A DNA stretch of 64,000 bases from Maribacter vaceletii. Lineage in GTDB: Bacteria > Bacteroidota > Bacteroidia > Flavobacteriales > Flavobacteriaceae. The first letter of the stretch is position 1. Every line of letters begins with the position of its first letter. Below are positions 1-64,000 of this stretch, in pieces. The position numbers were made by a program, and so were the translations under genes. The DNA lies in contig NZ_RBIQ01000008.1 of NCBI RefSeq assembly GCF_003634105.1, forward strand, positions 310,001-374,000, read 5' to 3'. A model generated the notes under the pieces. It was not told where the DNA came from and did no database searches. It saw only the letters and a program-made list of their open reading frames with translations.

Positions 1-1859
1 CTTTTGGGTCTTCCTTGCTGATCTTTATACCCAGTTGTAACATTAGAAATACTTCCTTTCTTATATCTATTAAAGCCCCATGTTTTGGATTGGTTAGTAA
101 CTAAATCATCAATTAATTTATTGAAATTCTGTGGTCCAGATGGTCCTCCTGAAATTTTCATTTTGGCATACTTACTTATTCCTTGTAAACGAATAGCTGG
201 TTTACCTAAAGCAAATCTTTTAAAATTTTCTTCAAATTGTTTTATACTAGTACTTGAACAAGAATTCTGAGGAATAATTTTTAACATATCTGCTTTTAAT
301 CCTTTAGCTTTATGCAATGCGTCTACAGAATTACCCATAGCATTTTCGTTCGTATAAAAAGCTATACCTTTTTGCAATGCCACAGATTTTTGGTAATTTT
401 CTAATTCCATTTTGGTACTATATAAATCGGGTTTTGCATATAAACCAGAAGGCACCCACCTATACCTAATACATGTTCTATCTTCAGGAGTTCCATCATA
501 GTATGTAGTAACTCGTTCTTCAGCACATTCTTGTTCCATTATTTTTACTTTGTTTTGCGGTAAATAACTTGCACATTGACTACCGTATGCTCTTAGATAT
601 TGATTAAATATGGAGTACAGAACAGTGTCATCTGGTTTTATTTCAATATTCTCAAAGTGACCACGAAAAATATAATCATAAAATTCTGCAAAATATAAAC
701 CATCGCTATTAAAAACCATGTCTTCTCCCAAAGCTGTTTCTTGGTTAGCACGTTGCTGCTCTAACTTAAGCTTTTCATCGGTTTTAATTTTAACTTTTTG
801 TTTCGCTATAACATTGTATAAACTAGTAATATTAGTATTGTTCGCTACATGTGTTGTATACTTATCTTGAATTCTAGACAAATCTGTTAAACTTGTAGAG
901 GCCTTAATTTCAGTTTGTATTTTTGAAAATTGATTTGCAATTTTTTGGGTTTTCACCTCTTTAATTTTTGAATTTGCATTCCTAACCGGTCTTTTAGAGA
1001 TATACGAGTTATATTTTTTATTAAAATTGGTTCTAAATCTATTTAAATCTGAGATACTCATGGCAGAAATATTCTTAATTTCTTGCGTAGTAGTATGCGT
1101 CAAAATCTGATTAATTTTAGTTTCAATAGCATTGTCATATGCTCTTTGTGTATTTATATCTGCAGTTTGGTAAAATGCTCTGTTTTGTTGTTGTAATGTA
1201 TGTACTCTTGCTAAAGATTGAAAATTGTTTTGCAATCCATTTACAACTTGTACTTGTGCTAGTAAGGACTTTGTTCCTGTAATTTTTTCTTGGGAATTTA
1301 GTAATATGCTAAGCGTTTCTATTTCTTTAGAGGTTAATTTTCCGTATTTTCTTGCATATTGTTTTTTCTCTAAGGCTATAGCATTAAAATTTACCTTCCC
1401 AGATTTTAGGTTATTTATAGTAGTAGTATAGTCTTCTCTTTGCTTTCTTAAAAAAACAACTTCTTTTACTGCATCATTATAAGGTTTGTTTTGATCAAAG
1501 ACACCCCACAGATACCAATCTAATCTTTGGGCCCAAGGGTTTTTTGGTCCAGTATTACCGTACTTCTTTTTCTGTTTATACCCTCTTATTTTTTTACCTA
1601 TACTTTTAATTTTAGATGCACTCAACTTATCAAAAGGTTTTCCAAATGCAGGAACAAAATATGTGTCAGATAAAAGGTTAAATCGAACTCGATTATATAT
1701 AGCGCTACCTGAGCGTAGATTAGACATGGTAGCTGTTCTATCTACTTCTTTAAATTCTTTTTCTACACTTTCCTGCCAGTTTTGAAGTGTTTCCTTATTT
1801 TGAGAAAGGCTATTAGTATAAATTAATACTACTACTAGTAGTGTTGCTAATTTTTTCAT
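1..1859 (-). CDS. Partial secreted protein of unknown function (C-terminus beyond left edge)
   Basis: An open frame runs without a stop from an ATG at 1857-1859 (minus strand) to the window edge, about 619 residues. The first 20 residues are a typical signal peptide (MKKLATLLVVVLIYTNSLSQ), so export is likely. The middle, about residues 130-360, is rich in Lys, Gln, Asn and Thr with few hydrophobic runs and looks largely helical. Later there are several cysteines (for example QEC and RTC near residues 430-450) and the phrase RYRWVPSGLYAKP. I recognise no domain. It is not covered by complete-ORF calls because its stop lies outside the window. The gene faces left; its neighbour to the right is a gene relic. 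Confidence 0.75.
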   Translation of the reverse strand, partial: MKKLATLLVVVLIYTNSLSQNKETLQNWQESVEKEFKEVDRTATMSNLRSGSAIYNRVRFNLLSDTYFVPAFGKPFDKLSASKIKSIGKKIRGYKQKKKYGNTGPKNPWAQRLDWYLWGVFDQNKPYNDAVKEVVFLRKQREDYTTTINNLKSGKVNFNAIALEKKQYARKYGKLTSKEIETLSILLNSQEKITGTKSLLAQVQVVNGLQNNFQSLARVHTLQQQNRAFYQTADINTQRAYDNAIETKINQILTHTTTQEIKNISAMSISDLNRFRTNFNKKYNSYISKRPVRNANSKIKEVKTQKIANQFSKIQTEIKASTSLTDLSRIQDKYTTHVANNTNITSLYNVIAKQKVKIKTDEKLKLEQQRANQETALGEDMVFNSDGLYFAEFYDYIFRGHFENIEIKPDDTVLYSIFNQYLRAYGSQCASYLPQNKVKIMEQECAEERVTTYYDGTPEDRTCIRYRWVPSGLYAKPDLYSTKMELENYQKSVALQKGIAFYTNENAMGNSVDALHKAKGLKADMLKIIPQNSCSSTSIKQFEENFKRFALGKPAIRLQGISKYAKMKISGGPSGPQNFNKLIDDLVTNQSKTWGFNRYKKGSISNVTTGYKDQQGRPK

Positions 1860-1986
1860 GTTTTCCTATTTCATACAGAAAACAATTTTCATGATTAAAT
1901 TGTTGAAATCTATATGTTTATGTCTTATTTATGCTAAATATAAAAAAAATTAGAGCTAACTAATTGCGGCTTTCCGTAAACACTTT

Positions 1987-2090
1987 AAATATTAAGGCAG
2001 CTAATTACGCCGAAATTCAATTTTTTTGTAAATTCTGGCAACTGTTTTAAATCTAAAGATTCTTTAACTGCTATTGATGAAGAAGGTAAA
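1987..2090 (+). pseudogene. Relic of a DUF4494-family gene
   Basis: This stretch aligns along its length with 3443-3545 inside the intact DUF4494 gene. Shared blocks include AAATATTAAGG, GCTAATTA, GCCGAAAT, AAATTCTG, TTTAA.TCTAAAG and GATGAAGAA. Translated in pieces it gives NIKAANYAEI, then after a one-base shift NSGNCFKSKDSLTAIDEEGK, against NIKVANYAEI and NSDRWFKSKVSLIAFDEESGK in the intact protein. The shifted frame continues a few codons (ALKISASL) to a stop at about 2115-2117. There is no start codon or 5' part. It is a decayed duplicate about 1.4 kb from the living copy, with guaD between them. Confidence 0.8.
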
Positions 2091-2268
2091 GCTTTAAAAA
2101 TTTCTGCTTCGCTGTAAAAATTTGAAATTGATAAGACAATGAAGATTCGCGCAGTGGTATTGAAAATATACTAAGATAAAATACAAAGGCTTACATCATA
2201 TAAAAAATGTCTTGTTAATTTCTAGAAATAAGCAAAATGTACTGTTATACTTACTATATATTTTTTAA

Positions 2269-2739
2269 TTAATACTCAGTTTTATCCTCTTTTTTACTCC
2301 ATTCTTGAAAAGGTTTAATTGCTATTTCTGGAGATAATTGCTCAAAAGGAATACTTCTTTTTGCATAAGGTAATGGAATTTCTTTATATATAAACTCGTC
2401 ATCAAACCCAATATTTGCAGCATCTTCTTGATTACTTCCATAATACACTTTATCTGGTCTTGCCCAATAAATAGCCCCTAAACACATAGGACAGGGTTCA
2501 CAGGAAGTATAAATTTCACACCCATCTAACTGAAAAGAGTTTAAATTTTTACACGCATCTCTAATGGCCGTAACTTCTGCATGTGCTGTAGGGTCATTTG
2601 TAGAAGTTACCTTATTGTTTCCTCTACCAATAATTTCCCCATCTTTAACTATTACACAGCCAAATGGTCCTCCTTCATTGTTTTGCATTCCTTTTAAAGC
2701 TGCATTTACAGCTTCTTGCATAAACTTTTCTTTGCTCAT
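2269..2739 (-). CDS. guaD: Guanine deaminase (GuaD-type, zinc-dependent)
   Basis: A 156-residue protein of the cytidine/deoxycytidylate deaminase fold, the same length as Bacillus subtilis GuaD. The zinc site is visible: HAEVTAIR places His53 and the proton-shuttling Glu55, and PCPMC gives Cys83 and Cys86. NDPTAHAEV, CEPCPMCLGAIYWARP and GFDDEFIYKEI are close to GuaD and distinguish it from tRNA adenosine deaminase TadA. It should convert guanine to xanthine and ammonia in the cytoplasm. It is a single-gene unit facing left; a long AT-rich gap separates it from the divergent DUF4494 gene. Confidence 0.9.
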   Translation of the reverse strand: MSKEKFMQEAVNAALKGMQNNEGGPFGCVIVKDGEIIGRGNNKVTSTNDPTAHAEVTAIRDACKNLNSFQLDGCEIYTSCEPCPMCLGAIYWARPDKVYYGSNQEDAANIGFDDEFIYKEIPLPYAKRSIPFEQLSPEIAIKPFQEWSKKEDKTEY

Positions 2740-3263
2740 CTTACATTTATTTTAATCTATTACAGTATCATAAAAAAACACATCAAAAAATAATATGCCT
2801 TTATTAAAGTTCAACGATAAAGATAAATTAAGATTTTTTAAAAATGATTTACAAATTAGTAAAAATATTTACTGGTATTAAGCGTATTAAAAATACCCCT
2901 CAAGCTCTTCACTTTTAAAAGAAACACCAAAATGATAAATTATTTAAATACAGACTTCCATTTAAAAGCTAAGTATATATTTTCGAAATACAATTTTTAT
3001 AAACCCAAATGAGTAACTAACGAATAAAACATGAGAGTACACTTAAATATAATTACCCAAATTTATATTTAAGTTATTTACATGTTTTGCTGCTACACTC
3101 TACAATACTTTTCTTTAAAAATAATATAGCAAAATTTATAGCTAACTTCCTCATGCTAAAAGTAATGTGAAAAGCCTTTTAAAATTGTGAATATCTATTC
3201 TTGTTTTACATAATTAGACCTAAAGTGAAACCCTATATTTGGCCCCTTTAAAACAAAAAAAAT
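2740..3263. other. Gene-free AT-rich divergent intergenic region
   Basis: No credible gene is seen in these 524 bases between divergent genes. It holds a perfect 12-bp inverted repeat (3041-3052 ACTTAAATATAA and 3063-3074 TTATATTTAAGT, 10-nt spacer) without a T-run, so I do not call it a terminator. A TATATTTG -7 box at 3234-3241 probably serves the gene at 3264. Confidence 0.5.
3234..3241 (+). promoter_or_regulatory. -7 box of the DUF4494 gene
   Basis: TATATTTG fits the Bacteroidetes -7 consensus TAnnTTTG and ends 22 nt before the ATG at 3264. No TTG lies at the expected 17-23 nt upstream, so the call rests on the -7 element alone. Confidence 0.45.
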
Positions 3264-3818
3264 ATGAGTGCTACTTGGTATGAATGTAAGGTAAAATATA
3301 GAAAAATTGATAAAGCGTCTGGTGCGCAAAAAGTTAAAACAGAACCTTTTTTAGTTGATGCTATTTCTTATACGGAAGCAGAAAGTAGAATAACCGAAGA
3401 AATGTCGGTTTACTTAATGGACAATGAAGAAATTAAAATTACAAATATTAAGGTGGCTAATTATGCCGAAATACACCCTTTTGAAAATTCTGATAGGTGG
3501 TTTAAGTCTAAAGTTTCTTTAATTGCTTTTGATGAAGAAAGTGGAAAAGAACGCAAAACTAACTTATACATGTTAGTACAAGGGAATGATGTTAAAGAAG
3601 CTTACGAAAACACCTTTGGTGTAATGAAAGATTCTATGGGAGAATTTACTATTCCGTCGGTTTCAGAATCTCCTATTATAGATGTTTTTCCATATTTTTC
3701 TGGTGAAGAAAATGAAACGGAACGTTTAGAGAAATTTACTGCTCTTAAAAACTCTGTCCCTGTAGATTTGAGTATGAATGAGGATTTAGAAATGGCTGAT
3801 GTTCTTGCCACTGAGTAA
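3264..3818 (+). CDS. DUF4494 domain-containing protein
   Basis: A 184-residue soluble protein with no signal peptide or membrane segment. The N-terminus, WYECKVKYRKIDKASGAQK, followed by PFLVDAISYTEAESRI and a second block NSDRWFKSKVSLIAFDEESGK, is characteristic of DUF4494, a family I know from Bacteroidetes only as uncharacterised. The C-terminal 50 residues are acidic and look poorly ordered. The gene is single, with a decayed copy at 1987-2090, and is followed by a hairpin shared with the convergent phospholipase gene. No function can be assigned. Confidence 0.85.
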   Translation: MSATWYECKVKYRKIDKASGAQKVKTEPFLVDAISYTEAESRITEEMSVYLMDNEEIKITNIKVANYAEIHPFENSDRWFKSKVSLIAFDEESGKERKTNLYMLVQGNDVKEAYENTFGVMKDSMGEFTIPSVSESPIIDVFPYFSGEENETERLEKFTALKNSVPVDLSMNEDLEMADVLATE

Positions 3819-3832
3819 GAGTATCTAGTATC

Positions 3833-3877
3833 TTATTACGTATTGGCTTAGCTAATAACTAAGGTAATACGTAATAA
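3833..3877. terminator. Bidirectional hairpin terminator between convergent genes
   Basis: A perfect 12-bp stem (3833-3844 TTATTACGTATT with 3866-3877 AATACGTAATAA) encloses a second 5-bp stem (CTTAG 3847-3851 with CTAAG 3859-3863) and a 7-nt loop. It lies between the stop codons of the convergent genes at 3818 and 3878. A strong T-run is missing, so termination efficiency is uncertain. Confidence 0.65.
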
Positions 3878-4771
3878 TTATTTCCACTGCAAGAGAGAAA
3901 CTCCTATTCCAAAAGTAGTTTGCTTATGGTTATAATCTATAAGACTTTCTCCGTAGCCATAAAAAAATTGTGCATGCATTTCTAAAAAGTCAAAAACCCG
4001 AACTGCATAATCTACTTTTGCACTTCCTTTATTATTATTTCCGCCTCTTAAAGAATGTCTTACTAATAAACTTACATTATGTCTTCCTTTTACGTAGGCA
4101 GACAAAAACTCTGCACGTCCTACATAATTTTCTATGTTTGGATTATTATCTTCGGCAATTTTTTCTTGTAAACGCCACCACGGACTAAGAACAAAACTCC
4201 AAGAAGGACTCTCCCAACCTATCTGTAAAACAACCCTATTCCAACTTCTAGATAAAGGATTTGCTTTACCATTACTTTGATGGTTAATACCAATACCTGT
4301 ATAAACACTTTTTAAACCAAAAAAGGAATACTTTATGGGAACTACAAAGATTACCTCTGGTTCATAATTGGTTTCTCTAAAAGGTCTAGAAATATCAGAA
4401 CTGTACAATTGCCATCTAGAAGATTGGGTATATCCTGCCCATAAATCACCTCCTAACTTATTGTTTAATAAATTTTTAGCAACCCTGGCTTTAAAACTTA
4501 ACTGAAATTTAAATTCAGTATTTAAATAATTATAAGACTGTGTAGCTGAATTTGTAGGGTTTCCACTAATAGGCTGGCTATTTATGTTTGAGGTATAATT
4601 TGCTGCTAAAAAATATACAGGTTTATAGGGTACTATCTTAAAAAGTTTGGTAGTATCATCTTGTATTTGCCAACGTTGAGAAAGCTTACCACCAGGGTCT
4701 TGTATTAAACCCTGACCTAAACAAAAATTAATATAAAAAAACAATAAAATTAAATTACTAAAGAGTTTCAT
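3878..4771 (-). CDS. pldA: Outer membrane phospholipase A (OMPLA/PldA-like)
   Basis: A 297-residue protein with a signal peptide (residues 1-19, MKLFSNLILLFFYINFCLG) and a body of alternating beta strands ending near the C-terminus, as in outer-membrane barrels. The OMPLA active-site pattern is present: NHQSNG gives His164 and Ser166, and SRSWNR gives Asn178. The 12-residue distance from Ser to Asn equals that in Escherichia coli PldA (Ser144, Asn156). It should hydrolyse phospholipids that reach the outer leaflet of the outer membrane. It stands alone, convergent with the DUF4494 gene. Confidence 0.88.
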   Translation of the reverse strand: MKLFSNLILLFFYINFCLGQGLIQDPGGKLSQRWQIQDDTTKLFKIVPYKPVYFLAANYTSNINSQPISGNPTNSATQSYNYLNTEFKFQLSFKARVAKNLLNNKLGGDLWAGYTQSSRWQLYSSDISRPFRETNYEPEVIFVVPIKYSFFGLKSVYTGIGINHQSNGKANPLSRSWNRVVLQIGWESPSWSFVLSPWWRLQEKIAEDNNPNIENYVGRAEFLSAYVKGRHNVSLLVRHSLRGGNNNKGSAKVDYAVRVFDFLEMHAQFFYGYGESLIDYNHKQTTFGIGVSLLQWK

Positions 4772-4939
4772 AAAGAACGCTATCCAAATACTGAAATACT
4801 ATTTAATGAACAAAATTAGAAACAATTAAATAAAATTTACTCTTTACCCAAGAAAATAGAATAAGAATCTTTTTATATATAATTAACTCTTACCCTATTG
4901 TAATAAAAGGCAAAATTATAAACCTTTGTTAAAAAAAAG

Positions 4940-4953
4940 AATGAACGTTCATT
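4940..4953. promoter_or_regulatory. Palindromic operator of the TetR regulator
   Basis: AATGAACGTTCATT is a perfect 14-bp palindrome immediately upstream of the -7 box of the TetR operon. Palindromes with a TGAACGTTCA core are typical TetR/AcrR-family operators, and its position between the -33 and -7 regions fits autorepression. That the local TetR binds it is an inference. Confidence 0.75.
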
Positions 4954-4959
4954 TTTAAA

Positions 4960-4967
4960 TACATTTG
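4960..4967 (+). promoter_or_regulatory. -7 box of the TetR operon
   Basis: TACATTTG matches the Bacteroidetes TAnnTTTG element and ends 18 nt before the ATG at 4986. The TTG inside this box could be read as an alternative start codon of the TetR gene, but a codon inside the -7 box cannot be in the transcript, which supports the start at 4986. The nearest upstream TTTG (4925-4928) is 31 nt away, too far for a good -33. Confidence 0.6.
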
Positions 4968-4985
4968 TATCTGAATTTAGAAATA

Positions 4986-5570
4986 ATGGCAAAACTTAAA
5001 AAAAGTATAGAAAAACGTAATGCATTAGTAAAAGCAACCATAGAGCTCGTTAACAATAACGGTTTTCATGCTACTCCTATGAGTAAAATTGCAAAAATGG
5101 CAAGTGTATCCCCTGCAACAATTTATTTATATTTTGAAAATAAGCAAGATTTAGTAAATCAGACTTATGTTGATATGAAGGCAGAATACACAAAATATGC
5201 TTTTGAGACGTATAAGGAAAGTATGCCAGTTGAAGAAGGTTTTAAATTAATATGGAAACGTATTGCAGATTTTAAATTAAAGGAATGCGAAAGCGCTATG
5301 TTTTTAGCACAATGTGATAATACCCCTATGATAGATGAGTCTAGTAGACAAGAGGGTATTAAACATTTACAACCTCTTTTAGATCTTTGGGGTCGTGGTA
5401 AAAAAGAGGGTATTATTAAACCAATGTCAGACTATCTATTATATGCCTATTCCATAAATCCTTTATCTTTTTTAATGATATCGCAAAAGCGTGGTGCATT
5501 TACATTAGATAAAACACATATTGAGGAAGCTTATGAAGCTGCTTGGAACAGTATAAAAAATTGTAAATAA
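4986..5570 (+). CDS. TetR/AcrR-family transcriptional regulator
   Basis: A 194-residue protein. The N-terminal TetR DNA-binding domain is clear: PMSKIAKMASVSPATIYLYF (residues 31-50) is the helix-turn-helix plus the following helix, and a helical C-terminal ligand domain follows. The start at 4986 is preferred over an in-frame TTG at 4965, which falls inside the -7 box. It opens an operon with an NAD(P)-binding protein (1-nt gap), a nitroreductase and YqhD. It probably represses its own operon through the palindrome at 4940-4953 and is relieved by an electrophile or aldehyde; that ligand is inferred only from the neighbours. Confidence 0.88.
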   Translation: MAKLKKSIEKRNALVKATIELVNNNGFHATPMSKIAKMASVSPATIYLYFENKQDLVNQTYVDMKAEYTKYAFETYKESMPVEEGFKLIWKRIADFKLKECESAMFLAQCDNTPMIDESSRQEGIKHLQPLLDLWGRGKKEGIIKPMSDYLLYAYSINPLSFLMISQKRGAFTLDKTHIEEAYEAAWNSIKNCK

Positions 5571-5571
5571 C

Positions 5572-6234
5572 ATGAAAAAGACAGCTATACTTTTAGGAGC
5601 TACTGGATTAACAGGTGGTATTCTTCTTCATAAATTAATAAGTGATTCTAGGTATGAAACTATAAAACTTTTTTCTAGGGCCAGAATAGAAAATTTACCA
5701 AATAAGGTTCATCAATTTATTGGAGACCTTATAAAGCTAGAAGACTTTAAAGAAGATTTTACAGCAGATGAGGTATATTGTTGTATTGGAACTACTACTA
5801 AAAAAACACCTAACAAATTAGTTTACAAACAAATAGATTATGGTATTCCCCTAGCTGCAGCAAAGCTTGCTAAAGAAAAAAACATAGCCAGTTTTTTAGT
5901 GATTTCTGCAATGGGTGCTAATAAAAACAGTAGTGTTTTTTACAATAAAACAAAAGGTGAAATGGAACAAGGTGTTTTAAAACAAAACATAAAAAATACT
6001 TTTATTTTAAGACCTTCTTTAATTGGTGGAGAACGTAAAGAACACAGGTTATTAGAAAAAATTGGATTAATAATTTTTAAAATCATCCAGCCATTATTTA
6101 TAGGAAATCTAAGGAAATACCGGATTATTAATGCCGAAAGTATTGCGCAAGCAATGCTCAATTTAACAAATCATATAAGTAATGCCGATGTTATTATAAC
6201 ATCAAACGATATAGAAAAACTTTCAAAAAAATAA
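5572..6234 (+). CDS. NAD(P)-binding, atypical SDR-like protein
   Basis: A 220-residue single-domain Rossmann protein. GATGLTGG (residues 9-16) is the glycine-rich NAD(P)-binding motif of atypical short-chain dehydrogenases. A YNKTKGEMEQ segment near residue 125 contains a Tyr-x-x-x-Lys pattern, and ILRPSLIGGER is typical of the HTATIP2/YbjT-like branch. Substrate unknown; such proteins often act as NADPH-binding stress proteins or reductases. It starts 1 nt after the TetR stop, so it is almost certainly cotranscribed, and the nitroreductase follows 9 nt later. Confidence 0.8.
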   Translation: MKKTAILLGATGLTGGILLHKLISDSRYETIKLFSRARIENLPNKVHQFIGDLIKLEDFKEDFTADEVYCCIGTTTKKTPNKLVYKQIDYGIPLAAAKLAKEKNIASFLVISAMGANKNSSVFYNKTKGEMEQGVLKQNIKNTFILRPSLIGGERKEHRLLEKIGLIIFKIIQPLFIGNLRKYRIINAESIAQAMLNLTNHISNADVIITSNDIEKLSKK

Positions 6235-6243
6235 AATTTAAAA

Positions 6244-6876
6244 ATGGAATTATTAGATAAATTAAATTGGAGATACGCTGCAAAAGCAATGAATGGAGAA
6301 AAAGTAGCGGAAGACAAAATAGAACGTATTTTAGAAGCAGCTCGCTTATCCCCTACTTCTAGCGGTTTACAGCCTTTTGAAATTTTTGTAATTAAAAACC
6401 AAGACATAAAAGAAAAAATAAGACCAGTAGCTTGGAACCAATCTGTAATTACAGACTGTTCTCATTTACTTGTATTTGCTGCTTGGGATACGTATACTGA
6501 AGATAGAATTAATTATATGTTTGATTTAACGAATGAAATTCGTGGTTTTAAAAATGAAGGTTGGGAAAATTATCGTCAAATGTTATTAGGAATGTATCCT
6601 CAAAGAGACGCTGACGAAAATTTTAACCATGCTGCCAAGCAAGCTTACATTGCTTTTACAAACGCTATAACTGCTGCTGCATACGAAGGAGTAGATGCTA
6701 CTCCTTTAGAAGGTTTTGAGCCAGATGCTGTAGATAAGATTTTAGGACTACGTGAAAAAGGATTACGAAGCGCAGTATTATTACCGATAGGATATAGAAA
6801 AGAAGAAGAAGATTGGTTAGTAAACCTTGTAAAGGTTAGAAAACCAATGAAAGATTTGGTTACTGTAATTGAATAA
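6244..6876 (+). CDS. NAD(P)H-dependent nitroreductase-family oxidoreductase
   Basis: A 210-residue protein of the FMN-dependent nitroreductase family (NfsB/NfnB-like). The N-terminal WRYAAKAMN followed by ARLSPTSSGLQPFEIFVI is the FMN-phosphate and ribityl contact region, and GVDATPLEGFEPDAVDKIL plus AVLLPIGYR form the usual C-terminal half. It should transfer two electrons from NAD(P)H to quinones, nitroaromatics or similar acceptors. It lies in the TetR operon. It is one of four nitroreductase-like genes between 6 and 36.5 kb. Confidence 0.85.
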   Translation: MELLDKLNWRYAAKAMNGEKVAEDKIERILEAARLSPTSSGLQPFEIFVIKNQDIKEKIRPVAWNQSVITDCSHLLVFAAWDTYTEDRINYMFDLTNEIRGFKNEGWENYRQMLLGMYPQRDADENFNHAAKQAYIAFTNAITAAAYEGVDATPLEGFEPDAVDKILGLREKGLRSAVLLPIGYRKEEEDWLVNLVKVRKPMKDLVTVIE

Positions 6877-6914
6877 ACTACTGATGATCTACAGTAGATA
6901 ATTATTAAAAGAAG

Positions 6915-8081
6915 ATGATGATGAATAATTTTGAATTTAAAAACCCTACCAAAATAATTTTTGGTAAAGACACTATTGAGCAAGTAAAGAATGAAATTCC
7001 TAGCGATGCTAAAGTATTATTGCTTTATGGTGGGGGGAGTATTAAGAAAAACGGTATTTACGAACAAGTTAAGACTGCCTTAGCTAATATTAATGTTATA
7101 GAGTTTGGAGGTATCCCTGCAAATCCTGAATATGCTACACTAATAGAAGCTTTAAAAGTTATTAAAGAAGAACATATTACTTATTTATTAGCTGTTGGCG
7201 GAGGTTCTGTAATAGATGGAACCAAATTTTTATCTGCTGCGGCAGTATTTAAAGGTGATTCGCCATGGGATATCCTAGCAAACAAAGTTAGAACAGAGAA
7301 AGGGATGCCTTTTGGAACCGTTTTAACCTTACCTGCTACAGGTTCTGAAATGAACTCTGGCGCTGTAATTACGAGAAAAGAAACTAAAGAAAAACTAGCA
7401 ATGGGCGGTCCTGGCTTATTCCCTGAGTTTTCAATATTAGACCCACAAGTAATTACTTCTATACCGCAACGCCAATTAGTAAATGGTTTAACAGATGCTT
7501 TTATGCATGTACTAGAACAATATATGACCTACCCAATTGGTGCTTTATTACAAGATCGTTTTGCAGAAAGTATTTTACAAACCATAATTGAAGTAGCTCC
7601 AAAAGTATTAAAAGATCCTACAGACTATAACGCTGCGGCTAATTTTATGTGGAGTTGTACAATGGCTTTAAATGGTTTAATACAAAAAGGAGTACCTACA
7701 GATTGGGCTGTACATGCAATGGGGCATGAATTAACTGCTCTTTTTGGAATTGATCATGCTCGTACTTTAGCTGTTATAGCTCCAAGCCATTACAAATATA
7801 ATTTTGAAACAAAAAAGGAAAAATTAGCACAATACGGTGAACGTGTTTGGAATATTACAAAAGGTACTATAGATGACAAAGCCTATGGCGCAATTGAAAA
7901 AACAATAACATTTTTTCATGGTTTGGGTATAAATACTAAACTATCCGATTATACAAAGGATTATGAAGGCACTGCTGAAGAAATAGCAAAACGCTTTACT
8001 CATCGTGGTTGGTTAGGGTTAGGAGAACACCAAACATTATCACCATATATGGTAGAAAAGATAGTAAAAATGGCTTACTAG
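6915..8081 (+). CDS. yqhD: NADPH-dependent aldehyde reductase YqhD (iron-type alcohol dehydrogenase family)
   Basis: A 388-residue iron-containing alcohol dehydrogenase that follows Escherichia coli YqhD end to end: MNNFEFKNPTKIIFGKD, YGGGSIKKNGIY, the nucleotide motif LAVGGGSVIDGTKF, LTLPATGSEMNSGAVI and the metal-site segments DAFMHVLEQY and HAMGHELTALFGIDHA. YqhD reduces short-chain and lipid-peroxidation aldehydes, including glyoxal-type compounds. Three consecutive ATG codons (6915, 6918, 6921) could start it; E. coli YqhD begins MNNF, which matches 6921. It is 38 nt after the nitroreductase, so still likely in the TetR operon. Confidence 0.92.
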   Translation: MMMNNFEFKNPTKIIFGKDTIEQVKNEIPSDAKVLLLYGGGSIKKNGIYEQVKTALANINVIEFGGIPANPEYATLIEALKVIKEEHITYLLAVGGGSVIDGTKFLSAAAVFKGDSPWDILANKVRTEKGMPFGTVLTLPATGSEMNSGAVITRKETKEKLAMGGPGLFPEFSILDPQVITSIPQRQLVNGLTDAFMHVLEQYMTYPIGALLQDRFAESILQTIIEVAPKVLKDPTDYNAAANFMWSCTMALNGLIQKGVPTDWAVHAMGHELTALFGIDHARTLAVIAPSHYKYNFETKKEKLAQYGERVWNITKGTIDDKAYGAIEKTITFFHGLGINTKLSDYTKDYEGTAEEIAKRFTHRGWLGLGEHQTLSPYMVEKIVKMAY

Positions 8082-8203
8082 TAGTAAACATGTAATTAAC
8101 ACAAAATATAGCCTTAATATTTACAACTACAAGTAAATTAAGTTGTTAGAAAAAACATTTGAAAATGTTTCAGAAGGAAAATTAGAATTTAAAAACAAAA
8201 AAA

Positions 8204-8881
8204 ATGAAAATATTATTTGTATTAACATCTCATGATAAATTAGGAAATACTGGAAAAAAAACAGGCTTTTGGGTAGAAGAGTTTGCTACACCATATTATG
8301 CCCTTTTAGATAAAGGTGCCTTTATTACAATAGCAACACCAAAAGGAGGTGCTGCTCCAATAGATCCAAGTAGTGATTCTCCTGATGCAGCAACAGAAGC
8401 CACTAATCGTTACAATAAAGATGCAGTAGCAAAAGAAGCAATTGCAAATACAAGAAAAATATCGGATATGAATCCTGATGATTTTGATGCTGTATTTTAC
8501 CCTGGAGGACATGGCCCTTTATGGGATTTAGCAAACGACACAACTTCTATTGCACTAATAGAAAAATTTAATAACCAAGAAAAGCCAATCGCTTTTGTAT
8601 GCCATGCTCCTGCGGCATTAAAGGACGTTAAAAATACAGATGGCACTCCTTTAGTAATAGGAAAAAAAGTAACTGGATTCACAAATACAGAAGAAGAAGC
8701 TGTTGGTCTTACTAATGTTGTTCCGTTTTTAGTAGAGGATATGCTTTCTAAAAATGGAGGAATCTATTCTAAAAAGCAAGATTGGGCTGCTTATGCCATA
8801 CAGGATAAAAATTTAATAACAGGACAAAATCCTGCTTCCTCTGGACTAGTAGCTGAAAAGCTATTAGATAGTTTAAAATAA
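8204..8881 (+). CDS. DJ-1/PfpI-family protein, Hsp31-like glyoxalase/chaperone
   Basis: A 225-residue class I glutamine-amidotransferase-like protein of the Hsp31 group. The nucleophile elbow AFVCHAPAAL gives Cys133 followed by His134, the acidic partner lies in GFWVEEFATPYY (Glu25/Glu26), and FYPGGHGPLWDL is the oxyanion segment. Related proteins convert methylglyoxal to lactate without glutathione, and some act as holdases. It is separated from yqhD by 122 nt, which include the small inverted repeat AAACATTT-GA-AAATGTTT (8153-8170), so it may have its own promoter. Next to YqhD it fits a reactive-carbonyl defence group. Confidence 0.85.
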   Translation: MKILFVLTSHDKLGNTGKKTGFWVEEFATPYYALLDKGAFITIATPKGGAAPIDPSSDSPDAATEATNRYNKDAVAKEAIANTRKISDMNPDDFDAVFYPGGHGPLWDLANDTTSIALIEKFNNQEKPIAFVCHAPAALKDVKNTDGTPLVIGKKVTGFTNTEEEAVGLTNVVPFLVEDMLSKNGGIYSKKQDWAAYAIQDKNLITGQNPASSGLVAEKLLDSLK

Positions 8882-8901
8882 TAAAAAAATACATTTTCTT
8901 T

Positions 8902-8932
8902 AAAGGGTTGTCTATACTATAGACAACCCTTT
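8902..8932. terminator. Bidirectional terminator hairpin
   Basis: A perfect 14-bp stem (AAAGGGTTGTCTAT with its complement) and a 3-nt loop lie between the convergent Hsp31-like gene and the helicase gene, with A-rich and T-rich flanks on both strands. Confidence 0.9.
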
Positions 8933-8945
8933 TCTATTTAAAGTT

Positions 8946-10259
8946 TTAAATAATTTTTATACGTACTTTCTTTTTTTTTAAGCGGCTATTATTTAATTTT
9001 TCAACTATATTACTTGCTATAGATTCTGGCACTGCAACAAAAGCACAATCTTGTTTTAACTCTATTACACCCAATTGTTCTTTAGTAATTTTCCCTTGTT
9101 TAAAAAATAAACCTGCTATGTCTCCTTTAGAAATCTTATCTTTTCGCCCACCTGAAATAAATAATGTTTGCCAAAACTGAGGTTCTCTCTGTGTTTTTGG
9201 TAAAATACTAGCTTCTGTTACATTAGTAATAAAGTCTGGTAAACTTTGATTTTTCCATTGTAAAATATATGCAGTGCCCTTTTCATTTACTCTGGCTGTT
9301 CTTCCGTTTCTATGTGTAAATTCTTCCGAATGTATGGGAAGCTCATAATGTATAATAAATTTTAGTTCTGGTATATCTATACCTCTTGCTGCTAAATCTG
9401 TGGCAAGTAATATTTGACTTGTACCATTTCTAAATTTTATTAAAGCTCTTTCTCTGTCTTTTTGTTCCATACCACCAGAAAAACAATCGTGAGAAATAGC
9501 ATGCTTTTCTAAAAAAGAACTTACAATTGAAATACTATCTTTTAAATTACAAAAAATAATTCCTGGTTTGTTCCCTAAATGAAGAAGTAGATTTAATAGA
9601 GTATCTAACTTATCCTTACTAGGAGAAATAACCGTTTTAATCTGTAATTGAGAGTTTTTCTTTTTATTTAAATAATTTATAATTTTAGGCTGTTCTAATT
9701 TTACAAAAGAAGGAATCTTAACTCCTTGTGTAGCAGAAGTTAAAACCCTTTTATTTAAATTAGGTAATTCTGAAAGAATAGCACTCATTTCTTCTTCAAA
9801 ACCTATTTCTAAAGACTTATCAAACTCATCTAAAATTAAAGTTTTAATATTTAATGTAGAAAACCTTTCACTATCTATATGATCTAAAATTCTGCCAGGA
9901 GTTCCTATTAAAATAGCTGGTTTATGTTTTATTTCTATTTTGTCTTTAGACATGGGCCTACCACCATAAACAGCATTAACTTTAAAACCTGTTCCCATAG
10001 TACGGGTTACTTGTTCAATTTGTATTGCCAATTCTCTAGTAGGAACAATAATTAATGCTTGTATTTCCTCATTATCGGGATTTAAATCACTAAGTAAGGG
10101 TAATAAAAAAGCTAAAGTTTTACCCGTTCCTGTAGGAGAAAGAAGTATTGTATTCTTAGTAGATGCTATAGTAGTAATAGCTTCTTCTTGCATTGGATGC
10201 AATGCTTTAATTTGTAATTTCCTAAGAATGTCTTCCTGTGCTTTAATAGGGTTTGCCAT
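8946..10259 (-). CDS. DEAD-box RNA helicase, DbpA-like, with a DEFD Walker B motif
   Basis: A 437-residue helicase with the full motif set: LHPMQEEAI Q-motif region, Walker A SPTGTGKT (41-48), PTRELAIQ, GTPGR, Walker B DEFD (144-147), SAT (175-177), ARGIDIP and HRNGRTAR. The C-terminal 65 residues (KGDIAGLFFKQGKITKEQLG to the end) resemble the DbpA RNA-binding domain that targets 23S rRNA. DEFD instead of DEAD keeps the Mg-binding Asp-Glu pair. It follows another DEAD-box gene by 4 nt, so the two are cotranscribed. A role in large-subunit assembly is likely but inferred. Confidence 0.9.
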   Translation of the reverse strand: MANPIKAQEDILRKLQIKALHPMQEEAITTIASTKNTILLSPTGTGKTLAFLLPLLSDLNPDNEEIQALIIVPTRELAIQIEQVTRTMGTGFKVNAVYGGRPMSKDKIEIKHKPAILIGTPGRILDHIDSERFSTLNIKTLILDEFDKSLEIGFEEEMSAILSELPNLNKRVLTSATQGVKIPSFVKLEQPKIINYLNKKKNSQLQIKTVISPSKDKLDTLLNLLLHLGNKPGIIFCNLKDSISIVSSFLEKHAISHDCFSGGMEQKDRERALIKFRNGTSQILLATDLAARGIDIPELKFIIHYELPIHSEEFTHRNGRTARVNEKGTAYILQWKNQSLPDFITNVTEASILPKTQREPQFWQTLFISGGRKDKISKGDIAGLFFKQGKITKEQLGVIELKQDCAFVAVPESIASNIVEKLNNSRLKKKKVRIKII

Positions 10260-10263
10260 TAGA

Positions 10264-11604
10264 CTATTTCTTTTTATTTTTTAAAGGAGCTTCTAATTTT
10301 TGTACTATACTATGGTGTTGTTCTAAATGATTTGCTATTATTTTTTCTACTAATTCCTCCTTTGTTAAATGATGAAAAATAGTTTTTATTTTCTCTTTAA
10401 AATCATCAGAAACATCTCTATTAAGCTTTGTTTTAAAAATCTTTTTAGCCCATAATAAACTATTATTTTCTTCTATACTTTGCGGATTTGCTTTTTTAGA
10501 TCTATGAAAAGTAATTCCTAATTCATTTTCAAAATCCGCAATTTCTATTTCTTCTTCTTTTTGTAGTATTGTTAGAGAAAGTCCTTTTGCTCCTGCCCTA
10601 GCCGTACGGCCACTTCTATGTACATATGCATCATACGTATCTGGTAAATGATAATTTACAACATATTCTATTTCTTTAACATCTATTCCACGAGCAGCTA
10701 GATCTGTAGCTACCAAAATATTAATATGCCCTTCTCTAAATTGCCCCATAACACGGTCTCTTATTCCCTGTGTTAAACTACCATGAAGTGCTCCTGATGA
10801 AAACTTATTAATGGCTAGCTTTTTTGCCAGCTTATTAACCGCTGCTTTTGTTTTACAGAAAATAACACCTCTTTTACGTTCTTTTGTACTTAAAAAATGA
10901 AGGAGAACGTCTAATTTTTCTATTGGCTCTACAACTATATATTGGTGATCTATACCTTGGTGACCAACAGTACTCATATCTACCTCTACTTGTGTAACAT
11001 TCTTAGATAAATAATTTTGTATTACTTGTTTAATAGTACCTGGCATAGTAGCCGTAAACAAAAGTGTTCTTTTAGTTTTAGGAATTTCGTTTACAATAGG
11101 ATCTAGGTCCGTTTTTAAATTACTAACCATTTCATCGGCTTCATCTAAAACTAAATATTCTACTTTTTTTAGATCGATAGCTTTTCTATTTATTAAATCT
11201 ACCAAACGTCCAGGAGTTGCTATTACAATATGCGTTATGTTTTGTAGTCTTTCTATTTGAGGTTTTATTGGTATTCCTCCACATATAGAGGCTATAGAAA
11301 TAGATTTACTATTAGAAGCATAAGAAACCAAATTAGCATAAATTTGTTGCCCTAGCTCTCTAGTAGGTGCTAAAATTACCACTTGTATATTTTTACTATT
11401 AACATTTATTAACTGTAATAGTGGTAATCCAAACGCAGCTGTTTTTCCTGTTCCTGTTTTTGCTAGGGCTACAACATCTTTCTTTGCGTTTAATATAAGT
11501 GGAATTGTTTTTTTCTGTATTTCAGTAGGTTTAAAAATCTCTAATTTCTCTAAACTTTGCTGAAACTCCTCCTTAATCCCTAAATCTAAAAACTGTTTTA
11601 TCAT
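10264..11604 (-). CDS. DEAD-box ATP-dependent RNA helicase
   Basis: A 446-residue helicase with Walker A AKTGTGKT (48-55), APTRELGQQ, ATPGR, a classical DEAD box (154-157), the ATP-coupling motif as TATMP, and ARGIDV and HRSGRTAR in the second RecA domain. The basic C-terminal tail (about residues 380-446) may contact RNA. It probably unwinds RNA in ribosome assembly or decay. First gene of a two-gene operon with the DbpA-like helicase. Confidence 0.92.
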   Translation of the reverse strand: MIKQFLDLGIKEEFQQSLEKLEIFKPTEIQKKTIPLILNAKKDVVALAKTGTGKTAAFGLPLLQLINVNSKNIQVVILAPTRELGQQIYANLVSYASNSKSISIASICGGIPIKPQIERLQNITHIVIATPGRLVDLINRKAIDLKKVEYLVLDEADEMVSNLKTDLDPIVNEIPKTKRTLLFTATMPGTIKQVIQNYLSKNVTQVEVDMSTVGHQGIDHQYIVVEPIEKLDVLLHFLSTKERKRGVIFCKTKAAVNKLAKKLAINKFSSGALHGSLTQGIRDRVMGQFREGHINILVATDLAARGIDVKEIEYVVNYHLPDTYDAYVHRSGRTARAGAKGLSLTILQKEEEIEIADFENELGITFHRSKKANPQSIEENNSLLWAKKIFKTKLNRDVSDDFKEKIKTIFHHLTKEELVEKIIANHLEQHHSIVQKLEAPLKNKKK

Positions 11605-11688
11605 AAAATATGCTTAAGTAAAGATTTCTAAAATTTTAATAGAAAAAATTAAAATCTAATTTTATACACTTACTCCTTAACTTAATAA

Positions 11689-12135
11689 TTATCCTACTAA
11701 TGCTCCCTTAGACTTTCTATAGGTATATTTTGGATAAATACTACGTCTTGCAAAACGGTTAAGGTTAGAAGCATTCATCATTTTAATGTAAACCGATTTT
11801 GTAACTCCAAAATACTCATACGTTGTATCATCTGTAAAGGTAACTTCTAACAATAACCCTTTATGTTGATAATCTGCTATAGCTCCTTTTGTAATAGTTT
11901 CTGTATATGCTTCTAGATTTTTCTCTTTAGTTTCAGGAGCCATGCTAACTAAAAAATGATAGCCATCAATAATTCTACGGCTTTGCACTTCAGCTTCTTG
12001 TTGCTTAATATCTCCGTCTTGAAATTTATCTGGATGCCACTCTTTTACTAAATTACGGTAACTCTTTTTTAGTAGTTTAAGGTCTATCTCTTTTTCTATT
12101 CCAAATAATTTTTTATACTCATTTATGCGCTTCAT
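11689..12135 (-). CDS. J-domain protein with C-terminal KTSC domain
   Basis: A 148-residue protein. Residues 1-65 form a J domain (EYKKLFGIEKEIDLKLLKKS, then EWHPDKF with the HPD motif at 34-36), the part that stimulates DnaK ATPase. Residues 85-145 (VTFTDDTTYEYFGVTKSVYI, MMNASNLNRF) are a KTSC-like domain, usually a small stand-alone domain of unknown role. No zinc finger or G/F linker is present, so it is not classical DnaJ. It is a single gene 85 nt from the helicase operon. It could direct DnaK to a particular client, but no client is visible. Confidence 0.82.
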   Translation of the reverse strand: MKRINEYKKLFGIEKEIDLKLLKKSYRNLVKEWHPDKFQDGDIKQQEAEVQSRRIIDGYHFLVSMAPETKEKNLEAYTETITKGAIADYQHKGLLLEVTFTDDTTYEYFGVTKSVYIKMMNASNLNRFARRSIYPKYTYRKSKGALVG

Positions 12136-12444
12136 AACAATAGGCTAATTTAAGCCGCGAAACTACCTCTTTTTAATCAATTTACATTTATTAAACCTAA
12201 ACTAAAAAAAGCTATAATTTTAGATACCGTGTTTTACAACTATCTTCCATAGGCATCGTAAATCATGCCATTTTAAAGAGACTACTGTACTACAAATTAT
12301 ATAATGTAAGAAGGCAAGTTGAAAAAGTTATCTCTAACTAAAACAGAACCCTATACAATGTAATGTGTTTTAGATGGTTGGTAAAATGTTAAAAGTCTCT
12401 TTTAAAATGTAAATATTATGTAGACTTACTTTAGATTATGAAAT
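12136..12444. other. Gene-free intergenic region
   Basis: Nothing convincing is seen in these 309 bases between two minus-strand genes. There is no TAnnTTTG box in a useful position for the J-domain gene and no clear hairpin after the antiporter gene. Confidence 0.5.
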
Positions 12445-14325
12445 TTACTTTTTATTTAAAAGCTCTCTAATATACTCACTATCCCAGTGGCTATCATATT
12501 CTACTACACCACGCTTAAGATCTTCATTTAAGAATTTTTCTTGCTGTGCTAATTCTTGCTTAGCTTTAAAAATATAATCTTCTTCTCTTTTTGGCTCTAA
12601 AGCAAGTCGTCTTAAACTATCCTCATCATATTTTTTAAAATTTTGAACTTGTCTATTTAAAGTATATTTTCTAAAACCCATTTTACTTAAAACATCTCTT
12701 GCTAAAACTAAAGATGTATCCAAAGATTCTCTATAAATATTTTCATGTCCAAGATTTAACAACTCATAAGCATCATATCTATTCTTAGTTCGTATCATTA
12801 ACTCTACATGTGGGTATTGTTCTTTTATAATTTTACTTATGGCTTTAGAAACCTCAATTTTATTAGTAGCGCTAATAATTATTTTTGCTTCTGCAATACC
12901 TGCAGACTCAAGTAAATCTTGTCTTGTTGCATCTCCATAATACACCTCAAAACCCATTTTTCTAAGAAAATCTACTCTATTAGAATCATGATCTAATATG
13001 GTAGCTTCTACACCATGGGAACGTAAAAAACGGCCTATTGTGCTTCCAAAATGTCCAAAACCAACAAGAATAATTTTATGCGATTTTGCAATATGATCCA
13101 TTGGACGTTTTACAGATTCTTTTGTTCCAATTTTTGGGAGAATAAAACGTTCATTAACAACTCCAAAAATTGGTGTTAATGACATACTAAGCGCCGTAAC
13201 TACAAGCATCATATCCATTTGTTCTTGTTCTAAAATATGAAGCCCAAAAGCAAACGACAGTAATACAAAAGCAAACTCCCCTACTTGTGCCAAACTAAAA
13301 GAGAGCAATAATTTTTGGTCTAATTTTAGTTTAAAAATAGAACCTGTTATAAATAAAACAATTGCTTTAATAACTATTATTGCAATTAAAACACCACCAA
13401 TGGTTAGAGGATTATTTGCTATAACTATAAAATTTATAGAAGCACCCACAGCCATAAAGAACAATCCTAAAAACAAGTTTTTAAATGGTTCTAGAGTACT
13501 TTCTAACTCATGTTTAAACTCACTATTAGATAATACAACACCTCCTAAAAAAGCTCCTAAAGCAGGACTTAGCCCTACCAATTCCATTATAAAAGAAATG
13601 CCAAATACAATTAAAAAAGCAGCAGCAATAAGTAACTCTCGCACACCTGCTTTTGCTACTTTCCTTAACATTGGAACAATTAAATAGCGCCCAAGAACTA
13701 CAATAACAACAACAGATAAAATAATAGCTAAAGTTTGAAAGCCCAAGGGAAGAGAATCTATTAGACTCATAGACGTGCCATGGTCTTCTGTTTTAGTTTC
13801 TAAAGTAGTGTTAGACAATAAAGGTATTGCCCCTATCATGAAAATAACAATAATATCTTGAAACAATAAAATGGAAAAAGAAGAAGTTCCAAATGTAGTA
13901 TCCATTAAACCTTTTTCCTTTATGGTTTGCATTGCAATTGCTGTTGAAGACAATGCAACAGCCATAGATATTACCAGAGAAACTTTCCAATCAAACCCAA
14001 AAAAAGCAAATAATACGTATGAGAGTAGCATGGTACCTCCTACTTGTATACCTCCCATTCCTAAAATAGTTTTTCGCATATTCCAGAAATTTTTTGGTTC
14101 AATTTCTAGTCCAATTAAAAAAAGCATCATAACTACGCCAAACTCAGCAAAATGCAAGATATCTTCCCCTTCTTTCCCTATAAAACCTAAAACATACGGA
14201 CCAATTAATACCCCTGCTAATAAATAGCCAATTACTGAACTTAACCCTAAACGCTTTGCTATAGAAACACAAATAATAGCTCCAGCTAAAAAAACTATGG
14301 CTTCAAAAAGTATACTTCCCGTCAT
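12445..14325 (-). CDS. kefC: CPA2-family cation:proton antiporter, KefB/KefC-like potassium efflux protein
   Basis: A 626-residue membrane protein. Residues 1-390 contain about 12 hydrophobic segments of the Na/H exchanger fold (ILFEAIVFLAGAIICVSIAK, GYLLAGVLIGPYVLGF, LSSTAIAMQTIKEKG). A cytoplasmic TrkA-N/RCK Rossmann domain begins at about residue 412 (IILVGFGHFGSTIGRFLR). This layout is that of KefB/KefC, which export K+ and acidify the cytoplasm during electrophile attack when glutathione adducts bind. It lies 3 nt after a KefF/KefG-like flavoprotein gene. Flavobacteria may lack glutathione, so the gating ligand here is unknown. Confidence 0.9.
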   Translation of the reverse strand: MTGSILFEAIVFLAGAIICVSIAKRLGLSSVIGYLLAGVLIGPYVLGFIGKEGEDILHFAEFGVVMMLFLIGLEIEPKNFWNMRKTILGMGGIQVGGTMLLSYVLFAFFGFDWKVSLVISMAVALSSTAIAMQTIKEKGLMDTTFGTSSFSILLFQDIIVIFMIGAIPLLSNTTLETKTEDHGTSMSLIDSLPLGFQTLAIILSVVVIVVLGRYLIVPMLRKVAKAGVRELLIAAAFLIVFGISFIMELVGLSPALGAFLGGVVLSNSEFKHELESTLEPFKNLFLGLFFMAVGASINFIVIANNPLTIGGVLIAIIVIKAIVLFITGSIFKLKLDQKLLLSFSLAQVGEFAFVLLSFAFGLHILEQEQMDMMLVVTALSMSLTPIFGVVNERFILPKIGTKESVKRPMDHIAKSHKIILVGFGHFGSTIGRFLRSHGVEATILDHDSNRVDFLRKMGFEVYYGDATRQDLLESAGIAEAKIIISATNKIEVSKAISKIIKEQYPHVELMIRTKNRYDAYELLNLGHENIYRESLDTSLVLARDVLSKMGFRKYTLNRQVQNFKKYDEDSLRRLALEPKREEDYIFKAKQELAQQEKFLNEDLKRGVVEYDSHWDSEYIRELLNKK

Positions 14326-14328
14326 ATT

Positions 14329-14925
14329 TTAAATGGTCTTTAGTTTAGGAATATCGTTTATAAATGATTTATTATCCATATCATTTATACTTAAATTAGC
14401 TTGTAGTAAATCTATAAATTTTCCATAATTTATTTTATATTCATCTAATGCTTCATCAGATAAGTTATGCGTTCCCATTACAGCAAAAGGAGGAAAATAC
14501 GTCATTCCACATAAATTTGCAGTTTGCTCAAATGGTCTTAAAAATTGTTTTACTGTAAAACTATTATATCCTTCAGAACAATACACTTCTTTAGAACCGC
14601 CAGTGGTAATGGCATTTAGACAAATTTTACCATGCAGAGCGTTTCCTTCTGGTCCGTAAGCCCAATTAAACTCTAAAACCATATCAATCCATTGTTTCAT
14701 TAATGGCGGGCAACTATACCAATAAAATGGATGATGCCAAATGATAACATCGTGTTTACTTAATAACTCTTTTTCAAAAGGAACATTAATATGAAAATCT
14801 GGATAACACTCATATAAATCATGAACAGTAACTCCTTTTTTATTAATTATATTTTCAATCAATATTTTGTTTACTCTAGACTGTTCTAATCTAGGGTGCG
14901 AAAATAATATAAGTATTTTTTTCAT
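14329..14925 (-). CDS. kefG: NAD(P)H:quinone oxidoreductase, KefF/KefG-like ancillary flavoprotein
   Basis: A 198-residue flavodoxin-like protein. ILFSHPRLEQSRVNK is the FMN-phosphate loop; WHHPFYWYSCPPLMKQWIDM and NWAYGPEGNALHGK are the family's quinone and flavin-contact signatures. KefF and KefG are ancillary subunits needed for full activity of KefC and KefB and reduce quinones themselves. It is first in a two-gene operon, 3 nt before the antiporter, which fixes the pairing. Whether it is closer to KefF or KefG cannot be settled by eye. Confidence 0.88.
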   Translation of the reverse strand: MKKILILFSHPRLEQSRVNKILIENIINKKGVTVHDLYECYPDFHINVPFEKELLSKHDVIIWHHPFYWYSCPPLMKQWIDMVLEFNWAYGPEGNALHGKICLNAITTGGSKEVYCSEGYNSFTVKQFLRPFEQTANLCGMTYFPPFAVMGTHNLSDEALDEYKINYGKFIDLLQANLSINDMDNKSFINDIPKLKTI

Positions 14926-15337
14926 ATTACAACTTAAATAAAAATTTAATGATTAGAATTTTAGGTTTATATATCTTTCATTAAAATAAATGAAAACTTA
15001 ATACTTTTTATCCGTATACCAGTGCTAGTAATGGCAATAATTAAATCCATAATTTTGTCTATTACTGAGGTTATAGTATTATCAACTATTTTAACAATCA
15101 AACCACTTACCTAATTCCGTTAAAATTGGAATATCTAGTGATTATACTATGGTTTTCATCAATATTTAGATGGTCTATTGTTTTTACATTAGATTGGGCT
15201 TGTTATCTCAAAAAAAGCAATAGAAAACGTAATTAAATCATCCATTATTTAAAGCGAAATTTAATCATACAAGAACTTGATTTCTTACTGAAATTCCAAG
15301 AATATTTTAAAACTTTTACCAATTGTTAGAATATAAG
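14926..15337. other. Gene-free region upstream of the kef operon
   Basis: About 410 AT-rich bases with stops in all frames and no recognised motif. It separates the kef operon from the terminator of the long HxlR-controlled operon. Confidence 0.5.
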
Positions 15338-15374
15338 AAAAGCTGAGACTAATTCTAAATTAATCTCAGCTTTT
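15338..15374 (-). terminator. Terminator of the nine-gene HxlR-controlled operon
   Basis: An 11-bp perfect stem AAAAGCTGAGA / TCTCAGCTTTT with a 15-nt loop begins 27 nt beyond the stop codon of the aldehyde dehydrogenase gene. Read on the minus strand it ends in GCTTTTCTTA, a short T-run. Confidence 0.8.
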
Positions 15375-15400
15375 AAAAATGTAACTTAAATTACTTTTGA

Positions 15401-16891
15401 CTACTGAAAATCAGAAGCCTTAAAAGGATATTTTCTTGGTGTTTTCTGAATAGTAATCCAATGTGCAACGGTAAACGATTTTACGCCCCATTGTCCATTA
15501 AAACGACCTAGGCCTGAGTTTTTAACTCCACCGAATGGTGCATACGCACTATCATTAACCGGTTGGTCATTAATATGCGTCATACCTGCTTCAATGCCTT
15601 GTGCAAATGCCATTCCTTTAGCTTCGTCTTGTGTAAACACAGAACTAGATAAACCGTAATCTGTAGCATTTGCTAATCGTAGCGCATCTTCGGTATCTTT
15701 TGCTCTAGCAATAGACACTGCTGGTCCAAAAATCTCATTTTGAAATAATGGACAGTTTTCGTCTACATCTACAAAAACGTGTGGCGGCATATGTAACCCT
15801 TCAGCTTCACCACCTAATGCCATTTTGTAACCTTGTTCTTTTGCATCGTCTATTAACCCTTTAACAGTATCAAACTGATTTTGATCAATAATAGGACCTA
15901 CAAACGTATCTGGGTCATTCATATCCAAACGTTTCAAGGTCTTTACTTTTACTATAAACTTTTCTGTAAATTCGTCGTAGACCTTATCTTCAACGATAAT
16001 TCTGTTGATAGCCATACAGATCTGACCTTGGTTCATAAATTTGCCCCAAGCAGCAGCTTCAACCGCTTGATCTATATCTGCATCTTCTAGCACTACAAAC
16101 GGACTGTTACCTCCCAATTCTAACTCGATATTTTTAATAATATCTGCTTCCAGAGCATTTTTACCAACTTGACGACCAACTGGTGTTGAGCCTGTAAACG
16201 AAATTAGTTTTGAAATAGGATGCTTTGTAATTGCAGTACCAATAGTACTTCCTCCACCAGGCAATACACTTAATAACCCTTTAGGGAAACCTGCCTCTTC
16301 TAAAAAAGAAGCGAAAATTAATCCACCTGTTACTATAGACGTTGATGCCGGTTTTAAGACCACAGCGTTACCTACTGCTAAGGCAGGACCTAAAGTACGC
16401 GCGGTTAATTGACCCGGAAAATTCCAAGGAGAAATTAAACCAATAACTCCTAATGGTTTTCTAACTGCAATAGATTCTTTGCCATCAATATCTTGTGGCA
16501 AAATTTTACCTTCTACTAATAATGGTAAATGCACAGCACTTTCAAAAACACTAGCAACCAATTCCGCTTCAAAATAGCCTTTTGCTAATGTTGCTCCTAC
16601 TTCTTTTCTTGCCCATTCTGCAAATTCTTGCTTTCGGTTTCTAACTACTTCGGCTAGTTTTAGCATCATTCTACTCTTTTCAGGAGGTAGTACCGCTGCC
16701 CATTTTTTCTGCGCAACTGCTGCTTGTTCAAAAGCTTCATTTACATCATCTGTGGTAGCTCCATTTAAAGAGAATAACTCCTCTTGGTTCCAAGGGTTAA
16801 TATCCTTGATTGCTGGTCCTTTTCCGTCTTTCCATTCGCCACCAACAAATATTTTTCTCGTATAATTCGGTAATTTATCTTGTGTTTTCAT
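15401..16891 (-). CDS. Aldehyde dehydrogenase (NAD(P)+-dependent, benzaldehyde/vanillin-dehydrogenase-like)
   Basis: A 496-residue ALDH. The oxyanion Asn157 is in PWNFPG, the general-base Glu258 is in ELELGG, and the catalytic Cys292 is in NQGQICMAINR. PFGGVKNSGLGRFNGQWG closes the catalytic domain. It should oxidise an aldehyde to an acid with NAD(P)+. Overall wording resembles aromatic-aldehyde dehydrogenases, but the substrate cannot be read off. Last gene of the nine-gene operon, 24 nt after the propeller-ABM lipoprotein and just before the terminator hairpin. Confidence 0.9.
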   Translation of the reverse strand: MKTQDKLPNYTRKIFVGGEWKDGKGPAIKDINPWNQEELFSLNGATTDDVNEAFEQAAVAQKKWAAVLPPEKSRMMLKLAEVVRNRKQEFAEWARKEVGATLAKGYFEAELVASVFESAVHLPLLVEGKILPQDIDGKESIAVRKPLGVIGLISPWNFPGQLTARTLGPALAVGNAVVLKPASTSIVTGGLIFASFLEEAGFPKGLLSVLPGGGSTIGTAITKHPISKLISFTGSTPVGRQVGKNALEADIIKNIELELGGNSPFVVLEDADIDQAVEAAAWGKFMNQGQICMAINRIIVEDKVYDEFTEKFIVKVKTLKRLDMNDPDTFVGPIIDQNQFDTVKGLIDDAKEQGYKMALGGEAEGLHMPPHVFVDVDENCPLFQNEIFGPAVSIARAKDTEDALRLANATDYGLSSSVFTQDEAKGMAFAQGIEAGMTHINDQPVNDSAYAPFGGVKNSGLGRFNGQWGVKSFTVAHWITIQKTPRKYPFKASDFQ

Positions 16892-16915
16892 TTTCAGTAT
16901 GTTTTAGATGTTCTT

Positions 16916-18763
16916 CTATTTTTCAATCTGATTCACAAAAAAAGGTTGCATTGTAGACGCTATAATAGCCTCCTTCATTATAGCTCCCGTTTCTTGTGTG
17001 TATGGTTGTTTTCTATGGAATGCACCAGCTTCTTCATTCTTCCAATGCTCTTGAAAAACAAATGTGTTTTCTTTTCCATTGATGCTGTAAAAATCGAAAC
17101 GGATATTACCTTCTTCTTGTCTAGTAAGCTCTGTATGCTTAATTAATTGTTTTACAAATTTTTCTTTATAACCTTCTTTTATTTCAAAAATGGAAAACAA
17201 TAAGACTTCATTATTGTCTACTTTAATTTGACTGAAATCATTAGTTGGTAACGGTTTTTCGTTATTTAAAAACAAGGTTTTAGGTGCTTCAATTAAAGCG
17301 GATTTTACGCGATCTGCAATTCCTCTTTGGTCTACCGCTTCAGAATGCGATTCTAAAGTCTTTTCTCCTTCATTTATTCCGAAGACCAAAAAATTCTCTA
17401 GATTGTTTTTATCTTGAAACAACTTCATCTCTAAAGTACCTTTCTCTTTACGAACCACATCTTGGTTTGCGAGCATTTCCTTTTTAAACAATTCAACCTT
17501 TTCTGGTTTTATTTTAAAGGTGGATAGGATAGTGATTTCTGGGTCTTTCTTTTTATCATAAACCACAGACATTCCTGTTCCTTTGTTTAAGATTAAGCGC
17601 ATTTTAGTGTCTGTAACATCAATCTGAATACAATCTGAACCTAAATCCATTGTTCCTAAAGTGCTTGTTCTACAGAAAAATTCATCTTGCCAATCCCAGG
17701 TTCCTTTTAATTCTTGTCCGCCAAAACTCCCTTTAATTATTCCGTCGCTAGTAGCTATAGACGTTCCGCCTTCATCACCATAATAATTGTCTGCTCCTTT
17801 TTCTATATACTCGGCTTTAGTAGTAACTCTATCCCAAGGTGTTGGTTTATACGCTACTAACTTATTGTCAAAAATATAAGGCGCATAAATAATTTTTCCG
17901 TCAGTGTTGATGTCTGCAATACCTTTTGAAGAAGCATCAATTAAATAGCTTTTATCTCCATCAAATGTGAATAATTGCCCCGTTGGATTACTGCTTGCCA
18001 ATAAAACGTCATTTATTGAAGTAACACCATCAAAAACTCCTTTTTTGTCTGAAGTTGCAATTAACTCTACCTTTTTAGAAGTAATATCAACATTGTATAG
18101 CGACCCAAAATCTTCAGGTTTCCACGTTGCACGCATCAATCCCTCTCCATTTTCTAACCCATAATTAGCAACAACTAAACTGTTGTTTTCTACATAAACA
18201 CCATTAGGAAATGGAATTTTATCAGACTGTAACCATACCACTAATTTATCATTCTCAATAGTGTAGATTTTACCTCCTGGAACATCAGAAATAAAAACTT
18301 GCCCTGTTTTTTGATTTATTGCTAAGTCATTTAAAGAACCTGCTTCGTTTGCTGCATAACTTTTTACAATGCTTCCGTTGTCTAAGTTTATAAGATGCAC
18401 TTGTTTTTGGTCGGCAACGTACAAGGTGTTTTCATAAATATCAGAGCCTGTTGGAGATGTTAATCCTGTTACCCAATTTAGGTTGTCTATAACACCATCT
18501 TTAGATACACGACTTATAAAACCGGGAGCAGGACCATTGGTATTGGAAACGTACAACCATTTATGATTAGTTGAAGCATATACAGATTCAGGCATTTTAA
18601 ACCCACCTATTTCCCATTTTATAGCTACAGAAAAATCGTTCGTAATTACGCTTCTACTTTCTTGAATTTCCGATACTTTCTCATTTTTAGGAGTTGTTTT
18701 GCCCTTGCACCCTGCAAGTATTAAAACAAACAACACGACTATTATATTTTTTAAATTTTTCAT
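16916..18763 (-). CDS. Lipoprotein: SMP-30/gluconolactonase-like propeller fused to two ABM domains
   Basis: 615 residues from the ATG at 18763; a longer frame to 18829 exists, but only the 18763 start puts a lipoprotein signal first (MKNLKNIIVVLFVLILAGCK, Cys19 lipidated). Domains: six-bladed SMP-30-type propeller, about 35-320 (YVSNTNGPAPGFISRVSKDG, GSLNDLAINQKTGQVFISDV); an 85-residue linker domain shared with the protein at 20326-21897 (GTWDWQDEFFCRT, VTDTKMRLILNKG); two antibiotic-biosynthesis-monooxygenase (ABM) domains, about 420-510 and 525-610 (TRQEEGNIRFDFY, FVFQEHWKNEEA). It probably sits in the cell envelope and handles a quinol or lactone. The fusion is unusual. Confidence 0.82.
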   Translation of the reverse strand: MKNLKNIIVVLFVLILAGCKGKTTPKNEKVSEIQESRSVITNDFSVAIKWEIGGFKMPESVYASTNHKWLYVSNTNGPAPGFISRVSKDGVIDNLNWVTGLTSPTGSDIYENTLYVADQKQVHLINLDNGSIVKSYAANEAGSLNDLAINQKTGQVFISDVPGGKIYTIENDKLVVWLQSDKIPFPNGVYVENNSLVVANYGLENGEGLMRATWKPEDFGSLYNVDITSKKVELIATSDKKGVFDGVTSINDVLLASSNPTGQLFTFDGDKSYLIDASSKGIADINTDGKIIYAPYIFDNKLVAYKPTPWDRVTTKAEYIEKGADNYYGDEGGTSIATSDGIIKGSFGGQELKGTWDWQDEFFCRTSTLGTMDLGSDCIQIDVTDTKMRLILNKGTGMSVVYDKKKDPEITILSTFKIKPEKVELFKKEMLANQDVVRKEKGTLEMKLFQDKNNLENFLVFGINEGEKTLESHSEAVDQRGIADRVKSALIEAPKTLFLNNEKPLPTNDFSQIKVDNNEVLLFSIFEIKEGYKEKFVKQLIKHTELTRQEEGNIRFDFYSINGKENTFVFQEHWKNEEAGAFHRKQPYTQETGAIMKEAIIASTMQPFFVNQIEK

Positions 18764-18831
18764 ATCTCTTCTATTTGATGTAATTATTCTGGTTTTATTC
18801 TCAAATTGAGCTACAACCTTTATCATCATTT

Positions 18832-19773
18832 TTATGATAATGTTACGATTACTTTACCCACTGTTCTTCCTTTTTCAACTTCGGTATGGGCAGTAGCCAT
18901 ATCTTCAAAAGCAAACGTCTTGTAAATGTTTGGTTTAATGGCACCGTTTTCTAGCATCCCTTTTAAGGTGTTCATATCTTTAGCGCTAGAATGCACCAAA
19001 ATGCCTGAAAGTGTCTTATGCTCTTTTTTAGCTAACGCTTCAACTTCTTCCAAATTAACACCAACTGTTGTATAAACGGTACCACCACTTTTTAAAATTT
19101 TTACCGAATTTTCAAGAACTTTTCCCCCTTGCGTATCTAACACAAAGTCGATATCCGATAAAACTTCTTCAAACTTTTGAGTGTGATAATCAATTGCGTT
19201 ATCTGCTCCAATAGAGGTAACAAATGCACCGTTTTTTGCCGAGGCAGTTGTGTTTACAAAAGCTCCCATTGCTTTTGCAATTTGGATAGCAAAATGACCA
19301 ACACCACCAGAACCTGCTTGTATTAGTACTTTATCACCTTTATTAATCCTTCCTTCTAAGATTTGCAGTGCAGTTAGAGCAGCTAAGGTTGTAGCCGCAG
19401 CTTCTTCAAAAGAGACGTTGTCTGGCATTGTAGCTAAATGTGCTTCTGGCGCAGCAACAAATTCCGCGTAAGCGTTACCTACACCAGGAAAGTTTACCAT
19501 ACCAAAGACCTTGTCTCCAACTTTTAAATTGGTGACATCGGTACCAACTTCTGTAACGGTTCCTGCTATGTCCCAGCCTAAAATAACAGGTCGTTTTTCT
19601 CCGTACATCATATTCAGCATCTTATCTTGATACTTTGGTTTTACATCTGCCGGGTTTAATGAAATAGCCTTTACCGCTACTAATACCTCGTTATCTTTTA
19701 TGCTTGGTTTTGCTACTTCTGCTAAATGAAGGTTTTCTGGTCCTCCTGCTTTTTCTAATACTATTGCTTTCAT
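18832..19773 (-). CDS. NADP-dependent quinone-oxidoreductase-like MDR protein
   Basis: A 313-residue zinc-less medium-chain reductase. The N-terminal GroES-like domain (AISLNPADVKPKYQD, VILGWDIAGTVTEVGTDV) is followed by the Rossmann segment VLIQAGSGGVGHFAIQIAKA. No structural zinc cysteines are seen, so quinone or enone reduction with NADPH is the likely reaction. Gap of 17 nt to the SnoaL lipoprotein gene upstream in the operon. One of three such genes in 18-36 kb. Confidence 0.87.
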   Translation of the reverse strand: MKAIVLEKAGGPENLHLAEVAKPSIKDNEVLVAVKAISLNPADVKPKYQDKMLNMMYGEKRPVILGWDIAGTVTEVGTDVTNLKVGDKVFGMVNFPGVGNAYAEFVAAPEAHLATMPDNVSFEEAAATTLAALTALQILEGRINKGDKVLIQAGSGGVGHFAIQIAKAMGAFVNTTASAKNGAFVTSIGADNAIDYHTQKFEEVLSDIDFVLDTQGGKVLENSVKILKSGGTVYTTVGVNLEEVEALAKKEHKTLSGILVHSSAKDMNTLKGMLENGAIKPNIYKTFAFEDMATAHTEVEKGRTVGKVIVTLS

Positions 19774-19790
19774 ATTGTGCGTTTTTTTGA

Positions 19791-20309
19791 TTAAAATAAT
19801 GGATTATCGTTAGCAGATTTGTCTCCCGCATTAAAAGTATTAAAGGCATCCCAATGCTCAGATATTTTACCATCTGTAACTCTAAACACATCCATTGTAG
19901 ATGTTCTGTTCCCGTCTTTTTCGGTAATTACTTGCACAAAAACAAGGTCTTTTTCAGCAATTACAAGGTTAAAATTTAGCTTATACTTCGGAGTATCTTT
20001 AAACCAAATCGGAAGCATTTTTTGCAATGCCTCTCTACCATCGGCAACATTGGGATTGTGCTGTACATAGACCGGACCTACATATTTATCCATATTTTGA
20101 TAATTCTGATTACCGAAAAGGTCTTGATAAAAATCTGTTACCAATTTTTTATTTGCTTCTAAGGTTGCTTTCTCCTCTTTTTGAGTAGATATTTGAGTCT
20201 CAAGACGTGAGATATTTTCTTTTAGTTTTTTTGACTCAGCTGAGTTGTCTGTACAAGAGGCTAATAAAATTGTGCCTAAAACTATTATTGATAATTGTAT
20301 TTTTTTCAT
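19791..20309 (-). CDS. SnoaL/NTF2-like lipoprotein
   Basis: 172 residues from the ATG at 20309. The 20345 start of a longer frame overlaps the previous gene and hides the signal; the 20309 start gives MKKIQLSIIVLGTILLASCT, a lipoprotein signal with Cys19. Residues 22-50 form a short coiled coil (KLKENISRLETQISTQKEEK). Residues 50-165 are a SnoaL-like cone (VTDFYQDLFGNQNYQNMDKY, YVQHNPNVADGREAL, DVFRVTDGKISEHWDAFN), a fold seen in polyketide cyclases and many small-molecule isomerases. Probably anchored in the periplasm with the propeller proteins of the same operon. Confidence 0.82.
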   Translation of the reverse strand: MKKIQLSIIVLGTILLASCTDNSAESKKLKENISRLETQISTQKEEKATLEANKKLVTDFYQDLFGNQNYQNMDKYVGPVYVQHNPNVADGREALQKMLPIWFKDTPKYKLNFNLVIAEKDLVFVQVITEKDGNRTSTMDVFRVTDGKISEHWDAFNTFNAGDKSANDNPLF

Positions 20310-20325
20310 AATATTTATTTTTAAA

Positions 20326-21897
20326 TTATTTTTTATTGTAGACAACGGTAATTCCCTTGCCTTGCTTAAGTGTTAAGCGCATTTTGGTATCTGTAACTTC
20401 AATTACAAGTTCATCATACCCTAAATCTATATCTCCGATTTTGCTAGTTCTGGTGAAGAAGTTATTTTTCCAATCCCAAGTCCCTGTCAAAACTTTACCT
20501 CCAAAAACTCCAAATATTTGACCATCGTGAGTAGCAACAGATTGTCCGTCTTTGTCACCATAGAAATTATCGGCAGCCAACTTTAAATATTCTTCTTTTG
20601 TGTTTATTCGTTTCCAATTTTCATCTACAGGTATGGCTTCACTAATAGTTGATGGAAGTGTGTAAGATGCTATTGAATTACTAAATAGAACAGGAGTAAA
20701 TAACACATTGTTTTCTATAGTAATATCTGCTAAACCTTTCGGGAAGTTTCCAATTAATTGTCGCGTATTCTCATTTATAAAAAACAAATCACTAACCGTA
20801 CCTCCTGTTACTAAAAAACCATCATTAACAGCAGTTAAACCGTCTAGGGCTCCTAGTTGACAACTGCTTTTAAACCGTGTTATCGTTTTATCTTTTAGGT
20901 TAACTTTATATAGACTGCCAAACTTATCTGGTGAAATTTCTAAGGTCAATTCTTCACCAAAATTTGCAATAACTAAGTCTTCATTTTGAATATAAAGTCC
21001 GTTTGGATGCTTAATTTCCGGGGATTGAAACCAAATCTCTAATTTGTTATTTACTAATGTGAAAATTTTACCACTTGCTATATCAGAGATAAAAACCTGT
21101 CCGTTTTTAGAAACCACGACATCATTTAATGACACAACATCTGGAGAAGTAATACTATTTACGACTTTACCTTTTTTAACATTGATAATATGTAGCTCCT
21201 TACCATCGCCAACGTATAATTTGTCTTGATATAGTGCTAAGCCTGCTGGCGAATTTAAACCAGTTACCCATTTGTAATTATCAACTTTTCCGTCCTTTGA
21301 AATTCTACTTATATACCCTTTGCTATTTTGATTTACGTTAGAAACATACAACCAATTCTCTGTTGGCGATGCCACAATTGATTCAGGCATAGAAAAGCCA
21401 TCTAACTCCCAGTTTTTAACTAGCTGCTGTGTTGTATTTATGTAATTAGATGCTGTATAGTTTGTTTCTTCTAAAACTTCCTTTAAAGTAAAAATGCCAT
21501 TATTTGCAGCTGGAAAGCCCGTATACAAGCTCAACAAAATCATAGTTTCTGAAATCTCATTTGGCGTAGCACCTAAATTTAAGGCAGCCTTTATATGCGA
21601 CTTTAACTGCGATTTTGCATTAGCTTGTGTAGTAAGACTAGCTATGATTAATAATTCTTTGGTTTTAAAATCTATGCCTTTTCTGTTATAAATTTCTCCA
21701 AAACCATAGCGAATAATATAATCTGCCATATCTGGAGAGACACTTTTAAAAGCTGCTTCTAATCCTTTTGCAGCGCCTTCACCATTAACCTCATTAACAA
21801 TTTTTACGCCTATTTTATAGTTGTCTTCTTTTGTGTTTTGCGCAATACCTGCAAAAGAGAAAGACAATGCTAAAACTAAAATTATGTACTTTTTCAT
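20326..21897 (-). CDS. Secreted carboxymuconolactone-decarboxylase-like domain fused to an SMP-30-like propeller
   Basis: A 523-residue protein with a signal peptide (MKKYIILVLALSFSFAGIAQ). Residues 25-145 are an AhpD/CMD-like helical domain (GIDFKTKELLIIASLTTQAN, LNLGATPNEISETMILLSLY) without the AhpD Cys pair. Residues about 160-430 are an SMP-30/gluconolactonase-like propeller, followed by the 85-residue module shared with the lipoprotein at 16916-18763 (GTWDWKNNFFTRT, VTDTKMRLTLKQG). CMD-type enzymes act on gamma-carboxymuconolactone and related compounds, and SMP-30 proteins open lactones, so a lactone pathway outside the cytoplasm is a reasonable guess. It starts 7 nt after the BudA-like gene. 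Confidence 0.82.
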   Translation of the reverse strand: MKKYIILVLALSFSFAGIAQNTKEDNYKIGVKIVNEVNGEGAAKGLEAAFKSVSPDMADYIIRYGFGEIYNRKGIDFKTKELLIIASLTTQANAKSQLKSHIKAALNLGATPNEISETMILLSLYTGFPAANNGIFTLKEVLEETNYTASNYINTTQQLVKNWELDGFSMPESIVASPTENWLYVSNVNQNSKGYISRISKDGKVDNYKWVTGLNSPAGLALYQDKLYVGDGKELHIINVKKGKVVNSITSPDVVSLNDVVVSKNGQVFISDIASGKIFTLVNNKLEIWFQSPEIKHPNGLYIQNEDLVIANFGEELTLEISPDKFGSLYKVNLKDKTITRFKSSCQLGALDGLTAVNDGFLVTGGTVSDLFFINENTRQLIGNFPKGLADITIENNVLFTPVLFSNSIASYTLPSTISEAIPVDENWKRINTKEEYLKLAADNFYGDKDGQSVATHDGQIFGVFGGKVLTGTWDWKNNFFTRTSKIGDIDLGYDELVIEVTDTKMRLTLKQGKGITVVYNKK

Positions 21898-21904
21898 AAT
21901 CTTC

Positions 21905-22765
21905 TTATTTTCCGTTTTGTTTCGCCGTAGCTTTTGGAGCTGCGCCTTGTTTTAACGTTTTGTTTCTGAATTTTTCAGTTTGGGGAAGCTGCAAGTTTAC
22001 TTGGTTTATTTCTTGAATTTCAACTTGAAGTTTATCAAACTTGATATCTTCTAAATGTCCTCCCAGCGTTATATCTTCAGATAAAAAGTGAAAGTGCATT
22101 CCCGGTATCACTACGTTTCCAATATAATCTGGCGTAAATAAGCCTACTAAAGTTCCTTTAATATTTTCTCTAGTATACATTACTCTTGTATCTAAATATT
22201 CAAATAGAGAAACATCTTCATTTTCTACTTTATGTGCCGATGCCATTTTTAGATATCCAAACTCTCCTTTAATTCTGTAGGCATAAAAACTATTTTTAGA
22301 AGTAGAGTATTTTTGAAGTTCTTTGTTTAGTTCTTCGTAAGAGACAATGTTTTCAACGGTTACCGTTTTTTTAGGTTGAAAATTTATCATCGTCATATTA
22401 GGTGATTCTAAATCTTCTGGAGCCTCTTTAATTCCGCCTTCCGCATCAATAGTATATACCACACCATCTACAGCAACCAACTCACCTGCTAGGTGATTAA
22501 CGGTTCCGATACCAATATTACCTTGCTGTACCATTTGTTCTGGCGTAAAATCACCTTCATATATACTATTTAACAATGCAACCGTGGGTGCATATTGATG
22601 AATGGTATTTTCTGTATGTGGTGCTAATCCGTTTTCATCTACGTTGTGTGGATGTGGGTGTTTGTGATCGTGCGTTTCTAGCATTGAAACAACCTCTTTT
22701 TTGTCCTGATTTCCGCAGCTTGCTAAAATTGCCAAGGAAAATAATAGAATTGCTTTTTTCATCAT
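21905..22765 (-). CDS. budA: Alpha-acetolactate decarboxylase, predicted lipoprotein
   Basis: A 286-residue protein with a lipoprotein signal (LAILASC, Cys17) and then a His-rich linker (THDHKHPHPH, 31-40). The enzyme body is typical acetolactate decarboxylase: QYAPTVALLNSIYEGDFT, NIGIGTVNHLAGEL, YRIKGEFGYLK with the conserved Arg164, and the zinc site His224, His226, His237 (GMHFHFLSED, GGH), with the 2- and 11-residue spacing of the Bacillus enzyme. The known reaction makes acetoin from acetolactate. No acetolactate synthase gene is nearby and the operon otherwise looks like quinone or lactone chemistry, so the real substrate may differ. Confidence 0.85.
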   Translation of the reverse strand: MMKKAILLFSLAILASCGNQDKKEVVSMLETHDHKHPHPHNVDENGLAPHTENTIHQYAPTVALLNSIYEGDFTPEQMVQQGNIGIGTVNHLAGELVAVDGVVYTIDAEGGIKEAPEDLESPNMTMINFQPKKTVTVENIVSYEELNKELQKYSTSKNSFYAYRIKGEFGYLKMASAHKVENEDVSLFEYLDTRVMYTRENIKGTLVGLFTPDYIGNVVIPGMHFHFLSEDITLGGHLEDIKFDKLQVEIQEINQVNLQLPQTEKFRNKTLKQGAAPKATAKQNGK

Positions 22766-22794
22766 AGTGCTTTTTAGTTGATTACTGATTTCTC

Positions 22795-23418
22795 TTAAAT
22801 TTCTTTTACAAAATTCATATACTGCTTTAAATCACCTATCACAGCTTCTTCCATCAGTTTGCCTGTTTTTACTGCATAAGGTTGATTAAAGTGAATGTCC
22901 CAAACATCAGATTCTTTTCTCCAATGCTCATAAACTGCTAGGGTATCTTCTTGATTATCTACTGTATATAAATCAAAAAGGATGTTGCCTTCTTCCTCTT
23001 TTCTTGTGTGGATAATGTGATCTTCAAACTGTTCAAGAAGTGCTTCTCTAAATTCAGTTCTTAGTTTAAAAATGAAGAAAATTATAAATACTTCATCTTC
23101 AGGATTTGCAGATTTAGAATGGTCTGGAAGCGGATTAGTATCGCCTAAAAAGTAGAAATCAGGAGCCGACTGTAAGGCGGTCTGTCCTACTTCCATTAAC
23201 TTTTTGGTATGAGGTTCGTTATCGTGAGATGTAATAGCAGCTTTGTCTGCCCAACGTTCGTAAACAAAAAACACATTGTCTTCTGCTTTAGATACAAATA
23301 CTCTAATCTCTTTATTACCAGCTTCTTTTTGTGTTGCCGCTTGTGCTTCTTTGAGCGTTGCTACAAACGTATCTTTGTGTTCTGGTTTTGCTGTAAATTT
23401 TACTATTGTACTTTTCAT
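22795..23418 (-). CDS. Tandem ABM-domain putative quinol monooxygenase
   Basis: A 207-residue protein with two antibiotic-biosynthesis-monooxygenase (dimeric alpha-beta barrel) domains, about 1-95 (VKFTAKPEHKDTFVATLKEA, FVYERWADKAAI) and 105-207 (TRKEEEGNILFDLY, DTLAVYEHWRKESDVWDIHF). No signal peptide, so cytoplasmic. The two domains together may form one barrel dimer. Related YgiN-type proteins oxidise quinols or catechols without cofactor. The second domain matches the last ABM domain of the lipoprotein at 16916-18763, suggesting duplication within the operon. Confidence 0.83.
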   Translation of the reverse strand: MKSTIVKFTAKPEHKDTFVATLKEAQAATQKEAGNKEIRVFVSKAEDNVFFVYERWADKAAITSHDNEPHTKKLMEVGQTALQSAPDFYFLGDTNPLPDHSKSANPEDEVFIIFFIFKLRTEFREALLEQFEDHIIHTRKEEEGNILFDLYTVDNQEDTLAVYEHWRKESDVWDIHFNQPYAVKTGKLMEEAVIGDLKQYMNFVKEI

Positions 23419-23447
23419 AATAATGTTCTTTATAATTGAATTATATT

Positions 23448-24296
23448 TTATTTTAATGGAGTAAGTGGTACTTTTTGAATGATTGTAACTTCTTTTATTT
23501 TTGCAAACCTATCATTTGGATTATCCTGTACAATCCAATGGTGTGAAGTAGTTGCGGTTAATTTTTGACCTTCTTTTGTTACTCCTTTCCAAACAAAATC
23601 TACTTTGACTTCATATTCATTTTCTGAAATTACTTTTACAGTAAAGTTCTCTGGAAAATGACTGCTTTCCTTCAATTGTTTTGGTGTTCCGTTTAACCAT
23701 TGTTCTAATTGCTCTATGGTAACAATAGGCTCGCTGTTAGTTGAAAAATTAAGTTTAAAACCATCTGCTAATACTTCTTTAAAAGGCGCAACATTACCAT
23801 CTAACTGTTCCATATTTAAGAGCCAGTAATGCACAAGAGATAACATTCGGTTTTCTGGATACGCATCCTCAAACGTTGGATTTTTAATCTCTCCAGTAGG
23901 GTTAATATTGATTTCTGTAAATACAGGTAAAAGTGCACCAGGAACCTCTTTTAAAAATGTGCTGTAATGCAAAGGATAACTGTCATTAGAACCGTCTGAC
24001 TTTAAATTTTGATATATAATGTCAGCTTCTAAATTAATAGAACCGTTCTCTAATTTATTAACTTCTATATTTTGAATATGATGCGCATTCTTCCATCCTT
24101 TATAAACTTTTAATCTTTCAGGATAATTTTCTTTGCCTTGCATTTCTCCAGCTGCAGATTTCATTTTTATATCCTCTGCTAAAATTTCTAACTGATTTTC
24201 TAGTCGCTGTTTGTTTTCAATATCACGTTCATAAAAAAGATACCAACGGTGATATTGTACAATAGCTGCGTGAACAATTTTTGTGTTTGTTTCCAT
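23448..24296 (-). CDS. Protein with two probable SnoaL/NTF2-like domains, function unknown
   Basis: A 282-residue cytoplasmic protein. Two halves of about 135 residues each look like an NTF2/SnoaL cone: residues 1-130 (IVHAAIVQYHRWYLFYERDI, GSINLEADIIYQ) and 150-275 (RMLSLVHYWLLNMEQLDG, YEVKVDFVWKGVTKEGQKLT, HHWIVQDNPNDRFAKIKEV). The assignment is by pattern of helices and sheets and the HHW motif only. It is second in the operon, 21 nt after the nitroreductase, so it probably binds or isomerises an intermediate of the same chemistry. Confidence 0.6.
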   Translation of the reverse strand: METNTKIVHAAIVQYHRWYLFYERDIENKQRLENQLEILAEDIKMKSAAGEMQGKENYPERLKVYKGWKNAHHIQNIEVNKLENGSINLEADIIYQNLKSDGSNDSYPLHYSTFLKEVPGALLPVFTEININPTGEIKNPTFEDAYPENRMLSLVHYWLLNMEQLDGNVAPFKEVLADGFKLNFSTNSEPIVTIEQLEQWLNGTPKQLKESSHFPENFTVKVISENEYEVKVDFVWKGVTKEGQKLTATTSHHWIVQDNPNDRFAKIKEVTIIQKVPLTPLK

Positions 24297-24317
24297 AATT
24301 ATTAGCTTTTAAGATTA

Positions 24318-24971
24318 TTATAATTGAGTGATAACTGTTTCTTCAGGAAACCTTGACTTTGGTAATTTTGCATTAAAGTCACTGTCTTTTCTATAACCTA
24401 AAGACACAACTGCTAGCGCTGTGAAGCCTTTTTCGCGTAAGCCAAACTCTTCATCTAAGGCTTTTACATCTACACCTTCCATTGGGCAAGCATCAATACC
24501 TAAGGTTGCTGCACCTAATAAAAGTGCGCCCATATTTAAATACACTTGCTTCTCCATCCAGTGTGGTAAATCTTTAAGGTCGTAGCGATGAATATTTGCG
24601 AATAGCATACGACCACCGTGCATTTGATCTTTAAACTCTTGTGCTGCAAAGCGACCATCTTGGTCTTCTTGCTCCAAAATACTGTTCATATAATCTTCGT
24701 CTGCATCAGTTCGAGCTGCGATAACAATTACGTGAGATGCGTTTAAGACTTTCGGTATATTGAATTTGAAAAATCCTTGTGTGCCTTTTGCGATACGTTC
24801 TTTGCCTTCTTGAGTATCTGCAATTAAAAAATGCCAAGGTTGTAGGTTTACACTAGAAGGACTTAAACGCAGTACATCTTTTATTTGTTGAAAATCTGCA
24901 TCTGATATTTTCTTAGTTGCATCAAATTCTTTTGCTGAGTAGCGGTTGTTTAATATATCTGTTAGATTCAT
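24318..24971 (-). CDS. NAD(P)H-dependent nitroreductase-family oxidoreductase (first gene of HxlR operon)
   Basis: A 217-residue FMN nitroreductase of the NfsB/YodC type: NRYSAKEFD, LRLSPSSVNLQPWHFLIADT, MGALLLGAATLGIDACPMEG and VVSLGYRKDSDFNAKLPKSR. Predicted reaction: two-electron reduction of quinones or nitro compounds. It is the first gene after a well-formed promoter (-7 at 25022-25029, -33 at 25050-25052, minus strand) facing away from the HxlR gene. This HxlR/nitroreductase arrangement recalls Bacillus YodB with YodC and HypR with HypO. Confidence 0.88.
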   Translation of the reverse strand: MNLTDILNNRYSAKEFDATKKISDADFQQIKDVLRLSPSSVNLQPWHFLIADTQEGKERIAKGTQGFFKFNIPKVLNASHVIVIAARTDADEDYMNSILEQEDQDGRFAAQEFKDQMHGGRMLFANIHRYDLKDLPHWMEKQVYLNMGALLLGAATLGIDACPMEGVDVKALDEEFGLREKGFTALAVVSLGYRKDSDFNAKLPKSRFPEETVITQL

Positions 24972-25021
24972 TTTATTATTTTTTTAATCTGTTGATTATT
25001 AATACTATCAAAATTATAGTG

Positions 25022-25052
25022 CAAATATAGATATAGGGTTGATACGTGTCAA
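25022..25052 (-). promoter_or_regulatory. Promoter of the nine-gene operon
   Basis: On the minus strand, TTG (25050-25052) and TATATTTG (25022-25029) are separated by exactly 20 nt, a good Bacteroidetes promoter. The transcript would start about 40 nt before the nitroreductase ATG at 24971. An AGTATAGTAT element (25065-25074), like part of the HxlR operator, lies just upstream. Confidence 0.85.
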
Positions 25053-25127
25053 TAACGGTCAAGAAGTATAGTATGAAAATATAATTCTAAATAACTGATA
25101 TACAGTTTTATATACAAAAAATATTTT

Positions 25128-25158
25128 ACTATAAAAAGTATAGTTGCATACTATAGTA
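25128..25158. promoter_or_regulatory. HxlR operator region with palindromes
   Basis: ACTATA-AAAAG-TATAGT (25128-25144) and the perfect palindrome TACTATAGTA (25149-25158) lie around the -33 element of the HxlR gene. A related copy, AGTATAGTAT, is at 25065-25074 near the divergent promoter. Palindromes with 5-nt spacing are usual for dimeric winged-helix HxlR proteins. Binding is inferred. Confidence 0.75.
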
Positions 25159-25174
25159 AAGCTTATTATCTTTG
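25144..25174 (+). promoter_or_regulatory. Promoter of the HxlR regulator gene
   Basis: TTG (25144-25146) and TATCTTTG (25167-25174) with a 20-nt spacer form a near-ideal Bacteroidetes promoter, overlapped by the palindromes at 25128-25158, so the regulator probably represses itself. Confidence 0.85.
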
Positions 25175-25196
25175 TCATATATTTAATATTTAAGAA

Positions 25197-25586
25197 ATGG
25201 ACAGAAAAGAACTGTTTGAAAAGAAACCAAAAATTAAAATCAATAATAAAATATCATTCTGCCCAACGAGCGCAGCAATGGAATTGATAGGTGGTAAATG
25301 GAAGAGTGTTATACTAACCCATTTAATAGGCGACAAAAAACGCTACAACGAATTGAGAAAGGAAATTCCTGGTATTACTGAGCGTACTTTAAGTTTACAG
25401 TTAAAACAATTAGAAGCGGATGGAATGGTAAACAGGAGAGTTTTTACTAAAAAACCACCTTTAAAAGTAGAGTATACCCTTACTGAATTCGGACAAACAT
25501 TGGTTCCTATTCTAAACCTAATTGTTGATTGGGGATTACAAGCGGCAGAAACTAAGGGAGAGTTTTTGTTTGAGGAGACTAAGTAA
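25197..25586 (+). CDS. HxlR-family transcriptional regulator
   Basis: A 129-residue winged-helix protein. CPTSAAMELIGGKWKSVILT is the HxlR signature before the first helices, and KRYNELRKEIPGITERTLSL is the recognition region. Its only cysteine, Cys22, stands just before the first helix, where YodB, CatR and HypR carry the redox cysteine that senses quinones or diamide. The gene is divergent from the nine-gene operon that starts with a nitroreductase. Together with the operators in between this suggests a thiol-based quinone or electrophile sensor; that is by analogy. Confidence 0.9.
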   Translation: MDRKELFEKKPKIKINNKISFCPTSAAMELIGGKWKSVILTHLIGDKKRYNELRKEIPGITERTLSLQLKQLEADGMVNRRVFTKKPPLKVEYTLTEFGQTLVPILNLIVDWGLQAAETKGEFLFEETK

Positions 25587-25615
25587 GAAAAGGCAACCAA
25601 TAGGTTGCCTTTTCT
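25586..25615. terminator. Bidirectional terminator hairpin
   Basis: A perfect 13-bp stem AGAAAAGGCAACC / GGTTGCCTTTTCT with a 4-nt loop starts at the last base of the HxlR stop codon and serves the convergent SDR gene too. Confidence 0.92.
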
Positions 25616-25633
25616 ATACCGAATTAAATAAAC

Positions 25634-26419
25634 TTATATGATACTTTGGGTAATACTTAATAATTCTTCAACTTTATTATCATCATAAGCATCTGGGTGT
25701 GCTTTAGTAAAACCTCCTTTATCATTGTCAAAATAGGCGTTTGTTTTTGCCTTGTCTGTCATACTTAAATCATAAAGAATATCTACTCCCTTTTCTGCAG
25801 GAGACCAATGTTGACCGTAGGCTTCATTAGCCATCTTTGTATTCAATAACGAACCGGGATTTACTGCAACAACCAAAATACTCGGCTCCTTTTTTGCCAA
25901 ATCAAAACTCCACATGGTTAAGGCTAACTTACTTTGTGCATAAGCATCATTCGCTCCTAAATTCATACCGCCTTGCAGTGCATTTATAGAGACTGGGGAT
26001 TGTGCGGCAGAACTAAGATTTACAATTCTAGGCGCAGCTGCTTTTTTCAATAGCGGTAAAATCGTATTAGTAAATTTATACGGTGCTAAATAGTTGACTA
26101 CTAAACGAACATCTACGCCATTCGCAGTACTACCAGTCTTTGTTTTTAAAACACCTGCATTGTTCACCAAAACATCAATTTTTGGCATTTTATCTGCGAC
26201 CTCGGTTGCCATCTTTTGTACATCTGACAAATTTGCGTAATCGGCTAAAAAACCTACTACATTGTTATTCTTTGATTCCGCTTTTATTTCTGATACAGTG
26301 GTTTCTAGCTTTGCTGCAGTTCTACCATGAACACCAACAAAATGACCTTCTTTCGCCAAACGTAATGCTAATAATTTTCCTATTCCGTCTGTACTTCCTG
26401 TAATTAATATATATTTCAT
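25634..26419 (-). CDS. SDR-family NAD(P)-dependent oxidoreductase
   Basis: A 261-residue classical short-chain dehydrogenase. The cofactor motif TGSTDGIGK (residues 7-15), LVNNAG, the catalytic Ser segment NLSSAAQSP and YAQSK (Tyr-x-x-x-Lys) are all present. Substrate not readable. It is the second gene after the 2OG-Fe(II) oxygenase, but a strong hairpin (26449-26478) lies between them and may reduce its transcription. Convergent with the HxlR gene. Confidence 0.88.
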   Translation of the reverse strand: MKYILITGSTDGIGKLLALRLAKEGHFVGVHGRTAAKLETTVSEIKAESKNNNVVGFLADYANLSDVQKMATEVADKMPKIDVLVNNAGVLKTKTGSTANGVDVRLVVNYLAPYKFTNTILPLLKKAAAPRIVNLSSAAQSPVSINALQGGMNLGANDAYAQSKLALTMWSFDLAKKEPSILVVAVNPGSLLNTKMANEAYGQHWSPAEKGVDILYDLSMTDKAKTNAYFDNDKGGFTKAHPDAYDDNKVEELLSITQSII

Positions 26420-26448
26420 TTTAATTAACTTTTGAATTTTCTAAACGA

Positions 26449-26478
26449 AATTTTGGCAGAAAATATTCTGCCAAAATT
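26449..26478. repeat. Intergenic hairpin between oxygenase and SDR genes
   Basis: A perfect 12-bp inverted repeat AATTTTGGCAGA / TCTGCCAAAATT with a 6-nt loop follows the oxygenase stop by 16 nt. On the minus strand it is followed by only three T, so it may be a weak terminator or a processing/stability element within an operon. Confidence 0.75.
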
Positions 26479-26494
26479 CTAATTTCTGATTTTT

Positions 26495-27457
26495 CTAAAA
26501 CGGTGCAAAGGTGTCTTTAGGATCCTCTGGCAAACTCCAACGTTCACGAGCTGTAATGCTTTCTGTTGTAACAACTTTAGATGCTGAATTATTAACACTA
26601 CCATAGCTACTTGCACCACCTTGTGGTATTTGCATACGGTCTCCGTATAGCCATACTACCAAATTATTACGCTGTCCACTTGTAATTGGGTGGGTAGCAT
26701 GAGGTACTTTTCCGGTGTGAATTATTGCTTTTCCAGGTTCAAATATAGTTTGAACAACTTTTCTCGTTGTTTTATCGTGAAAATCAACTTGTGAACCTGT
26801 AAATTTTTCATCAGGTAAATTAATATTGATATTCAAAGTAGCTGCCGAAGCATCCGTATGGGCATGTAAATCTTTATCCTTATCTGGATTATACTGAATA
26901 GAAAATCCAAATGTTTGGTTATCGTAGCCATAAGTACCTAATAATAAACGAGCTATGGGACGCATATAACGATCCATAATTTCATTATAAAATGCCTGAA
27001 AATTAGGTGCTGCAAGATGCCCTTCTGAACGTGGATCTAACATAACTCCATAACGATTTAATTGAATACCATAAGGTGCACGTCTAGGAATTTCAGAATT
27101 TACAGTATCCTCTAAATACTTACGGAATTCCGCTAAACGTTCAAGATCAAAAAACTGCGCAGAATACACTCCAGGGATAATTTCTTCCCATAAATCGGCA
27201 ACAGCATTTTCTTTTTCAGGATTTTCCCATGCTTCGTTAATTGCTTTTCTCAATTTTGGGTCAAGCAGCGTTTCATCAGGAACTAATAAACTGTCTTTAT
27301 TTTCAATTTCCCATTCTGCCCATGCTTCTTCTAATAATTTTCGGTTATCATTCCAAAATTTAGAGACAGATGGTTCACGTCTTAATGAAGCTTCTCGTGT
27401 AGGTAATTCAAGAGCACGTGCCTCTGCAAGTGCATTTGTATTTGTTATTGTTTTCAT
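26495..27457 (-). CDS. 2-oxoglutarate/Fe(II)-dependent oxygenase, prolyl-hydroxylase-like
   Basis: A 320-residue protein. The double-stranded beta-helix iron site is visible: HTD (His200, Asp202) and His253 in GKVPHATHPI, with Arg263 (SGQR) as 2-oxoglutarate ligand. FEPGKAIIHTGKVPHATHPI resembles PKHD-type hydroxylases. The N-terminal 95 residues are helical and acidic, with no known domain. It probably hydroxylates a protein or small molecule. Its promoter carries the AraC-type repeats (27533-27567), tying it to the stress regulon. Confidence 0.82.
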   Translation of the reverse strand: MKTITNTNALAEARALELPTREASLRREPSVSKFWNDNRKLLEEAWAEWEIENKDSLLVPDETLLDPKLRKAINEAWENPEKENAVADLWEEIIPGVYSAQFFDLERLAEFRKYLEDTVNSEIPRRAPYGIQLNRYGVMLDPRSEGHLAAPNFQAFYNEIMDRYMRPIARLLLGTYGYDNQTFGFSIQYNPDKDKDLHAHTDASAATLNININLPDEKFTGSQVDFHDKTTRKVVQTIFEPGKAIIHTGKVPHATHPITSGQRNNLVVWLYGDRMQIPQGGASSYGSVNNSASKVVTTESITARERWSLPEDPKDTFAPF

Positions 27458-27501
27458 GATATTATTTTTTTAAATTTTATAATTGCTTTTATTATTTGAT
27501 A

Positions 27502-27567
27502 CAAATTTAAAGCTAAACAGTAGCTAATTTTTGGTAGTAAAAATGGAAGTTTTAGTAAAAAACAAGG
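27502..27567 (-). promoter_or_regulatory. AraC-type regulated promoter S1 (2OG oxygenase)
   Basis: The -7 box is CAAATTTA on the plus strand (27502-27509, read TAAATTTG). After exactly 23 nt come two 14-bp direct repeats, GGTAGTAAAAATGG (27533-27546) and AGTAAAAAACAAGG (27554-27567), 21 bp apart. No TTG sits at the -33 position. The -7 box is 45 nt from the ATG. Geometry is identical at the three sister promoters S2, S3 and S4. Confidence 0.82.
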
Positions 27568-27591
27568 TTTAAAAAATTAAGAACTTAAAAT

Positions 27592-28671
27592 TTACATCTG
27601 CGTATGTGCATACTCAGGTAGTTGTGATGGAATTGAGTCTATATTGTCTTCAATCATTTCTCTTATATCAATTTCTATGGCTCTAGAAATAGTGGAAATT
27701 GGCACATCATTTCCCATGCCTTCAAACGGATTTTCAGAAGTATCTCCTACGCGTTCCATTGCGAAAAATATCCAAGAAATAATAATGCTAAATGGAATTG
27801 TAAACCACACAAAGTGTTCTGCTATGAATGCAAAAACTTCATTTGAAATTCCAGATTCTACTAGAGATTGCCCTGTAATATCAAACTGTCTCATCAATCC
27901 AAAAGGCATAATGATTATGAATATCCAAATAAAATAAGAGTTTAGTGTTGCAAACTGCCTTGGATAAGGGAAATTTTTAATGCGTTCAGCTTTTCCTTGT
28001 AAAGTAAACAATTCACCAATGATATTTTTAAATTCAACATGTCTAAAGTTGTCTATTAATCCAACGGATTCAAGTTCTCTAATATGTTTAGATTGCAAAT
28101 TTAATGATGCCGTTTGTTTATTGGTTTTATTTAAAACATAAGTTTTCTCAGTTTCCGATAAATACCCCTCTAATTCTTCAGAAAGTGTATGTTCAAACTC
28201 CATAACTTTTATGGATTTCATATGTTCTCTATCTGATTTATTTGTTTTAGCAGTTTCCCATGTTTTCTTTTGCCGAAGTGCATGTCTCAAAGAAGTCATC
28301 CAAGAAACATGACGTAGAATCATTATTTTTCGGATTTGAAACAATTCGTTATCTGTTTTTTTATCCGTCGCATATTCATTGGTGATAAAATCATTTACCA
28401 TAGTGGCAAATAATCTTGAAGCATTTACAATACCACCATATATTTTACGTGCTTCCCATTGTCTATCGTAAGATGCATTATTTTTAAAACCAGTTATAAA
28501 CGCCAGCGCTGTACCAATAAGTCCGATTGGTTGCCACGGCAGTGTTAACCATTTGCAAGCTACAACCTCGTACAGTAACACAGGAATTAATGCGGTTAAG
28601 GCGAATATATAAATATAACGTCTCGTCCATTTAAAAACTACTGCGATTGGATATTTTGGTTTTGTGTACAT
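27592..28671 (-). CDS. Bestrophin-family ion channel
   Basis: A 359-residue bestrophin/RFP-TM family protein. The N-terminal hydrophobic segments (YIYIFALTALIPVLLYEVVA, PIGLIGTALAFITGFKNNAS) with YDRQWEARKIYGGIVNASR are the family signature, and FPYPRQFATLNSYFIWIFII plus FNIIISWIFF-like segments form the rest of the pore. Bacterial homologues are pentameric channels for chloride or cations. Single gene with its own AraC-type promoter (28717-28782). Its place in a redox-stress regulon is unexpected. Confidence 0.88.
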   Translation of the reverse strand: MYTKPKYPIAVVFKWTRRYIYIFALTALIPVLLYEVVACKWLTLPWQPIGLIGTALAFITGFKNNASYDRQWEARKIYGGIVNASRLFATMVNDFITNEYATDKKTDNELFQIRKIMILRHVSWMTSLRHALRQKKTWETAKTNKSDREHMKSIKVMEFEHTLSEELEGYLSETEKTYVLNKTNKQTASLNLQSKHIRELESVGLIDNFRHVEFKNIIGELFTLQGKAERIKNFPYPRQFATLNSYFIWIFIIIMPFGLMRQFDITGQSLVESGISNEVFAFIAEHFVWFTIPFSIIISWIFFAMERVGDTSENPFEGMGNDVPISTISRAIEIDIREMIEDNIDSIPSQLPEYAHTQM

Positions 28672-28716
28672 GGTTAATATTTTTTTTCTTTTTTACAATA
28701 CAATTTAATTACACTA

Positions 28717-28782
28717 CAAAGTTAAGCCTGAAGACTAGTAGTTTTTTGGTAGTAAAAATGGTTGTTTAGGTAAATTTCAAGG
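28717..28782 (-). promoter_or_regulatory. AraC-type regulated promoter S2 (bestrophin)
   Basis: The -7 box CAAAGTTA (28717-28724, read TAACTTTG) is followed after 23 nt by GGTAGTAAAAATGG (28748-28761) and, 21 bp on, GGTAAATTTCAAGG (28769-28782). The first repeat is identical to that of S1. The -7 box is 46 nt from the ATG. Confidence 0.85.
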
Positions 28783-28801
28783 TTTCGTATAAATAGATAA
28801 A

Positions 28802-28823
28802 AAAGCCCCATTTCTGGGGCTTT
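28802..28823 (-). terminator. Terminator of the MDR reductase gene at 28896
   Basis: A perfect 9-bp GC-rich stem AAAGCCCCA / TGGGGCTTT with a 4-nt loop; on the minus strand it runs into CTTTTTT. It lies only 20 nt upstream of the AraC sites of the bestrophin promoter. Confidence 0.92.
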
Positions 28824-28895
28824 CAACAAAACATAATCATCGACATGTTTAGGGTATAAAACTCTAATCGTACGGCATATTTTTAATTCTATGAT

Positions 28896-29879
28896 CTAAT
28901 TTTCAACTACAACTTTTCCGATGGCTGTACCACTAGCTAAGTGTGCATAAGCATCACCCACTTGTTCTAGTGAAAATTGATTTTCGTCAACAATTGGAGT
29001 TAAATGTCCTTCGTTTGAAATTTTGGTCAATTTCTCAAGAATTTCCCCATGTTTTTTTCTGTTGAAACTATGCAACATAGGAATTAACATAAATACTACG
29101 TGTAATGTAGCACCTTTAAAATGTAAAGGCGTTAAATCTAATTCACATAAGGAAACTGTAGTAGAAATATGTCCGTTTAAAGCAACTGCTTCAATAGAAT
29201 TGGTAAGATTTGCACCACCAACGGTATCAAAAACCACATCAAAACCACCATCGGTATATTTTGCAGTATAATCTACTACCTTTTCAGTTTTAAAATCGAT
29301 GAAGGTTGCTCCAAATTTTTCTACAATTGCTTTTTGTTTGTCTCCTGTTCCTGTAGCAAAAACTTCGGCACCAAGATATTTAGCCAATTGCACCGCTAAG
29401 TGGCCAACACCACCAGAACCACCGTGTACTAATACTTTTTGACCTGCTTTTACACCTGCTCTAGTTAAACCTTCGTAAGCTGTAATACCTACTAATGGTA
29501 AGGCTGCAGTTTCGCGCATGGTTAAATTCTTTGGTTTGTGACCAATTAAGTTACTATCTGCAACAATATATTCTGTTAACGTTCCTGGTAAATCTGCAAG
29601 TCCCCCAGCACAACCATATACTTCATCTCCAACGGCATAACCTGTTACACCTTCTCCAACAGCTTCTATTGTTCCAGAAAAATCCATGCCTAATAATGCT
29701 GGAGCAGCTGGTGATAATGGTAAATCTGACCCCATATTTTTAATCATAGTATCAATAGTATTAACACTAGATGCAGCTATTTTAACTAATACGTGATTAG
29801 TTTTTACTGCTGGTTTTTCAATTTCAGTAGCGGTAAATGTTGCATTTTCTCCGTAACTGCTCAATAACATTGCTTTCAT
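28896..29879 (-). CDS. Quinone-oxidoreductase-like MDR protein
   Basis: A 327-residue zinc-independent medium-chain reductase: GroES-like domain with ALLGMDFSGTIEAVGEGVTG and VYGCAGGLADLPGTLTEYIV, Rossmann segment VLVHGGSGGVGHLAVQLAKY. Predicted NADPH-dependent reduction of quinones or enals. It lies downstream of the enoyl-CoA hydratase-like gene with a 148-nt gap that contains an unusual repeat cluster; the two may share promoter S3. Followed by a strong terminator. Confidence 0.88.
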   Translation of the reverse strand: MKAMLLSSYGENATFTATEIEKPAVKTNHVLVKIAASSVNTIDTMIKNMGSDLPLSPAAPALLGMDFSGTIEAVGEGVTGYAVGDEVYGCAGGLADLPGTLTEYIVADSNLIGHKPKNLTMRETAALPLVGITAYEGLTRAGVKAGQKVLVHGGSGGVGHLAVQLAKYLGAEVFATGTGDKQKAIVEKFGATFIDFKTEKVVDYTAKYTDGGFDVVFDTVGGANLTNSIEAVALNGHISTTVSLCELDLTPLHFKGATLHVVFMLIPMLHSFNRKKHGEILEKLTKISNEGHLTPIVDENQFSLEQVGDAYAHLASGTAIGKVVVEN

Positions 29880-29930
29880 ATCTAATCTTTTTTATTTATT
29901 TCGTTCATCGGTAATCGTTGTTGGTTTTTC

Positions 29931-30025
29931 GCTTTACTCTATGCGCTACACGCTTCGCGCTTTACTCAAAAATTTAAAAGCGATATGCGCTAAGCGTAAA
30001 GCGTAAAGCGCAAGGCGCTCAGCAC
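29931..30025. repeat. Cluster of short GCGTAAAGC-type direct and inverted repeats
   Basis: This stretch is much richer in GC than its surroundings and is built from variants of GCGCTTTAC and its complement GTAAAGCGC (for example 29957-29965 and 30003-30011), with GCGTAAAGCGTAAAGCGC as a tandem block near 29994-30011 and GCGCT near the ends. It could fold into an imperfect hairpin between the MDR and enoyl-CoA hydratase-like genes. It may be a dispersed intergenic palindromic element; other copies are not seen in this window. Confidence 0.7.
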
Positions 30026-30027
30026 CC

Positions 30028-30873
30028 TTAATTCACTGCTTGAATATCCATTACCATTTGCTCCCAATTCTTTTGATTATCATGGTCAAATTGAGCTCCG
30101 TTATCATCTGCATAAGCAAAACGTTTTATTGCAGGCGTTTTACTTGTAGCTTGAAATAATTGGTAGGCTTCTTCTTTTAAAGCTTCTTTAATTGGCAGGT
30201 CTATAGAAGCATACACTGCTCTTTTGCTAGCAGCAATTGAATCTGCAGGAAATTGCGATATGCGTTCTGCCAAGGCATCTACATAAGCACCAATCTCATC
30301 TGCATCTAAGGCTTTGTTAATAGTTCCAAATTTTTCAGCCTCATCCGCATCCCAATCTCTAGCACCTAATATTATTTCTAATGCTTTTCCTAAACCTGCT
30401 TGTCTAGCCATACGTGATGCACCACCACCACAAGGTAAAATTCCCATTCCTACTTCCATCTGCATAAACTTGGCTTTTCCTCTGGCTGCAAAACGCATAT
30501 CTAAAGCCAATGCCATTTCGTGTCCGCCTCCTCTTGCGAAACCTTCAATTTTTGCAATAGTAGCTTGGGGTACATTGCTTAATCTCTCAAGAATCGATTG
30601 TAAATCTAAAAGTTGTACTTCATTTCGTGGTACCGCTTCTGTAGACATATCTTTAAGTAAGTTGGTATCATAATGACACACCCAATATCCAGGATTTGAT
30701 GATTCAAAAATCACCACTTTTACACTTCTATCTCGCTCTAATCGTAAGCATAAACTACTTAAATCTGCTAGCATTTCTTGTCCCTGAACATTTACTGGTC
30801 CAAAATTGATATCTACCGTTAAAATTCCTCCTTTTTGCTCTGCTGTAAATGTTTGAAAATTCTTGTAATCCAT
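30028..30873 (-). CDS. Enoyl-CoA hydratase/isomerase-family (crotonase) protein
   Basis: A 281-residue crotonase-fold protein: VDINFGPVNVQGQEML, the acyl-CoA pocket segment IEGFARGGGHEMALALDMRF, then MEVGMGILPCGGGASRMARQ. The usual oxyanion glycine segment is present, and a glutamate lies in the second segment where catalytic acids occur. No other beta-oxidation gene is nearby, so a different crotonase reaction (isomerase, hydrolase, ring cleavage) is possible. First gene after promoter S3 of the AraC-type regulon. Confidence 0.82.
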   Translation of the reverse strand: MDYKNFQTFTAEQKGGILTVDINFGPVNVQGQEMLADLSSLCLRLERDRSVKVVIFESSNPGYWVCHYDTNLLKDMSTEAVPRNEVQLLDLQSILERLSNVPQATIAKIEGFARGGGHEMALALDMRFAARGKAKFMQMEVGMGILPCGGGASRMARQAGLGKALEIILGARDWDADEAEKFGTINKALDADEIGAYVDALAERISQFPADSIAASKRAVYASIDLPIKEALKEEAYQLFQATSKTPAIKRFAYADDNGAQFDHDNQKNWEQMVMDIQAVN

Positions 30874-30918
30874 AATCTTATGTTTTAGGTTATTATTTAT
30901 TCTGTATTACTTACAGTA

Positions 30919-30984
30919 CAAAGTTACCTCGGCACACAAGCTTTGGATAAGTAAAAAACGAAGGGGTTTTAGTAAAAAAAAAGG
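30919..30984 (-). promoter_or_regulatory. AraC-type regulated promoter S3 (crotonase, MDR)
   Basis: The -7 box CAAAGTTA (30919-30926, read TAACTTTG) is followed after 23 nt by AGTAAAAAACGAAG (30950-30963) and, 21 bp on, AGTAAAAAAAAAGG (30971-30984). The repeats lie 12 nt beyond the stop of the AraC gene. The -7 box is 46 nt from the ATG at 30873. Confidence 0.82.
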
Positions 30985-30995
30985 TAAATGGTATT

Positions 30996-31862
30996 TTACT
31001 GAGTGATACTTGCTTTAAAATTACCAATAGTCATCCCTTTATAACTCTGAAAAGTCTTATTAAGATGACTAGAATCTGTAAATCCTAATTCCATTGCAAT
31101 TTCTGAAAACTGCAAATCGGTATATTTTAATCGGGTTTCAACAAGCTTTAATTTGTAGTTGATGATATACTTTTTTAAAGAAACATCAGTATGTTTTTTA
31201 AAGTACTCACTCATATAATTATCTGCCATATGAAATTCTTCTGCTAGACTTTTAGTTGTGAGCAATTCAGAATTGTAAATATTAGCATGAATAAAATTTA
31301 TGATTTGTTGGATCTTAGATGATTCAACGACCTTGGTGGTTATATCAGCATTAAGAAACTGAATATTACGTGCTATTAAATGAAGAATTACTGAAAGTGA
31401 ATTTTGAATAATAAACACATCATACGATTTCTTTTTATCATTTTCAGCCGCTACCATTTTTATTAGTGATATCAGGTGTACTTTATCTGATTCGATTTCA
31501 AACTGCATTTCACGAAGTTGATGACTTTCACTATTTAATATTCCCTCAATTTTACGAAACCAATCGTTAACAGGAAGATTTTCATTTTGCGGAGCATCTC
31601 CTCTAAAAAAACTTTTTAAAAATTTAATAGCGGTAGTTGTAGTCTCAGCGTCTGGATTTAAAATATAAATGTCATCAGGAACAAAAACAAAAACACTGTT
31701 AGAAGTGTAATTTACAGTATTACCATTTATTTTAATACTCCCCTCGCCTTTTTCTATATATACAATCTCAAAAAAACGAATGGTAGTATATTTACAAAAC
31801 TCAAAAAAGGTTTGGTCTTTATACTGGGCAATTACAATGTTTTCAATTATAGTGCGCGCCAT
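30996..31862 (-). CDS. AraC-family transcriptional regulator, last gene of the S4 operon
   Basis: A 288-residue regulator. Residues 1-110 form a cupin-like sensor (FFEIVYIEKGEGSIKINGNT, VFVPDDIYIL), and residues 190-285 contain the two helix-turn-helix units (LTTKSLAEEFHMADNYMSEY, FSEIAMELGFTDSSHLNKTF). Last of six genes reading from 36412, so it is produced with the reductases it probably activates. It is the best candidate to bind the repeats at S1-S4. The gene at 37212 encodes a related regulator. Confidence 0.88.
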   Translation of the reverse strand: MARTIIENIVIAQYKDQTFFEFCKYTTIRFFEIVYIEKGEGSIKINGNTVNYTSNSVFVFVPDDIYILNPDAETTTTAIKFLKSFFRGDAPQNENLPVNDWFRKIEGILNSESHQLREMQFEIESDKVHLISLIKMVAAENDKKKSYDVFIIQNSLSVILHLIARNIQFLNADITTKVVESSKIQQIINFIHANIYNSELLTTKSLAEEFHMADNYMSEYFKKHTDVSLKKYIINYKLKLVETRLKYTDLQFSEIAMELGFTDSSHLNKTFQSYKGMTIGNFKASITQ

Positions 31863-31876
31863 AGTTTACTGATGAT

Positions 31877-33523
31877 TTATTTACTGGAATTTATAAATTT
31901 TTCTTGCGCTAGAAACTTATGAATATCACTAACTACAATAGACCCCTCACCAACCGCTGATGCTACACGTTTTACAGAGCCCGAACGTACATCACCAACT
32001 GCAAAAAGTCCGGGTAAACTGGTTTCAAAAGCATAGGGCTTTCTATTTTTAAACACCGATTCACTATTCAATGCATTTTCACAAATAGTAAGTCCGGTAT
32101 GTACAAAACCTTTTTCGTCAGTATCAATAATATTATGTAACCATTCTGTACACGGTTTTGCACCAACGAAAGTGAATAGGTAAATTATTTTATTCTTTAC
32201 AAATTCATCTTTTTTCTTAATATTTACTTTTTCTAAATAGGTATCTCCCTCTACTTTAACTACATTACTATTGGTTAGCACCTCTATATTTTCACAAGCA
32301 AAGATTCGTTGCACCAAATAATCGCTCATTTTGGCGCCAATATCTTCATTTCTAATAATCACATATACTTTATGCGCAAAATTTGCCAAGAATAACGCTG
32401 CTTGACCAGCAGAATTACCACCTCCGACAATGCCAATTTCACTGTTTTTACACATATTGGCATGCATAGAAGTTGCGCTGTAATAAATACCTGCACCTTC
32501 AAATTTTTCTATTCCATCTAAAGGTAACTTTCTATAAGCGGCACCCGTAGCGGCGATTACAGTTTTAGCTTTTAAAGAAGATGTGTTGCTGGCGTGAATT
32601 TCATAAATTCCTGCTTTACGTTCAATACTTTCTACTCTATGAGGCACAGAAATAGTACATCCAAATTTTTGAGCTTGAATGTACCCGTTATTTGCTAAAT
32701 CTCTACCAGAAATTCCTGTGGGAAAACCTAGGTAATTTTCAATTTTAGAACTTTTACCTGCTTGTCCTCCAGGGGAATTACTATCGATGGTTAATACTTT
32801 TAACCCTTCAGAAGAAGCATATACACTAGCTGCTAAACCTGCAGGACCAGCACCAACTACTAGAACATCATAAACTTCATCATCTAATTTTAATCGTACT
32901 CCCGAGCATTCTCCTATTTCATCGATTGATGGGCGAATAGCTATTTCATTCTGGCTATTAATTAAAACTGGAAGGTCTTCCATAGTTAAGTTAAATGTCT
33001 TTAACAATTGGACAAGTCCTTCTTCTTTATCGGAATCAATAAACTTATACCAAATGTCATTCTTATCCATAAAATCACGGATGGCATAGGTTTCATTGGA
33101 GTGCTCAGAACCTATAAGTTTTATACCTTGAATATTATTTTTCATTGCATCTTCACGAAGTAAAAATGCATTAAGTAGCACATCACTTATATCACTGAAC
33201 TTAGCAATGGCATTTTTAAGTTTATCAGGTTTTATGCGTATAAGTTTCGTATTTTCTAAGGTTTCGCCACAAACACCAACTGTTCTATGGGATAAAATAC
33301 TACTTGAGCCAGAAAATTGATGCTTTCTGTGAATTGTAAGACTTTCATCTTTTTTGTCAGGATCAATAATTTTTATTCCCCCTTTTAGCACTACCAAAAA
33401 ATCGTAATGTTGATCTCCAAAATCTAAAACAACAGTAGGATTCTCATGAAACTCTATGGTTCCGTAATTTTTTAATTTTTCAATTTGTTGGTTTGTAAGT
33501 TCTGGAAATTTAGGATCAATCAT
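31877..33523 (-). CDS. cNMP-binding-domain flavoprotein, thioredoxin-reductase-like without redox cysteines
   Basis: A 548-residue three-part protein. Residues 1-125: cyclic-nucleotide-binding-type beta roll (VLKGGIKIIDPDKKDES, LIRIKPDKLKNAIAKFSDIS). Residues 130-210: glutaredoxin-like fold (YAIRDFMDKNDIWYKFIDSD) without CxxC. Residues 215-548: thioredoxin-reductase fold with FAD motif VVGAGPAGLAASVYASSEG, NAD(P) motif GIVGGGNSAGQAALF and FAVGDVRSGSVKRVASAVGE. Where thioredoxin reductase has CATC, this has SATS (YYSATSMHAN), so it cannot reduce thioredoxin in the usual way. It lies between a UBP zinc-finger gene (11-nt gap) and araC (14-nt gap), and may be a sensor or a flavin reductase. Confidence 0.85.
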   Translation of the reverse strand: MIDPKFPELTNQQIEKLKNYGTIEFHENPTVVLDFGDQHYDFLVVLKGGIKIIDPDKKDESLTIHRKHQFSGSSSILSHRTVGVCGETLENTKLIRIKPDKLKNAIAKFSDISDVLLNAFLLREDAMKNNIQGIKLIGSEHSNETYAIRDFMDKNDIWYKFIDSDKEEGLVQLLKTFNLTMEDLPVLINSQNEIAIRPSIDEIGECSGVRLKLDDEVYDVLVVGAGPAGLAASVYASSEGLKVLTIDSNSPGGQAGKSSKIENYLGFPTGISGRDLANNGYIQAQKFGCTISVPHRVESIERKAGIYEIHASNTSSLKAKTVIAATGAAYRKLPLDGIEKFEGAGIYYSATSMHANMCKNSEIGIVGGGNSAGQAALFLANFAHKVYVIIRNEDIGAKMSDYLVQRIFACENIEVLTNSNVVKVEGDTYLEKVNIKKKDEFVKNKIIYLFTFVGAKPCTEWLHNIIDTDEKGFVHTGLTICENALNSESVFKNRKPYAFETSLPGLFAVGDVRSGSVKRVASAVGEGSIVVSDIHKFLAQEKFINSSK

Positions 33524-33534
33524 GTTTGGTTGGT

Positions 33535-33804
33535 TTAATAAGTTACAAAAGCTTCATCTTTATAACACCAAAGCCAACGCTCGTTAGGTTCGGCAGAACT
33601 AATTACCGGATGACTTGTAGAACGAAAATGTGCAGTAGCATGCTTGTTTTTAGAATCATCACAACAAAGTGTAACCCCACATTCTTGACAAGTACGCAAA
33701 TGCACCCAGACATCGCCTAGTTTCACACATTCTTCACACACATGTTTGGTAGCAGCTTTTAATTCTGAAATGGAGTTGATATGACTACAAACATTTTTTT
33801 TCAT
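33535..33804 (-). CDS. UBP-type zinc-finger protein
   Basis: An 89-residue protein that is almost all ZnF-UBP domain: CSHI (residues 5-8), CEECVKLGDVWVHLRTCQEC, CCDDSKNKHATAHFRSTSHP. The Cys and His spacing is that of the zinc finger that binds the free C-terminus of ubiquitin in eukaryotic deubiquitinases. Bacteria lack ubiquitin, and in bacteria this domain is often a neighbour or fusion partner of the flavoprotein type encoded next to it. Its ligand here is unknown. The position, 11 nt before the flavoprotein gene, suggests they work together. Confidence 0.9.
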   Translation of the reverse strand: MKKNVCSHINSISELKAATKHVCEECVKLGDVWVHLRTCQECGVTLCCDDSKNKHATAHFRSTSHPVISSAEPNERWLWCYKDEAFVTY

Positions 33805-33834
33805 GAATTTGATATTACCATATTAGTGAGATGC

Positions 33835-34680
33835 TTATAGAACTAAACTAGTTACTTCAAATTTTCCGTTAGCCCTAATATAAATAATAGTTTCCTTTTC
33901 TGCCGAAATATTATGTATAGAATTTTCTGCAGCACCAAAATAAGTACCTGCATCTAAAACATCTACATTTTTATCATTAACAAGTTGATGTTTTATATTT
34001 CCAGAAATAACTACAGCTCTAAAATTTGGACTCAGGTTTTTAATGCTACCACTAAAACCGGCTGGTAATTTTAAAAGTGTAGCACGCAATTGGTTTTCTT
34101 CATGGCTTCCCCATAAAAAAGCTGTTTGTACTTTACTCTTTTCAGAGACCCATTCAATATCGTTGGCATTTAACCATACTAAATTGGTTTTATCTACATT
34201 TATAGGTCGTTCACCATTATCAAAAGCTTCTGAAGTTGGTTGTACCAAATACGGCCCTTCTTGAATATCTAAAAATGCCATATTTTCATTATCGTCAGCT
34301 GCAGTAATATGCGCTTCTCCTGCTGGTTGTTGCCAGTAAGAACCTGCTGGTAACCACTGTTTCTCTGCATTTTCATCATCATTATGTAATAAACCTTGTA
34401 TTACAACACCTCTATAAGTGATGTTGTGAATGTGTGGAGGTGATGAAAATCCTTTTTTAAATTTCACTAAAAAGCCCGCAGGTTCATTTTTTGTACGATC
34501 TCCCCATAGTTTTCCGGCAGCCGGACTTTTATCGCCTCGTAACGGATTTAACCATCCCCATTCTACATTATCTGCTGTTACTACCTCATTTACAGATTTT
34601 GTTGGATCTGTTGTTGGTGTTTGAGCGTTTGTGTATACCGTTGTTGCTATTGCTAATGCAAGTAATATTGTTTTTTTCAT
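33835..34680 (-). CDS. Secreted double-cupin protein, DUF4437-like
   Basis: A 281-residue protein with a signal peptide ([20 protein letters not shown]) and two cupin halves: residues 40-150 ([40 protein letters not shown]) and 165-275 ([35 protein letters not shown]). The first half retains His residues that could bind a metal (PPHIH, EAHITA); the second is degenerate. DUF4437 proteins are uncharacterised. Third gene of the S4 operon, with gaps of 41 nt upstream and 30 nt downstream. Confidence 0.8.
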
Positions 34681-34721
34681 TTTGATATTTTTTATTAGTG
34701 TTTTTATTTAACTCAATAAGC

Positions 34722-35729
34722 CTAAAATCCTTCTAAAACAATTTTACCTTTTGCTTTACCTGTTTCTAAAAAAGCATGAGCTTTTCTAAGGTTTTCAGCA
34801 TTTATAGTTCCAAAATTTTCTCCTAACGTAGTTCTAATAGTTCCGTTGTCGATTAATTCAGAAGCTTTGTTCAAGATATGGTGTTGCTCTATCATATCTT
34901 CCGTTTGAAACATTGAGCGTGTGAACATTAACTCTATGTGTGTAGAAACTGCTTTTCCTTTAAAAGGCATTACATTTAGCGATTTTGGGTCATCTATAAA
35001 TCCGAATTTACCTTGTGGTTTTATCAGTTTAGCAATTTCACCTACGTGGTGTTCCGTAGCATTTAAGCTTACTACATACTCTGGAGCTGGTAAATTGTAT
35101 TTCTCGAACTCTTCGCTCAACTTATTTCTGTGATTAATAACCGTGTCTGCACCTAATTCTTTTAACCAAGACGTAGTTTCTTCACGAGAAGCCGTACCTA
35201 CAATATTCAACTTCGTCAGTTTTTTAGCCAATTGCACCAAAATAGAACCTACACCACCGGCGGCACCAATAACCAAAATAGATTTGTTGGCATCGTCTTT
35301 AGATACCTCTAATCGATCAAACAACATTTCATAGGCTGTAAGTGTGGTCAATGGTAAGGCAGCAGCTTCAGCATAAGATAAACTTTGAGGTTTTTTGCCT
35401 ACAATGCGTTCGTCTACAATTTGGTATTCTGCATAACTACCTTGACGGGTAAAATCACCAGCATACCAAACTTCATCTCCAACATTAAAAAGAGTAACCT
35501 CTTCACCAATTGCTGTCACTATTCCGGTAGCATCCCAACCAATTACTTTCCAGTTGTCACCTTCTGCAGGCATTCCTGCACGAACTTTATAATCTGCTGG
35601 ATTTACAGAAATCGCTTTAATTTCTACTAAAATATCTCTTCCTGTAGCTTTTGGAGTTTCCAATTCTACATCTTGTAAAGACTTTGTATTGTCAATTGGA
35701 AGATTCTCTTTGTATCCTATTACTTTCAT
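34722..35729 (-). CDS. Zinc-binding-type alcohol dehydrogenase family protein, enone/quinone reductase-like
   Basis: 335 residues from the ATG at 35729 (MKVIGYKENLPIDNT); a six-residue longer frame from 35747 overlaps the nitroreductase gene and is less likely. Medium-chain reductase: AISVNPADYKVRAGMPAEGD, GWDATGIVTAIGEEV, VIGAAGGVGSILVQLAKKLT. It resembles the ZADH subgroup (E. coli QorB-related) that reduces quinones or enones with NADPH. Second gene of the S4 operon; starts 8 nt after the nitroreductase stop. Confidence 0.87.
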   Translation of the reverse strand: MKVIGYKENLPIDNTKSLQDVELETPKATGRDILVEIKAISVNPADYKVRAGMPAEGDNWKVIGWDATGIVTAIGEEVTLFNVGDEVWYAGDFTRQGSYAEYQIVDERIVGKKPQSLSYAEAAALPLTTLTAYEMLFDRLEVSKDDANKSILVIGAAGGVGSILVQLAKKLTKLNIVGTASREETTSWLKELGADTVINHRNKLSEEFEKYNLPAPEYVVSLNATEHHVGEIAKLIKPQGKFGFIDDPKSLNVMPFKGKAVSTHIELMFTRSMFQTEDMIEQHHILNKASELIDNGTIRTTLGENFGTINAENLRKAHAFLETGKAKGKIVLEGF

Positions 35730-35737
35730 AATATTTC

Positions 35738-36412
35738 TTATTTCCAAGTTACAATGTCCTCCAATGGTCTTCTAGATTTTGGAAATTCCGGGTCTGCCTT
35801 TCTGTATCCGAATGCAGCCATAAAAGCTAAACCATACTTATCTGTATCCACGCCAAATTTCTCTTTAAGCAATGCTTCTGCTTTTTCTTGGTGAAAACCT
35901 TCTATAGGGCAAGAATCGATTCCTGAAAGTGCAGCAGCAGTCATCATATTTCCTAAAGCGATATAAGTCTGCTTTGAAGACCAATCGAATAATTTTTTAT
36001 CTGAATCTAAGTTAAAATCACGCTCTTGAAACTCTCGGTAAAACTTAGAGTATACTTCTACAACATCTTCGGGCATTTGTTTTACCTCTTTCATCATATG
36101 TTCAATATACGCCGCATCATGCTTTACCATAGGGGCTTTCATAGCTAGTCCTAAAATAAAGTGACTAGCTGTATCCAATTTTACGGGAGCACCCCAAGCT
36201 ACCGGCTTTAAAAGTTCACGTAAATCTTTATCTTGAACAACTACAAAATGCCATGGCTCAAAACCAAATGAACTTGGCGATAAATTGGCAGTTTTTAATA
36301 TAAAATTGATTTGCTCATCGGTTAATGTTTTTGACGCATCAAATTCTTTGGTAGCATGCCTGTAGTTAAATGCACTTAAAATATCTTCTTGTGCAATGTT
36401 TGGAGTATTCAT
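35738..36412 (-). CDS. NAD(P)H-dependent nitroreductase-family oxidoreductase (first gene of S4 operon)
   Basis: A 224-residue FMN nitroreductase: NYRHATKEFDASKT, ANLSPSSFGFEPWHFVVVQD, MTAAALSGIDSCPIEGFHQE and AFGYRKADPEFPKSRRP. It resembles the copy at 24318-24971 (shared KEFDA, LSPSS and IDxCPxEG). Predicted quinone/nitro reduction with NAD(P)H. Leads a six-gene unit that ends with araC and is preceded by the regulated promoter at 36454-36519. Confidence 0.88.
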   Translation of the reverse strand: MNTPNIAQEDILSAFNYRHATKEFDASKTLTDEQINFILKTANLSPSSFGFEPWHFVVVQDKDLRELLKPVAWGAPVKLDTASHFILGLAMKAPMVKHDAAYIEHMMKEVKQMPEDVVEVYSKFYREFQERDFNLDSDKKLFDWSSKQTYIALGNMMTAAALSGIDSCPIEGFHQEKAEALLKEKFGVDTDKYGLAFMAAFGYRKADPEFPKSRRPLEDIVTWK

Positions 36413-36453
36413 CTTTATATATTTTTTATTGTATTGTTTACTTTTCCTGAAGA

Positions 36454-36519
36454 CAAAGGTAAATCTACAATACTCCTTATTTAAGGTACAAAAAAAGGAA
36501 AAGAAGGTATAAATGGAGG
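36454..36519 (-). promoter_or_regulatory. AraC-type regulated promoter S4 (six-gene operon with araC)
   Basis: The -7 box CAAAGGTA (36454-36461, read TACCTTTG) is followed after 23 nt by GGTACAAAAAAAGG (36485-36498) and, 21 bp on, GGTATAAATGGAGG (36506-36519). The -7 box is 42 nt from the ATG at 36412. This is the clearest case because both repeats match the consensus well. Confidence 0.87.
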
Positions 36520-36626
36520 TTTTTAAGTGGCAAAATCTTAAAATATTGCCAAAACAAGCTAGATACAGGTAAAATTACCGAGGTTTTAATACATTAATTT
36601 AATGTTAAGCCTTTATAATTACAATT

Positions 36627-36926
36627 CTAATTGGTAAGCTCTGTCATTTTATAAGCAGAAACATTCTCAAGCTTATCTTTAGAAGCAAGTCTATAGGCAG
36701 CAATGTGGTCACTTTGTGAATGTTTGGTCAAATAATCTTGATTCACCCATTTTTCGTGGAATAAGAACAGATTGGGGTTATCGTTATCTTGATGTAAGTC
36801 GTAGGCGATACAACCTTCTTCCGCTCTAGTGGGACTAACCAGTTTCAGCAATTCCGATTTTATTTCGTCTCTATATTCTTCTTTTACTAATATATGTACC
36901 ACTAAGGTTAAATAAGATTTTTTCAT
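36627..36926 (-). CDS. ABM-domain putative quinol monooxygenase
   Basis: A 99-residue dimeric alpha-beta barrel protein of the YgiN/ABM type: LTLVVHILVKEEYRDEIKSE, TRAEEGCIAYDLHQDNDNPN, FLFHEKWVNQDYLTKHSQSD. Cofactor-free oxidation of quinols or catechols is the known activity of relatives. It is a single gene, separate from the S4 operon by about 110 nt and with no clear AraC repeat at the expected distance. It is divergent from the second AraC gene. Confidence 0.88.
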   Translation of the reverse strand: MKKSYLTLVVHILVKEEYRDEIKSELLKLVSPTRAEEGCIAYDLHQDNDNPNLFLFHEKWVNQDYLTKHSQSDHIAAYRLASKDKLENVSAYKMTELTN

Positions 36927-37110
36927 AAGATGCTGTAAATGGGTTCTAAAGTTAAATCTATAAAAGTAAAGATTGATGCGCTATAAACCAGTTTACTTAC
37001 TTAAATAATTGGTTAATTTAACAAAAATAGAGATTCGGTAATTTTTAGTGTTTTATTTTTCATTTTTTAAAAAATATAAATTGGAGTAGTGATAAAGTAA
37101 AATTATAATT

Positions 37111-37145
37111 GGTAATAGTAATGGTTAAAGTTGTATAAATAAAGG
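37111..37145 (+). promoter_or_regulatory. Possible AraC-type repeat pair upstream of the second AraC gene (S5)
   Basis: GGTAATAGTAATGG (37111-37124) and, 21 bp on, TGTATAAATAAAGG (37132-37145) resemble the S1-S4 repeats. A TAATTTTG -7 box (37177-37184) lies downstream, but the repeats face it in the opposite orientation to S1-S4, and no -7 box is found 23 nt away on the minus strand. I regard it as weak. Confidence 0.4.
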
Positions 37146-37211
37146 GTAATGTAAATGATTTTAATTGGTTTTATATTAATTTTGGTCATATATCACTTAA
37201 CTACCCTTATA

Positions 37212-38096
37212 ATGCAAATATTAGAAGCACACAAACCTTTTGAAATACAAGAAATTAAATTAGAAGATTGGAAACAACGCCCTGTTAAAAACAATTTTTT
37301 TGAACTGGTTTTAATTAAAGACGGAAAAGGAACTCAGTGTATAAACTATAATCATTATGAATACGAAAGAGGAAGTATGTTTTTATTACCTCCATTAAAA
37401 TGCCACTCTTTTACGATAAGCAAACCAACAACATTCGTTTTTTTAAAATTTACCGATTCATTTTTTAAAAATGCAAATAAAATTACTATAGATAGAAATG
37501 AATGGTTTAAAGAGGCTTCGTATATATTATCTAACTACAATCAATTACCTGGAGATATTATTAAAAATGAAGTAGACCGTAACTATTTAGAAAACCTTAT
37601 TAACATGATTTTACAAGAATCTAGAAGTTATGGAGAAGAGTCTATTAATTTGGTAACAAGTTTTATGACAAGTATACTAGAGATTTTAATTCGTAATATT
37701 AAAAAGAGTAGTTATTTTGAAGCCCCAAAAAGTAATTCTGATGATAAAATCACTAAAATGCTCACCTATATTAATGAAAACATTGATAAAACGGAACTAC
37801 TAAAAGTTGAAAATTTAGCTGATGTTTTTATGATGTCTTCTACTTATGTTAGTGAATATTTTAAGAAGCAAGTAAGTATGTCTTTAAGAGAATACATAAT
37901 TAAAGCCAAACTTAAATTAGTAGAAATACGCATATTAAATTCTGATTATACACTTACAGAGATTGCAGATGAATTAGGATTTACAGATGTTAGTCACTTA
38001 TCTAAAACATTTAAACGATATGCAGGTACATCGATAAGAGAATTTAAAAACAACGGGGAATACATGTTGTTAAAAAGAGGAGCTTGTGTTGCTTAA
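37212..38096 (+). CDS. AraC-family transcriptional regulator
   Basis: 294 residues from the ATG at 37212 (MQILEAHKPFEIQEIKLE). A start at 37155 would add 19 hydrophobic residues that do not fit the family and would place the -7-like box TAATTTTG inside the gene. Cupin-like sensor at 1-110 (FFELVLIKDGKGTQCINYNH, MFLLPPLKCHSFTI) and double helix-turn-helix at 195-285 (LLKVENLADVFMMSSTYVSE, LTEIADELGFTDVSHLSKTF). It is clearly related to the regulator at 30996-31862. Its target is unknown. Confidence 0.87.
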   Translation: MQILEAHKPFEIQEIKLEDWKQRPVKNNFFELVLIKDGKGTQCINYNHYEYERGSMFLLPPLKCHSFTISKPTTFVFLKFTDSFFKNANKITIDRNEWFKEASYILSNYNQLPGDIIKNEVDRNYLENLINMILQESRSYGEESINLVTSFMTSILEILIRNIKKSSYFEAPKSNSDDKITKMLTYINENIDKTELLKVENLADVFMMSSTYVSEYFKKQVSMSLREYIIKAKLKLVEIRILNSDYTLTEIADELGFTDVSHLSKTFKRYAGTSIREFKNNGEYMLLKRGACVA

Positions 38097-38195
38097 CAAT
38101 AAGTTCATATGTAATATTTTATATTAATTAACTACACTTACCTGCAATTCTTCTCTTAAATTTCATGTATTTTTGCACTCAAAATACGTATACCA

Positions 38196-38654
38196 ATGAA
38201 GCACTTTATTTGTTCCCTATTTATAGTTTTCTTTTTATCTTGTAATAATGACGAAAAGAATGGAGTAAAAGATTATAGAGCAGAAAACGACCAAGAAATT
38301 TTAGATTACTTAGAAGCAAATAATTTAGAAGCAAAAAAAAGCACCTCTGGATTATATTATATAATTAATACTGTTGGAACCGGTGAAAAACCTAACTCTT
38401 CGTCTAGTGTAACAGTTGCTTATAAAGGCTACTTTACTAATGGAAGTGTTTTTGATCAAAGTGATGCGGATGGAATTTCTTTTGGTTTAAACCAAGTTAT
38501 AAAAGGTTGGACAGAAGGGATACAATATTTTAATGAAGGAGGAGACGGAATACTTTTTATACCTTCTCATTTAGGATACGGAAGTAGTGATTACAGTTCT
38601 ATTCCTGGTGGCTCTGTGTTAATTTTTGATATAAAGCTACTTAAAATTAACTAA
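38196..38654 (+). CDS. FKBP-type peptidyl-prolyl isomerase, lipoprotein
   Basis: A 152-residue protein with a lipoprotein signal (MKHFICSLFIVFFLSCNNDE, lipid on Cys16). A short linker leads to an FKBP domain (residues 55-150): SSSVTVAYKGYFTNGSVFDQ, VIKGWTEGIQYFNEGGDGIL, FIPSHLGYGSSDYSSIPGGS. It should speed proline isomerisation in folding envelope proteins. A TATTTTTG -7 box is at 38168-38175. Its last 4 bases overlap the end of the convergent gene. Confidence 0.9.
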   Translation: MKHFICSLFIVFFLSCNNDEKNGVKDYRAENDQEILDYLEANNLEAKKSTSGLYYIINTVGTGEKPNSSSSVTVAYKGYFTNGSVFDQSDADGISFGLNQVIKGWTEGIQYFNEGGDGILFIPSHLGYGSSDYSSIPGGSVLIFDIKLLKIN

Positions 38655-38992
38655 GAAGTTTTCTTTGAAGCAATTACGTAATCCTTTACATAGCTATCTA
38701 AAAGTCTAGACTCTGCTAATTGTTTATTTACTTTCTGTTCATAAACTTCAATAAAATTAATTGGTTTCTTTAATGTGTTTATTAATTTTAAATGAGAAAT
38801 TTGGAGTAGCTCTAATCGTAATTTTATTTTATCTAATTCTTGATGCAAAGCATATGTTCTAGGCTCAAATGCATAATTATTAAGTCTTTTCTTTAGCTCT
38901 AGATTCTTCTTATAACTACGTTCTATTTTCAATATATAATTTTCTACACTTAATGTGTTTTTCCCCTCCTTAAATACCTTTCTCAATAACAT
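38651..38992 (-). CDS. Hypothetical helical protein
   Basis: 113 residues, not recognised. It is almost entirely predicted helix, basic, with leucine-rich heptad-like runs (LHQELDKIKLRLELLQISHL), so coiled-coil association is possible. No signal peptide. Its stop overlaps the convergent FKBP gene by 4 bases; its start is divergent from the HPF gene. Confidence 0.6.
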   Translation of the reverse strand: MLLRKVFKEGKNTLSVENYILKIERSYKKNLELKKRLNNYAFEPRTYALHQELDKIKLRLELLQISHLKLINTLKKPINFIEVYEQKVNKQLAESRLLDSYVKDYVIASKKTS

Positions 38993-39182
38993 AAAATATA
39001 AAATTAAAGCCCTTTCATTGTAAATACAAGTACAAACATAAGAACAAACTTACTTTTTAAATTACACTTAACTCACAGATAATAAGTAAATAACATATAC
39101 TTAACAAAAAAGTTAAATAAATCCCAAAAAATATAGTGTGAAAAAACATTTAAAATTCGTACCTTAATAAAAAAGAAAATAT

Positions 39183-39485
39183 ATGAATATTAACTTTGAG
39201 TATGATGACGTAAAAGCTAGCAATCGTCTTGAAATAATGGCAGCAGAAAAATTACAAAAACTTATTTCTAAATTTGATTTTATAGTAAATGCAGATGTGT
39301 ATTTTAAAACAGAAAATACTTCAGACCCAAATACGGGTTTTATATGTAATATTCGCTTAAATACACCTGGAAGCACTCTATTTTCAGTTTCAAGTAATGC
39401 TAATTTTGAAACCTCTATTGCTAACTCTATATCTGATTTAGATAGGCAGTTACAAAAAAGAAAAGCAAAAATGAAAATGCGCTAA
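39183..39485 (+). CDS. HPF/RaiA-family ribosome hibernation factor (short form)
   Basis: A 100-residue protein with the ribosome-associated inhibitor fold: NINFEYDDVKASNRLEIMAA, then a central strand pair (GFICNIRLNTPGSTLFSVSS) and the basic helix SISDLDRQLQKRKAKMKMR at the end. This form lacks the C-terminal dimerisation domain of long HPF. It should bind the 30S decoding region in slow growth. Its stop codon lies inside the terminator stem that follows. Confidence 0.85.
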   Translation: MNINFEYDDVKASNRLEIMAAEKLQKLISKFDFIVNADVYFKTENTSDPNTGFICNIRLNTPGSTLFSVSSNANFETSIANSISDLDRQLQKRKAKMKMR

Positions 39486-39503
39486 GAATAGCGCATTTTT
39501 TTT
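39474..39503 (+). terminator. Terminator overlapping the HPF stop codon
   Basis: Perfect 11-bp stem AAAATGCGCTA / TAGCGCATTTT, loop AGAA, then a run of T to 39503. The left arm is the last codons and the stop of the HPF gene. Confidence 0.93.
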
Positions 39504-39520
39504 ATATGACAAGAAAAAAA

Positions 39521-39868
39521 TTACTCTTCGTCTTCAAACTTAATATCTACCATTCTAGATAATTCTTCTGAAAAATTTTTCTTAAACACCTTTTTTAACA
39601 ATCGTTTTTTCTTTTTTTCAGAAATAGATAATGTATCTACTATTTCTCTATTCCTAACTTGAGCAACTTTTTCTTTTTTTATAGCAGATAAGTAATCTGG
39701 TTCAAATTTAAAAATTGATGATTTTTTTTCTTCTTCTTTTTTATTAGTAATGCTAGAACTAAACTTAAGATCCTCTACCTTCCATTCCTCTATATTTTCT
39801 TGACTATAAATACAAAAAGTTAAAAGAAAAGATACAATAGTTAAAATATAATGTATACCCCTATTCAT
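39521..39868 (-). CDS. Hypothetical secreted protein
   Basis: A 115-residue protein with a signal peptide (MNRGIHYILTIVSFLLTFCIYSQ, residues 1-23 minus the last few for cleavage). The mature part is highly charged (KKEEEKKSSIFKF, SEKKKKRLLKKVFKKNF). No family recognised. It stands 63 nt downstream of the E1 fusion gene and could be cotranscribed with it. Confidence 0.65.
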   Translation of the reverse strand: MNRGIHYILTIVSFLLTFCIYSQENIEEWKVEDLKFSSSITNKKEEEKKSSIFKFEPDYLSAIKKEKVAQVRNREIVDTLSISEKKKKRLLKKVFKKNFSEELSRMVDIKFEDEE

Positions 39869-39931
39869 TAAAATAATAATTTTTAGGAATATACTACATT
39901 TTATATAATCAAAAGAATTTCAATATAACTT

Positions 39932-41908
39932 TTAATACCTTAACAACTCTAGTAATGCAGTTTCAAACCTACTCTTTCCTAAATAATTTTCTTCTAAATG
40001 GGCTGCAAAAGGAATTGGTGTTTCTACACTGGCAACTCTTTTTATTGGAGCATCTAAATAATCAAAACAATTCTCTGTCACCAAAGCAGAAATATCACTA
40101 GAAATACTTCCAAACAAACTGTCTTCTTGTAAAATAATTAATCTCCCTGTTTTTTTTACCGAAGTGTAAACAGTTTCTATATCTAAAGGATGTAACGTTC
40201 TTAAATCAATTAAATCTGCGTTAATATCAGAATTATTATTTAAAGTTTCTATAGCCCAATGTACTCCTAAACCATAAGAAACTACAGTTATATCTTCCCC
40301 ACTTTCTATAAAACTTGCTTTACCAAAAGGTGTTGTATAATAATCTGCAGGCACATTCTCATTAATAGTTCTATAAAGAGCTTTATGTTCAAAAAACAAA
40401 ACAGGATTAGGATCATTAATAGCTGTTGCTAACAAACCTTTTGCATCAATAGGAAAAGCAGGGTACACCACTTTTAATCCTGGAGTCTTTGTAAACCAAG
40501 CTTCATTAGTTTGTGAATGAAAAGGTCCGGCTGATATTCCACCACCACACGGCATACGAATAACAACATCCGCATTTTGTCCCCATCTATAATGAGATTT
40601 AGCCAAATAATTTACAATAGAGTTAAATCCACTGCTGGCAAAATCTGCAAATTGCATTTCTACCATGGCCTTCATTCCATTTATAGATAAGCCCATAGCT
40701 GCAGAAATTATAGCAGATTCACAAATAGGCGTGTTTCGAATTCTATTTTTTCCAAACTTTTCTACAAAGCCTTCCGTTATCTTAAAAACACCTCCATATT
40801 CTGCTATATCTTGCCCCATAATAATTAAATTATCATGTATCTCCATAGACTGTTTTAAACCCTCAGAAATAGCATCAACAAAACGAATATTTTTAACAAT
40901 TGCCCCTTGAGGAATATCTTGGTAATAATGTTTTTTAAAAACATCTGCCAACTCTTTCTTTATGGAATATTCAGAATCTTCCATGGCATTAAAACTACTG
41001 GTATTTAGTTTTAATTCGTTATCTATTTTATTCTTAATTAGTCTTTTATTCTCTTTTGATAATATGTTCTTATTAATTAAATAATTTTCGTAGTTTTCTA
41101 ATGGGTCTTTAGCTTTCCATTTTTTTAGTATCTTTTTAGGAACATATTTAGTACCACTTGCTTCCTCATGACCTCGAACCCTAAAAGTCCTAAACTCTAT
41201 TAATATAGGTCTAGGATTCTTACGCATGCTTTTAGCCAGCTTTTTTACTTTTTTATAAACTTTTAAGATATTATTTCCATTTATAGAATAGGACTCTATA
41301 CCATAACCAATACCCTTATCTGCAATAGATTTGCATTTAAATTGTTCATTTGTAGGTGTAGAAATAGCGTAACCATTATTCTCCACACAAAATAACACTG
41401 GTAAATCCCATACGGCTGCAAGGTTTAATGCTTCATGAAAATCTCCTTCACTTGTTCCTCCTTCACCTGAAAAAACAGCTGTAACAAGTTTTTTGTTCTT
41501 TAATTTATGCGCTAAGGCTATTCCATCTGCTACTCCTAATTGTGGCCCCAAATGAGAAATCATTCCTATAATATTATGCGCTTGACTCCCAAAATGAAAA
41601 CTACGATCTCGCCCTTTTGTAAAGCCATATTGTTTTCCTTGCCATTGTGCAAACAATTTATCTAAGGGAACATTCCTTGTTGTAAACACCCCTAAATTAC
41701 GATGCATAGGAAGTATATATTCATTATCTTTAAGTGCAGAAGTTACTCCTACAGAGATTGCTTCTTGTCCAATACCACTAAACCATTTAGAAATTTTTCC
41801 TTGACGAAGTAATACCAACATTTTCTCCTCAATCATTCTAGGCTTAAGCATTGCAGTATACAATTGCAAGTGCATTTCTTTGGATATCTGGTATTTAGAA
41901 TAATTCAT
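39932..41908 (-). CDS. Branched-chain 2-oxoacid dehydrogenase E1, alpha-beta fusion
   Basis: A 658-residue fusion of both E1 subunits. The alpha part (1-325) has the thiamine-diphosphate motif SGEGGTSEGDFHEALNLAAV ending in CVENNGYAI. The beta part (335-658) has RFVDAISEGLKQSMEIHDNL, GQDIAEYGG, EMQFADF and GGGISAGPFHSQTNEAWF. It decarboxylates branched-chain 2-oxoacids and passes the acyl group to E2 lipoyl. No E2 or E3 gene is adjacent, so those partners must lie elsewhere. Single-gene unit or with the small secreted protein behind it. Confidence 0.9.
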   Translation of the reverse strand: MNYSKYQISKEMHLQLYTAMLKPRMIEEKMLVLLRQGKISKWFSGIGQEAISVGVTSALKDNEYILPMHRNLGVFTTRNVPLDKLFAQWQGKQYGFTKGRDRSFHFGSQAHNIIGMISHLGPQLGVADGIALAHKLKNKKLVTAVFSGEGGTSEGDFHEALNLAAVWDLPVLFCVENNGYAISTPTNEQFKCKSIADKGIGYGIESYSINGNNILKVYKKVKKLAKSMRKNPRPILIEFRTFRVRGHEEASGTKYVPKKILKKWKAKDPLENYENYLINKNILSKENKRLIKNKIDNELKLNTSSFNAMEDSEYSIKKELADVFKKHYYQDIPQGAIVKNIRFVDAISEGLKQSMEIHDNLIIMGQDIAEYGGVFKITEGFVEKFGKNRIRNTPICESAIISAAMGLSINGMKAMVEMQFADFASSGFNSIVNYLAKSHYRWGQNADVVIRMPCGGGISAGPFHSQTNEAWFTKTPGLKVVYPAFPIDAKGLLATAINDPNPVLFFEHKALYRTINENVPADYYTTPFGKASFIESGEDITVVSYGLGVHWAIETLNNNSDINADLIDLRTLHPLDIETVYTSVKKTGRLIILQEDSLFGSISSDISALVTENCFDYLDAPIKRVASVETPIPFAAHLEENYLGKSRFETALLELLRY

Positions 41909-42039
41909 GATTATAAAACAGAAAAAAATGATAAATAGTATAGTTAAATGTAACCAAAATAAAAAGAGTTACTATTACTATTAACTGTTTTATATAAGTT
42001 ATAATTTGTAATTTTGAAAGAACGATTAAAATCATATAT

Positions 42040-42990
42040 ATGAGTGCTATACCCAGTGTTAACTTAAAAGAGTTTGTTTCAGGAAACCAAGAGGAAAAAC
42101 AAAAATTTATTAATGAAATTGGAAATGCTTTTGAAGATATTGGTTTTGTTGCATTAAGCGGTCATTTTTTATCGGATGATTTAGTAGATAACTTATATTC
42201 AGAAATAAAAAACTTTTTTGCACTAGATCAAGAAACAAAAGACAGTTATGAAATTGAAGGAATTGGTGGGCAAAGAGGGTACACTTCATTTGGAAAAGAA
42301 CATGCGAAAGGAAAAAAAGAAGGAGATTTAAAAGAGTTTTGGCATTTTGGACAATATGTAGAAAATAATCCTAAGTTAGAGGCTGAGTATCCTAAAAATG
42401 TTAATGTAAAAGAATTAAAAGATTTTAATACCATAGGAAAAGAAACCTATAAAATGCTTGAAAAAACAGCAAAATATGTCCTTAGAGCTTTAGCATTACA
42501 CCTAGATCTAGAAGAAACTTATTTTGATGAATACATTAAAAACGGTAATTCTATTTTAAGACCAATACACTACCCTCCTATTACATCGGAACCTAAAAAT
42601 GCAGTAAGAGCTGCTGCTCATGGAGATATTAATTTAATAACGCTGCTTATGGGCTCTCATGGTAAAGGCCTACAGGTACAAAATCATAAAGGAGAATGGG
42701 TAGATGCTATTGCAAAACCAGACCAGTTAATGATTAATGTTGGTGATATGCTTTCTAGGCTTACCAACAACAAATTAAAATCTACCATACACCAAGTAGT
42801 AAACCCACCTAAAGAATTATGGGGCTCTTCTAGATATTCAATCCCATTTTTCATGCATCCTATAAGTGAAATGCCATTAAATTGTCTTCCTAATTGCATA
42901 GATAATGACAACCCAAAACAATTTGAAGATATTACAGCTGGAGCTTTTTTACATGAAAGATTAATTGAACTGGGTTTAATAAAAGAATAA
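42040..42990 (+). CDS. Isopenicillin-N-synthase-like 2OG-Fe(II) oxygenase
   Basis: A 316-residue non-heme iron oxygenase. The N-terminal DIOX segment (IPSVNLKEFVSG, FEDIGFVALSGH) is followed by the iron site His194-Gly-Asp196, His251 (STIHQVVNP), and the Arg265-x-Ser267 co-substrate motif (SSRYSIPFF). Flavobacterial members are common and uncharacterised; the reaction may be a hydroxylation or ring closure. A TAATTTTG -7 box is at 42009-42016. The SUI1 gene follows after 4 nt. Confidence 0.87.
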   Translation: MSAIPSVNLKEFVSGNQEEKQKFINEIGNAFEDIGFVALSGHFLSDDLVDNLYSEIKNFFALDQETKDSYEIEGIGGQRGYTSFGKEHAKGKKEGDLKEFWHFGQYVENNPKLEAEYPKNVNVKELKDFNTIGKETYKMLEKTAKYVLRALALHLDLEETYFDEYIKNGNSILRPIHYPPITSEPKNAVRAAAHGDINLITLLMGSHGKGLQVQNHKGEWVDAIAKPDQLMINVGDMLSRLTNNKLKSTIHQVVNPPKELWGSSRYSIPFFMHPISEMPLNCLPNCIDNDNPKQFEDITAGAFLHERLIELGLIKE

Positions 42991-42994
42991 ATGT

Positions 42995-43318
42995 ATGGAT
43001 TTACAAGACCAACTAAAAAATCTTTTCCCCGATCACAAACTATCTGAAGAGGCAAAAAAAGAAAAAAGTACTATTTGGATGCAAGACGCTCCTATAATTT
43101 GTAAGTACGAAAAAAGAAAAGGGAAACCTATTACAATATTGGAAGGTTACACAGGTGCCGATTCAGATTTTAAAAAATTAGCTAAAGAATTAAAAACCAA
43201 ATTAAGTGTAGGTGGAAGTTTTAAGGATGATAAAATTATAATTCAAGGAGATTACCGAGATAAAATCATGAAACTTTTACAGGATAAAGGATTTAAGGTA
43301 AAACGTGTTGGTGGCTAA
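42995..43318 (+). CDS. SUI1/eIF1-family translation initiation factor (YciH-like)
   Basis: A 107-residue protein with a SUI1 domain in its second half: ICKYEKRKGKPITILEGYTG, LKTKLSVGGSFKDDKIIIQG, IMKLLQDKGFKVKRVGG at the end. YciH relatives affect fidelity of start-site selection on the 30S subunit. It starts 4 nt after the oxygenase stop, so the two are cotranscribed although they have no obvious link. Confidence 0.9.
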   Translation: MDLQDQLKNLFPDHKLSEEAKKEKSTIWMQDAPIICKYEKRKGKPITILEGYTGADSDFKKLAKELKTKLSVGGSFKDDKIIIQGDYRDKIMKLLQDKGFKVKRVGG

Positions 43319-43436
43319 TTATCAATAACTTTAGATGCTAAAATCTATAAAAGGTTGCGTATTTTTCTGTTAAATACTTTTTATTCTTTTATTATAAACA
43401 TTACATTTATCTACAACAACCAAAACTGCACAAAAA

Positions 43437-44369
43437 ATGGGTTCCCTTTTACACATTACAAACGGTGATAGTTTCACTAATCGTTTTAAAAAATTAAATT
43501 TAGACGGAGACATAATTACTTGGAGAGAAATGTTATGCGAAGGCAAAACATTAAATCAAGTAGGTAGTGAATCTTTTTGGAAAACTAGATACGAGTTTCT
43601 ACACAAAAATTATAAAGTTTCTAAGTCCTGGTTTATAGAAAAAACTTTAAAAGAATACCGTTCGTTATGTAACCATAAAAAAGAGGACCAAATTGTTTTG
43701 TGGTTTGAGTATGATTTATTTTGTCAAGTAAATATGCTTGCCGTAATTAGTTGGTTAAAAACACATAGAAAATATGCTCAAATATCTTTAGTTTGTTCAG
43801 GAAAAGAGGACAAAACAGATAAATTGTACGCTTTAAATGAATTAACAGATGCAAAGCTTCTTAAACTTTATAAAAATAAAACCATACTTTCTCTAGATGA
43901 TATAGAATATGCAGATTATGTATGGCAGCTATATTGTAGCGATAACCCAATGCGATTAGAGAATTTAACCGATTTTAAAAATTATAAGTTTAACTATTTA
44001 GAAGACGCATTAAAAACACATCTTAAAAGATTCCCAAGTATTTCTAACGGTTTAAACCTAATGGAAAATAACATTTTACAAGTAGCAAACTCTAAACAAC
44101 CCTCAAGCAAAAAAGTATTTCTAAACTCCCTATTAACAAATCAAGGCAATTTTGGTTTTGCAGACACACAGTATGAAAGAGCTGTAAATCGATTAAAACC
44201 TTTATTCAGCAGTTTTAACCCTACAAAACTTACTAAAAAGGGAAAAGATATTTTAGATCAGAAAACCAGCTATTACTCTTGTATTAAAAACAATGAAGTT
44301 TATTTAGGTGGTTCTTTAAAATATAACTTTTTATATAACACCACTGCAGACAAAATACTAAAGTTATAG
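43437..44369 (+). CDS. DUF1835 domain-containing protein
   Basis: A 310-residue cytoplasmic protein. The first 120 residues (LLHITNGDSFTNRFKKLNLD, WREMLCEGKTLNQVGS, DQIVLWFEYDLFCQVNML) match the DUF1835 pattern, and a helical C-terminal part follows. Function unknown in general. It opens a three-gene unit with a nucleoside phosphorylase (1-nt gap) and a substrate-binding-like protein. Confidence 0.82.
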   Translation: MGSLLHITNGDSFTNRFKKLNLDGDIITWREMLCEGKTLNQVGSESFWKTRYEFLHKNYKVSKSWFIEKTLKEYRSLCNHKKEDQIVLWFEYDLFCQVNMLAVISWLKTHRKYAQISLVCSGKEDKTDKLYALNELTDAKLLKLYKNKTILSLDDIEYADYVWQLYCSDNPMRLENLTDFKNYKFNYLEDALKTHLKRFPSISNGLNLMENNILQVANSKQPSSKKVFLNSLLTNQGNFGFADTQYERAVNRLKPLFSSFNPTKLTKKGKDILDQKTSYYSCIKNNEVYLGGSLKYNFLYNTTADKILKL

Positions 44370-44370
44370 C

Positions 44371-45243
44371 ATGAACCTATCAGACTCTGAGCTTATCATA
44401 AATAAAGATGGTAGTATTTATCATTTAAACTTACTACCGGAAGATATTGCAACTACAATAATTTTTGTTGGAGACCAAAATAGAGTTTCTAAAGTATCTC
44501 AAAATTTTGACTCTATAGAGGTTAAAAAGGAAAAAAGAGAATTTGTAACCCACACTGGACATTTAAACGGGAAACGCATATCTGTAATATCTACTGGTAT
44601 AGGTACAGACAATATAGATATTGTTATTAATGAGCTAGATGCCTTAGTAAACATAGATTTTAAGACTCGTAAAATTAAAGAAAAACATACATCTTTAAAT
44701 TTTATTAGAATTGGTACCTCTGGGTCTATACAACCAGATATTCCTGTAGATTCTTTTTTAATGAGTGAGTATGCTATAGGTTTTGATGGACTTCTACATT
44801 TTTACGATACAAAAATCCCTCCTTTTACTGAACTTATAAATGCATTCATAGAACACACAAATTGGTCTAACAAGAAAGCCGATCCATATATTATAAAATA
44901 TGATGAGGAGCTAGGAAATAAGATACTATCAAATCATATACGATTAGGATTTACTGGAACAAACACTGGTTTTTACGGGCCACAAGGTCGTAGCTTAAGA
45001 CTTGCTGTACAAGACCCTGAATTAAATGACAAACTTTCTAGTTTTGAGTACAACAATTTAAAACTAACAAATCTAGAAATGGAGACATCTGGAATATATA
45101 CTTTGTCCGCATTACTTAACCACAAAGCGGTTTCTTTAAATTGTATTATTGCGAATAGAAGTACTGGTGATTTTTCTAAAAACCCAGAAGTAATTATGAC
45201 AGACCTAATAAAATACACTCTTAAAAAACTTACAGAGGATTGA
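44371..45243 (+). CDS. Nucleoside phosphorylase (uridine-phosphorylase-like)
   Basis: A 290-residue protein of the PNP/UDP family. FVGDQNRVSKVSQNFDSIEV contains the phosphate loop, VISTGIGTDNIDIVINELDA and FIRIGTSGSIQPDIPVDSFL contain the ribose and phosphate sites, and LTNLEMETSGIYTLSALLNH carries the Glu-Met-Glu motif of hexameric nucleoside phosphorylases. It releases a nucleobase from a nucleoside with phosphate. Its stop TGA overlaps the TTG start of the next gene by 4 bases, which implies translational coupling. Confidence 0.87.
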   Translation: MNLSDSELIINKDGSIYHLNLLPEDIATTIIFVGDQNRVSKVSQNFDSIEVKKEKREFVTHTGHLNGKRISVISTGIGTDNIDIVINELDALVNIDFKTRKIKEKHTSLNFIRIGTSGSIQPDIPVDSFLMSEYAIGFDGLLHFYDTKIPPFTELINAFIEHTNWSNKKADPYIIKYDEELGNKILSNHIRLGFTGTNTGFYGPQGRSLRLAVQDPELNDKLSSFEYNNLKLTNLEMETSGIYTLSALLNHKAVSLNCIIANRSTGDFSKNPEVIMTDLIKYTLKKLTED

Positions 45244-46085
45244 AAACAATAAAAATTATTGGTGTACCAGAACATTTTAATTTACCATGGCATTTAGCAA
45301 TTGAAGAAGGTGCTTTTTTAGAAAGAGGCATTAATTTAGAATGGACAGATATACCTGAAGGTACTGGGAAAATGTGTCAAATGCTAGAAAGCAATGATAC
45401 GGATTTAGCCATAATCCTCACTGAGGGTATCATAAAAAGTATACATGAGGGAAATCCGTGTAAAATAGTACAAGAATACATTGGTACTCCCTTACAATGG
45501 GGTATTCATGTAGATGCAAAAAGTACTTACACTTCTATAAAAGAATTACAAAATACTAAAGCTGCCATTAGCAGGTATGGTAGTGGAAGTCATCTTATGG
45601 CATATATTCATGCGCAACAAAAGGGATGGGATACCGGGAAACTAAAATTTGAAGTAATTAATAATCTTAATGGTGCAATTGAAGGCTTAGCTAATGGAAA
45701 AGCCGATTATTTTATGTGGGAACACTTTACAACAAAACCGCATGTAGATAATCAATCTTTTAGAAGATTAGACGACTTCCCTACACCGTGGCCATGTTTT
45801 GTTATAGCTGGCACAAAAAAATTTCTAGAGGCAAATAATAATTTAATTACGCATATTCTAGAAGTTATAAACACATATACTTCAGAATTTAAATCTATTC
45901 CAAGTATAGATCGTACTTTATCAAATAAATACGAACAAAAATTAGAAGACATACAAGAATGGCTAAGTATTACCTCTTGGAGTCAAAATCAAATAAAAAT
46001 AGCTACCGTAATTAAAGTTCAAGAAAGTTTAAAAACATTAAACCTAATACAGAGTAAATTAACTACGGAAGATATTTTATACTAA
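45240..46085 (+). CDS. Periplasmic-binding-protein-like protein without signal peptide (NMT1/SsuA-like)
   Basis: A 281-residue type II solute-binding fold: GVPEHFNLPWHLAIEEGAFL, LEWTDIPEGTGKMCQMLESN, SRYGSGSHLMAYIHAQQKGW, ANGKADYFMWEHFTTKPHVD. It begins at a TTG (45240-45242) within a TTGA overlap with the phosphorylase stop; no in-frame ATG occurs before residue about 45, deep in the fold. No signal peptide and no transporter genes, so it is probably a cytoplasmic enzyme or sensor. Relatives include pyrimidine- or taurine-binding proteins and THI5-type enzymes; which one is not clear. Confidence 0.75.
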   Translation: MKTIKIIGVPEHFNLPWHLAIEEGAFLERGINLEWTDIPEGTGKMCQMLESNDTDLAIILTEGIIKSIHEGNPCKIVQEYIGTPLQWGIHVDAKSTYTSIKELQNTKAAISRYGSGSHLMAYIHAQQKGWDTGKLKFEVINNLNGAIEGLANGKADYFMWEHFTTKPHVDNQSFRRLDDFPTPWPCFVIAGTKKFLEANNNLITHILEVINTYTSEFKSIPSIDRTLSNKYEQKLEDIQEWLSITSWSQNQIKIATVIKVQESLKTLNLIQSKLTTEDILY

Positions 46086-46097
46086 TTGGTATACTAT

Positions 46098-46538
46098 TTA
46101 AGCTGCTACTTCTTTAAAATGCTTGTTTATTAATTTTTTAAATTTAATATCTGAAAGAGGCTTTTGAATGTATTCATTAATATAAGGATTTTCTTTAGCT
46201 TTTCGCTTGTCCTCCGCACTATCACTAATAGTTACCAAAACAATAAAAATATCCTTCTTAATTTCTTCCGGAACAATTTCATCATATTTTTCCATAAACT
46301 GCCATCCATTCATTAATGGCATATTTATATCTAACATAATCATACAAGGAGTTGCTAATTTATCATCCCCTTCAAAATCCCCTTTATTCATAATAAAGTC
46401 AAGACCTTCTTGTCCGTTTAAGGTAGAGTGTACATCAATATCAACATTAAGTTTGTTAATGAAAATTGTGTTTAAAAAGTTGCTAGATTCGTCATCATCT
46501 ATCAACAAAATTGAGTTTAAGTGAGAAAAGTTGCTCAT
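46098..46538 (-). CDS. Stand-alone response regulator receiver protein
   Basis: A 146-residue CheY-like receiver: LLIDDDES (acidic pocket), MIMLDINMPLMNGWQFM (phospho-acceptor Asp), VLVTIS (Thr/Ser switch) and IQKPLS (Lys). No output domain, so it acts by protein contact. No histidine kinase is adjacent. Convergent with the substrate-binding-like gene, 12 nt away. Confidence 0.92.
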   Translation of the reverse strand: MSNFSHLNSILLIDDDESSNFLNTIFINKLNVDIDVHSTLNGQEGLDFIMNKGDFEGDDKLATPCMIMLDINMPLMNGWQFMEKYDEIVPEEIKKDIFIVLVTISDSAEDKRKAKENPYINEYIQKPLSDIKFKKLINKHFKEVAA

Positions 46539-46642
46539 GTTTTAAGTTTTAAGTGTAAATAAGTTAAGGCTGTATTTTAGAAAATTCTTATATTGTAAGA
46601 ATTTACACTATTAAATTTAAGTAAAATTACCCGTAAAAACAA

Positions 46643-47320
46643 CTACCAATCTATTTTTTTTAAGCTTTTTTTCTCCAAAATAGTATTACATTTACTAAAA
46701 TGGTTGTTTTTAAACCAATAACCACGATTTGCACTTAAAGGAGAAGGATGACCAGAAAGCAAAATAAAGTGTTTGTTTTCATTTATTAACTTAGCTTTTT
46801 TCTTTGCATAACCGCCCCATAACATAAATACTACTCCTTCTTTTTGTTTAGAAAGTTCTGTAATAACTGCATCTGTAAAAGTTTCCCATCCTTTTTTCTG
46901 ATGGCTCCCAGGTTTTCCTTCCTGTACAGTTAACGTTGCATTTAACAACAATACTCCTTGCTTAGCCCAACGCTCTAAATTACCACTTACGGGATAAGGT
47001 ATATTTAAATCCGTTTCTAATTCTTTGAAAATATTAACTAATGAAGGTGGATGTTTTACCCCATCCTGAACAGAAAAACAAAGTCCGTTTGCCTGACCTT
47101 TACCATGATATGGATCCTGGCCTATTATAACAACTTTTATATCCTCTATATTACAATAATTAAAAGCCGACCAAATATTCTCTTTCTCAGGGTAACACCT
47201 ATGTTCTTTATACTCTTGAGAGACAAAAGATTCTAATTTTTTAAAATATTCTTTATTTAGTTCTTCCTTTAGAATATCTCTCCAAGAGATGTTTAGATTT
47301 TCTGTCATTTTAAAAAGCAT
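46643..47320 (-). CDS. ung: Uracil-DNA glycosylase
   Basis: A 225-residue family 1 UNG. The water-activating loop GQDPYHG includes Asp69, VLLLNATLTV is the uracil-binding strand with Asn, and GHPSPLSANRGYW carries the catalytic His and minor-groove loop. It removes uracil from DNA as the first step of base excision repair. A second ATG four codons in (47308) is an equally possible start. Single gene. Confidence 0.95.
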   Translation of the reverse strand: MLFKMTENLNISWRDILKEELNKEYFKKLESFVSQEYKEHRCYPEKENIWSAFNYCNIEDIKVVIIGQDPYHGKGQANGLCFSVQDGVKHPPSLVNIFKELETDLNIPYPVSGNLERWAKQGVLLLNATLTVQEGKPGSHQKKGWETFTDAVITELSKQKEGVVFMLWGGYAKKKAKLINENKHFILLSGHPSPLSANRGYWFKNNHFSKCNTILEKKSLKKIDW

Positions 47321-47421
47321 ATTAGCATACTTTTTAAAAATATGGAATAGCTGTGAATTTTAAAAATCAAAACAAACCTAAGTGCATTTAAATCTATTTT
47401 ATTGAGTAACTAAAAGTCTCT

Positions 47422-48471
47422 TTAATTAGTCCTTTGCTGATTTAAAAGATTGTTTTGCTTAACACGGTATCTTAAAATTTTTACATAATCAATAGCCATG
47501 TTGTTTTCATAATCTGTATACGATTTTGAGGCATATTCTATGGCTTTATCTAAATCTCCATTAATTTCACTACTAATTGCCATATTATAATTTGCACGAC
47601 CAGCAATTTTAGTGTCTGGGTTGCTAAGTTCCTTTTCCCATAATTCTGCAGCACCATCCCAATCACCAGCTACTGCTCTTCTATGAGATATTTTAAAGTT
47701 ATCTGTACCACTCATAAAATATTCTCTAGAAACCCTAACATATCTAGGTATTAATCTTTTAGCATATGCAATACCTACATTTCTACTATATTCTTGAACT
47801 GTTTCATTTCTATCTGCCACTGCTTCTACAGCTTTCATTGGGTTTATCCCTTTTCCTCTAAAAGCCATGTTTTTCGTATATTTTCGAGCGTCTACAACTT
47901 CTTTGGTGTGTGGGTCATATAATCGCCATCCGCAATTTACTTGCGTATTTAAGGTTACCTCTTGCGCAGGAACATCTACATCAACACCTAAACTATTTGG
48001 CAATTTCATGGTAGTAACCTTATAATCTGTTTTAGTATCAGTATCATAATATGCTAAGGAAAAAATAACATCTACATTATTTTCCTTACAAAGCTTTTCT
48101 ACCATATCCCAAGAAAGTGTTGCTGGAAAAACATTTAATCCTTTTCTTATCTCTTCAACACCTTCAATAATTTTTATTTCTTCAAAACTTTTAATTACAG
48201 AAAGTTCCGAAGATAAAGATGAAATTGCAGCTTCGGAACCTTTTTTATCTAAGTTTAAGCCTTCAGCAGATAAAATTTTATCAATTTTATCTAAGGTGGT
48301 ATTACCTTTGGAAGGTAAACTTCTATTTATTATACCAATTCTTTTAACATCGGACGGAAGATGAACAATAGCGGGCTCTGTTACTCCCATTGTCATTCTA
48401 TTTGTAGAACCACATGCAGAGATTAAAATAAGAAAAACTAAGTAGCTAAGTATTTTAAATGGCTTTTTCAT
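47422..48471 (-). CDS. DUF6340-like lipoprotein
   Basis: A 349-residue protein with a lipoprotein signal (LVFLILISACGS, Cys20). The body includes KRIGIINRSLPSKGNTTLDK, ATLSWDMVEKLCKENNVDVI and a C-terminal repeat-like part (AAELWEKELSNPDTKIAGRA, YNMAISSEINGDLDKAIEYA) that reads like a TPR pair. This matches Bacteroidetes DUF6340 proteins, which are uncharacterised. Likely periplasmic, membrane-anchored. Divergent from the mutS2-like gene. Confidence 0.75.
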   Translation of the reverse strand: MKKPFKILSYLVFLILISACGSTNRMTMGVTEPAIVHLPSDVKRIGIINRSLPSKGNTTLDKIDKILSAEGLNLDKKGSEAAISSLSSELSVIKSFEEIKIIEGVEEIRKGLNVFPATLSWDMVEKLCKENNVDVIFSLAYYDTDTKTDYKVTTMKLPNSLGVDVDVPAQEVTLNTQVNCGWRLYDPHTKEVVDARKYTKNMAFRGKGINPMKAVEAVADRNETVQEYSRNVGIAYAKRLIPRYVRVSREYFMSGTDNFKISHRRAVAGDWDGAAELWEKELSNPDTKIAGRANYNMAISSEINGDLDKAIEYASKSYTDYENNMAIDYVKILRYRVKQNNLLNQQRTN

Positions 48472-48688
48472 GGGTAAAGTTGGTGTTTCTTTTATTTGGT
48501 TTTAATCTAAACATAACTCTAAAAACCTTTTTTTATTGTTTTTAAAACAAGGGTTTATTATCCTTTCAAGTCTTTAAAATGCAGTACTTACCCTTTATTC
48601 AACTTTAAATAATGCTTCTTTTTATCCTATAATTATACATTTTTAATATCAGCTTCAATGCCTACCTTTGTATTCTACTAAAATTTAG

Positions 48689-50860
48689 ATGGAGAGTATA
48701 CATAGCAAAACATTACAGGATTTAGAGTTCCCCACGGTTCTTAAGCAAATTGCCGCAAGAAGTATAACGGAGCTTGGAAAAGAACAAGCATTACATATTA
48801 CTCCAATTAAAGAGGAAGAAGAATTAATGAAAGTGTTAGGGCAAACCTCAGAATACTTGTCTTCATTAATTAGCGAAAACAAAATACCCAATCACAGTTT
48901 TGATAGCATCAATAATGAGTTAAAACTTTTAAAAATTGAGAATACAACCCTAGAATTAATTGGGTTTAGAAGAATTAGCAGTATTTGCACAACGATAGTT
49001 ACTCACAAAAAGTTCCTCAAAAAATTTAAAGAATACTACCCTTTACTTTTTAATTATAGCGAGGAGTTTGATGAAAACAAAGAGATTCCTATTTTAATTA
49101 ATGGAGTTATAGATAAGTTTGGCGAAATAAAAGATAACGCATCCAACACCTTATTAACCCTTCGTAGGCAAATGAGCCAAGTTAAAGGTAAGATTAATCA
49201 AAGTTTTTTATCTGCCCTAAACACCTACCAAAGCTCCAATTATTTAGATGATATAAGAGAATCTGTTGTAGAAAATCGTAGGGTTTTAGCGGTTAAGGCT
49301 ATGTATCGCAAAAAAATTAAAGGTTCTGTAATGGGTACTTCTAAAACAGGAAGTATTGTTTATATAGAACCCGAAGCTACATTACGTTACAGTAGAGAAC
49401 TTAATAATTTGGAGTTCGAAGAAAAAGAAGAAATTCAACGTATTCTCAATGAACTAACAAGTGTAATAAGACCTTATGATTATTTACTTGCTAATTATCA
49501 ACATTTTTTATGTCATATAGACATTACTTCTGCTAAAGCAAAGTATGCTACAGAAATGAATGCTATTTTACCAGAAATAAGCGATGAAAAAGAAATGTAT
49601 TTAAGAGATGCCTACCATCCTTTACTTTTTTTAAATAACAAGTTTAAAAACGAAAAAACCTTTCCGCAAACTATAAAATTACATCCAGAAAATAGAATTA
49701 TTGTTATCTCTGGACCCAATGCTGGCGGAAAAAGTATTACCTTAAAAACTATAGGGTTACTACAAGTAATGCTACAAAGTGGTTTATTAGTTCCTGTGCA
49801 TGAACGTAGCAAAATGTGTTTATTTGACAAAGTTCTAACAGACATTGGAGATAATCAATCTATAGAAAACCAATTAAGTACATACAGTTATCGATTAAAA
49901 AACATGAATCAGTTTTTGCGTAAGTGCAACTCTAACACTTTGTTTTTAATTGATGAATTTGGTACAGGTAGTGACCCTGAATTAGGTGGCGCTCTTGCCG
50001 AAACATTTTTGGAGGTATTTTATGAAAGAGAAGCTTATGGTGTAATTACTACGCATTATGCTAACCTTAAATTATTAGCTAATGAACTTCCGCATATTTC
50101 TAATGCAAATATGTTATTTAACGGAAAAACCTTAGAACCCACCTTTCAACTAGTTTTAGGAGAAGCCGGTAGTTCTTTTACTTTTGAAGTTGCTCAGAAA
50201 AATGGCATTCCATATAGTTTAATAAATAAAGCTAAAAAGAAGATAGAGCGAGGCAAGGTTCGTTTTGATGCCACCATATCTAAAATGCAAAAAGAACGCA
50301 GTAAAATGGTTAAAACTGGTTCTAGACTACAAGAAGAAGAAAACAAAGCAAGAGAAGAAAACCAACGTTTAGAAGAACTTAATGCTAAAATTAAGTCTAA
50401 ACTAGAAAACTACCAACAATTATACGACCACAACCAACGTATGATTTATTTAGGAAATAAAGTAAACACTCTTGCAGAGCGTTATTTTAGAGATAAGAAA
50501 AAAAGAATTTTAGTTTCAGAAATGCTTCGTGTTGTTGAAACTGAGAATAGCAAACGTAAAAAGAAAACAGCAAAACAAGCAAAGGCCGAAAAAGCAAAAA
50601 AAGCAATCACTGAAAAAGAAGTTATTGAAAAAGTTAAAGTAATTCGGGAAGAAAAAAAGATTGAAAAGAAAAAAGCAATAATAAAAGAAAAAAACAAACC
50701 TAAAGTTATTTTTAAAATTGGAGACCGGGTACGATTAATAGACAGTAAATCTGTTGGCAGTATTGATAAAATTGAAAAGAAAAAAGCTTTTATAAATTAT
50801 GGCATTTTTACCACTAATGTAGATTTAGATAAGCTAGAACTTGTAGAAAGAAAAAAATAA
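48689..50860 (+). CDS. MutS2-like ATPase lacking the Smr nuclease domain
   Basis: A 723-residue MutS-family protein. N-terminal core and clamp (LQDLEFPTVLKQIAARSITE) lead to the ATPase: Walker A GPNAGGKS at about 342-349, LFLIDEFGTGSDPELGGALA (Walker B) and TTHYANLKLL. A long charged coiled coil (about 500-655) ends in a small KOW-like barrel (IGDRVRLIDSKSVGSIDKIE). The C-terminal Smr nuclease of Bacillus MutS2 is missing. Bacterial MutS2 proteins act on recombination intermediates or split collided ribosomes. A TACCTTTG -7 box is at 48663-48670. The DCC gene follows after 2 nt. Confidence 0.9.
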   Translation: MESIHSKTLQDLEFPTVLKQIAARSITELGKEQALHITPIKEEEELMKVLGQTSEYLSSLISENKIPNHSFDSINNELKLLKIENTTLELIGFRRISSICTTIVTHKKFLKKFKEYYPLLFNYSEEFDENKEIPILINGVIDKFGEIKDNASNTLLTLRRQMSQVKGKINQSFLSALNTYQSSNYLDDIRESVVENRRVLAVKAMYRKKIKGSVMGTSKTGSIVYIEPEATLRYSRELNNLEFEEKEEIQRILNELTSVIRPYDYLLANYQHFLCHIDITSAKAKYATEMNAILPEISDEKEMYLRDAYHPLLFLNNKFKNEKTFPQTIKLHPENRIIVISGPNAGGKSITLKTIGLLQVMLQSGLLVPVHERSKMCLFDKVLTDIGDNQSIENQLSTYSYRLKNMNQFLRKCNSNTLFLIDEFGTGSDPELGGALAETFLEVFYEREAYGVITTHYANLKLLANELPHISNANMLFNGKTLEPTFQLVLGEAGSSFTFEVAQKNGIPYSLINKAKKKIERGKVRFDATISKMQKERSKMVKTGSRLQEEENKAREENQRLEELNAKIKSKLENYQQLYDHNQRMIYLGNKVNTLAERYFRDKKKRILVSEMLRVVETENSKRKKKTAKQAKAEKAKKAITEKEVIEKVKVIREEKKIEKKKAIIKEKNKPKVIFKIGDRVRLIDSKSVGSIDKIEKKKAFINYGIFTTNVDLDKLELVERKK

Positions 50861-50862
50861 AG

Positions 50863-51273
50863 ATGTCTAGTCCTACTAAAAAAATTATTTTGTTTGATGG
50901 TATTTGTAACCTTTGTAATGGTGCTATTCAATTTATAATTAAAAGGGACACTCAAAATCTTTTTCTTTTTACCCCTTTACAAAGCAAAGCTGGAAAAAAA
51001 CTTTTAGAAGAGCGCAAAATTGACACTAAAAACATGGATTCTATACTACTAATAGATCCCAATGTTGCATATTACATAAAATCTGATGCTGCATTAGAAA
51101 TAGTAAAAAATTTAAGTACTCCATGGCGATTTATAAGAATATTTAAAGTGCTTCCCATAGGTTTTAGAGATTTCGTATACGATTTTATAGCTAAAAATAG
51201 ATATCGTTGGTTTGGTAAAGAAGAACAGTGCATGATACCAACACCAGAATTAAAGACTAAGTTTTTAGATTAA
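50863..51273 (+). CDS. DCC-family thiol-disulfide oxidoreductase (DUF393)
   Basis: A 136-residue thioredoxin-like protein: LFDGICNLCNGAIQFIIKRD has the D-x-x-C-x-x-C motif (Cys15, Cys18), followed by FLFTPLQSKAGKKLLEERKI and a C-terminal helical region. Related to small cytoplasmic disulfide reductases of unknown substrate. Cotranscribed with the MutS2-like gene. Confidence 0.9.
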   Translation: MSSPTKKIILFDGICNLCNGAIQFIIKRDTQNLFLFTPLQSKAGKKLLEERKIDTKNMDSILLIDPNVAYYIKSDAALEIVKNLSTPWRFIRIFKVLPIGFRDFVYDFIAKNRYRWFGKEEQCMIPTPELKTKFLD

Positions 51274-51336
51274 AAGATTTAAAGCTTCATTTAATACATA
51301 AAACACTAATTTTGTGCTAATTTTTATTTATTAATT

Positions 51337-52581
51337 ATGGAAAAAATATCCCATTGGCTATATAATGAACTTCAGAATATAGGAGTTTCTGAAAATTGGG
51401 CAAAGTACTTAAACATGTTAATTTTAGTAGTTGCTTTAACTCTAATTTTACTACTTGTAGATTTTATTATAAAGAAAATAATAATTAATGCTTTTGGGAA
51501 ACTCATTAGTAAATCCAAAACACAATTCGATGATTTTCTAGTCCGAAATAAAACCCCAAGAAATATTGCTCATATTGCCCCTATTCTTATAGCATATGAA
51601 ACTATACCGCATATATTTAGAGATTTTCCAAAGCTCGAAAATATTCTATTTAAAGTAATTGAAGTTTTTGGCATAGTACTTTTCCTTTGGATTGTTCGTA
51701 GTTTATTAAATACACTAAAAGATTTCTTTAAAACACTTCCTAACCTCAAAGACAAACCTATAGATAGCTACATACAGGTTTTTATGATATTTTCATGGGG
51801 CATTGGTATTTTATTCGCTTTTTCGATTATCACAGGGATGGAATTATGGAAGTTCTTAACCGCTTTAGGAACTGCTTCTGCTATTATTATTTTAGTATTT
51901 AGGGACACTATTCTTGGTTTTGTAGCTAGTATTCAAGTTTCTATTAATGATATGGTACGCATTGGAGATTGGATAACCTTTGAAAAGTATGGCGCCGATG
52001 GTGATGTTATAGAAATTAACCTATCTACCGTAAAAGTGCAGAATTTTGACAAGACCATAACCACAATCCCAACCTACGCCTTAATATCGGACTCTTTTAG
52101 GAACTGGAGAGGGATGACTAACGCGCAAGGGAGACGAATTAAACGTTCTTTAATCCTAAAACAGGAAAGTATACATTTTGTAACCAAAAGTGAATTAGAA
52201 GCTCTGAAAAGCATTAGTTTATTAACACCTTACTTATCTTCCAAAGAAGAAGATATAAAAAACTATAATCAACAAAATGAGATTGATAAATCGGTATTAA
52301 TAAATGGTAGAAACCTTACCAATATTGGTGTTTTTAGAAAATATGTGGATTTGTATTTAAATAACCATTCTGGAATAAATAAAGAAATGATGATTATGGC
52401 AAGACAACTTGCCCCTACCAGCCAAGGTTTACCTATAGAAATATATGCGTTTAGCTCCGATAAACGCTGGGAGAATTATGAATATATAATGGCTGATATT
52501 TTTGACCATTTACTAGCTGCAATCCCTTATTTTAACTTAGAAGGGTTTGAACTACCTAGTAGTTCTAATTTTAAAAAATAG
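51337..52581 (+). CDS. MscS-family mechanosensitive channel (YbdG/MscM-like)
   Basis: A 414-residue membrane protein with about five hydrophobic segments (LNMLILVVALTLILLLVDFI, VIEVFGIVLFLWIVRSLL, YIQVFMIFSWGIGILFAFSI), the pore-lining helix (LTALGTASAIIILVFRDTIL), the beta domain (QVSINDMVRIGDWITFEKYG) and a C-terminal domain. It opens under membrane tension during hypo-osmotic shock. A TAATTTTG -7 box is at 51307-51314. Followed by a hairpin shared with the convergent symporter gene. Confidence 0.9.
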   Translation: MEKISHWLYNELQNIGVSENWAKYLNMLILVVALTLILLLVDFIIKKIIINAFGKLISKSKTQFDDFLVRNKTPRNIAHIAPILIAYETIPHIFRDFPKLENILFKVIEVFGIVLFLWIVRSLLNTLKDFFKTLPNLKDKPIDSYIQVFMIFSWGIGILFAFSIITGMELWKFLTALGTASAIIILVFRDTILGFVASIQVSINDMVRIGDWITFEKYGADGDVIEINLSTVKVQNFDKTITTIPTYALISDSFRNWRGMTNAQGRRIKRSLILKQESIHFVTKSELEALKSISLLTPYLSSKEEDIKNYNQQNEIDKSVLINGRNLTNIGVFRKYVDLYLNNHSGINKEMMIMARQLAPTSQGLPIEIYAFSSDKRWENYEYIMADIFDHLLAAIPYFNLEGFELPSSSNFKK

Positions 52582-52582
52582 A

Positions 52583-52612
52583 AAAAGGGCCTAAATACAT
52601 TTAGACCCTTTT
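52583..52612. terminator. Bidirectional terminator hairpin
   Basis: 14-bp stem AAAAGGGCCTAAAT / ATTTAGACCCTTTT with one C-A mismatch, 2-nt loop, between the convergent MscS and symporter genes. Confidence 0.85.
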
Positions 52613-52634
52613 AAATCATATTTTTAGTTAGCTC

Positions 52635-53960
52635 TTAACGAACTTCCTCTAAATTATCATCCCAATCTTTAACATTAGGTTTTCCTAACTTTCCTACAGA
52701 TTTTGCTACAACCATAGACACTGTTGCATCTCCTGTAACATTTATAACAGTTCTACACATGTCTAAAGGTCTATCTACAGCAAATATTAATGCTAAGCCC
52801 ACTGCAAATTTATCTGGGGGAAAACCTACCGATTCTAATACAATTACTAACATAACCATGCCCGCTCCAGGCACAGCAGCAGAACCAATAGAAGCCAAAA
52901 GAGCAGTTAACACTATAGTTAATTGATCCGCAAGAGAAAGATCAAAACTCAATGCTTGCGCTATAAATACTGCAGCTACCCCTTGATACAAGCTAGTTCC
53001 ATCCATATTAATGGTTGCTCCTACAGGTAGCACAAAACTAGACACTTCTTTATCTACACCTATATGCTCTTCTACCCTTTCCATAGTTACTGGTAAAGTT
53101 GCCGCACTAGAAGATGTAGAAAATGCTAATAGTTGAGCCGGACTCATTTGTTTTAAAAACCAAAAAGGATTTTTCTTAGTATAAACAGATACAACAATAG
53201 AATAAAACACAATCATTAACAACAATCCAACAACCACTACAACTGCATATTTTAAAAGTGCAAATAATAAATCTGGGTCACTAGAAGAAACAACTACGCT
53301 AGCCAAAAGAGCAAAAACAGCATATGGAGCTGTAAGCATAATTAAATCTACCATTTTAAGAACTACATCGTTTAAAGAGTCGAAAAAATCTTTTAAGGGT
53401 TGCGCTTTCTCCTCTCCTATTAATAACATACTAATACCAAGAAAAATAGCAAAAAAGATAACCTGAAGCATTAAACTATTGCTACCCATTGCTTTTACAG
53501 CATTATCTGGAACCATATCTACTAAAAACTGTAGAGGACCTGCTCCTTTTTGGTTTGTAGCCTCATTAATCTTAGCCAATACCCCACTATCCTGAGCGTA
53601 CGTATTAGTTAATTTTGTAATTGTTTCTTCAGATATGCCATCTCCGGGCTTAGTAAGGTTTACTAAAACCAAACCAATAGTAATAGCAACAATGGTTGTA
53701 AAAATATAGATTACAATAGTTCGTATTCCTATGTTTTTAAATTTAGAAATGTCTTTTAAATCGGAAATTCCTTTAATTAATGAAGCAATTATTAATGGAA
53801 TAGCAATAAGCTTTAAAAGCTTAATAAAAATAGTTCCTATAGGCTTAATCCAATTGGTTACAAAGTTTACCCCCCAATCCAATTGTGTCATTACAAAGCC
53901 AAAGGCAATTCCAAATAGCATACCTATTAGAATTTGCCAATGCAATTCTAGTTTTTTCAT
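52635..53960 (-). CDS. Dicarboxylate/amino acid:cation symporter (DAACS family)
   Basis: A 441-residue transporter with eight or so hydrophobic helices and the two hairpin loops of the GltPh fold: STSSSAATLPVTMERVEEHI, LPVGATINMDGTSLYQGVAA (with MDGT) and NVTGDATVSMVVAKS. It imports glutamate, aspartate or C4-dicarboxylates with Na+ or H+. Substrate not resolved. Single gene between chorismate synthase and the MscS gene. Confidence 0.92.
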   Translation of the reverse strand: MKKLELHWQILIGMLFGIAFGFVMTQLDWGVNFVTNWIKPIGTIFIKLLKLIAIPLIIASLIKGISDLKDISKFKNIGIRTIVIYIFTTIVAITIGLVLVNLTKPGDGISEETITKLTNTYAQDSGVLAKINEATNQKGAGPLQFLVDMVPDNAVKAMGSNSLMLQVIFFAIFLGISMLLIGEEKAQPLKDFFDSLNDVVLKMVDLIMLTAPYAVFALLASVVVSSSDPDLLFALLKYAVVVVVGLLLMIVFYSIVVSVYTKKNPFWFLKQMSPAQLLAFSTSSSAATLPVTMERVEEHIGVDKEVSSFVLPVGATINMDGTSLYQGVAAVFIAQALSFDLSLADQLTIVLTALLASIGSAAVPGAGMVMLVIVLESVGFPPDKFAVGLALIFAVDRPLDMCRTVINVTGDATVSMVVAKSVGKLGKPNVKDWDDNLEEVR

Positions 53961-54017
53961 TCAGTCAGTTTTAGTCGTTTGTAAGATACCTAATTAGACT
54001 GAAAAATCCTTAAAAAA

Positions 54018-55082
54018 TTAAACTTTAATAGTTCTGTTAAGAAGCATGTAGTCTGCAATAACTAAAGCAGCCATTGCTTCTACAATTGGCACAGCTCTTG
54101 GAACAACACATGGATCATGACGACCTTTACCTTGTGTTTTTACCATATTACCATCTTTATCTATAGTTTCATAAGCTTGTATAACCGTAGCAACTGGCTT
54201 AAATGCAACCTTAAAGTATATGTCCATACCATTGCTTATACCACCCTGTATACCACCACTATAGTTTGTTTGTGTAGTACCATCCGAATTAAATTTATCA
54301 TTATGTGCACTACCCTTCATTTTCACTCCTTCAAAACCACTACCATACTCAAAACCTTTTACAGCATTTATAGATAACATAGCCTTTCCTAATTCTGCAT
54401 GTAACTTATCAAAAGCAGGTTCCCCTAAACCAATAGGAACATTTTTTATAACGCATGAAATTACTCCACCAATAGTATCCCCTTCTTTACGAACGTCTTT
54501 TATGTAGTTTTCCATTTTTTCTGCCATTGCAGGGTCCGGACAACGAACAGGATTAGACTCGGTTAAAGAAAAATCTAATTCTTTATAATTTTTATTTAAT
54601 TGTAATTCTCCAACCTGAGAAACATAAGCATCAAAAGTAATCCCTTTTAAAAATTGTTTTGCTATTGCTCCTGCTACTACCCTACTTGCTGTTTCTCTCG
54701 CAGAACTTCTTCCTCCACCTCTATAATCACGAAATCCATATTTCTTATCGTACACATAATCTGCATGAGAAGGTCTATACGAATCTTTTATATGGCCATA
54801 ATCATGCGATTTTTGATTTGTATTAAAAATTGCGAAACCAATTGGAGTACCTGTTGTTTTTCCTTCAAATATTCCAGAATGAAAATCTACTGCATCTGGT
54901 TCTTTACGCTGTGTTACAATTGCAGACTGGCCAGGCTTTCTTCTATTTAACTCTTCTTGTATAGCATCGAAATCTAACGTTATTCCAGAGGGACAACCAT
55001 CAATAACTCCACCAATAGCAACACCATGTGACTCTCCGAATGTTGTTAATTTAAATAGGTTTCCAAAGGTATTACCTGCCAT
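54018..55082 (-). CDS. aroC: Chorismate synthase
   Basis: A 354-residue protein with all AroC signatures: [60 protein letters not shown] and [20 protein letters not shown]. It uses reduced FMN to turn 5-enolpyruvylshikimate-3-phosphate into chorismate, the last shared step for aromatic amino acids and menaquinone. It stands alone, divergent from the LpxH-like gene. Confidence 0.97.
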
Positions 55083-55268
55083 AATTTATAATTTATGTCA
55101 AAGGTAATTGTTAATAAAGAAAAACAAAAATTATGAGCCCTCTTAATAATTACCTAACCTAAATATTACATTTTACATAATTTATTAACGTAGAAGAACT
55201 AATAAATTGATTTTAAATTCATTTAATTTTTTTTTCAAATATCTTAATTTGTAGGAAAGCACTTTACA

Positions 55269-56135
55269 TTGAAAAAAAGGAAAATTGAAGTTGTAGTAAT
55301 TTCAGATGTTCATTTAGGAGCTCCTAATTGCCATGCAAATGAGTTATTAAACTACTTAAACAGCATACAACCAAAGACATTAGTTCTAAACGGAGATATT
55401 ATAGACAGCTCGCAAACCAATGATAAAAATTTCCCTTCTTCTCATTTAAAAGTAATGCGAAAAATACTAGGAATGGCTTCTAAGGGCACAGAGGTTATTT
55501 ACCTGATAGGCAATCATGACCAAAGCCTTAGAAAATTTAATAAAAACCTTACTAAAGCATTAAAAATAAATAACAAACATATAATGACTTTGGATGGAAA
55601 AAAAGCTTGGTTTTTTCATGGAGATGTTTTTGATCTTGATACAAAAAACAGCAAGTGGTTAGCTAAATTAGGGGGCGCAGGCTACAATCTACTTTTACAA
55701 ATTAACAGATTAACACATTGGTTTTGCGCTAAAATTGGAAGAAAAAGGTTTACCCTTTCTAGTAAATTAAAAAAAGGTCTTAAAAAATATTTAAAAGAAA
55801 TAGACAACTTTGAAAAAACAGTTACGGAACTTGCCATAGACAGTGGTTACTCCTACGTAATTTGCGGGCATACCCATGTTCCTAAAAAAGAAATTTTTAT
55901 AACAGTGAAAGGAAAATGTACATATTTAAACTCTGGAGATTGGGTAGAGAACTTAACTGCACTAGAGTATTCTTTTAAACGATGGAAAGTATACAAATAC
56001 AATCATGACAAATTAATACCCTTTTTTGCTGATGAAGAGCTAAAAAATATGAACCTTCAGGAGTTAATAAACTCTTTATCCAATAGAGAAAACAATATGG
56101 ACAACTTAGCAAACTTAAAAAAAGCTAAAGCATAG
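55269..56135 (+). CDS. Metallophosphoesterase, UDP-2,3-diacylglucosamine hydrolase-like (LpxH-like)
   Basis: A 288-residue protein starting at TTG (55269-55271), since no in-frame ATG precedes the first catalytic motif. The metal site is complete: VVISDVHLG, LNGDIIDS, LIGNHDQS, WFFHGDVFD and YVICGHTHVPKK. The domain size and the GHTHxP ending fit the LpxH-like enzymes that cut UDP-2,3-diacylglucosamine in lipid A synthesis. Its 3' end overlaps the convergent dehydrogenase gene by 11 nt. Confidence 0.85.
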   Translation: MKKRKIEVVVISDVHLGAPNCHANELLNYLNSIQPKTLVLNGDIIDSSQTNDKNFPSSHLKVMRKILGMASKGTEVIYLIGNHDQSLRKFNKNLTKALKINNKHIMTLDGKKAWFFHGDVFDLDTKNSKWLAKLGGAGYNLLLQINRLTHWFCAKIGRKRFTLSSKLKKGLKKYLKEIDNFEKTVTELAIDSGYSYVICGHTHVPKKEIFITVKGKCTYLNSGDWVENLTALEYSFKRWKVYKYNHDKLIPFFADEELKNMNLQELINSLSNRENNMDNLANLKKAKA

Positions 56136-59034
56136 CCTCTTTAAATATAGTAATTGGATGTTTTGCTTGTCTTTTTGTACCATCATAAATTTGATGCCTA
56201 CAACTAGTCCCATTTGCAGCTATAATTGTCTCTTTTGATGCGGCTCTTACTGCTGGAAACAATTTTAATTCCCCTACTTGCATACTAACCTCATAATGTT
56301 CTTCTTCATAACCAAAAGAACCTGCCATACCACAACAACCAGAGCTTATAATAGAAACTTTATAGTTTTTTGGTAAATTTAGCATATCAAAAGTTACTTT
56401 CTGATTAGATAAAGATTTTTGATGACAATGGTTATGAATTTTAACCTCCTTAGTTTCCGTTGTAAATAAATCTTTTGTTATTATTCCTTTTGCAATTTGG
56501 TTCGCTAAAAATTCTTCTACCAAAAAAGAATTGTCTGCAATAGCTTTTACTGTTTCTTTATCCTTAGACAATCTCTTATACTCATCTCTAAAAGTTAAAA
56601 TTGCAGAAGGCTCTAAACCAACGATAGGAATATTTTTTGCCACAATAGGTTTTAGATTTTCTATATTTTTAAGCGCAAGTTCTTTTGCTTGTTTTAAAAA
56701 TCCTTTAGACAAATATGTTCTTCCACTTTCCCCATAAAAAAGAGAAACATCATACCCTAATTTTGTAAATACATCAATAGCATCTTTTCCAAGCTCTACA
56801 TCTAGATAATTTGTAAATTCATCTATATAAATAACAAGTTTTCCTTTAGTCACAGATAATTTATTACTAGACACTTGCAATTGTTTATCAAAATTATAAC
56901 TTGAAACTTTTGGCAAAGCTCTTTGTTTTGCAACTCCTGAGCTTTTTTTTATTAATCCACTAATAAATTCGGAAGTAAACATAGCATTTGTTATCCCCGA
57001 AAACTTACTTCCTAAACGATTCATCTTTGTGCTATGCGCAAACATTTTTGCTCTTCTAGAATACCCATTTGCTTCTTGGTATTGGTATAAAAATTCTGCC
57101 TTTAAAGTAGCTACATCTACATTACTAGGACATTCACTAGAACATGCTTTACAACTTAAACACAAATCAAAAACTTCTTTTAACTCTTTACTATCAAACT
57201 TATTTTCTTTGTCTGATGTTGTTAAGAATTCTCGTAATGCATTTGCCCTACCTCTTGTAGTATCCTTTTCGTCTTTTGTTGCTTGGTAACTTGGACACAT
57301 AGCACCTGCCATATGGTGGGTTTTTCTACAATCGCCACTACCGTTACATTTTTCTGCTGCTTTTAAAATCCCTTCATCGCCAGAAAAATCTAAAAGGGTT
57401 TTTATTTCTGGCTCTTTCCTATCTACTTCATAGCGTAAAGACACATCCATAGGATACGCATCTACTATTTTACCTGGATTAAAGATATTATTAGGATCAA
57501 AGTAAGATTTAATTCTACGTAATAACTGGTAATTTGTATCCCCAATCATTAAAGGAATAAATTCTGCCCTTACAATACCATCTCCATGTTCTCCACTAAA
57601 AGAACCTTTATATTTTTTAGTAAGTAAAGCAACGTCTGTAGTAATATCTCTAAACAAGCCTACATCCTTACTTTTCTTTAAATTTAATATTGGACGCAAA
57701 TGCAATTCTCCCGCACCTGCATGTGCGTAATAAACTGCTTTCTGGTCATACTTTTGCATAATCAAAGTAAACTCTCCAATAAAATCTTTTAAATCCTCTA
57801 CTGCAACTGCCGTATCTTCTATACAAGCTACTGCTTTTTTATCACCTACAAGGTTAGCTAATAATCCTAAACCAGCTTTTCTAAGGGTTATTGCCTTAGC
57901 TATATCTTCTCCTTTTAATATAGCCTCTGCGTAACTAAGGTTAGATTTTTTTACTGTTTTTAATACCCTTTGAATTTGTTGCTCTAAACCTTCTTCTGTA
58001 TTGCTGCTTACTTGTAACATTAAAAGAGCCTCTGGATCCCCATCCACAAAGAAACGATTTGCTAATTGTTCTCTATTATTTTTAGTGCAATCCAAAATAA
58101 CCTTATCCATCATCTCACATAAATGAAGGTTATTTTCCATTAAAGGCGCTACATCTGTTAAGCAATCTTCTAAAGAGTTATAATGAGTAATTACCATCGC
58201 AGATAATGCTGGCGGCAAATCATCTAATGTAACTGTAATTTCTGTTGTAAAAGCCAAAGTTCCTTCACTACCACTTAATAAATTACATAGATTAAATGGC
58301 TTTTTAGAATCTCCAAAGACAACATTATCTAACAACTCATCTACAGCATATCCTGTGTTTCTTCTATGGATAGATGGTTTAGGGAATTCTTTAGTAATTT
58401 CTTCTTTTACTAAATTATTATTCAATTCATTATATATATTCTTATAAAGTAATCCTTCAAGTGTTTCTAATTCCATTTTTTTATGGAATTCTTCTTTAGA
58501 AATATCTTTAAATTCTACCTCCGAGCCATCAGAAAGAATTGTTTTTAAAGAAACAATTTTATCTCTTGTAACGCCATACTGGATAGAAGTAGTCCCTGAA
58601 GAATTATTCCCGACCATACCCCCAATCATACATCTATTTGAGGTAGACGTATTAGGACCAAAAAACAATCCGTAAGGTTTTAAATGCAAATTTAATTCGT
58701 CTCTAATAACACCTGGTTGTAGTGTAACCTGCCTCTTTTCTTTATCTACATGAAGTATTTTAGTAAAATTCTTAGAAACATCTACCACAATACCCTCCCC
58801 TACACATTGCCCTGCTAATGAAGTTCCTGCTGTTCTTGGTATTAGACCAATCTTATTTTCAGTTGCAAAAGAAATTAATTTTTTAATATCGGAAATAGAC
58901 TTTGGAAAAGCTACTGCCATAGGTATTTTTCTATAGACAGAAGCATCTGTAGCATACAGTGTTTTGCTTAAATCATCAATTCGTAAATTACCTTCTAAAG
59001 CGTTCCCTAATTCTTCTAAGACTATTTTTTCCAA
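56125..59034 (-). CDS. FAD-linked dehydrogenase with Fe-S and CCG domains (D-lactate or D-2-hydroxyacid dehydrogenase, YdiJ-like)
   Basis: A 969-residue three-part enzyme. Residues 20-240: FAD-binding PCMH domain (FPKSISDIKKLISFATENK, PRTAGTSLAGQCVGEG, GNNSSGTTSIQYG). Residues 245-530: FAD oxidase C-terminal domain (FSGEHGDGIVRAEFIPLMIG). Residues 560-640: iron-sulfur region (CNGSGDCRKT, CLSCKACSSECPSNVDV). Residues 700-969: CCG-type domain (NHCHQKSLSN, SSGCCGMAGSFGYE). It oxidises a D-2-hydroxyacid, probably feeding the quinone pool. D-lactate and D-2-hydroxyglutarate are both possible. Single gene. Confidence 0.9.
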   Translation of the reverse strand: MEKIVLEELGNALEGNLRIDDLSKTLYATDASVYRKIPMAVAFPKSISDIKKLISFATENKIGLIPRTAGTSLAGQCVGEGIVVDVSKNFTKILHVDKEKRQVTLQPGVIRDELNLHLKPYGLFFGPNTSTSNRCMIGGMVGNNSSGTTSIQYGVTRDKIVSLKTILSDGSEVEFKDISKEEFHKKMELETLEGLLYKNIYNELNNNLVKEEITKEFPKPSIHRRNTGYAVDELLDNVVFGDSKKPFNLCNLLSGSEGTLAFTTEITVTLDDLPPALSAMVITHYNSLEDCLTDVAPLMENNLHLCEMMDKVILDCTKNNREQLANRFFVDGDPEALLMLQVSSNTEEGLEQQIQRVLKTVKKSNLSYAEAILKGEDIAKAITLRKAGLGLLANLVGDKKAVACIEDTAVAVEDLKDFIGEFTLIMQKYDQKAVYYAHAGAGELHLRPILNLKKSKDVGLFRDITTDVALLTKKYKGSFSGEHGDGIVRAEFIPLMIGDTNYQLLRRIKSYFDPNNIFNPGKIVDAYPMDVSLRYEVDRKEPEIKTLLDFSGDEGILKAAEKCNGSGDCRKTHHMAGAMCPSYQATKDEKDTTRGRANALREFLTTSDKENKFDSKELKEVFDLCLSCKACSSECPSNVDVATLKAEFLYQYQEANGYSRRAKMFAHSTKMNRLGSKFSGITNAMFTSEFISGLIKKSSGVAKQRALPKVSSYNFDKQLQVSSNKLSVTKGKLVIYIDEFTNYLDVELGKDAIDVFTKLGYDVSLFYGESGRTYLSKGFLKQAKELALKNIENLKPIVAKNIPIVGLEPSAILTFRDEYKRLSKDKETVKAIADNSFLVEEFLANQIAKGIITKDLFTTETKEVKIHNHCHQKSLSNQKVTFDMLNLPKNYKVSIISSGCCGMAGSFGYEEEHYEVSMQVGELKLFPAVRAASKETIIAANGTSCRHQIYDGTKRQAKHPITIFKEAML

Positions 59035-59126
59035 AGTGGCACAATTTTGAATGCAAATTTAAGTTTTTATTGTGTGAGCTCTATTGAACAGGAGCTCCTT
59101 TTTTTTAAACTTAAAAAAGAAACACT

Positions 59127-59621
59127 ATGAAAATGATAAGATTATTACTACTAATATTCTGTATTACAGCTTTTAACAGTAATGCTCAAGAAATAGCGGA
59201 CCATACCGCTGGGCTACGATTAGGAGATAGTGATGGTTTTGGTGCAGAAATTTCTTACCAGCATTTGGTGTCCAGAACTAATAGAATAGAAGTAAACTTA
59301 GGTTTTAGAGACAGTAGAGCTTATGATGCAGTTAAACTAGCTGGTTTATACCAATGGGTATTACCTATAGATCAAGGTTTTAATTGGTATTATGGTTTTG
59401 GAGGCGGACTAGGAAGTGTAGACTTTATCCCCTTTCCTAATGGAGAAGACAATGATGGTCTTTTTGTCTTTGCAGCTGGAGATATTGGGATAGAATACGA
59501 TTTTGATTTCCCTTTATTACTATCCTTAGATTTTAGGCCAGAATTTGGAGTAATTGGTTACAAAGGTTTTTCTGATAATTTTGATTTTGATATAGCCCTT
59601 GGTATACGATACCAATTCTAG
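59127..59621 (+). CDS. Small outer-membrane beta-barrel-like protein
   Basis: A 164-residue protein with a signal peptide (MKMIRLLLLIFCITAFNSNAQ, cleaved after about residue 20). The mature part is made of repeated amphipathic beta strands (AGLRLGDSDGFGAEISYQHL, NWYYGFGGGLGSVDF, LLSLDFRPEFGVIGYKG) and ends LGIRYQF, with the terminal aromatic residue usual for outer-membrane barrels. Function unknown. Followed by a terminator. Confidence 0.8.
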   Translation: MKMIRLLLLIFCITAFNSNAQEIADHTAGLRLGDSDGFGAEISYQHLVSRTNRIEVNLGFRDSRAYDAVKLAGLYQWVLPIDQGFNWYYGFGGGLGSVDFIPFPNGEDNDGLFVFAAGDIGIEYDFDFPLLLSLDFRPEFGVIGYKGFSDNFDFDIALGIRYQF

Positions 59622-59639
59622 AATACATTACTATAACAT

Positions 59640-59674
59640 AAGCCTTTAACTCAATAATGTTAAGGGCTTTTTTT
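59640..59674 (+). terminator. Terminator of the beta-barrel gene
   Basis: 11-bp stem AAGCCTTTAAC / GTTAAGGGCTT with one G-U pair and an 8-nt loop, followed by a run of T. Confidence 0.92.
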
Positions 59675-59690
59675 ATATCCTATATATAAG

Positions 59691-59698
59691 TACATTTG
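59691..59698 (+). promoter_or_regulatory. -7 box of the TlpA-like gene
   Basis: TACATTTG fits TAnnTTTG and lies 18 nt before the ATG at 59717. An upstream in-frame TTG (59696-59698) lies inside this box and is therefore not a start codon. No TTG is seen at -33; the preceding terminator occupies that region. Confidence 0.55.
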
Positions 59699-59716
59699 CA
59701 TCAGAAAAAAATGGAT

Positions 59717-60847
59717 ATGAAAAAAATTATAATGCCCCTTATTTTAATTGCTACACTAATAGCATGTAATAGTAAACCAGAAGGTTATACAATTAATGGT
59801 ACACTTAGAGGAGATGTTGCAGACAGTACTCAGGTAATTTTAAAAAAAATAGGTGATAACAACCAACCAGTTTCTGTAGACACTGCTTACACAAATAAAG
59901 GTCTTTATTCATTTTCTGGTAAGCCCGTAACACCAGAATTGCATTATATTTTTATAGATAAGCTTCCTGGCTACTCTGTACTTATATTAGAAAATGGAGA
60001 GATTGAAATCTCCGCTCAAAAAGATAGCTTAAACTTAGCAAAAGCAGAAGGCACATTACAGAATGACATCTTTTCTGATTATATGAAAAAATCTCAAGCT
60101 GCTTCACAAAAAGCAATGTCCATCCAGAAAGATTTACAAAAAGCTACTATGTCTCAAGACGAGGCTACCATTGCCGCTTTAAGTGATGAGATGAAAGAAT
60201 TACAAGAAGAATATAAAACTTTTGAACTTGATTATATAAAAGCAAACCCTAATGGGTTAATCTCTGCATTACTAATTGATCGTGCCGTTGCATCTAAATC
60301 TGTTCCTTTAGAAGAGTTAAAAAGTTTATACGAAGGACTTGCTCCAGAAATAAAAGAAAACAAAGTTGGGAAGGACGTTTTAAAAAGAATTGGTGATATA
60401 GAAGCTAAAGAGGCTGCAAATAAAAACACCTCTATTGGAAGTAAAGCACCAGAGTTTTCTGCAAAGAATCCAGAAGGAAAAGAAATAGCTTTAAATACTA
60501 TTTTAGGAAAGGTTACTTTAATAGATTTTTGGGCTGCTTGGTGTAAACCATGTAGAGCAGAAAACCCTAATGTTTTAGCAGTTTATAAAAAATATCATGA
60601 TAAAGGGTTAAATATTATTGGTGTTTCTTTAGATAGAAACGAAAAAGATTGGAAAAAAGCTATTGCAGATGACAAGCTAGAATGGGACCAAGTATCTAAC
60701 TTAGCTTATTTTAATGATGAAATTGCGAAACTATACAATGTAGACGCTATTCCTGCTGCATTTTTACTAGATGAAAATGGCGTTATTATTGCAAAAAACT
60801 TAAGAGGTAACGCTTTAGAAGAAAAAGTTGCTGAGCTATTAAATTAA
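59717..60847 (+). CDS. TlpA/ResA-like thioredoxin lipoprotein with DUF4369 domain
   Basis: 376 residues from the ATG at 59717 (MKKIIMPLILIATLIACNSK, lipid on Cys17); 59711 is an alternative start. Residues 20-110 are a DUF4369-type beta sandwich (GYTINGTLRGDVADSTQVIL), residues 110-225 a helical linker, and residues 235-376 an AhpC/TlpA thioredoxin domain with WAAWCKPCRAEN (CxxC) and the cis-Pro segment AIPAAFLLDENG. It probably reduces disulfides in envelope proteins. Flanked by terminators on both sides. Confidence 0.88.
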   Translation: MKKIIMPLILIATLIACNSKPEGYTINGTLRGDVADSTQVILKKIGDNNQPVSVDTAYTNKGLYSFSGKPVTPELHYIFIDKLPGYSVLILENGEIEISAQKDSLNLAKAEGTLQNDIFSDYMKKSQAASQKAMSIQKDLQKATMSQDEATIAALSDEMKELQEEYKTFELDYIKANPNGLISALLIDRAVASKSVPLEELKSLYEGLAPEIKENKVGKDVLKRIGDIEAKEAANKNTSIGSKAPEFSAKNPEGKEIALNTILGKVTLIDFWAAWCKPCRAENPNVLAVYKKYHDKGLNIIGVSLDRNEKDWKKAIADDKLEWDQVSNLAYFNDEIAKLYNVDAIPAAFLLDENGVIIAKNLRGNALEEKVAELLN

Positions 60848-60865
60848 ACTTACTAAAATAAAAAA

Positions 60866-60892
60866 GCAGGTAACCCTAATAGGGTTACCTGC
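60866..60892. terminator. Bidirectional terminator hairpin
   Basis: Perfect 12-bp stem GCAGGTAACCCT / AGGGTTACCTGC, loop AAT, between the TlpA-like gene and the convergent SusD gene, with A-rich flanks on both sides. Confidence 0.9.
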
Positions 60893-60917
60893 AAAACTAA
60901 CTAACTGACACTCAATA

Positions 60918-62729
60918 TTAATAACCTGGATTCTGGGCAATTTTTGAGTTCTGATCTATTACATTTTGAGGAATTGGACTCATATACTGTCTTAAATTAA
61001 AAGCTGCAGTATCAAATTCTTCTTCTTCCACACTATATACCCATACCCCTGAATTATCAGATGGGACGGAATTACGAATTACCATATTATGTGTTGGAAC
61101 CGCCATAACAACTTCTGCTGTTTTTAATCTCTTATTATCATAAAAGCGCTTGTTTTCAAAACATAATTCTACTCTCCTTTCTGAATGTATAGCATCTCGC
61201 ATAGCTTCTTTACTTAATCCCGTTTCTAAATTTGGTAAATCTGAGCGATTTCTTACTTGATTAATTGCATCATACACAGACGCATCTGGACCAACAGCTT
61301 CATTTTGAGCTTCTGCATAGTTTAGTAATACTTCAGAGTACCTATAAAACACATCATTCTGTCCACTAGCACTTCCCGGCGCTGCATCTGGATTTAATCT
61401 TTTCTTTTGGTAATAACCAGAATCACCAACATCTGTAGCTCCTGCTAAATCTATTTGATTAGTTTTACTGGGGTCAGCATAAGTTTCATCTATACGCGTA
61501 TAAATAATATCTTCTTCTGGCATCCAATCTAATTTATAAGTGGCTCCATCAAATACTATAAAATCATAAAAACGCTTTTCTCTGTCTACATATGGCGCTT
61601 GAGGGTTATACCCAGAAGTAGGATCTGTAATAGCTTTACCATTTGCCATTTTAAAATTATCTACCAACTCTTGCGTTGGGTTATAATTACCCCATGTTCT
61701 ATATTGCCCAAGTACATAAGTAACACCTCCTCTTCTTTCATAATTACTAGAAAGACCTCCTACATCTTCAATAGCTTGCCTATCCCATATAACTTCAGAA
61801 TTATATTCATTAGAAGCTCTCCATAAATTAGGCAAATCGTCTATTAATGCATAAACACCTCCATAATCATCTATAAACTTTTTGTTTGTAGCTGCAGCTT
61901 TTGCCCATCTTGATGGGTCTGCATTTGCAAAATGCACATAATTACTTGGGTCAGAAATATAGGCACTTCCACTATTAAATAAAGGACTAGCTGCAAAAAG
62001 TTCAATCCAACCTTGAACAACTAATGCTGCACCTAATGTTGCCCTTCCTGCATCACCTTCTCCACTATTATACTTAATACTTAAATTTTCATTAGAAACA
62101 ATAGATTCTAATTCACTTGTAATGAAATTAAAAGTTTCCTCAAAAGTAGCTCTTGGAGCTAATAGCTCATCTTCAGTAGCAGTGTTTCTATCCAAAGGTT
62201 CTAGTAAAATTGGAAGTCCACCAACATGCATAAAGTACTCGCTATAAAAATATGCCCTTAAAAAACGTACTTCATCATATCTTTTATTATAAAAATCTTC
62301 TGATAAATTTTCTTTATTTTCATCAAGCTTTAAAAGTGCTGTATTACACTTTCTAACCTTTGTGAAAAAAGATTCCCACGAGTATCCATTTGTAGGACCA
62401 TGACTACCAAACCATGCTCCAGTACTACTACTTCCTGGTACTTGGCAAATACCTTTCCTCCATTGGTAAGCTGTGTAATAATGACTAATATTATAATCGT
62501 CCGTATAATAATCTATTTGCTCACTAAATCTATTAAATTGTGGTATTTCACTATATAAATCATTAATAAAAATATCTGCATTAGAATCAGACGCCCATTG
62601 TGTAGCATCTGTAAGTTTAGCTTTATTTGTATTTTCTAAAAACTCTTCACTATCACATGATGCTACTAATAACACCAAGAATAAATAAAGAATAGAATTC
62701 CATTTTCCTTTATATATTATTTTTTTCAT
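60918..62729 (-). CDS. SusD/RagB-family outer-membrane lipoprotein
   Basis: A 603-residue protein with a lipoprotein signal ending LVASC (Cys25). The body is that of SusD: the helical repeat region (RYDEVRFLRAYFYSEYFMHV, LPILLEPLDRNTATEDELLA) and the C-terminal DVFYRYSEVLLNYAEAQNEA, VRNRSDLPNL and RVELCFENKRFYDNKRLKTA. It forms the lid over the SusC barrel and captures a glycan or other polymer. It follows the SusC gene by 32 nt. Confidence 0.95.
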   Translation of the reverse strand: MKKIIYKGKWNSILYLFLVLLVASCDSEEFLENTNKAKLTDATQWASDSNADIFINDLYSEIPQFNRFSEQIDYYTDDYNISHYYTAYQWRKGICQVPGSSSTGAWFGSHGPTNGYSWESFFTKVRKCNTALLKLDENKENLSEDFYNKRYDEVRFLRAYFYSEYFMHVGGLPILLEPLDRNTATEDELLAPRATFEETFNFITSELESIVSNENLSIKYNSGEGDAGRATLGAALVVQGWIELFAASPLFNSGSAYISDPSNYVHFANADPSRWAKAAATNKKFIDDYGGVYALIDDLPNLWRASNEYNSEVIWDRQAIEDVGGLSSNYERRGGVTYVLGQYRTWGNYNPTQELVDNFKMANGKAITDPTSGYNPQAPYVDREKRFYDFIVFDGATYKLDWMPEEDIIYTRIDETYADPSKTNQIDLAGATDVGDSGYYQKKRLNPDAAPGSASGQNDVFYRYSEVLLNYAEAQNEAVGPDASVYDAINQVRNRSDLPNLETGLSKEAMRDAIHSERRVELCFENKRFYDNKRLKTAEVVMAVPTHNMVIRNSVPSDNSGVWVYSVEEEEFDTAAFNLRQYMSPIPQNVIDQNSKIAQNPGY

Positions 62730-62761
62730 TTATAATTATTTTTTGTAATTATCTATATTAA

Positions 62762-64000
62762 TTATAGTCCAATATTTACTCCAAAAGCAAATGATTTACC
62801 TACTGGATATGCTCTTTCCAAATCTCTATACCCTAATTCTGGGTCAATAAAATCTAAACCACTAAAAGTTAATAGGTTTTGCCCTATTACATGTAGTCTA
62901 ATAGAGTCTACACCTATTTTTGAAGTTAAAGAAGAAGGTAATGAATATCCAAGAGTTAAAGTTTTTAAACGTAAATAACTAGTATCTTCCATCCAAAAAT
63001 CTGAATTTTGACCATTATTAGGTGTTGGCGCTGTAGTGGCTCTAGGGTATCTTGCATTTTGATTATCTGGTGTCCATCTATTATCAAAATATTCATATGC
63101 AAAATTACTTCCGTTATTACTAAATGGAACCGTTAAAAATGTACGCATACTAACGCTTGATTTTGCTGCTCCTTGAAAAAACAAGGATAAATCAAAGCCT
63201 TTATAATTAAAAGAAGAGTTAAAGCCAAATGTCATCCCTGGATATTGAGAAGGGTCTCCAATCACTGTCTCATCATTTACATCTATAATTCCATCTGGCA
63301 CACCATCTGGCCCACTTAAATCTGCATAACGTATATCTCCTGGGCGCAAATCTCCAAATTGCACCACATTATAACCATCATCCGAATTAATAAAACCATC
63401 TCCATTTACATCATCTGACGTTGAGAAAAGTCCTAATGATTTATACCCAAAAGGAGTTCTATAAGGGCGTCCTGTTAAGGTTCTATTAGGGTTATCTCTT
63501 TGGGCATCCGATTGAAATGTTTCTACCACTTCATTTTTAGAATAACTAAAATTTGCTCCTAAATCCATAATTAAGCCATTCTTAAACTCCTTATGTGTAC
63601 TTACCGCTATTTCAAATCCACGGTTGTTCATTTCTCCTTTATTTTCCTGTGCTATTGCCAACCCATATTCTACTGGCAAAGTAACTTGAGGGCGAAGAAG
63701 CATATCTGTTCTATCTTCTCTGAAATAATCGAATTCTACATTTAGTAATCCGTTCCACATAGATAAGTCAAAACCAACATCTAACTTAGTTGCTATTTCC
63801 CATGTAATATTTGGATTGGATTCATTAGGAATTCTTGATCCTTGTACTACCGAACCAGATCCAAAAGCATAAGCGTTTCCACGTAAATCATAACCATCTA
63901 AGTACTGATAATCCGCTATTGTAAAATTCCCATTATTTTCAAAATAAGGTAGGTTTCCAGATTTACCCCAAGAACCTCTTATTTTTAAATTATCTATACT
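62762..64000 (-). CDS. SusC/RagA-family TonB-dependent receptor (C-terminal part; start beyond right edge)
   Basis: The reading frame stays open to the window edge, giving the last 412 residues. The segments GSWGKSGNLPYFENNGNF, VGFDLSMWNGLLNVEFDYF, NRGFEIAVSTHKEF, GRPYRTPFGYKSLGLFSTSD, DLRPGDIRYADLSGPDGVPD and the ending SFAFGVNIGL are typical of the SusC barrel. It transports a ligand with energy from TonB, with SusD as partner. The plug domain and start lie outside the window; an internal Met at 63760 is not the start. Confidence 0.95.
   Translation of the reverse strand, partial: SIDNLKIRGSWGKSGNLPYFENNGNFTIADYQYLDGYDLRGNAYAFGSGSVVQGSRIPNESNPNITWEIATKLDVGFDLSMWNGLLNVEFDYFREDRTDMLLRPQVTLPVEYGLAIAQENKGEMNNRGFEIAVSTHKEFKNGLIMDLGANFSYSKNEVVETFQSDAQRDNPNRTLTGRPYRTPFGYKSLGLFSTSDDVNGDGFINSDDGYNVVQFGDLRPGDIRYADLSGPDGVPDGIIDVNDETVIGDPSQYPGMTFGFNSSFNYKGFDLSLFFQGAAKSSVSMRTFLTVPFSNNGSNFAYEYFDNRWTPDNQNARYPRATTAPTPNNGQNSDFWMEDTSYLRLKTLTLGYSLPSSLTSKIGVDSIRLHVIGQNLLTFSGLDFIDPELGYRDLERAYPVGKSFAFGVNIGL

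Follow-up and report, generated by a model that had tools for sequence, protein, structure and literature searches.

In the 64,000-nucleotide stretch of the genome of the marine bacterium Maribacter vaceletii analyzed here (the window), four minus-strand promoters share one rigid architecture of paired direct repeats followed by a TAnnTTTG box. We propose, with a probability of roughly 0.7, that these promoters are served by two paralogous AraC/XylS-type activators with closely similar yet distinguishable operators, that AraC2 acts above AraC1 in a cascade, that an HxlR regulator substitutes for AraC2 in other genomes, and that the signal is probably electrophilic.

At the sequence level, each of the four sites consists of two 14-bp repeats with a period of 21 bp and, after a further 23 nt, the TAnnTTTG box. 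The operator-promoter of the 2OG-oxygenase/SDR unit (27502-27567) is composed of a distal repeat at 27554-27567, a proximal repeat at 27533-27546 and a TAAATTTG box at 27502-27509, while that of the bestrophin gene (28717-28782) has repeats at 28769-28782 and 28748-28761 and a TAACTTTG box at 28717-28724. The crotonase/MDR operator-promoter (30919-30984), located immediately 3' of the araC1 stop, contains repeats at 30971-30984 and 30950-30963 as well as a TAACTTTG box at 30919-30926, and that of the unit running from the nitroreductase gene to araC1 (36454-36519) contains repeats at 36506-36519 and 36485-36498 and a TACCTTTG box at 36454-36461. With box-to-ATG distances of 45, 46, 46 and 42 nt, respectively, the coordinates, strand, repeat length, both spacings and the 42-46 nt to the ATG given in a first-pass annotation of this DNA were all reproduced. 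A TTG at N17-23 before the box occurred in 3 of 98 distinct sites, compared to 46 of 98 in the control gap N4-10; the earlier observation that no TTG stands at -33 therefore holds, and this absence supports the predicted activator-type nature of these promoters. The part of PMC9723704 on flavobacterial sigma-A promoters places TAnnTTTG at -12 to -5; this box is common to both, but in the sites described here the TTG is nearly absent and its place is taken by the repeats. The 21-bp period in turn supports the proposed AraC-type operators. According to the operator descriptions in PMC4514859, XylS recognizes TGCA-N6-GGNTA-N6, present twice at Pm, and MekR recognizes CACC-N5-CTTCAA-N6, also present twice, both being, like the sites in the window, tandem direct repeats of about 15 bp with a 21-bp period that adjoin the promoter. 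Unlike these operators, the present sites have different half-site letters and stand a constant 23 nt from a flavobacterial TAnnTTTG box, and a single island combines two paralogs and a corresponding pair of operator classes.

All genes of the four units are encoded on the minus strand. The nitroreductase NTR1 (35738-36412) leads a unit that continues with MDR_A (34722-35747), an MDR-type zinc-binding dehydrogenase and, through TIGR02817, the only one of ten proteins with an NCBIfam name above cut-off, a DUF4437 cupin with a signal-like N-terminal stretch (33835-34680), a UBP-type zinc finger protein (33535-33804), a thioredoxin-reductase-type flavoprotein whose N-terminal part has a weak cNMP-binding match (31877-33523) and, as final gene, araC1 (30996-31862). 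The remaining units encode a crotonase-fold protein of the enoyl-CoA hydratase/isomerase family (30028-30873) with the MDR-type dehydrogenase MDR_B 148 nt past it (28896-29879), a bestrophin-family channel (27592-28671), and a 2OG-Fe(II) oxygenase-like protein (26495-27457; distantly similar to procollagen lysyl hydroxylase, Pfam OGFOD2-like match below cut-off) with a short-chain dehydrogenase (SDR) 75 nt past it (25634-26419). The gene set looks like a detoxification set. No described regulon with such membership was found in open-access text, which covers part of the literature, and the first-pass statement to that effect was not contradicted there; for Zobellia, the relevant portion of PMC5613140 names AraC and HxlR regulators as classes only.

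Within the 3.89-Mb genome, the strict full-architecture pattern produced four matches without mismatch, which were the four reported sites, none at one mismatch and 11 at two, with 12 matches at up to two mismatches in the backwards-read control. When one site at a time was left out of matrices covering repeats and box, the omitted site ranked fourth in all four cases, intermixed with the three training sites or next after them. Matrices of the repeats alone ranked it 3rd, 4th, 5th and 4th among all positions on both strands, and an unreported fifth repeat pair scored above the 30919 site. The repeat matrix was noisy at a low cut-off, with 149 matches above 14 bits compared to 90 in the reversed sequence; 16 pairs above 22 bits occurred in reversed sequence. 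A model built from 45 relatives' sites, which included no window sequence but whose sites had originally been identified by means of a matrix built on the four window sites, gave full-length matches in the M. vaceletii genome at the four sites only (E 1.7e-12 to 6.9e-9). The next two matches (E 7.8e-4 and 9.3e-4) were partial and lay within long open frames, the former (L090) having a pair of TAC triplets with the 21-bp spacing but no CC ends. By both the exact pattern with its fixed spacings and the relatives' model, the genome-wide set comprises just the four promoters originally proposed as a regulon.

In 45 of 45 related loci carrying araC1, a matrix built solely from the window detected the repeat pair followed, 23 nt further on, by TAnnTTTG (L161-L163 and L035, duplicates of other loci, were excluded from site tables and tree). 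Among 95 distinct repeat pairs of these relatives, 88 had the box at exactly 23 nt, and a half-site spacing of 21 bp was found 87 times, the next commonest spacing (18 bp) seven times and any spacing in the reversed control at most once. The stretch between repeat and box varied in sequence and was fixed in length. In a panel of 199 genomes of the family, the site was present in 16 genomes, every one with araC1 or araC2, corresponding to 16 of the 17 genomes with AraC1/AraC2-clade proteins and none of the 182 others (Fisher p 1.1e-22, ignoring kinship); the 17th, G193, had a site match at E 1.7e-4. The suggested link of the motif to an AraC regulator is thus borne out across genomes. That the repeats are instead the target of another protein, an RNA element or copies from a recent promoter duplication is hardly credible: their position upstream of the -7 box puts them outside the transcript that would be expected, a search of 24000-38500 against Rfam found no family, the variable sequence and constant length up to the box as well as the tracking of AraC1/AraC2 argue against it, and the XylS and MekR operators described in PMC4514859 have the same period.

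The paralog of AraC1, AraC2 (37% identity), is encoded on the plus strand at 37155-38096 and, like the fifth repeat pair beside its gene, was absent from the first-pass account. The true start of araC2 is probably Met20 (37212), preceded by TAATTTTG at 37177-37184. In keeping with the double helix-turn-helix at the C-terminus and the sensing domain at the N-terminus that characterize AraC/XylS activators, both proteins had HTH_18, HTH_AraC and AraC_binding matches, the last of these scoring 20.7 bits for AraC2 at a cut-off of 21.1; no solved structure related to AraC1 by sequence was found at E 1e-6. The tree separated an AraC1 clade of 52 rows from an AraC2 clade of 31 rows, three of them shortened by locus ends, with support of 100/100 each, and the presence of AraC2 required at least nine changes on the AraC1 tree. 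The clades differed consistently at 13 positions of the DNA-binding region, and most recognition-region residues were common to both. Conserved cysteines were Cys23 in AraC1 as well as Cys62 and Cys83 in AraC2 (numbering from the 37155 start).

The operators form two classes that differ mainly at the base preceding TAC, a pyrimidine for crotonase, 2OG oxygenase and bestrophin (class A, half-site CC-N7-Y-TAC) and a purine for the nitroreductase operon (class B, CC-N7-R-TAC). With class models trained on the sites of AraC1-only genomes and on nitroreductase sites, the log-odds in the window were +30.1 (27502), +13.3 (28717) and +25.0 (30919) for the class A operators and -37.5 for the class B operator at 36454. 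Operator class predicted the regulator in single-regulator genomes: 39 of 39 sites were class A where AraC1 occurred alone, and 18 of 18 were class B across the 13 genomes that had AraC2 but lacked an intact araC1. The latter count omits L178 (a partial match with no frame behind it) and four sites of G394, and derives from 14 of the 25 genomes with AraC2-clade proteins, examined further as those without a clear AraC1 among the matches listed. Among the held-out sites, those before crotonase, 2OG oxygenase, MDR_B or bestrophin genes of two-regulator genomes were class A in 45 of 45 cases and ABM sites were class B in four of four; sites before other genes were class B in nine of ten cases, with a cut-off crotonase site as the exception. 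Of the four sites in G394, which encodes both regulators, three were class A (two adjoining its AraC1 genes, one before the 2OG oxygenase) and the fourth, adjoining AraC2, was class B. The purine/pyrimidine rule is not strict, as the 45 class A sites of two-regulator genomes comprised 34 YY, seven YR and four RY combinations and 20 of 23 nitroreductase sites were RR. Scores close to zero were obtained for L059 (+1.6), L048 (+2.1) and the 2OG-oxygenase operator of G209 (-2.2), a genome without AraC1 in which this operator has purines at both positions. Operators of orthologous promoters share descent, and only four independent pairs were available on supported branches, all of them concordant (sign test p 0.125).

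MarA, SoxS and Rob have overlapping specificity, and the two paralogs could likewise both bind all sites, the classes then reflecting promoter ancestry or affinity differences. The identical CC and TAC cores, the shared recognition-region residues and the intermediate sites would fit such an arrangement, but we consider it unlikely in view of the perfect segregation in single-regulator genomes, which includes non-orthologous targets, the difference at the same position in both half-sites and the 13 clade-specific positions.

A single regulator, AraC1, had been proposed for all four promoters in the first-pass annotation, which would include activation of its own unit and leave AraC2 in another role. 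This assignment, to which the common architecture of the four sites and the position of araC1 at the end of the unit led by 36454 lend some support, appears distinctly improbable. In AraC1-positive genomes lacking AraC2, the nitroreductase-operon site was present in 0 of 18, although araC1 shares that locus (seven of 25 AraC1-only loci had no visible nitroreductase gene and were not counted), the site persists in genomes without intact araC1, and the 36454 operator belongs to the other class. AraC2-bearing genomes had the nitroreductase site in 24 of 24 cases, 23 by a matrix score of at least 19.9 and L056 at 10.4 but with a model E of 1.3e-5.

In 16 of these 18 AraC2-lacking genomes, a divergent HxlR gene faced the nitroreductase operon, and the HxlR proteins encoded beside nitroreductase operons in 21 of 21 cases had a cysteine located 12 residues N-terminal to the lysine of GGK. 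This position matches Cys11 of B. subtilis HxlR in the section of PMC7835342 on the HxlR/DUF24 thiol regulators YodB, HypR and HxlR; in contrast to those systems, HxlR is predicted here to replace AraC2 at the same operon in other genomes. Judging from gene position and a shared palindrome, the HxlR/DUF24 regulator probably takes the first step in AraC2-lacking relatives.

Under the two-activator reading, AraC2 would read class B half-sites and activate the nitroreductase-MDR-cupin-UBP-flavoprotein-araC1 unit, and AraC1 produced from this unit would read class A half-sites and activate, as the second step, the crotonase-MDR, bestrophin and 2OG oxygenase-SDR units. A dimer on the repeats beside the -33 region would be expected to recruit RNA polymerase because the repeats end 23 nt before a TAnnTTTG box without a -33 TTG. 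The signal may be reactive electrophiles such as quinones or carbonyls, sensed via the conserved cysteines, as the enzyme families and these cysteines suggest. In E. coli, one AraC protein, RhaR, controls the gene for another, RhaS, which in turn controls enzymes. The proposed order of AraC2 above AraC1 resembles this arrangement, but RhaR-RhaS is sugar-responsive, whereas the present genes code for oxidoreductases and their predicted upstream regulator belongs to different families in different genomes. We give about even odds to the further proposal that the upstream sensor was swapped several times between AraC and a cysteine-bearing HxlR while the downstream AraC kept its targets, that a single purine/pyrimidine position, occurring in each half-site of the rigid 66-bp promoter, is what chiefly keeps the paralogs apart, and that genomes with AraC2 alone re-coded a target operator into the opposite class, as in the 2OG-oxygenase site of G209.

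To our knowledge, Bacteroidota regulons outside sugar use are poorly mapped. The proposed AraC1/AraC2 regulon is compact and has a patchy distribution across marine genera. Natural knock-outs are available, since some genomes have both regulators and others only AraC1 or only AraC2, and in one genome araC1 is probably broken; how operator specificity evolves in paralogous regulators, and how a sensor is swapped between families, can therefore be tested directly. The four promoters also supply a strict and short flavobacterial architecture that is predicted to be activator-dependent.

The fifth repeat pair (37111-37145, minus strand; repeats 37132-37145 and 37111-37124) lies on the class B side between araC2 and a downstream gene for an ABM-domain protein (36627-36926, minus strand), and a search for TAnnTTTG at 20-25 nt found none. 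In the relatives L047 and L083, an AlkB-like gene is preceded by a similar operator; the fifth pair is therefore perhaps a relic of such a promoter or a control site of araC2.

Four sites in the window exhibited the same architecture on the minus strand: a 14-bp sequence occurs twice in direct orientation at a period of 21 bp, and TAnnTTTG stands exactly 23 nt further on. According to PMC9723704 this box is a flavobacterial sigma-A element, occupying -12 to -5 in F. psychrophilum. The first-pass annotation had described these repeats and spacings together with the absence of TTG at -33, and both descriptions held: the distance to the ATG was 42-46 nt at all four sites, and among 98 distinct sites only three carried TTG at N17-23, compared to 46 of them for a control gap. 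The sites at 27502-27567 (upstream of a unit encoding a 2OG-oxygenase-like protein that resembles lysyl hydroxylase and an SDR; class score +30.1), 28717-28782 (bestrophin; +13.3) and 30919-30984 (crotonase and MDR dehydrogenase; +25.0) belonged to predicted operator class A, the proposed target of the regulator AraC1 (30996-31862, minus strand). The site at 36454-36519 (-37.5) was of class B, the proposed target of the paralog AraC2 (37155-38096, plus strand), and precedes genes for a nitroreductase, MDR, DUF4437 cupin, UBP zinc finger, flavoprotein and AraC1, separated by gaps of -10, 41, 30, 11 and 14 nt. A single AraC1 regulon, as originally proposed, is in line with class A at three promoters, but for the fourth promoter the class B site and the lack of a nitroreductase-unit site in AraC1-positive, AraC2-negative genomes argue against it.

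Within its own genome the full architecture yielded four exact matches, all in the window, none with a single mismatch and 11 with two, while the backwards control pattern gave 12 matches at up to two mismatches. Model R1, built from 45 sites in 32 relatives' loci, contains no window sequence, though its training sites were themselves located with a matrix made from the window's four sites. Its only full-length matches were the same four sites (E 1.7e-12 to 6.9e-9); the next best were partial (E 7.8e-4 and 9.3e-4) and within long open frames. The own-genome regulon therefore spans only about 9 kb, to which a fifth pair (37111-37145, minus strand, between araC2 and the ABM gene; class score -12.1), weaker and not among the R1 matches, can be added.

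Scanning GTDB contigs for relatives of AraC1 identified 45 loci, at 59-91% identity, whose titles nearly all name Flavobacteriaceae genera (Maribacter, Zobellia, Arenibacter, Cellulophaga, Winogradskyella, Tenacibaculum and others). With the window-only matrix, each of the 45 yielded a pair scoring over 22 bits whose box lay 23 nt away, compared to 16 pairs over 22 bits in total in reversed sequence; at a lower cut-off the repeat matrix was noisy (149 matches above 14 bits versus 90 reversed). The box lay at exactly 23 nt in 88 of 95 distinct pairs, and half-sites were spaced by 21 bp in 87 pairs, the next commonest spacing being 18 bp with seven (reversed control at most one). In L061, L063 and L072, near 10857-10878, a third element resembling a half-site preceded the pair by 18 bp, the spacing of the seven pairs just mentioned. 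At L066:10891 a class A pair without box is directly followed by a fragment of MDR_B, the dehydrogenase after crotonase; the crotonase gene seems to have been deleted from within the promoter. At L084 (Aquimarina) and G394:C2:386184, distant relatives of AraC1 go with a class A site in front of the gene for a small protein (about 110 aa), which has no Pfam match in L084.

AraC1 and AraC2 share 37% identity and formed separate clades (52 and 31 rows; support 100/100 each). The class A model was derived from sites of AraC1-only genomes (30 distinct) and the class B model from nitroreductase sites of genomes with both regulators (21 distinct). With each sequence left out of its model, 39/39 A and 23/23 B sites were assigned to their own class. 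Among held-out sites of two-regulator genomes, all 45 before crotonase, 2OG oxygenase, MDR_B and bestrophin were class A and all four before ABM class B; ten others comprised nine B and one A, which belongs to crotonase and lies where its contig stops. Class B also accounted for 18/18 sites (12 new to the test) in 12 AraC2 genomes without AraC1, as judged at E 1e-25, plus G443. In the latter the araC1 match (G443:C18:323390-323746) covers residues 1-119 only and the genome's single site is class B; this araC1 is probably truncated, a natural near knock-out. In G394, which has both regulators, class A sites lay next to its AraC1 genes and in front of 2OG oxygenase, and one of class B lay next to AraC2. 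One contig, G360:C4, contained three class B sites along with two genes of the AraC2 clade (84% and 74% identity).

At both half-sites the nucleotide preceding TAC gave the strongest single class difference, with YY in 37/39 AraC1-only sites and RR in 20/23 nitroreductase and 16/18 AraC2-only sites. This rule was not strict, as two-regulator genomes had 34 YY, seven YR and four RY among their 45 class A sites. Thirteen positions of the DNA-binding region separated the clades consistently; among them are residues 213, 215, 264 and 268, which adjoin invariant residues of the presumed recognition helices. The araC2 frame probably starts too early (37155-37212), since most orthologs begin at a Met that corresponds to residue 20; with that start, the -7 box would be TAATTTTG at 37177-37184.

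In 199 family genomes, R1 at E 1e-5 matched 16, of which 13 contained an AraC1 ortholog and three (G093, G102, G209) AraC2 without AraC1; a fourth AraC2-only genome, G193, had its site at E 1.7e-4. No site was found by this search in the other 182, seven of which carry AraC proteins of 29-39% identity outside both clades (Fisher p = 1.1e-22 for site and regulator, not corrected for kinship). The module is accessory, since only one (G007) of seven other genomes examined from the window's genus has AraC1.

The nitroreductase-unit site was present in 24/24 AraC2-positive genomes, 23 by matrix and L056 via R1 (E 1.3e-5; matrix score 10.4). All 18 nitroreductase genes of AraC2-negative genomes were without site (best matrix score 3.1), and 16 of them faced a divergent HxlR gene, as did site-less second nitroreductases in L051, L052 and the window. 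ACTATA-N5-TATAGT, a plausible candidate for the HxlR operator, occurred in all 19 intergenic regions between HxlR and nitroreductase genes. AraC2 presence switched at least nine times on the AraC1 tree, and the only four independent pairs on supported branches all agreed (p = 0.125). At 24318-25586 the window's second nitroreductase, NTR2, is divergent from HxlR with these palindromes in between, and its unit continues with an uncharacterised protein, a two-ABM-domain protein and an alpha-acetolactate decarboxylase-like protein.

Among the open-access papers listed for AraC, HxlR, nitroreductase, TAnnTTTG, DUF4437, Zobellia and Flavobacteriia/Bacteroidetes, a coverage with few subscription journals, none described this regulon in its title or the opening of its abstract. 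Its component parts are of kinds already known; what is new is the pairing of operator classes and the proposed exchange of the sensor. Because the enzymes under these sites include a nitroreductase, two MDR dehydrogenases, an SDR and a thioredoxin-reductase-like flavoprotein, joined in relatives behind class B-type sites by an aldo/keto reductase (L050, L085) and an AlkB-type 2OG oxygenase domain (L047, L049, L054, L083), the membership suggests a gene set for handling reactive electrophiles. Cys23 of AraC1 was kept in 47/52 rows (gaps in the other five), Cys62 and Cys83 of AraC2 in 31/31 and Cys22 of HxlR in 21/21, the last matching Cys11 of B. subtilis HxlR, a type of residue described in PMC7835342 as an electrophile or oxidant sensor in this family. 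Class B sites also preceded lipoprotein-like proteins of 351-358 aa with an MRJP/SGL match (L043, L053, L055), and some of these additional sites in relatives had a shorter distance to the box, 21-22 nt rather than 23.
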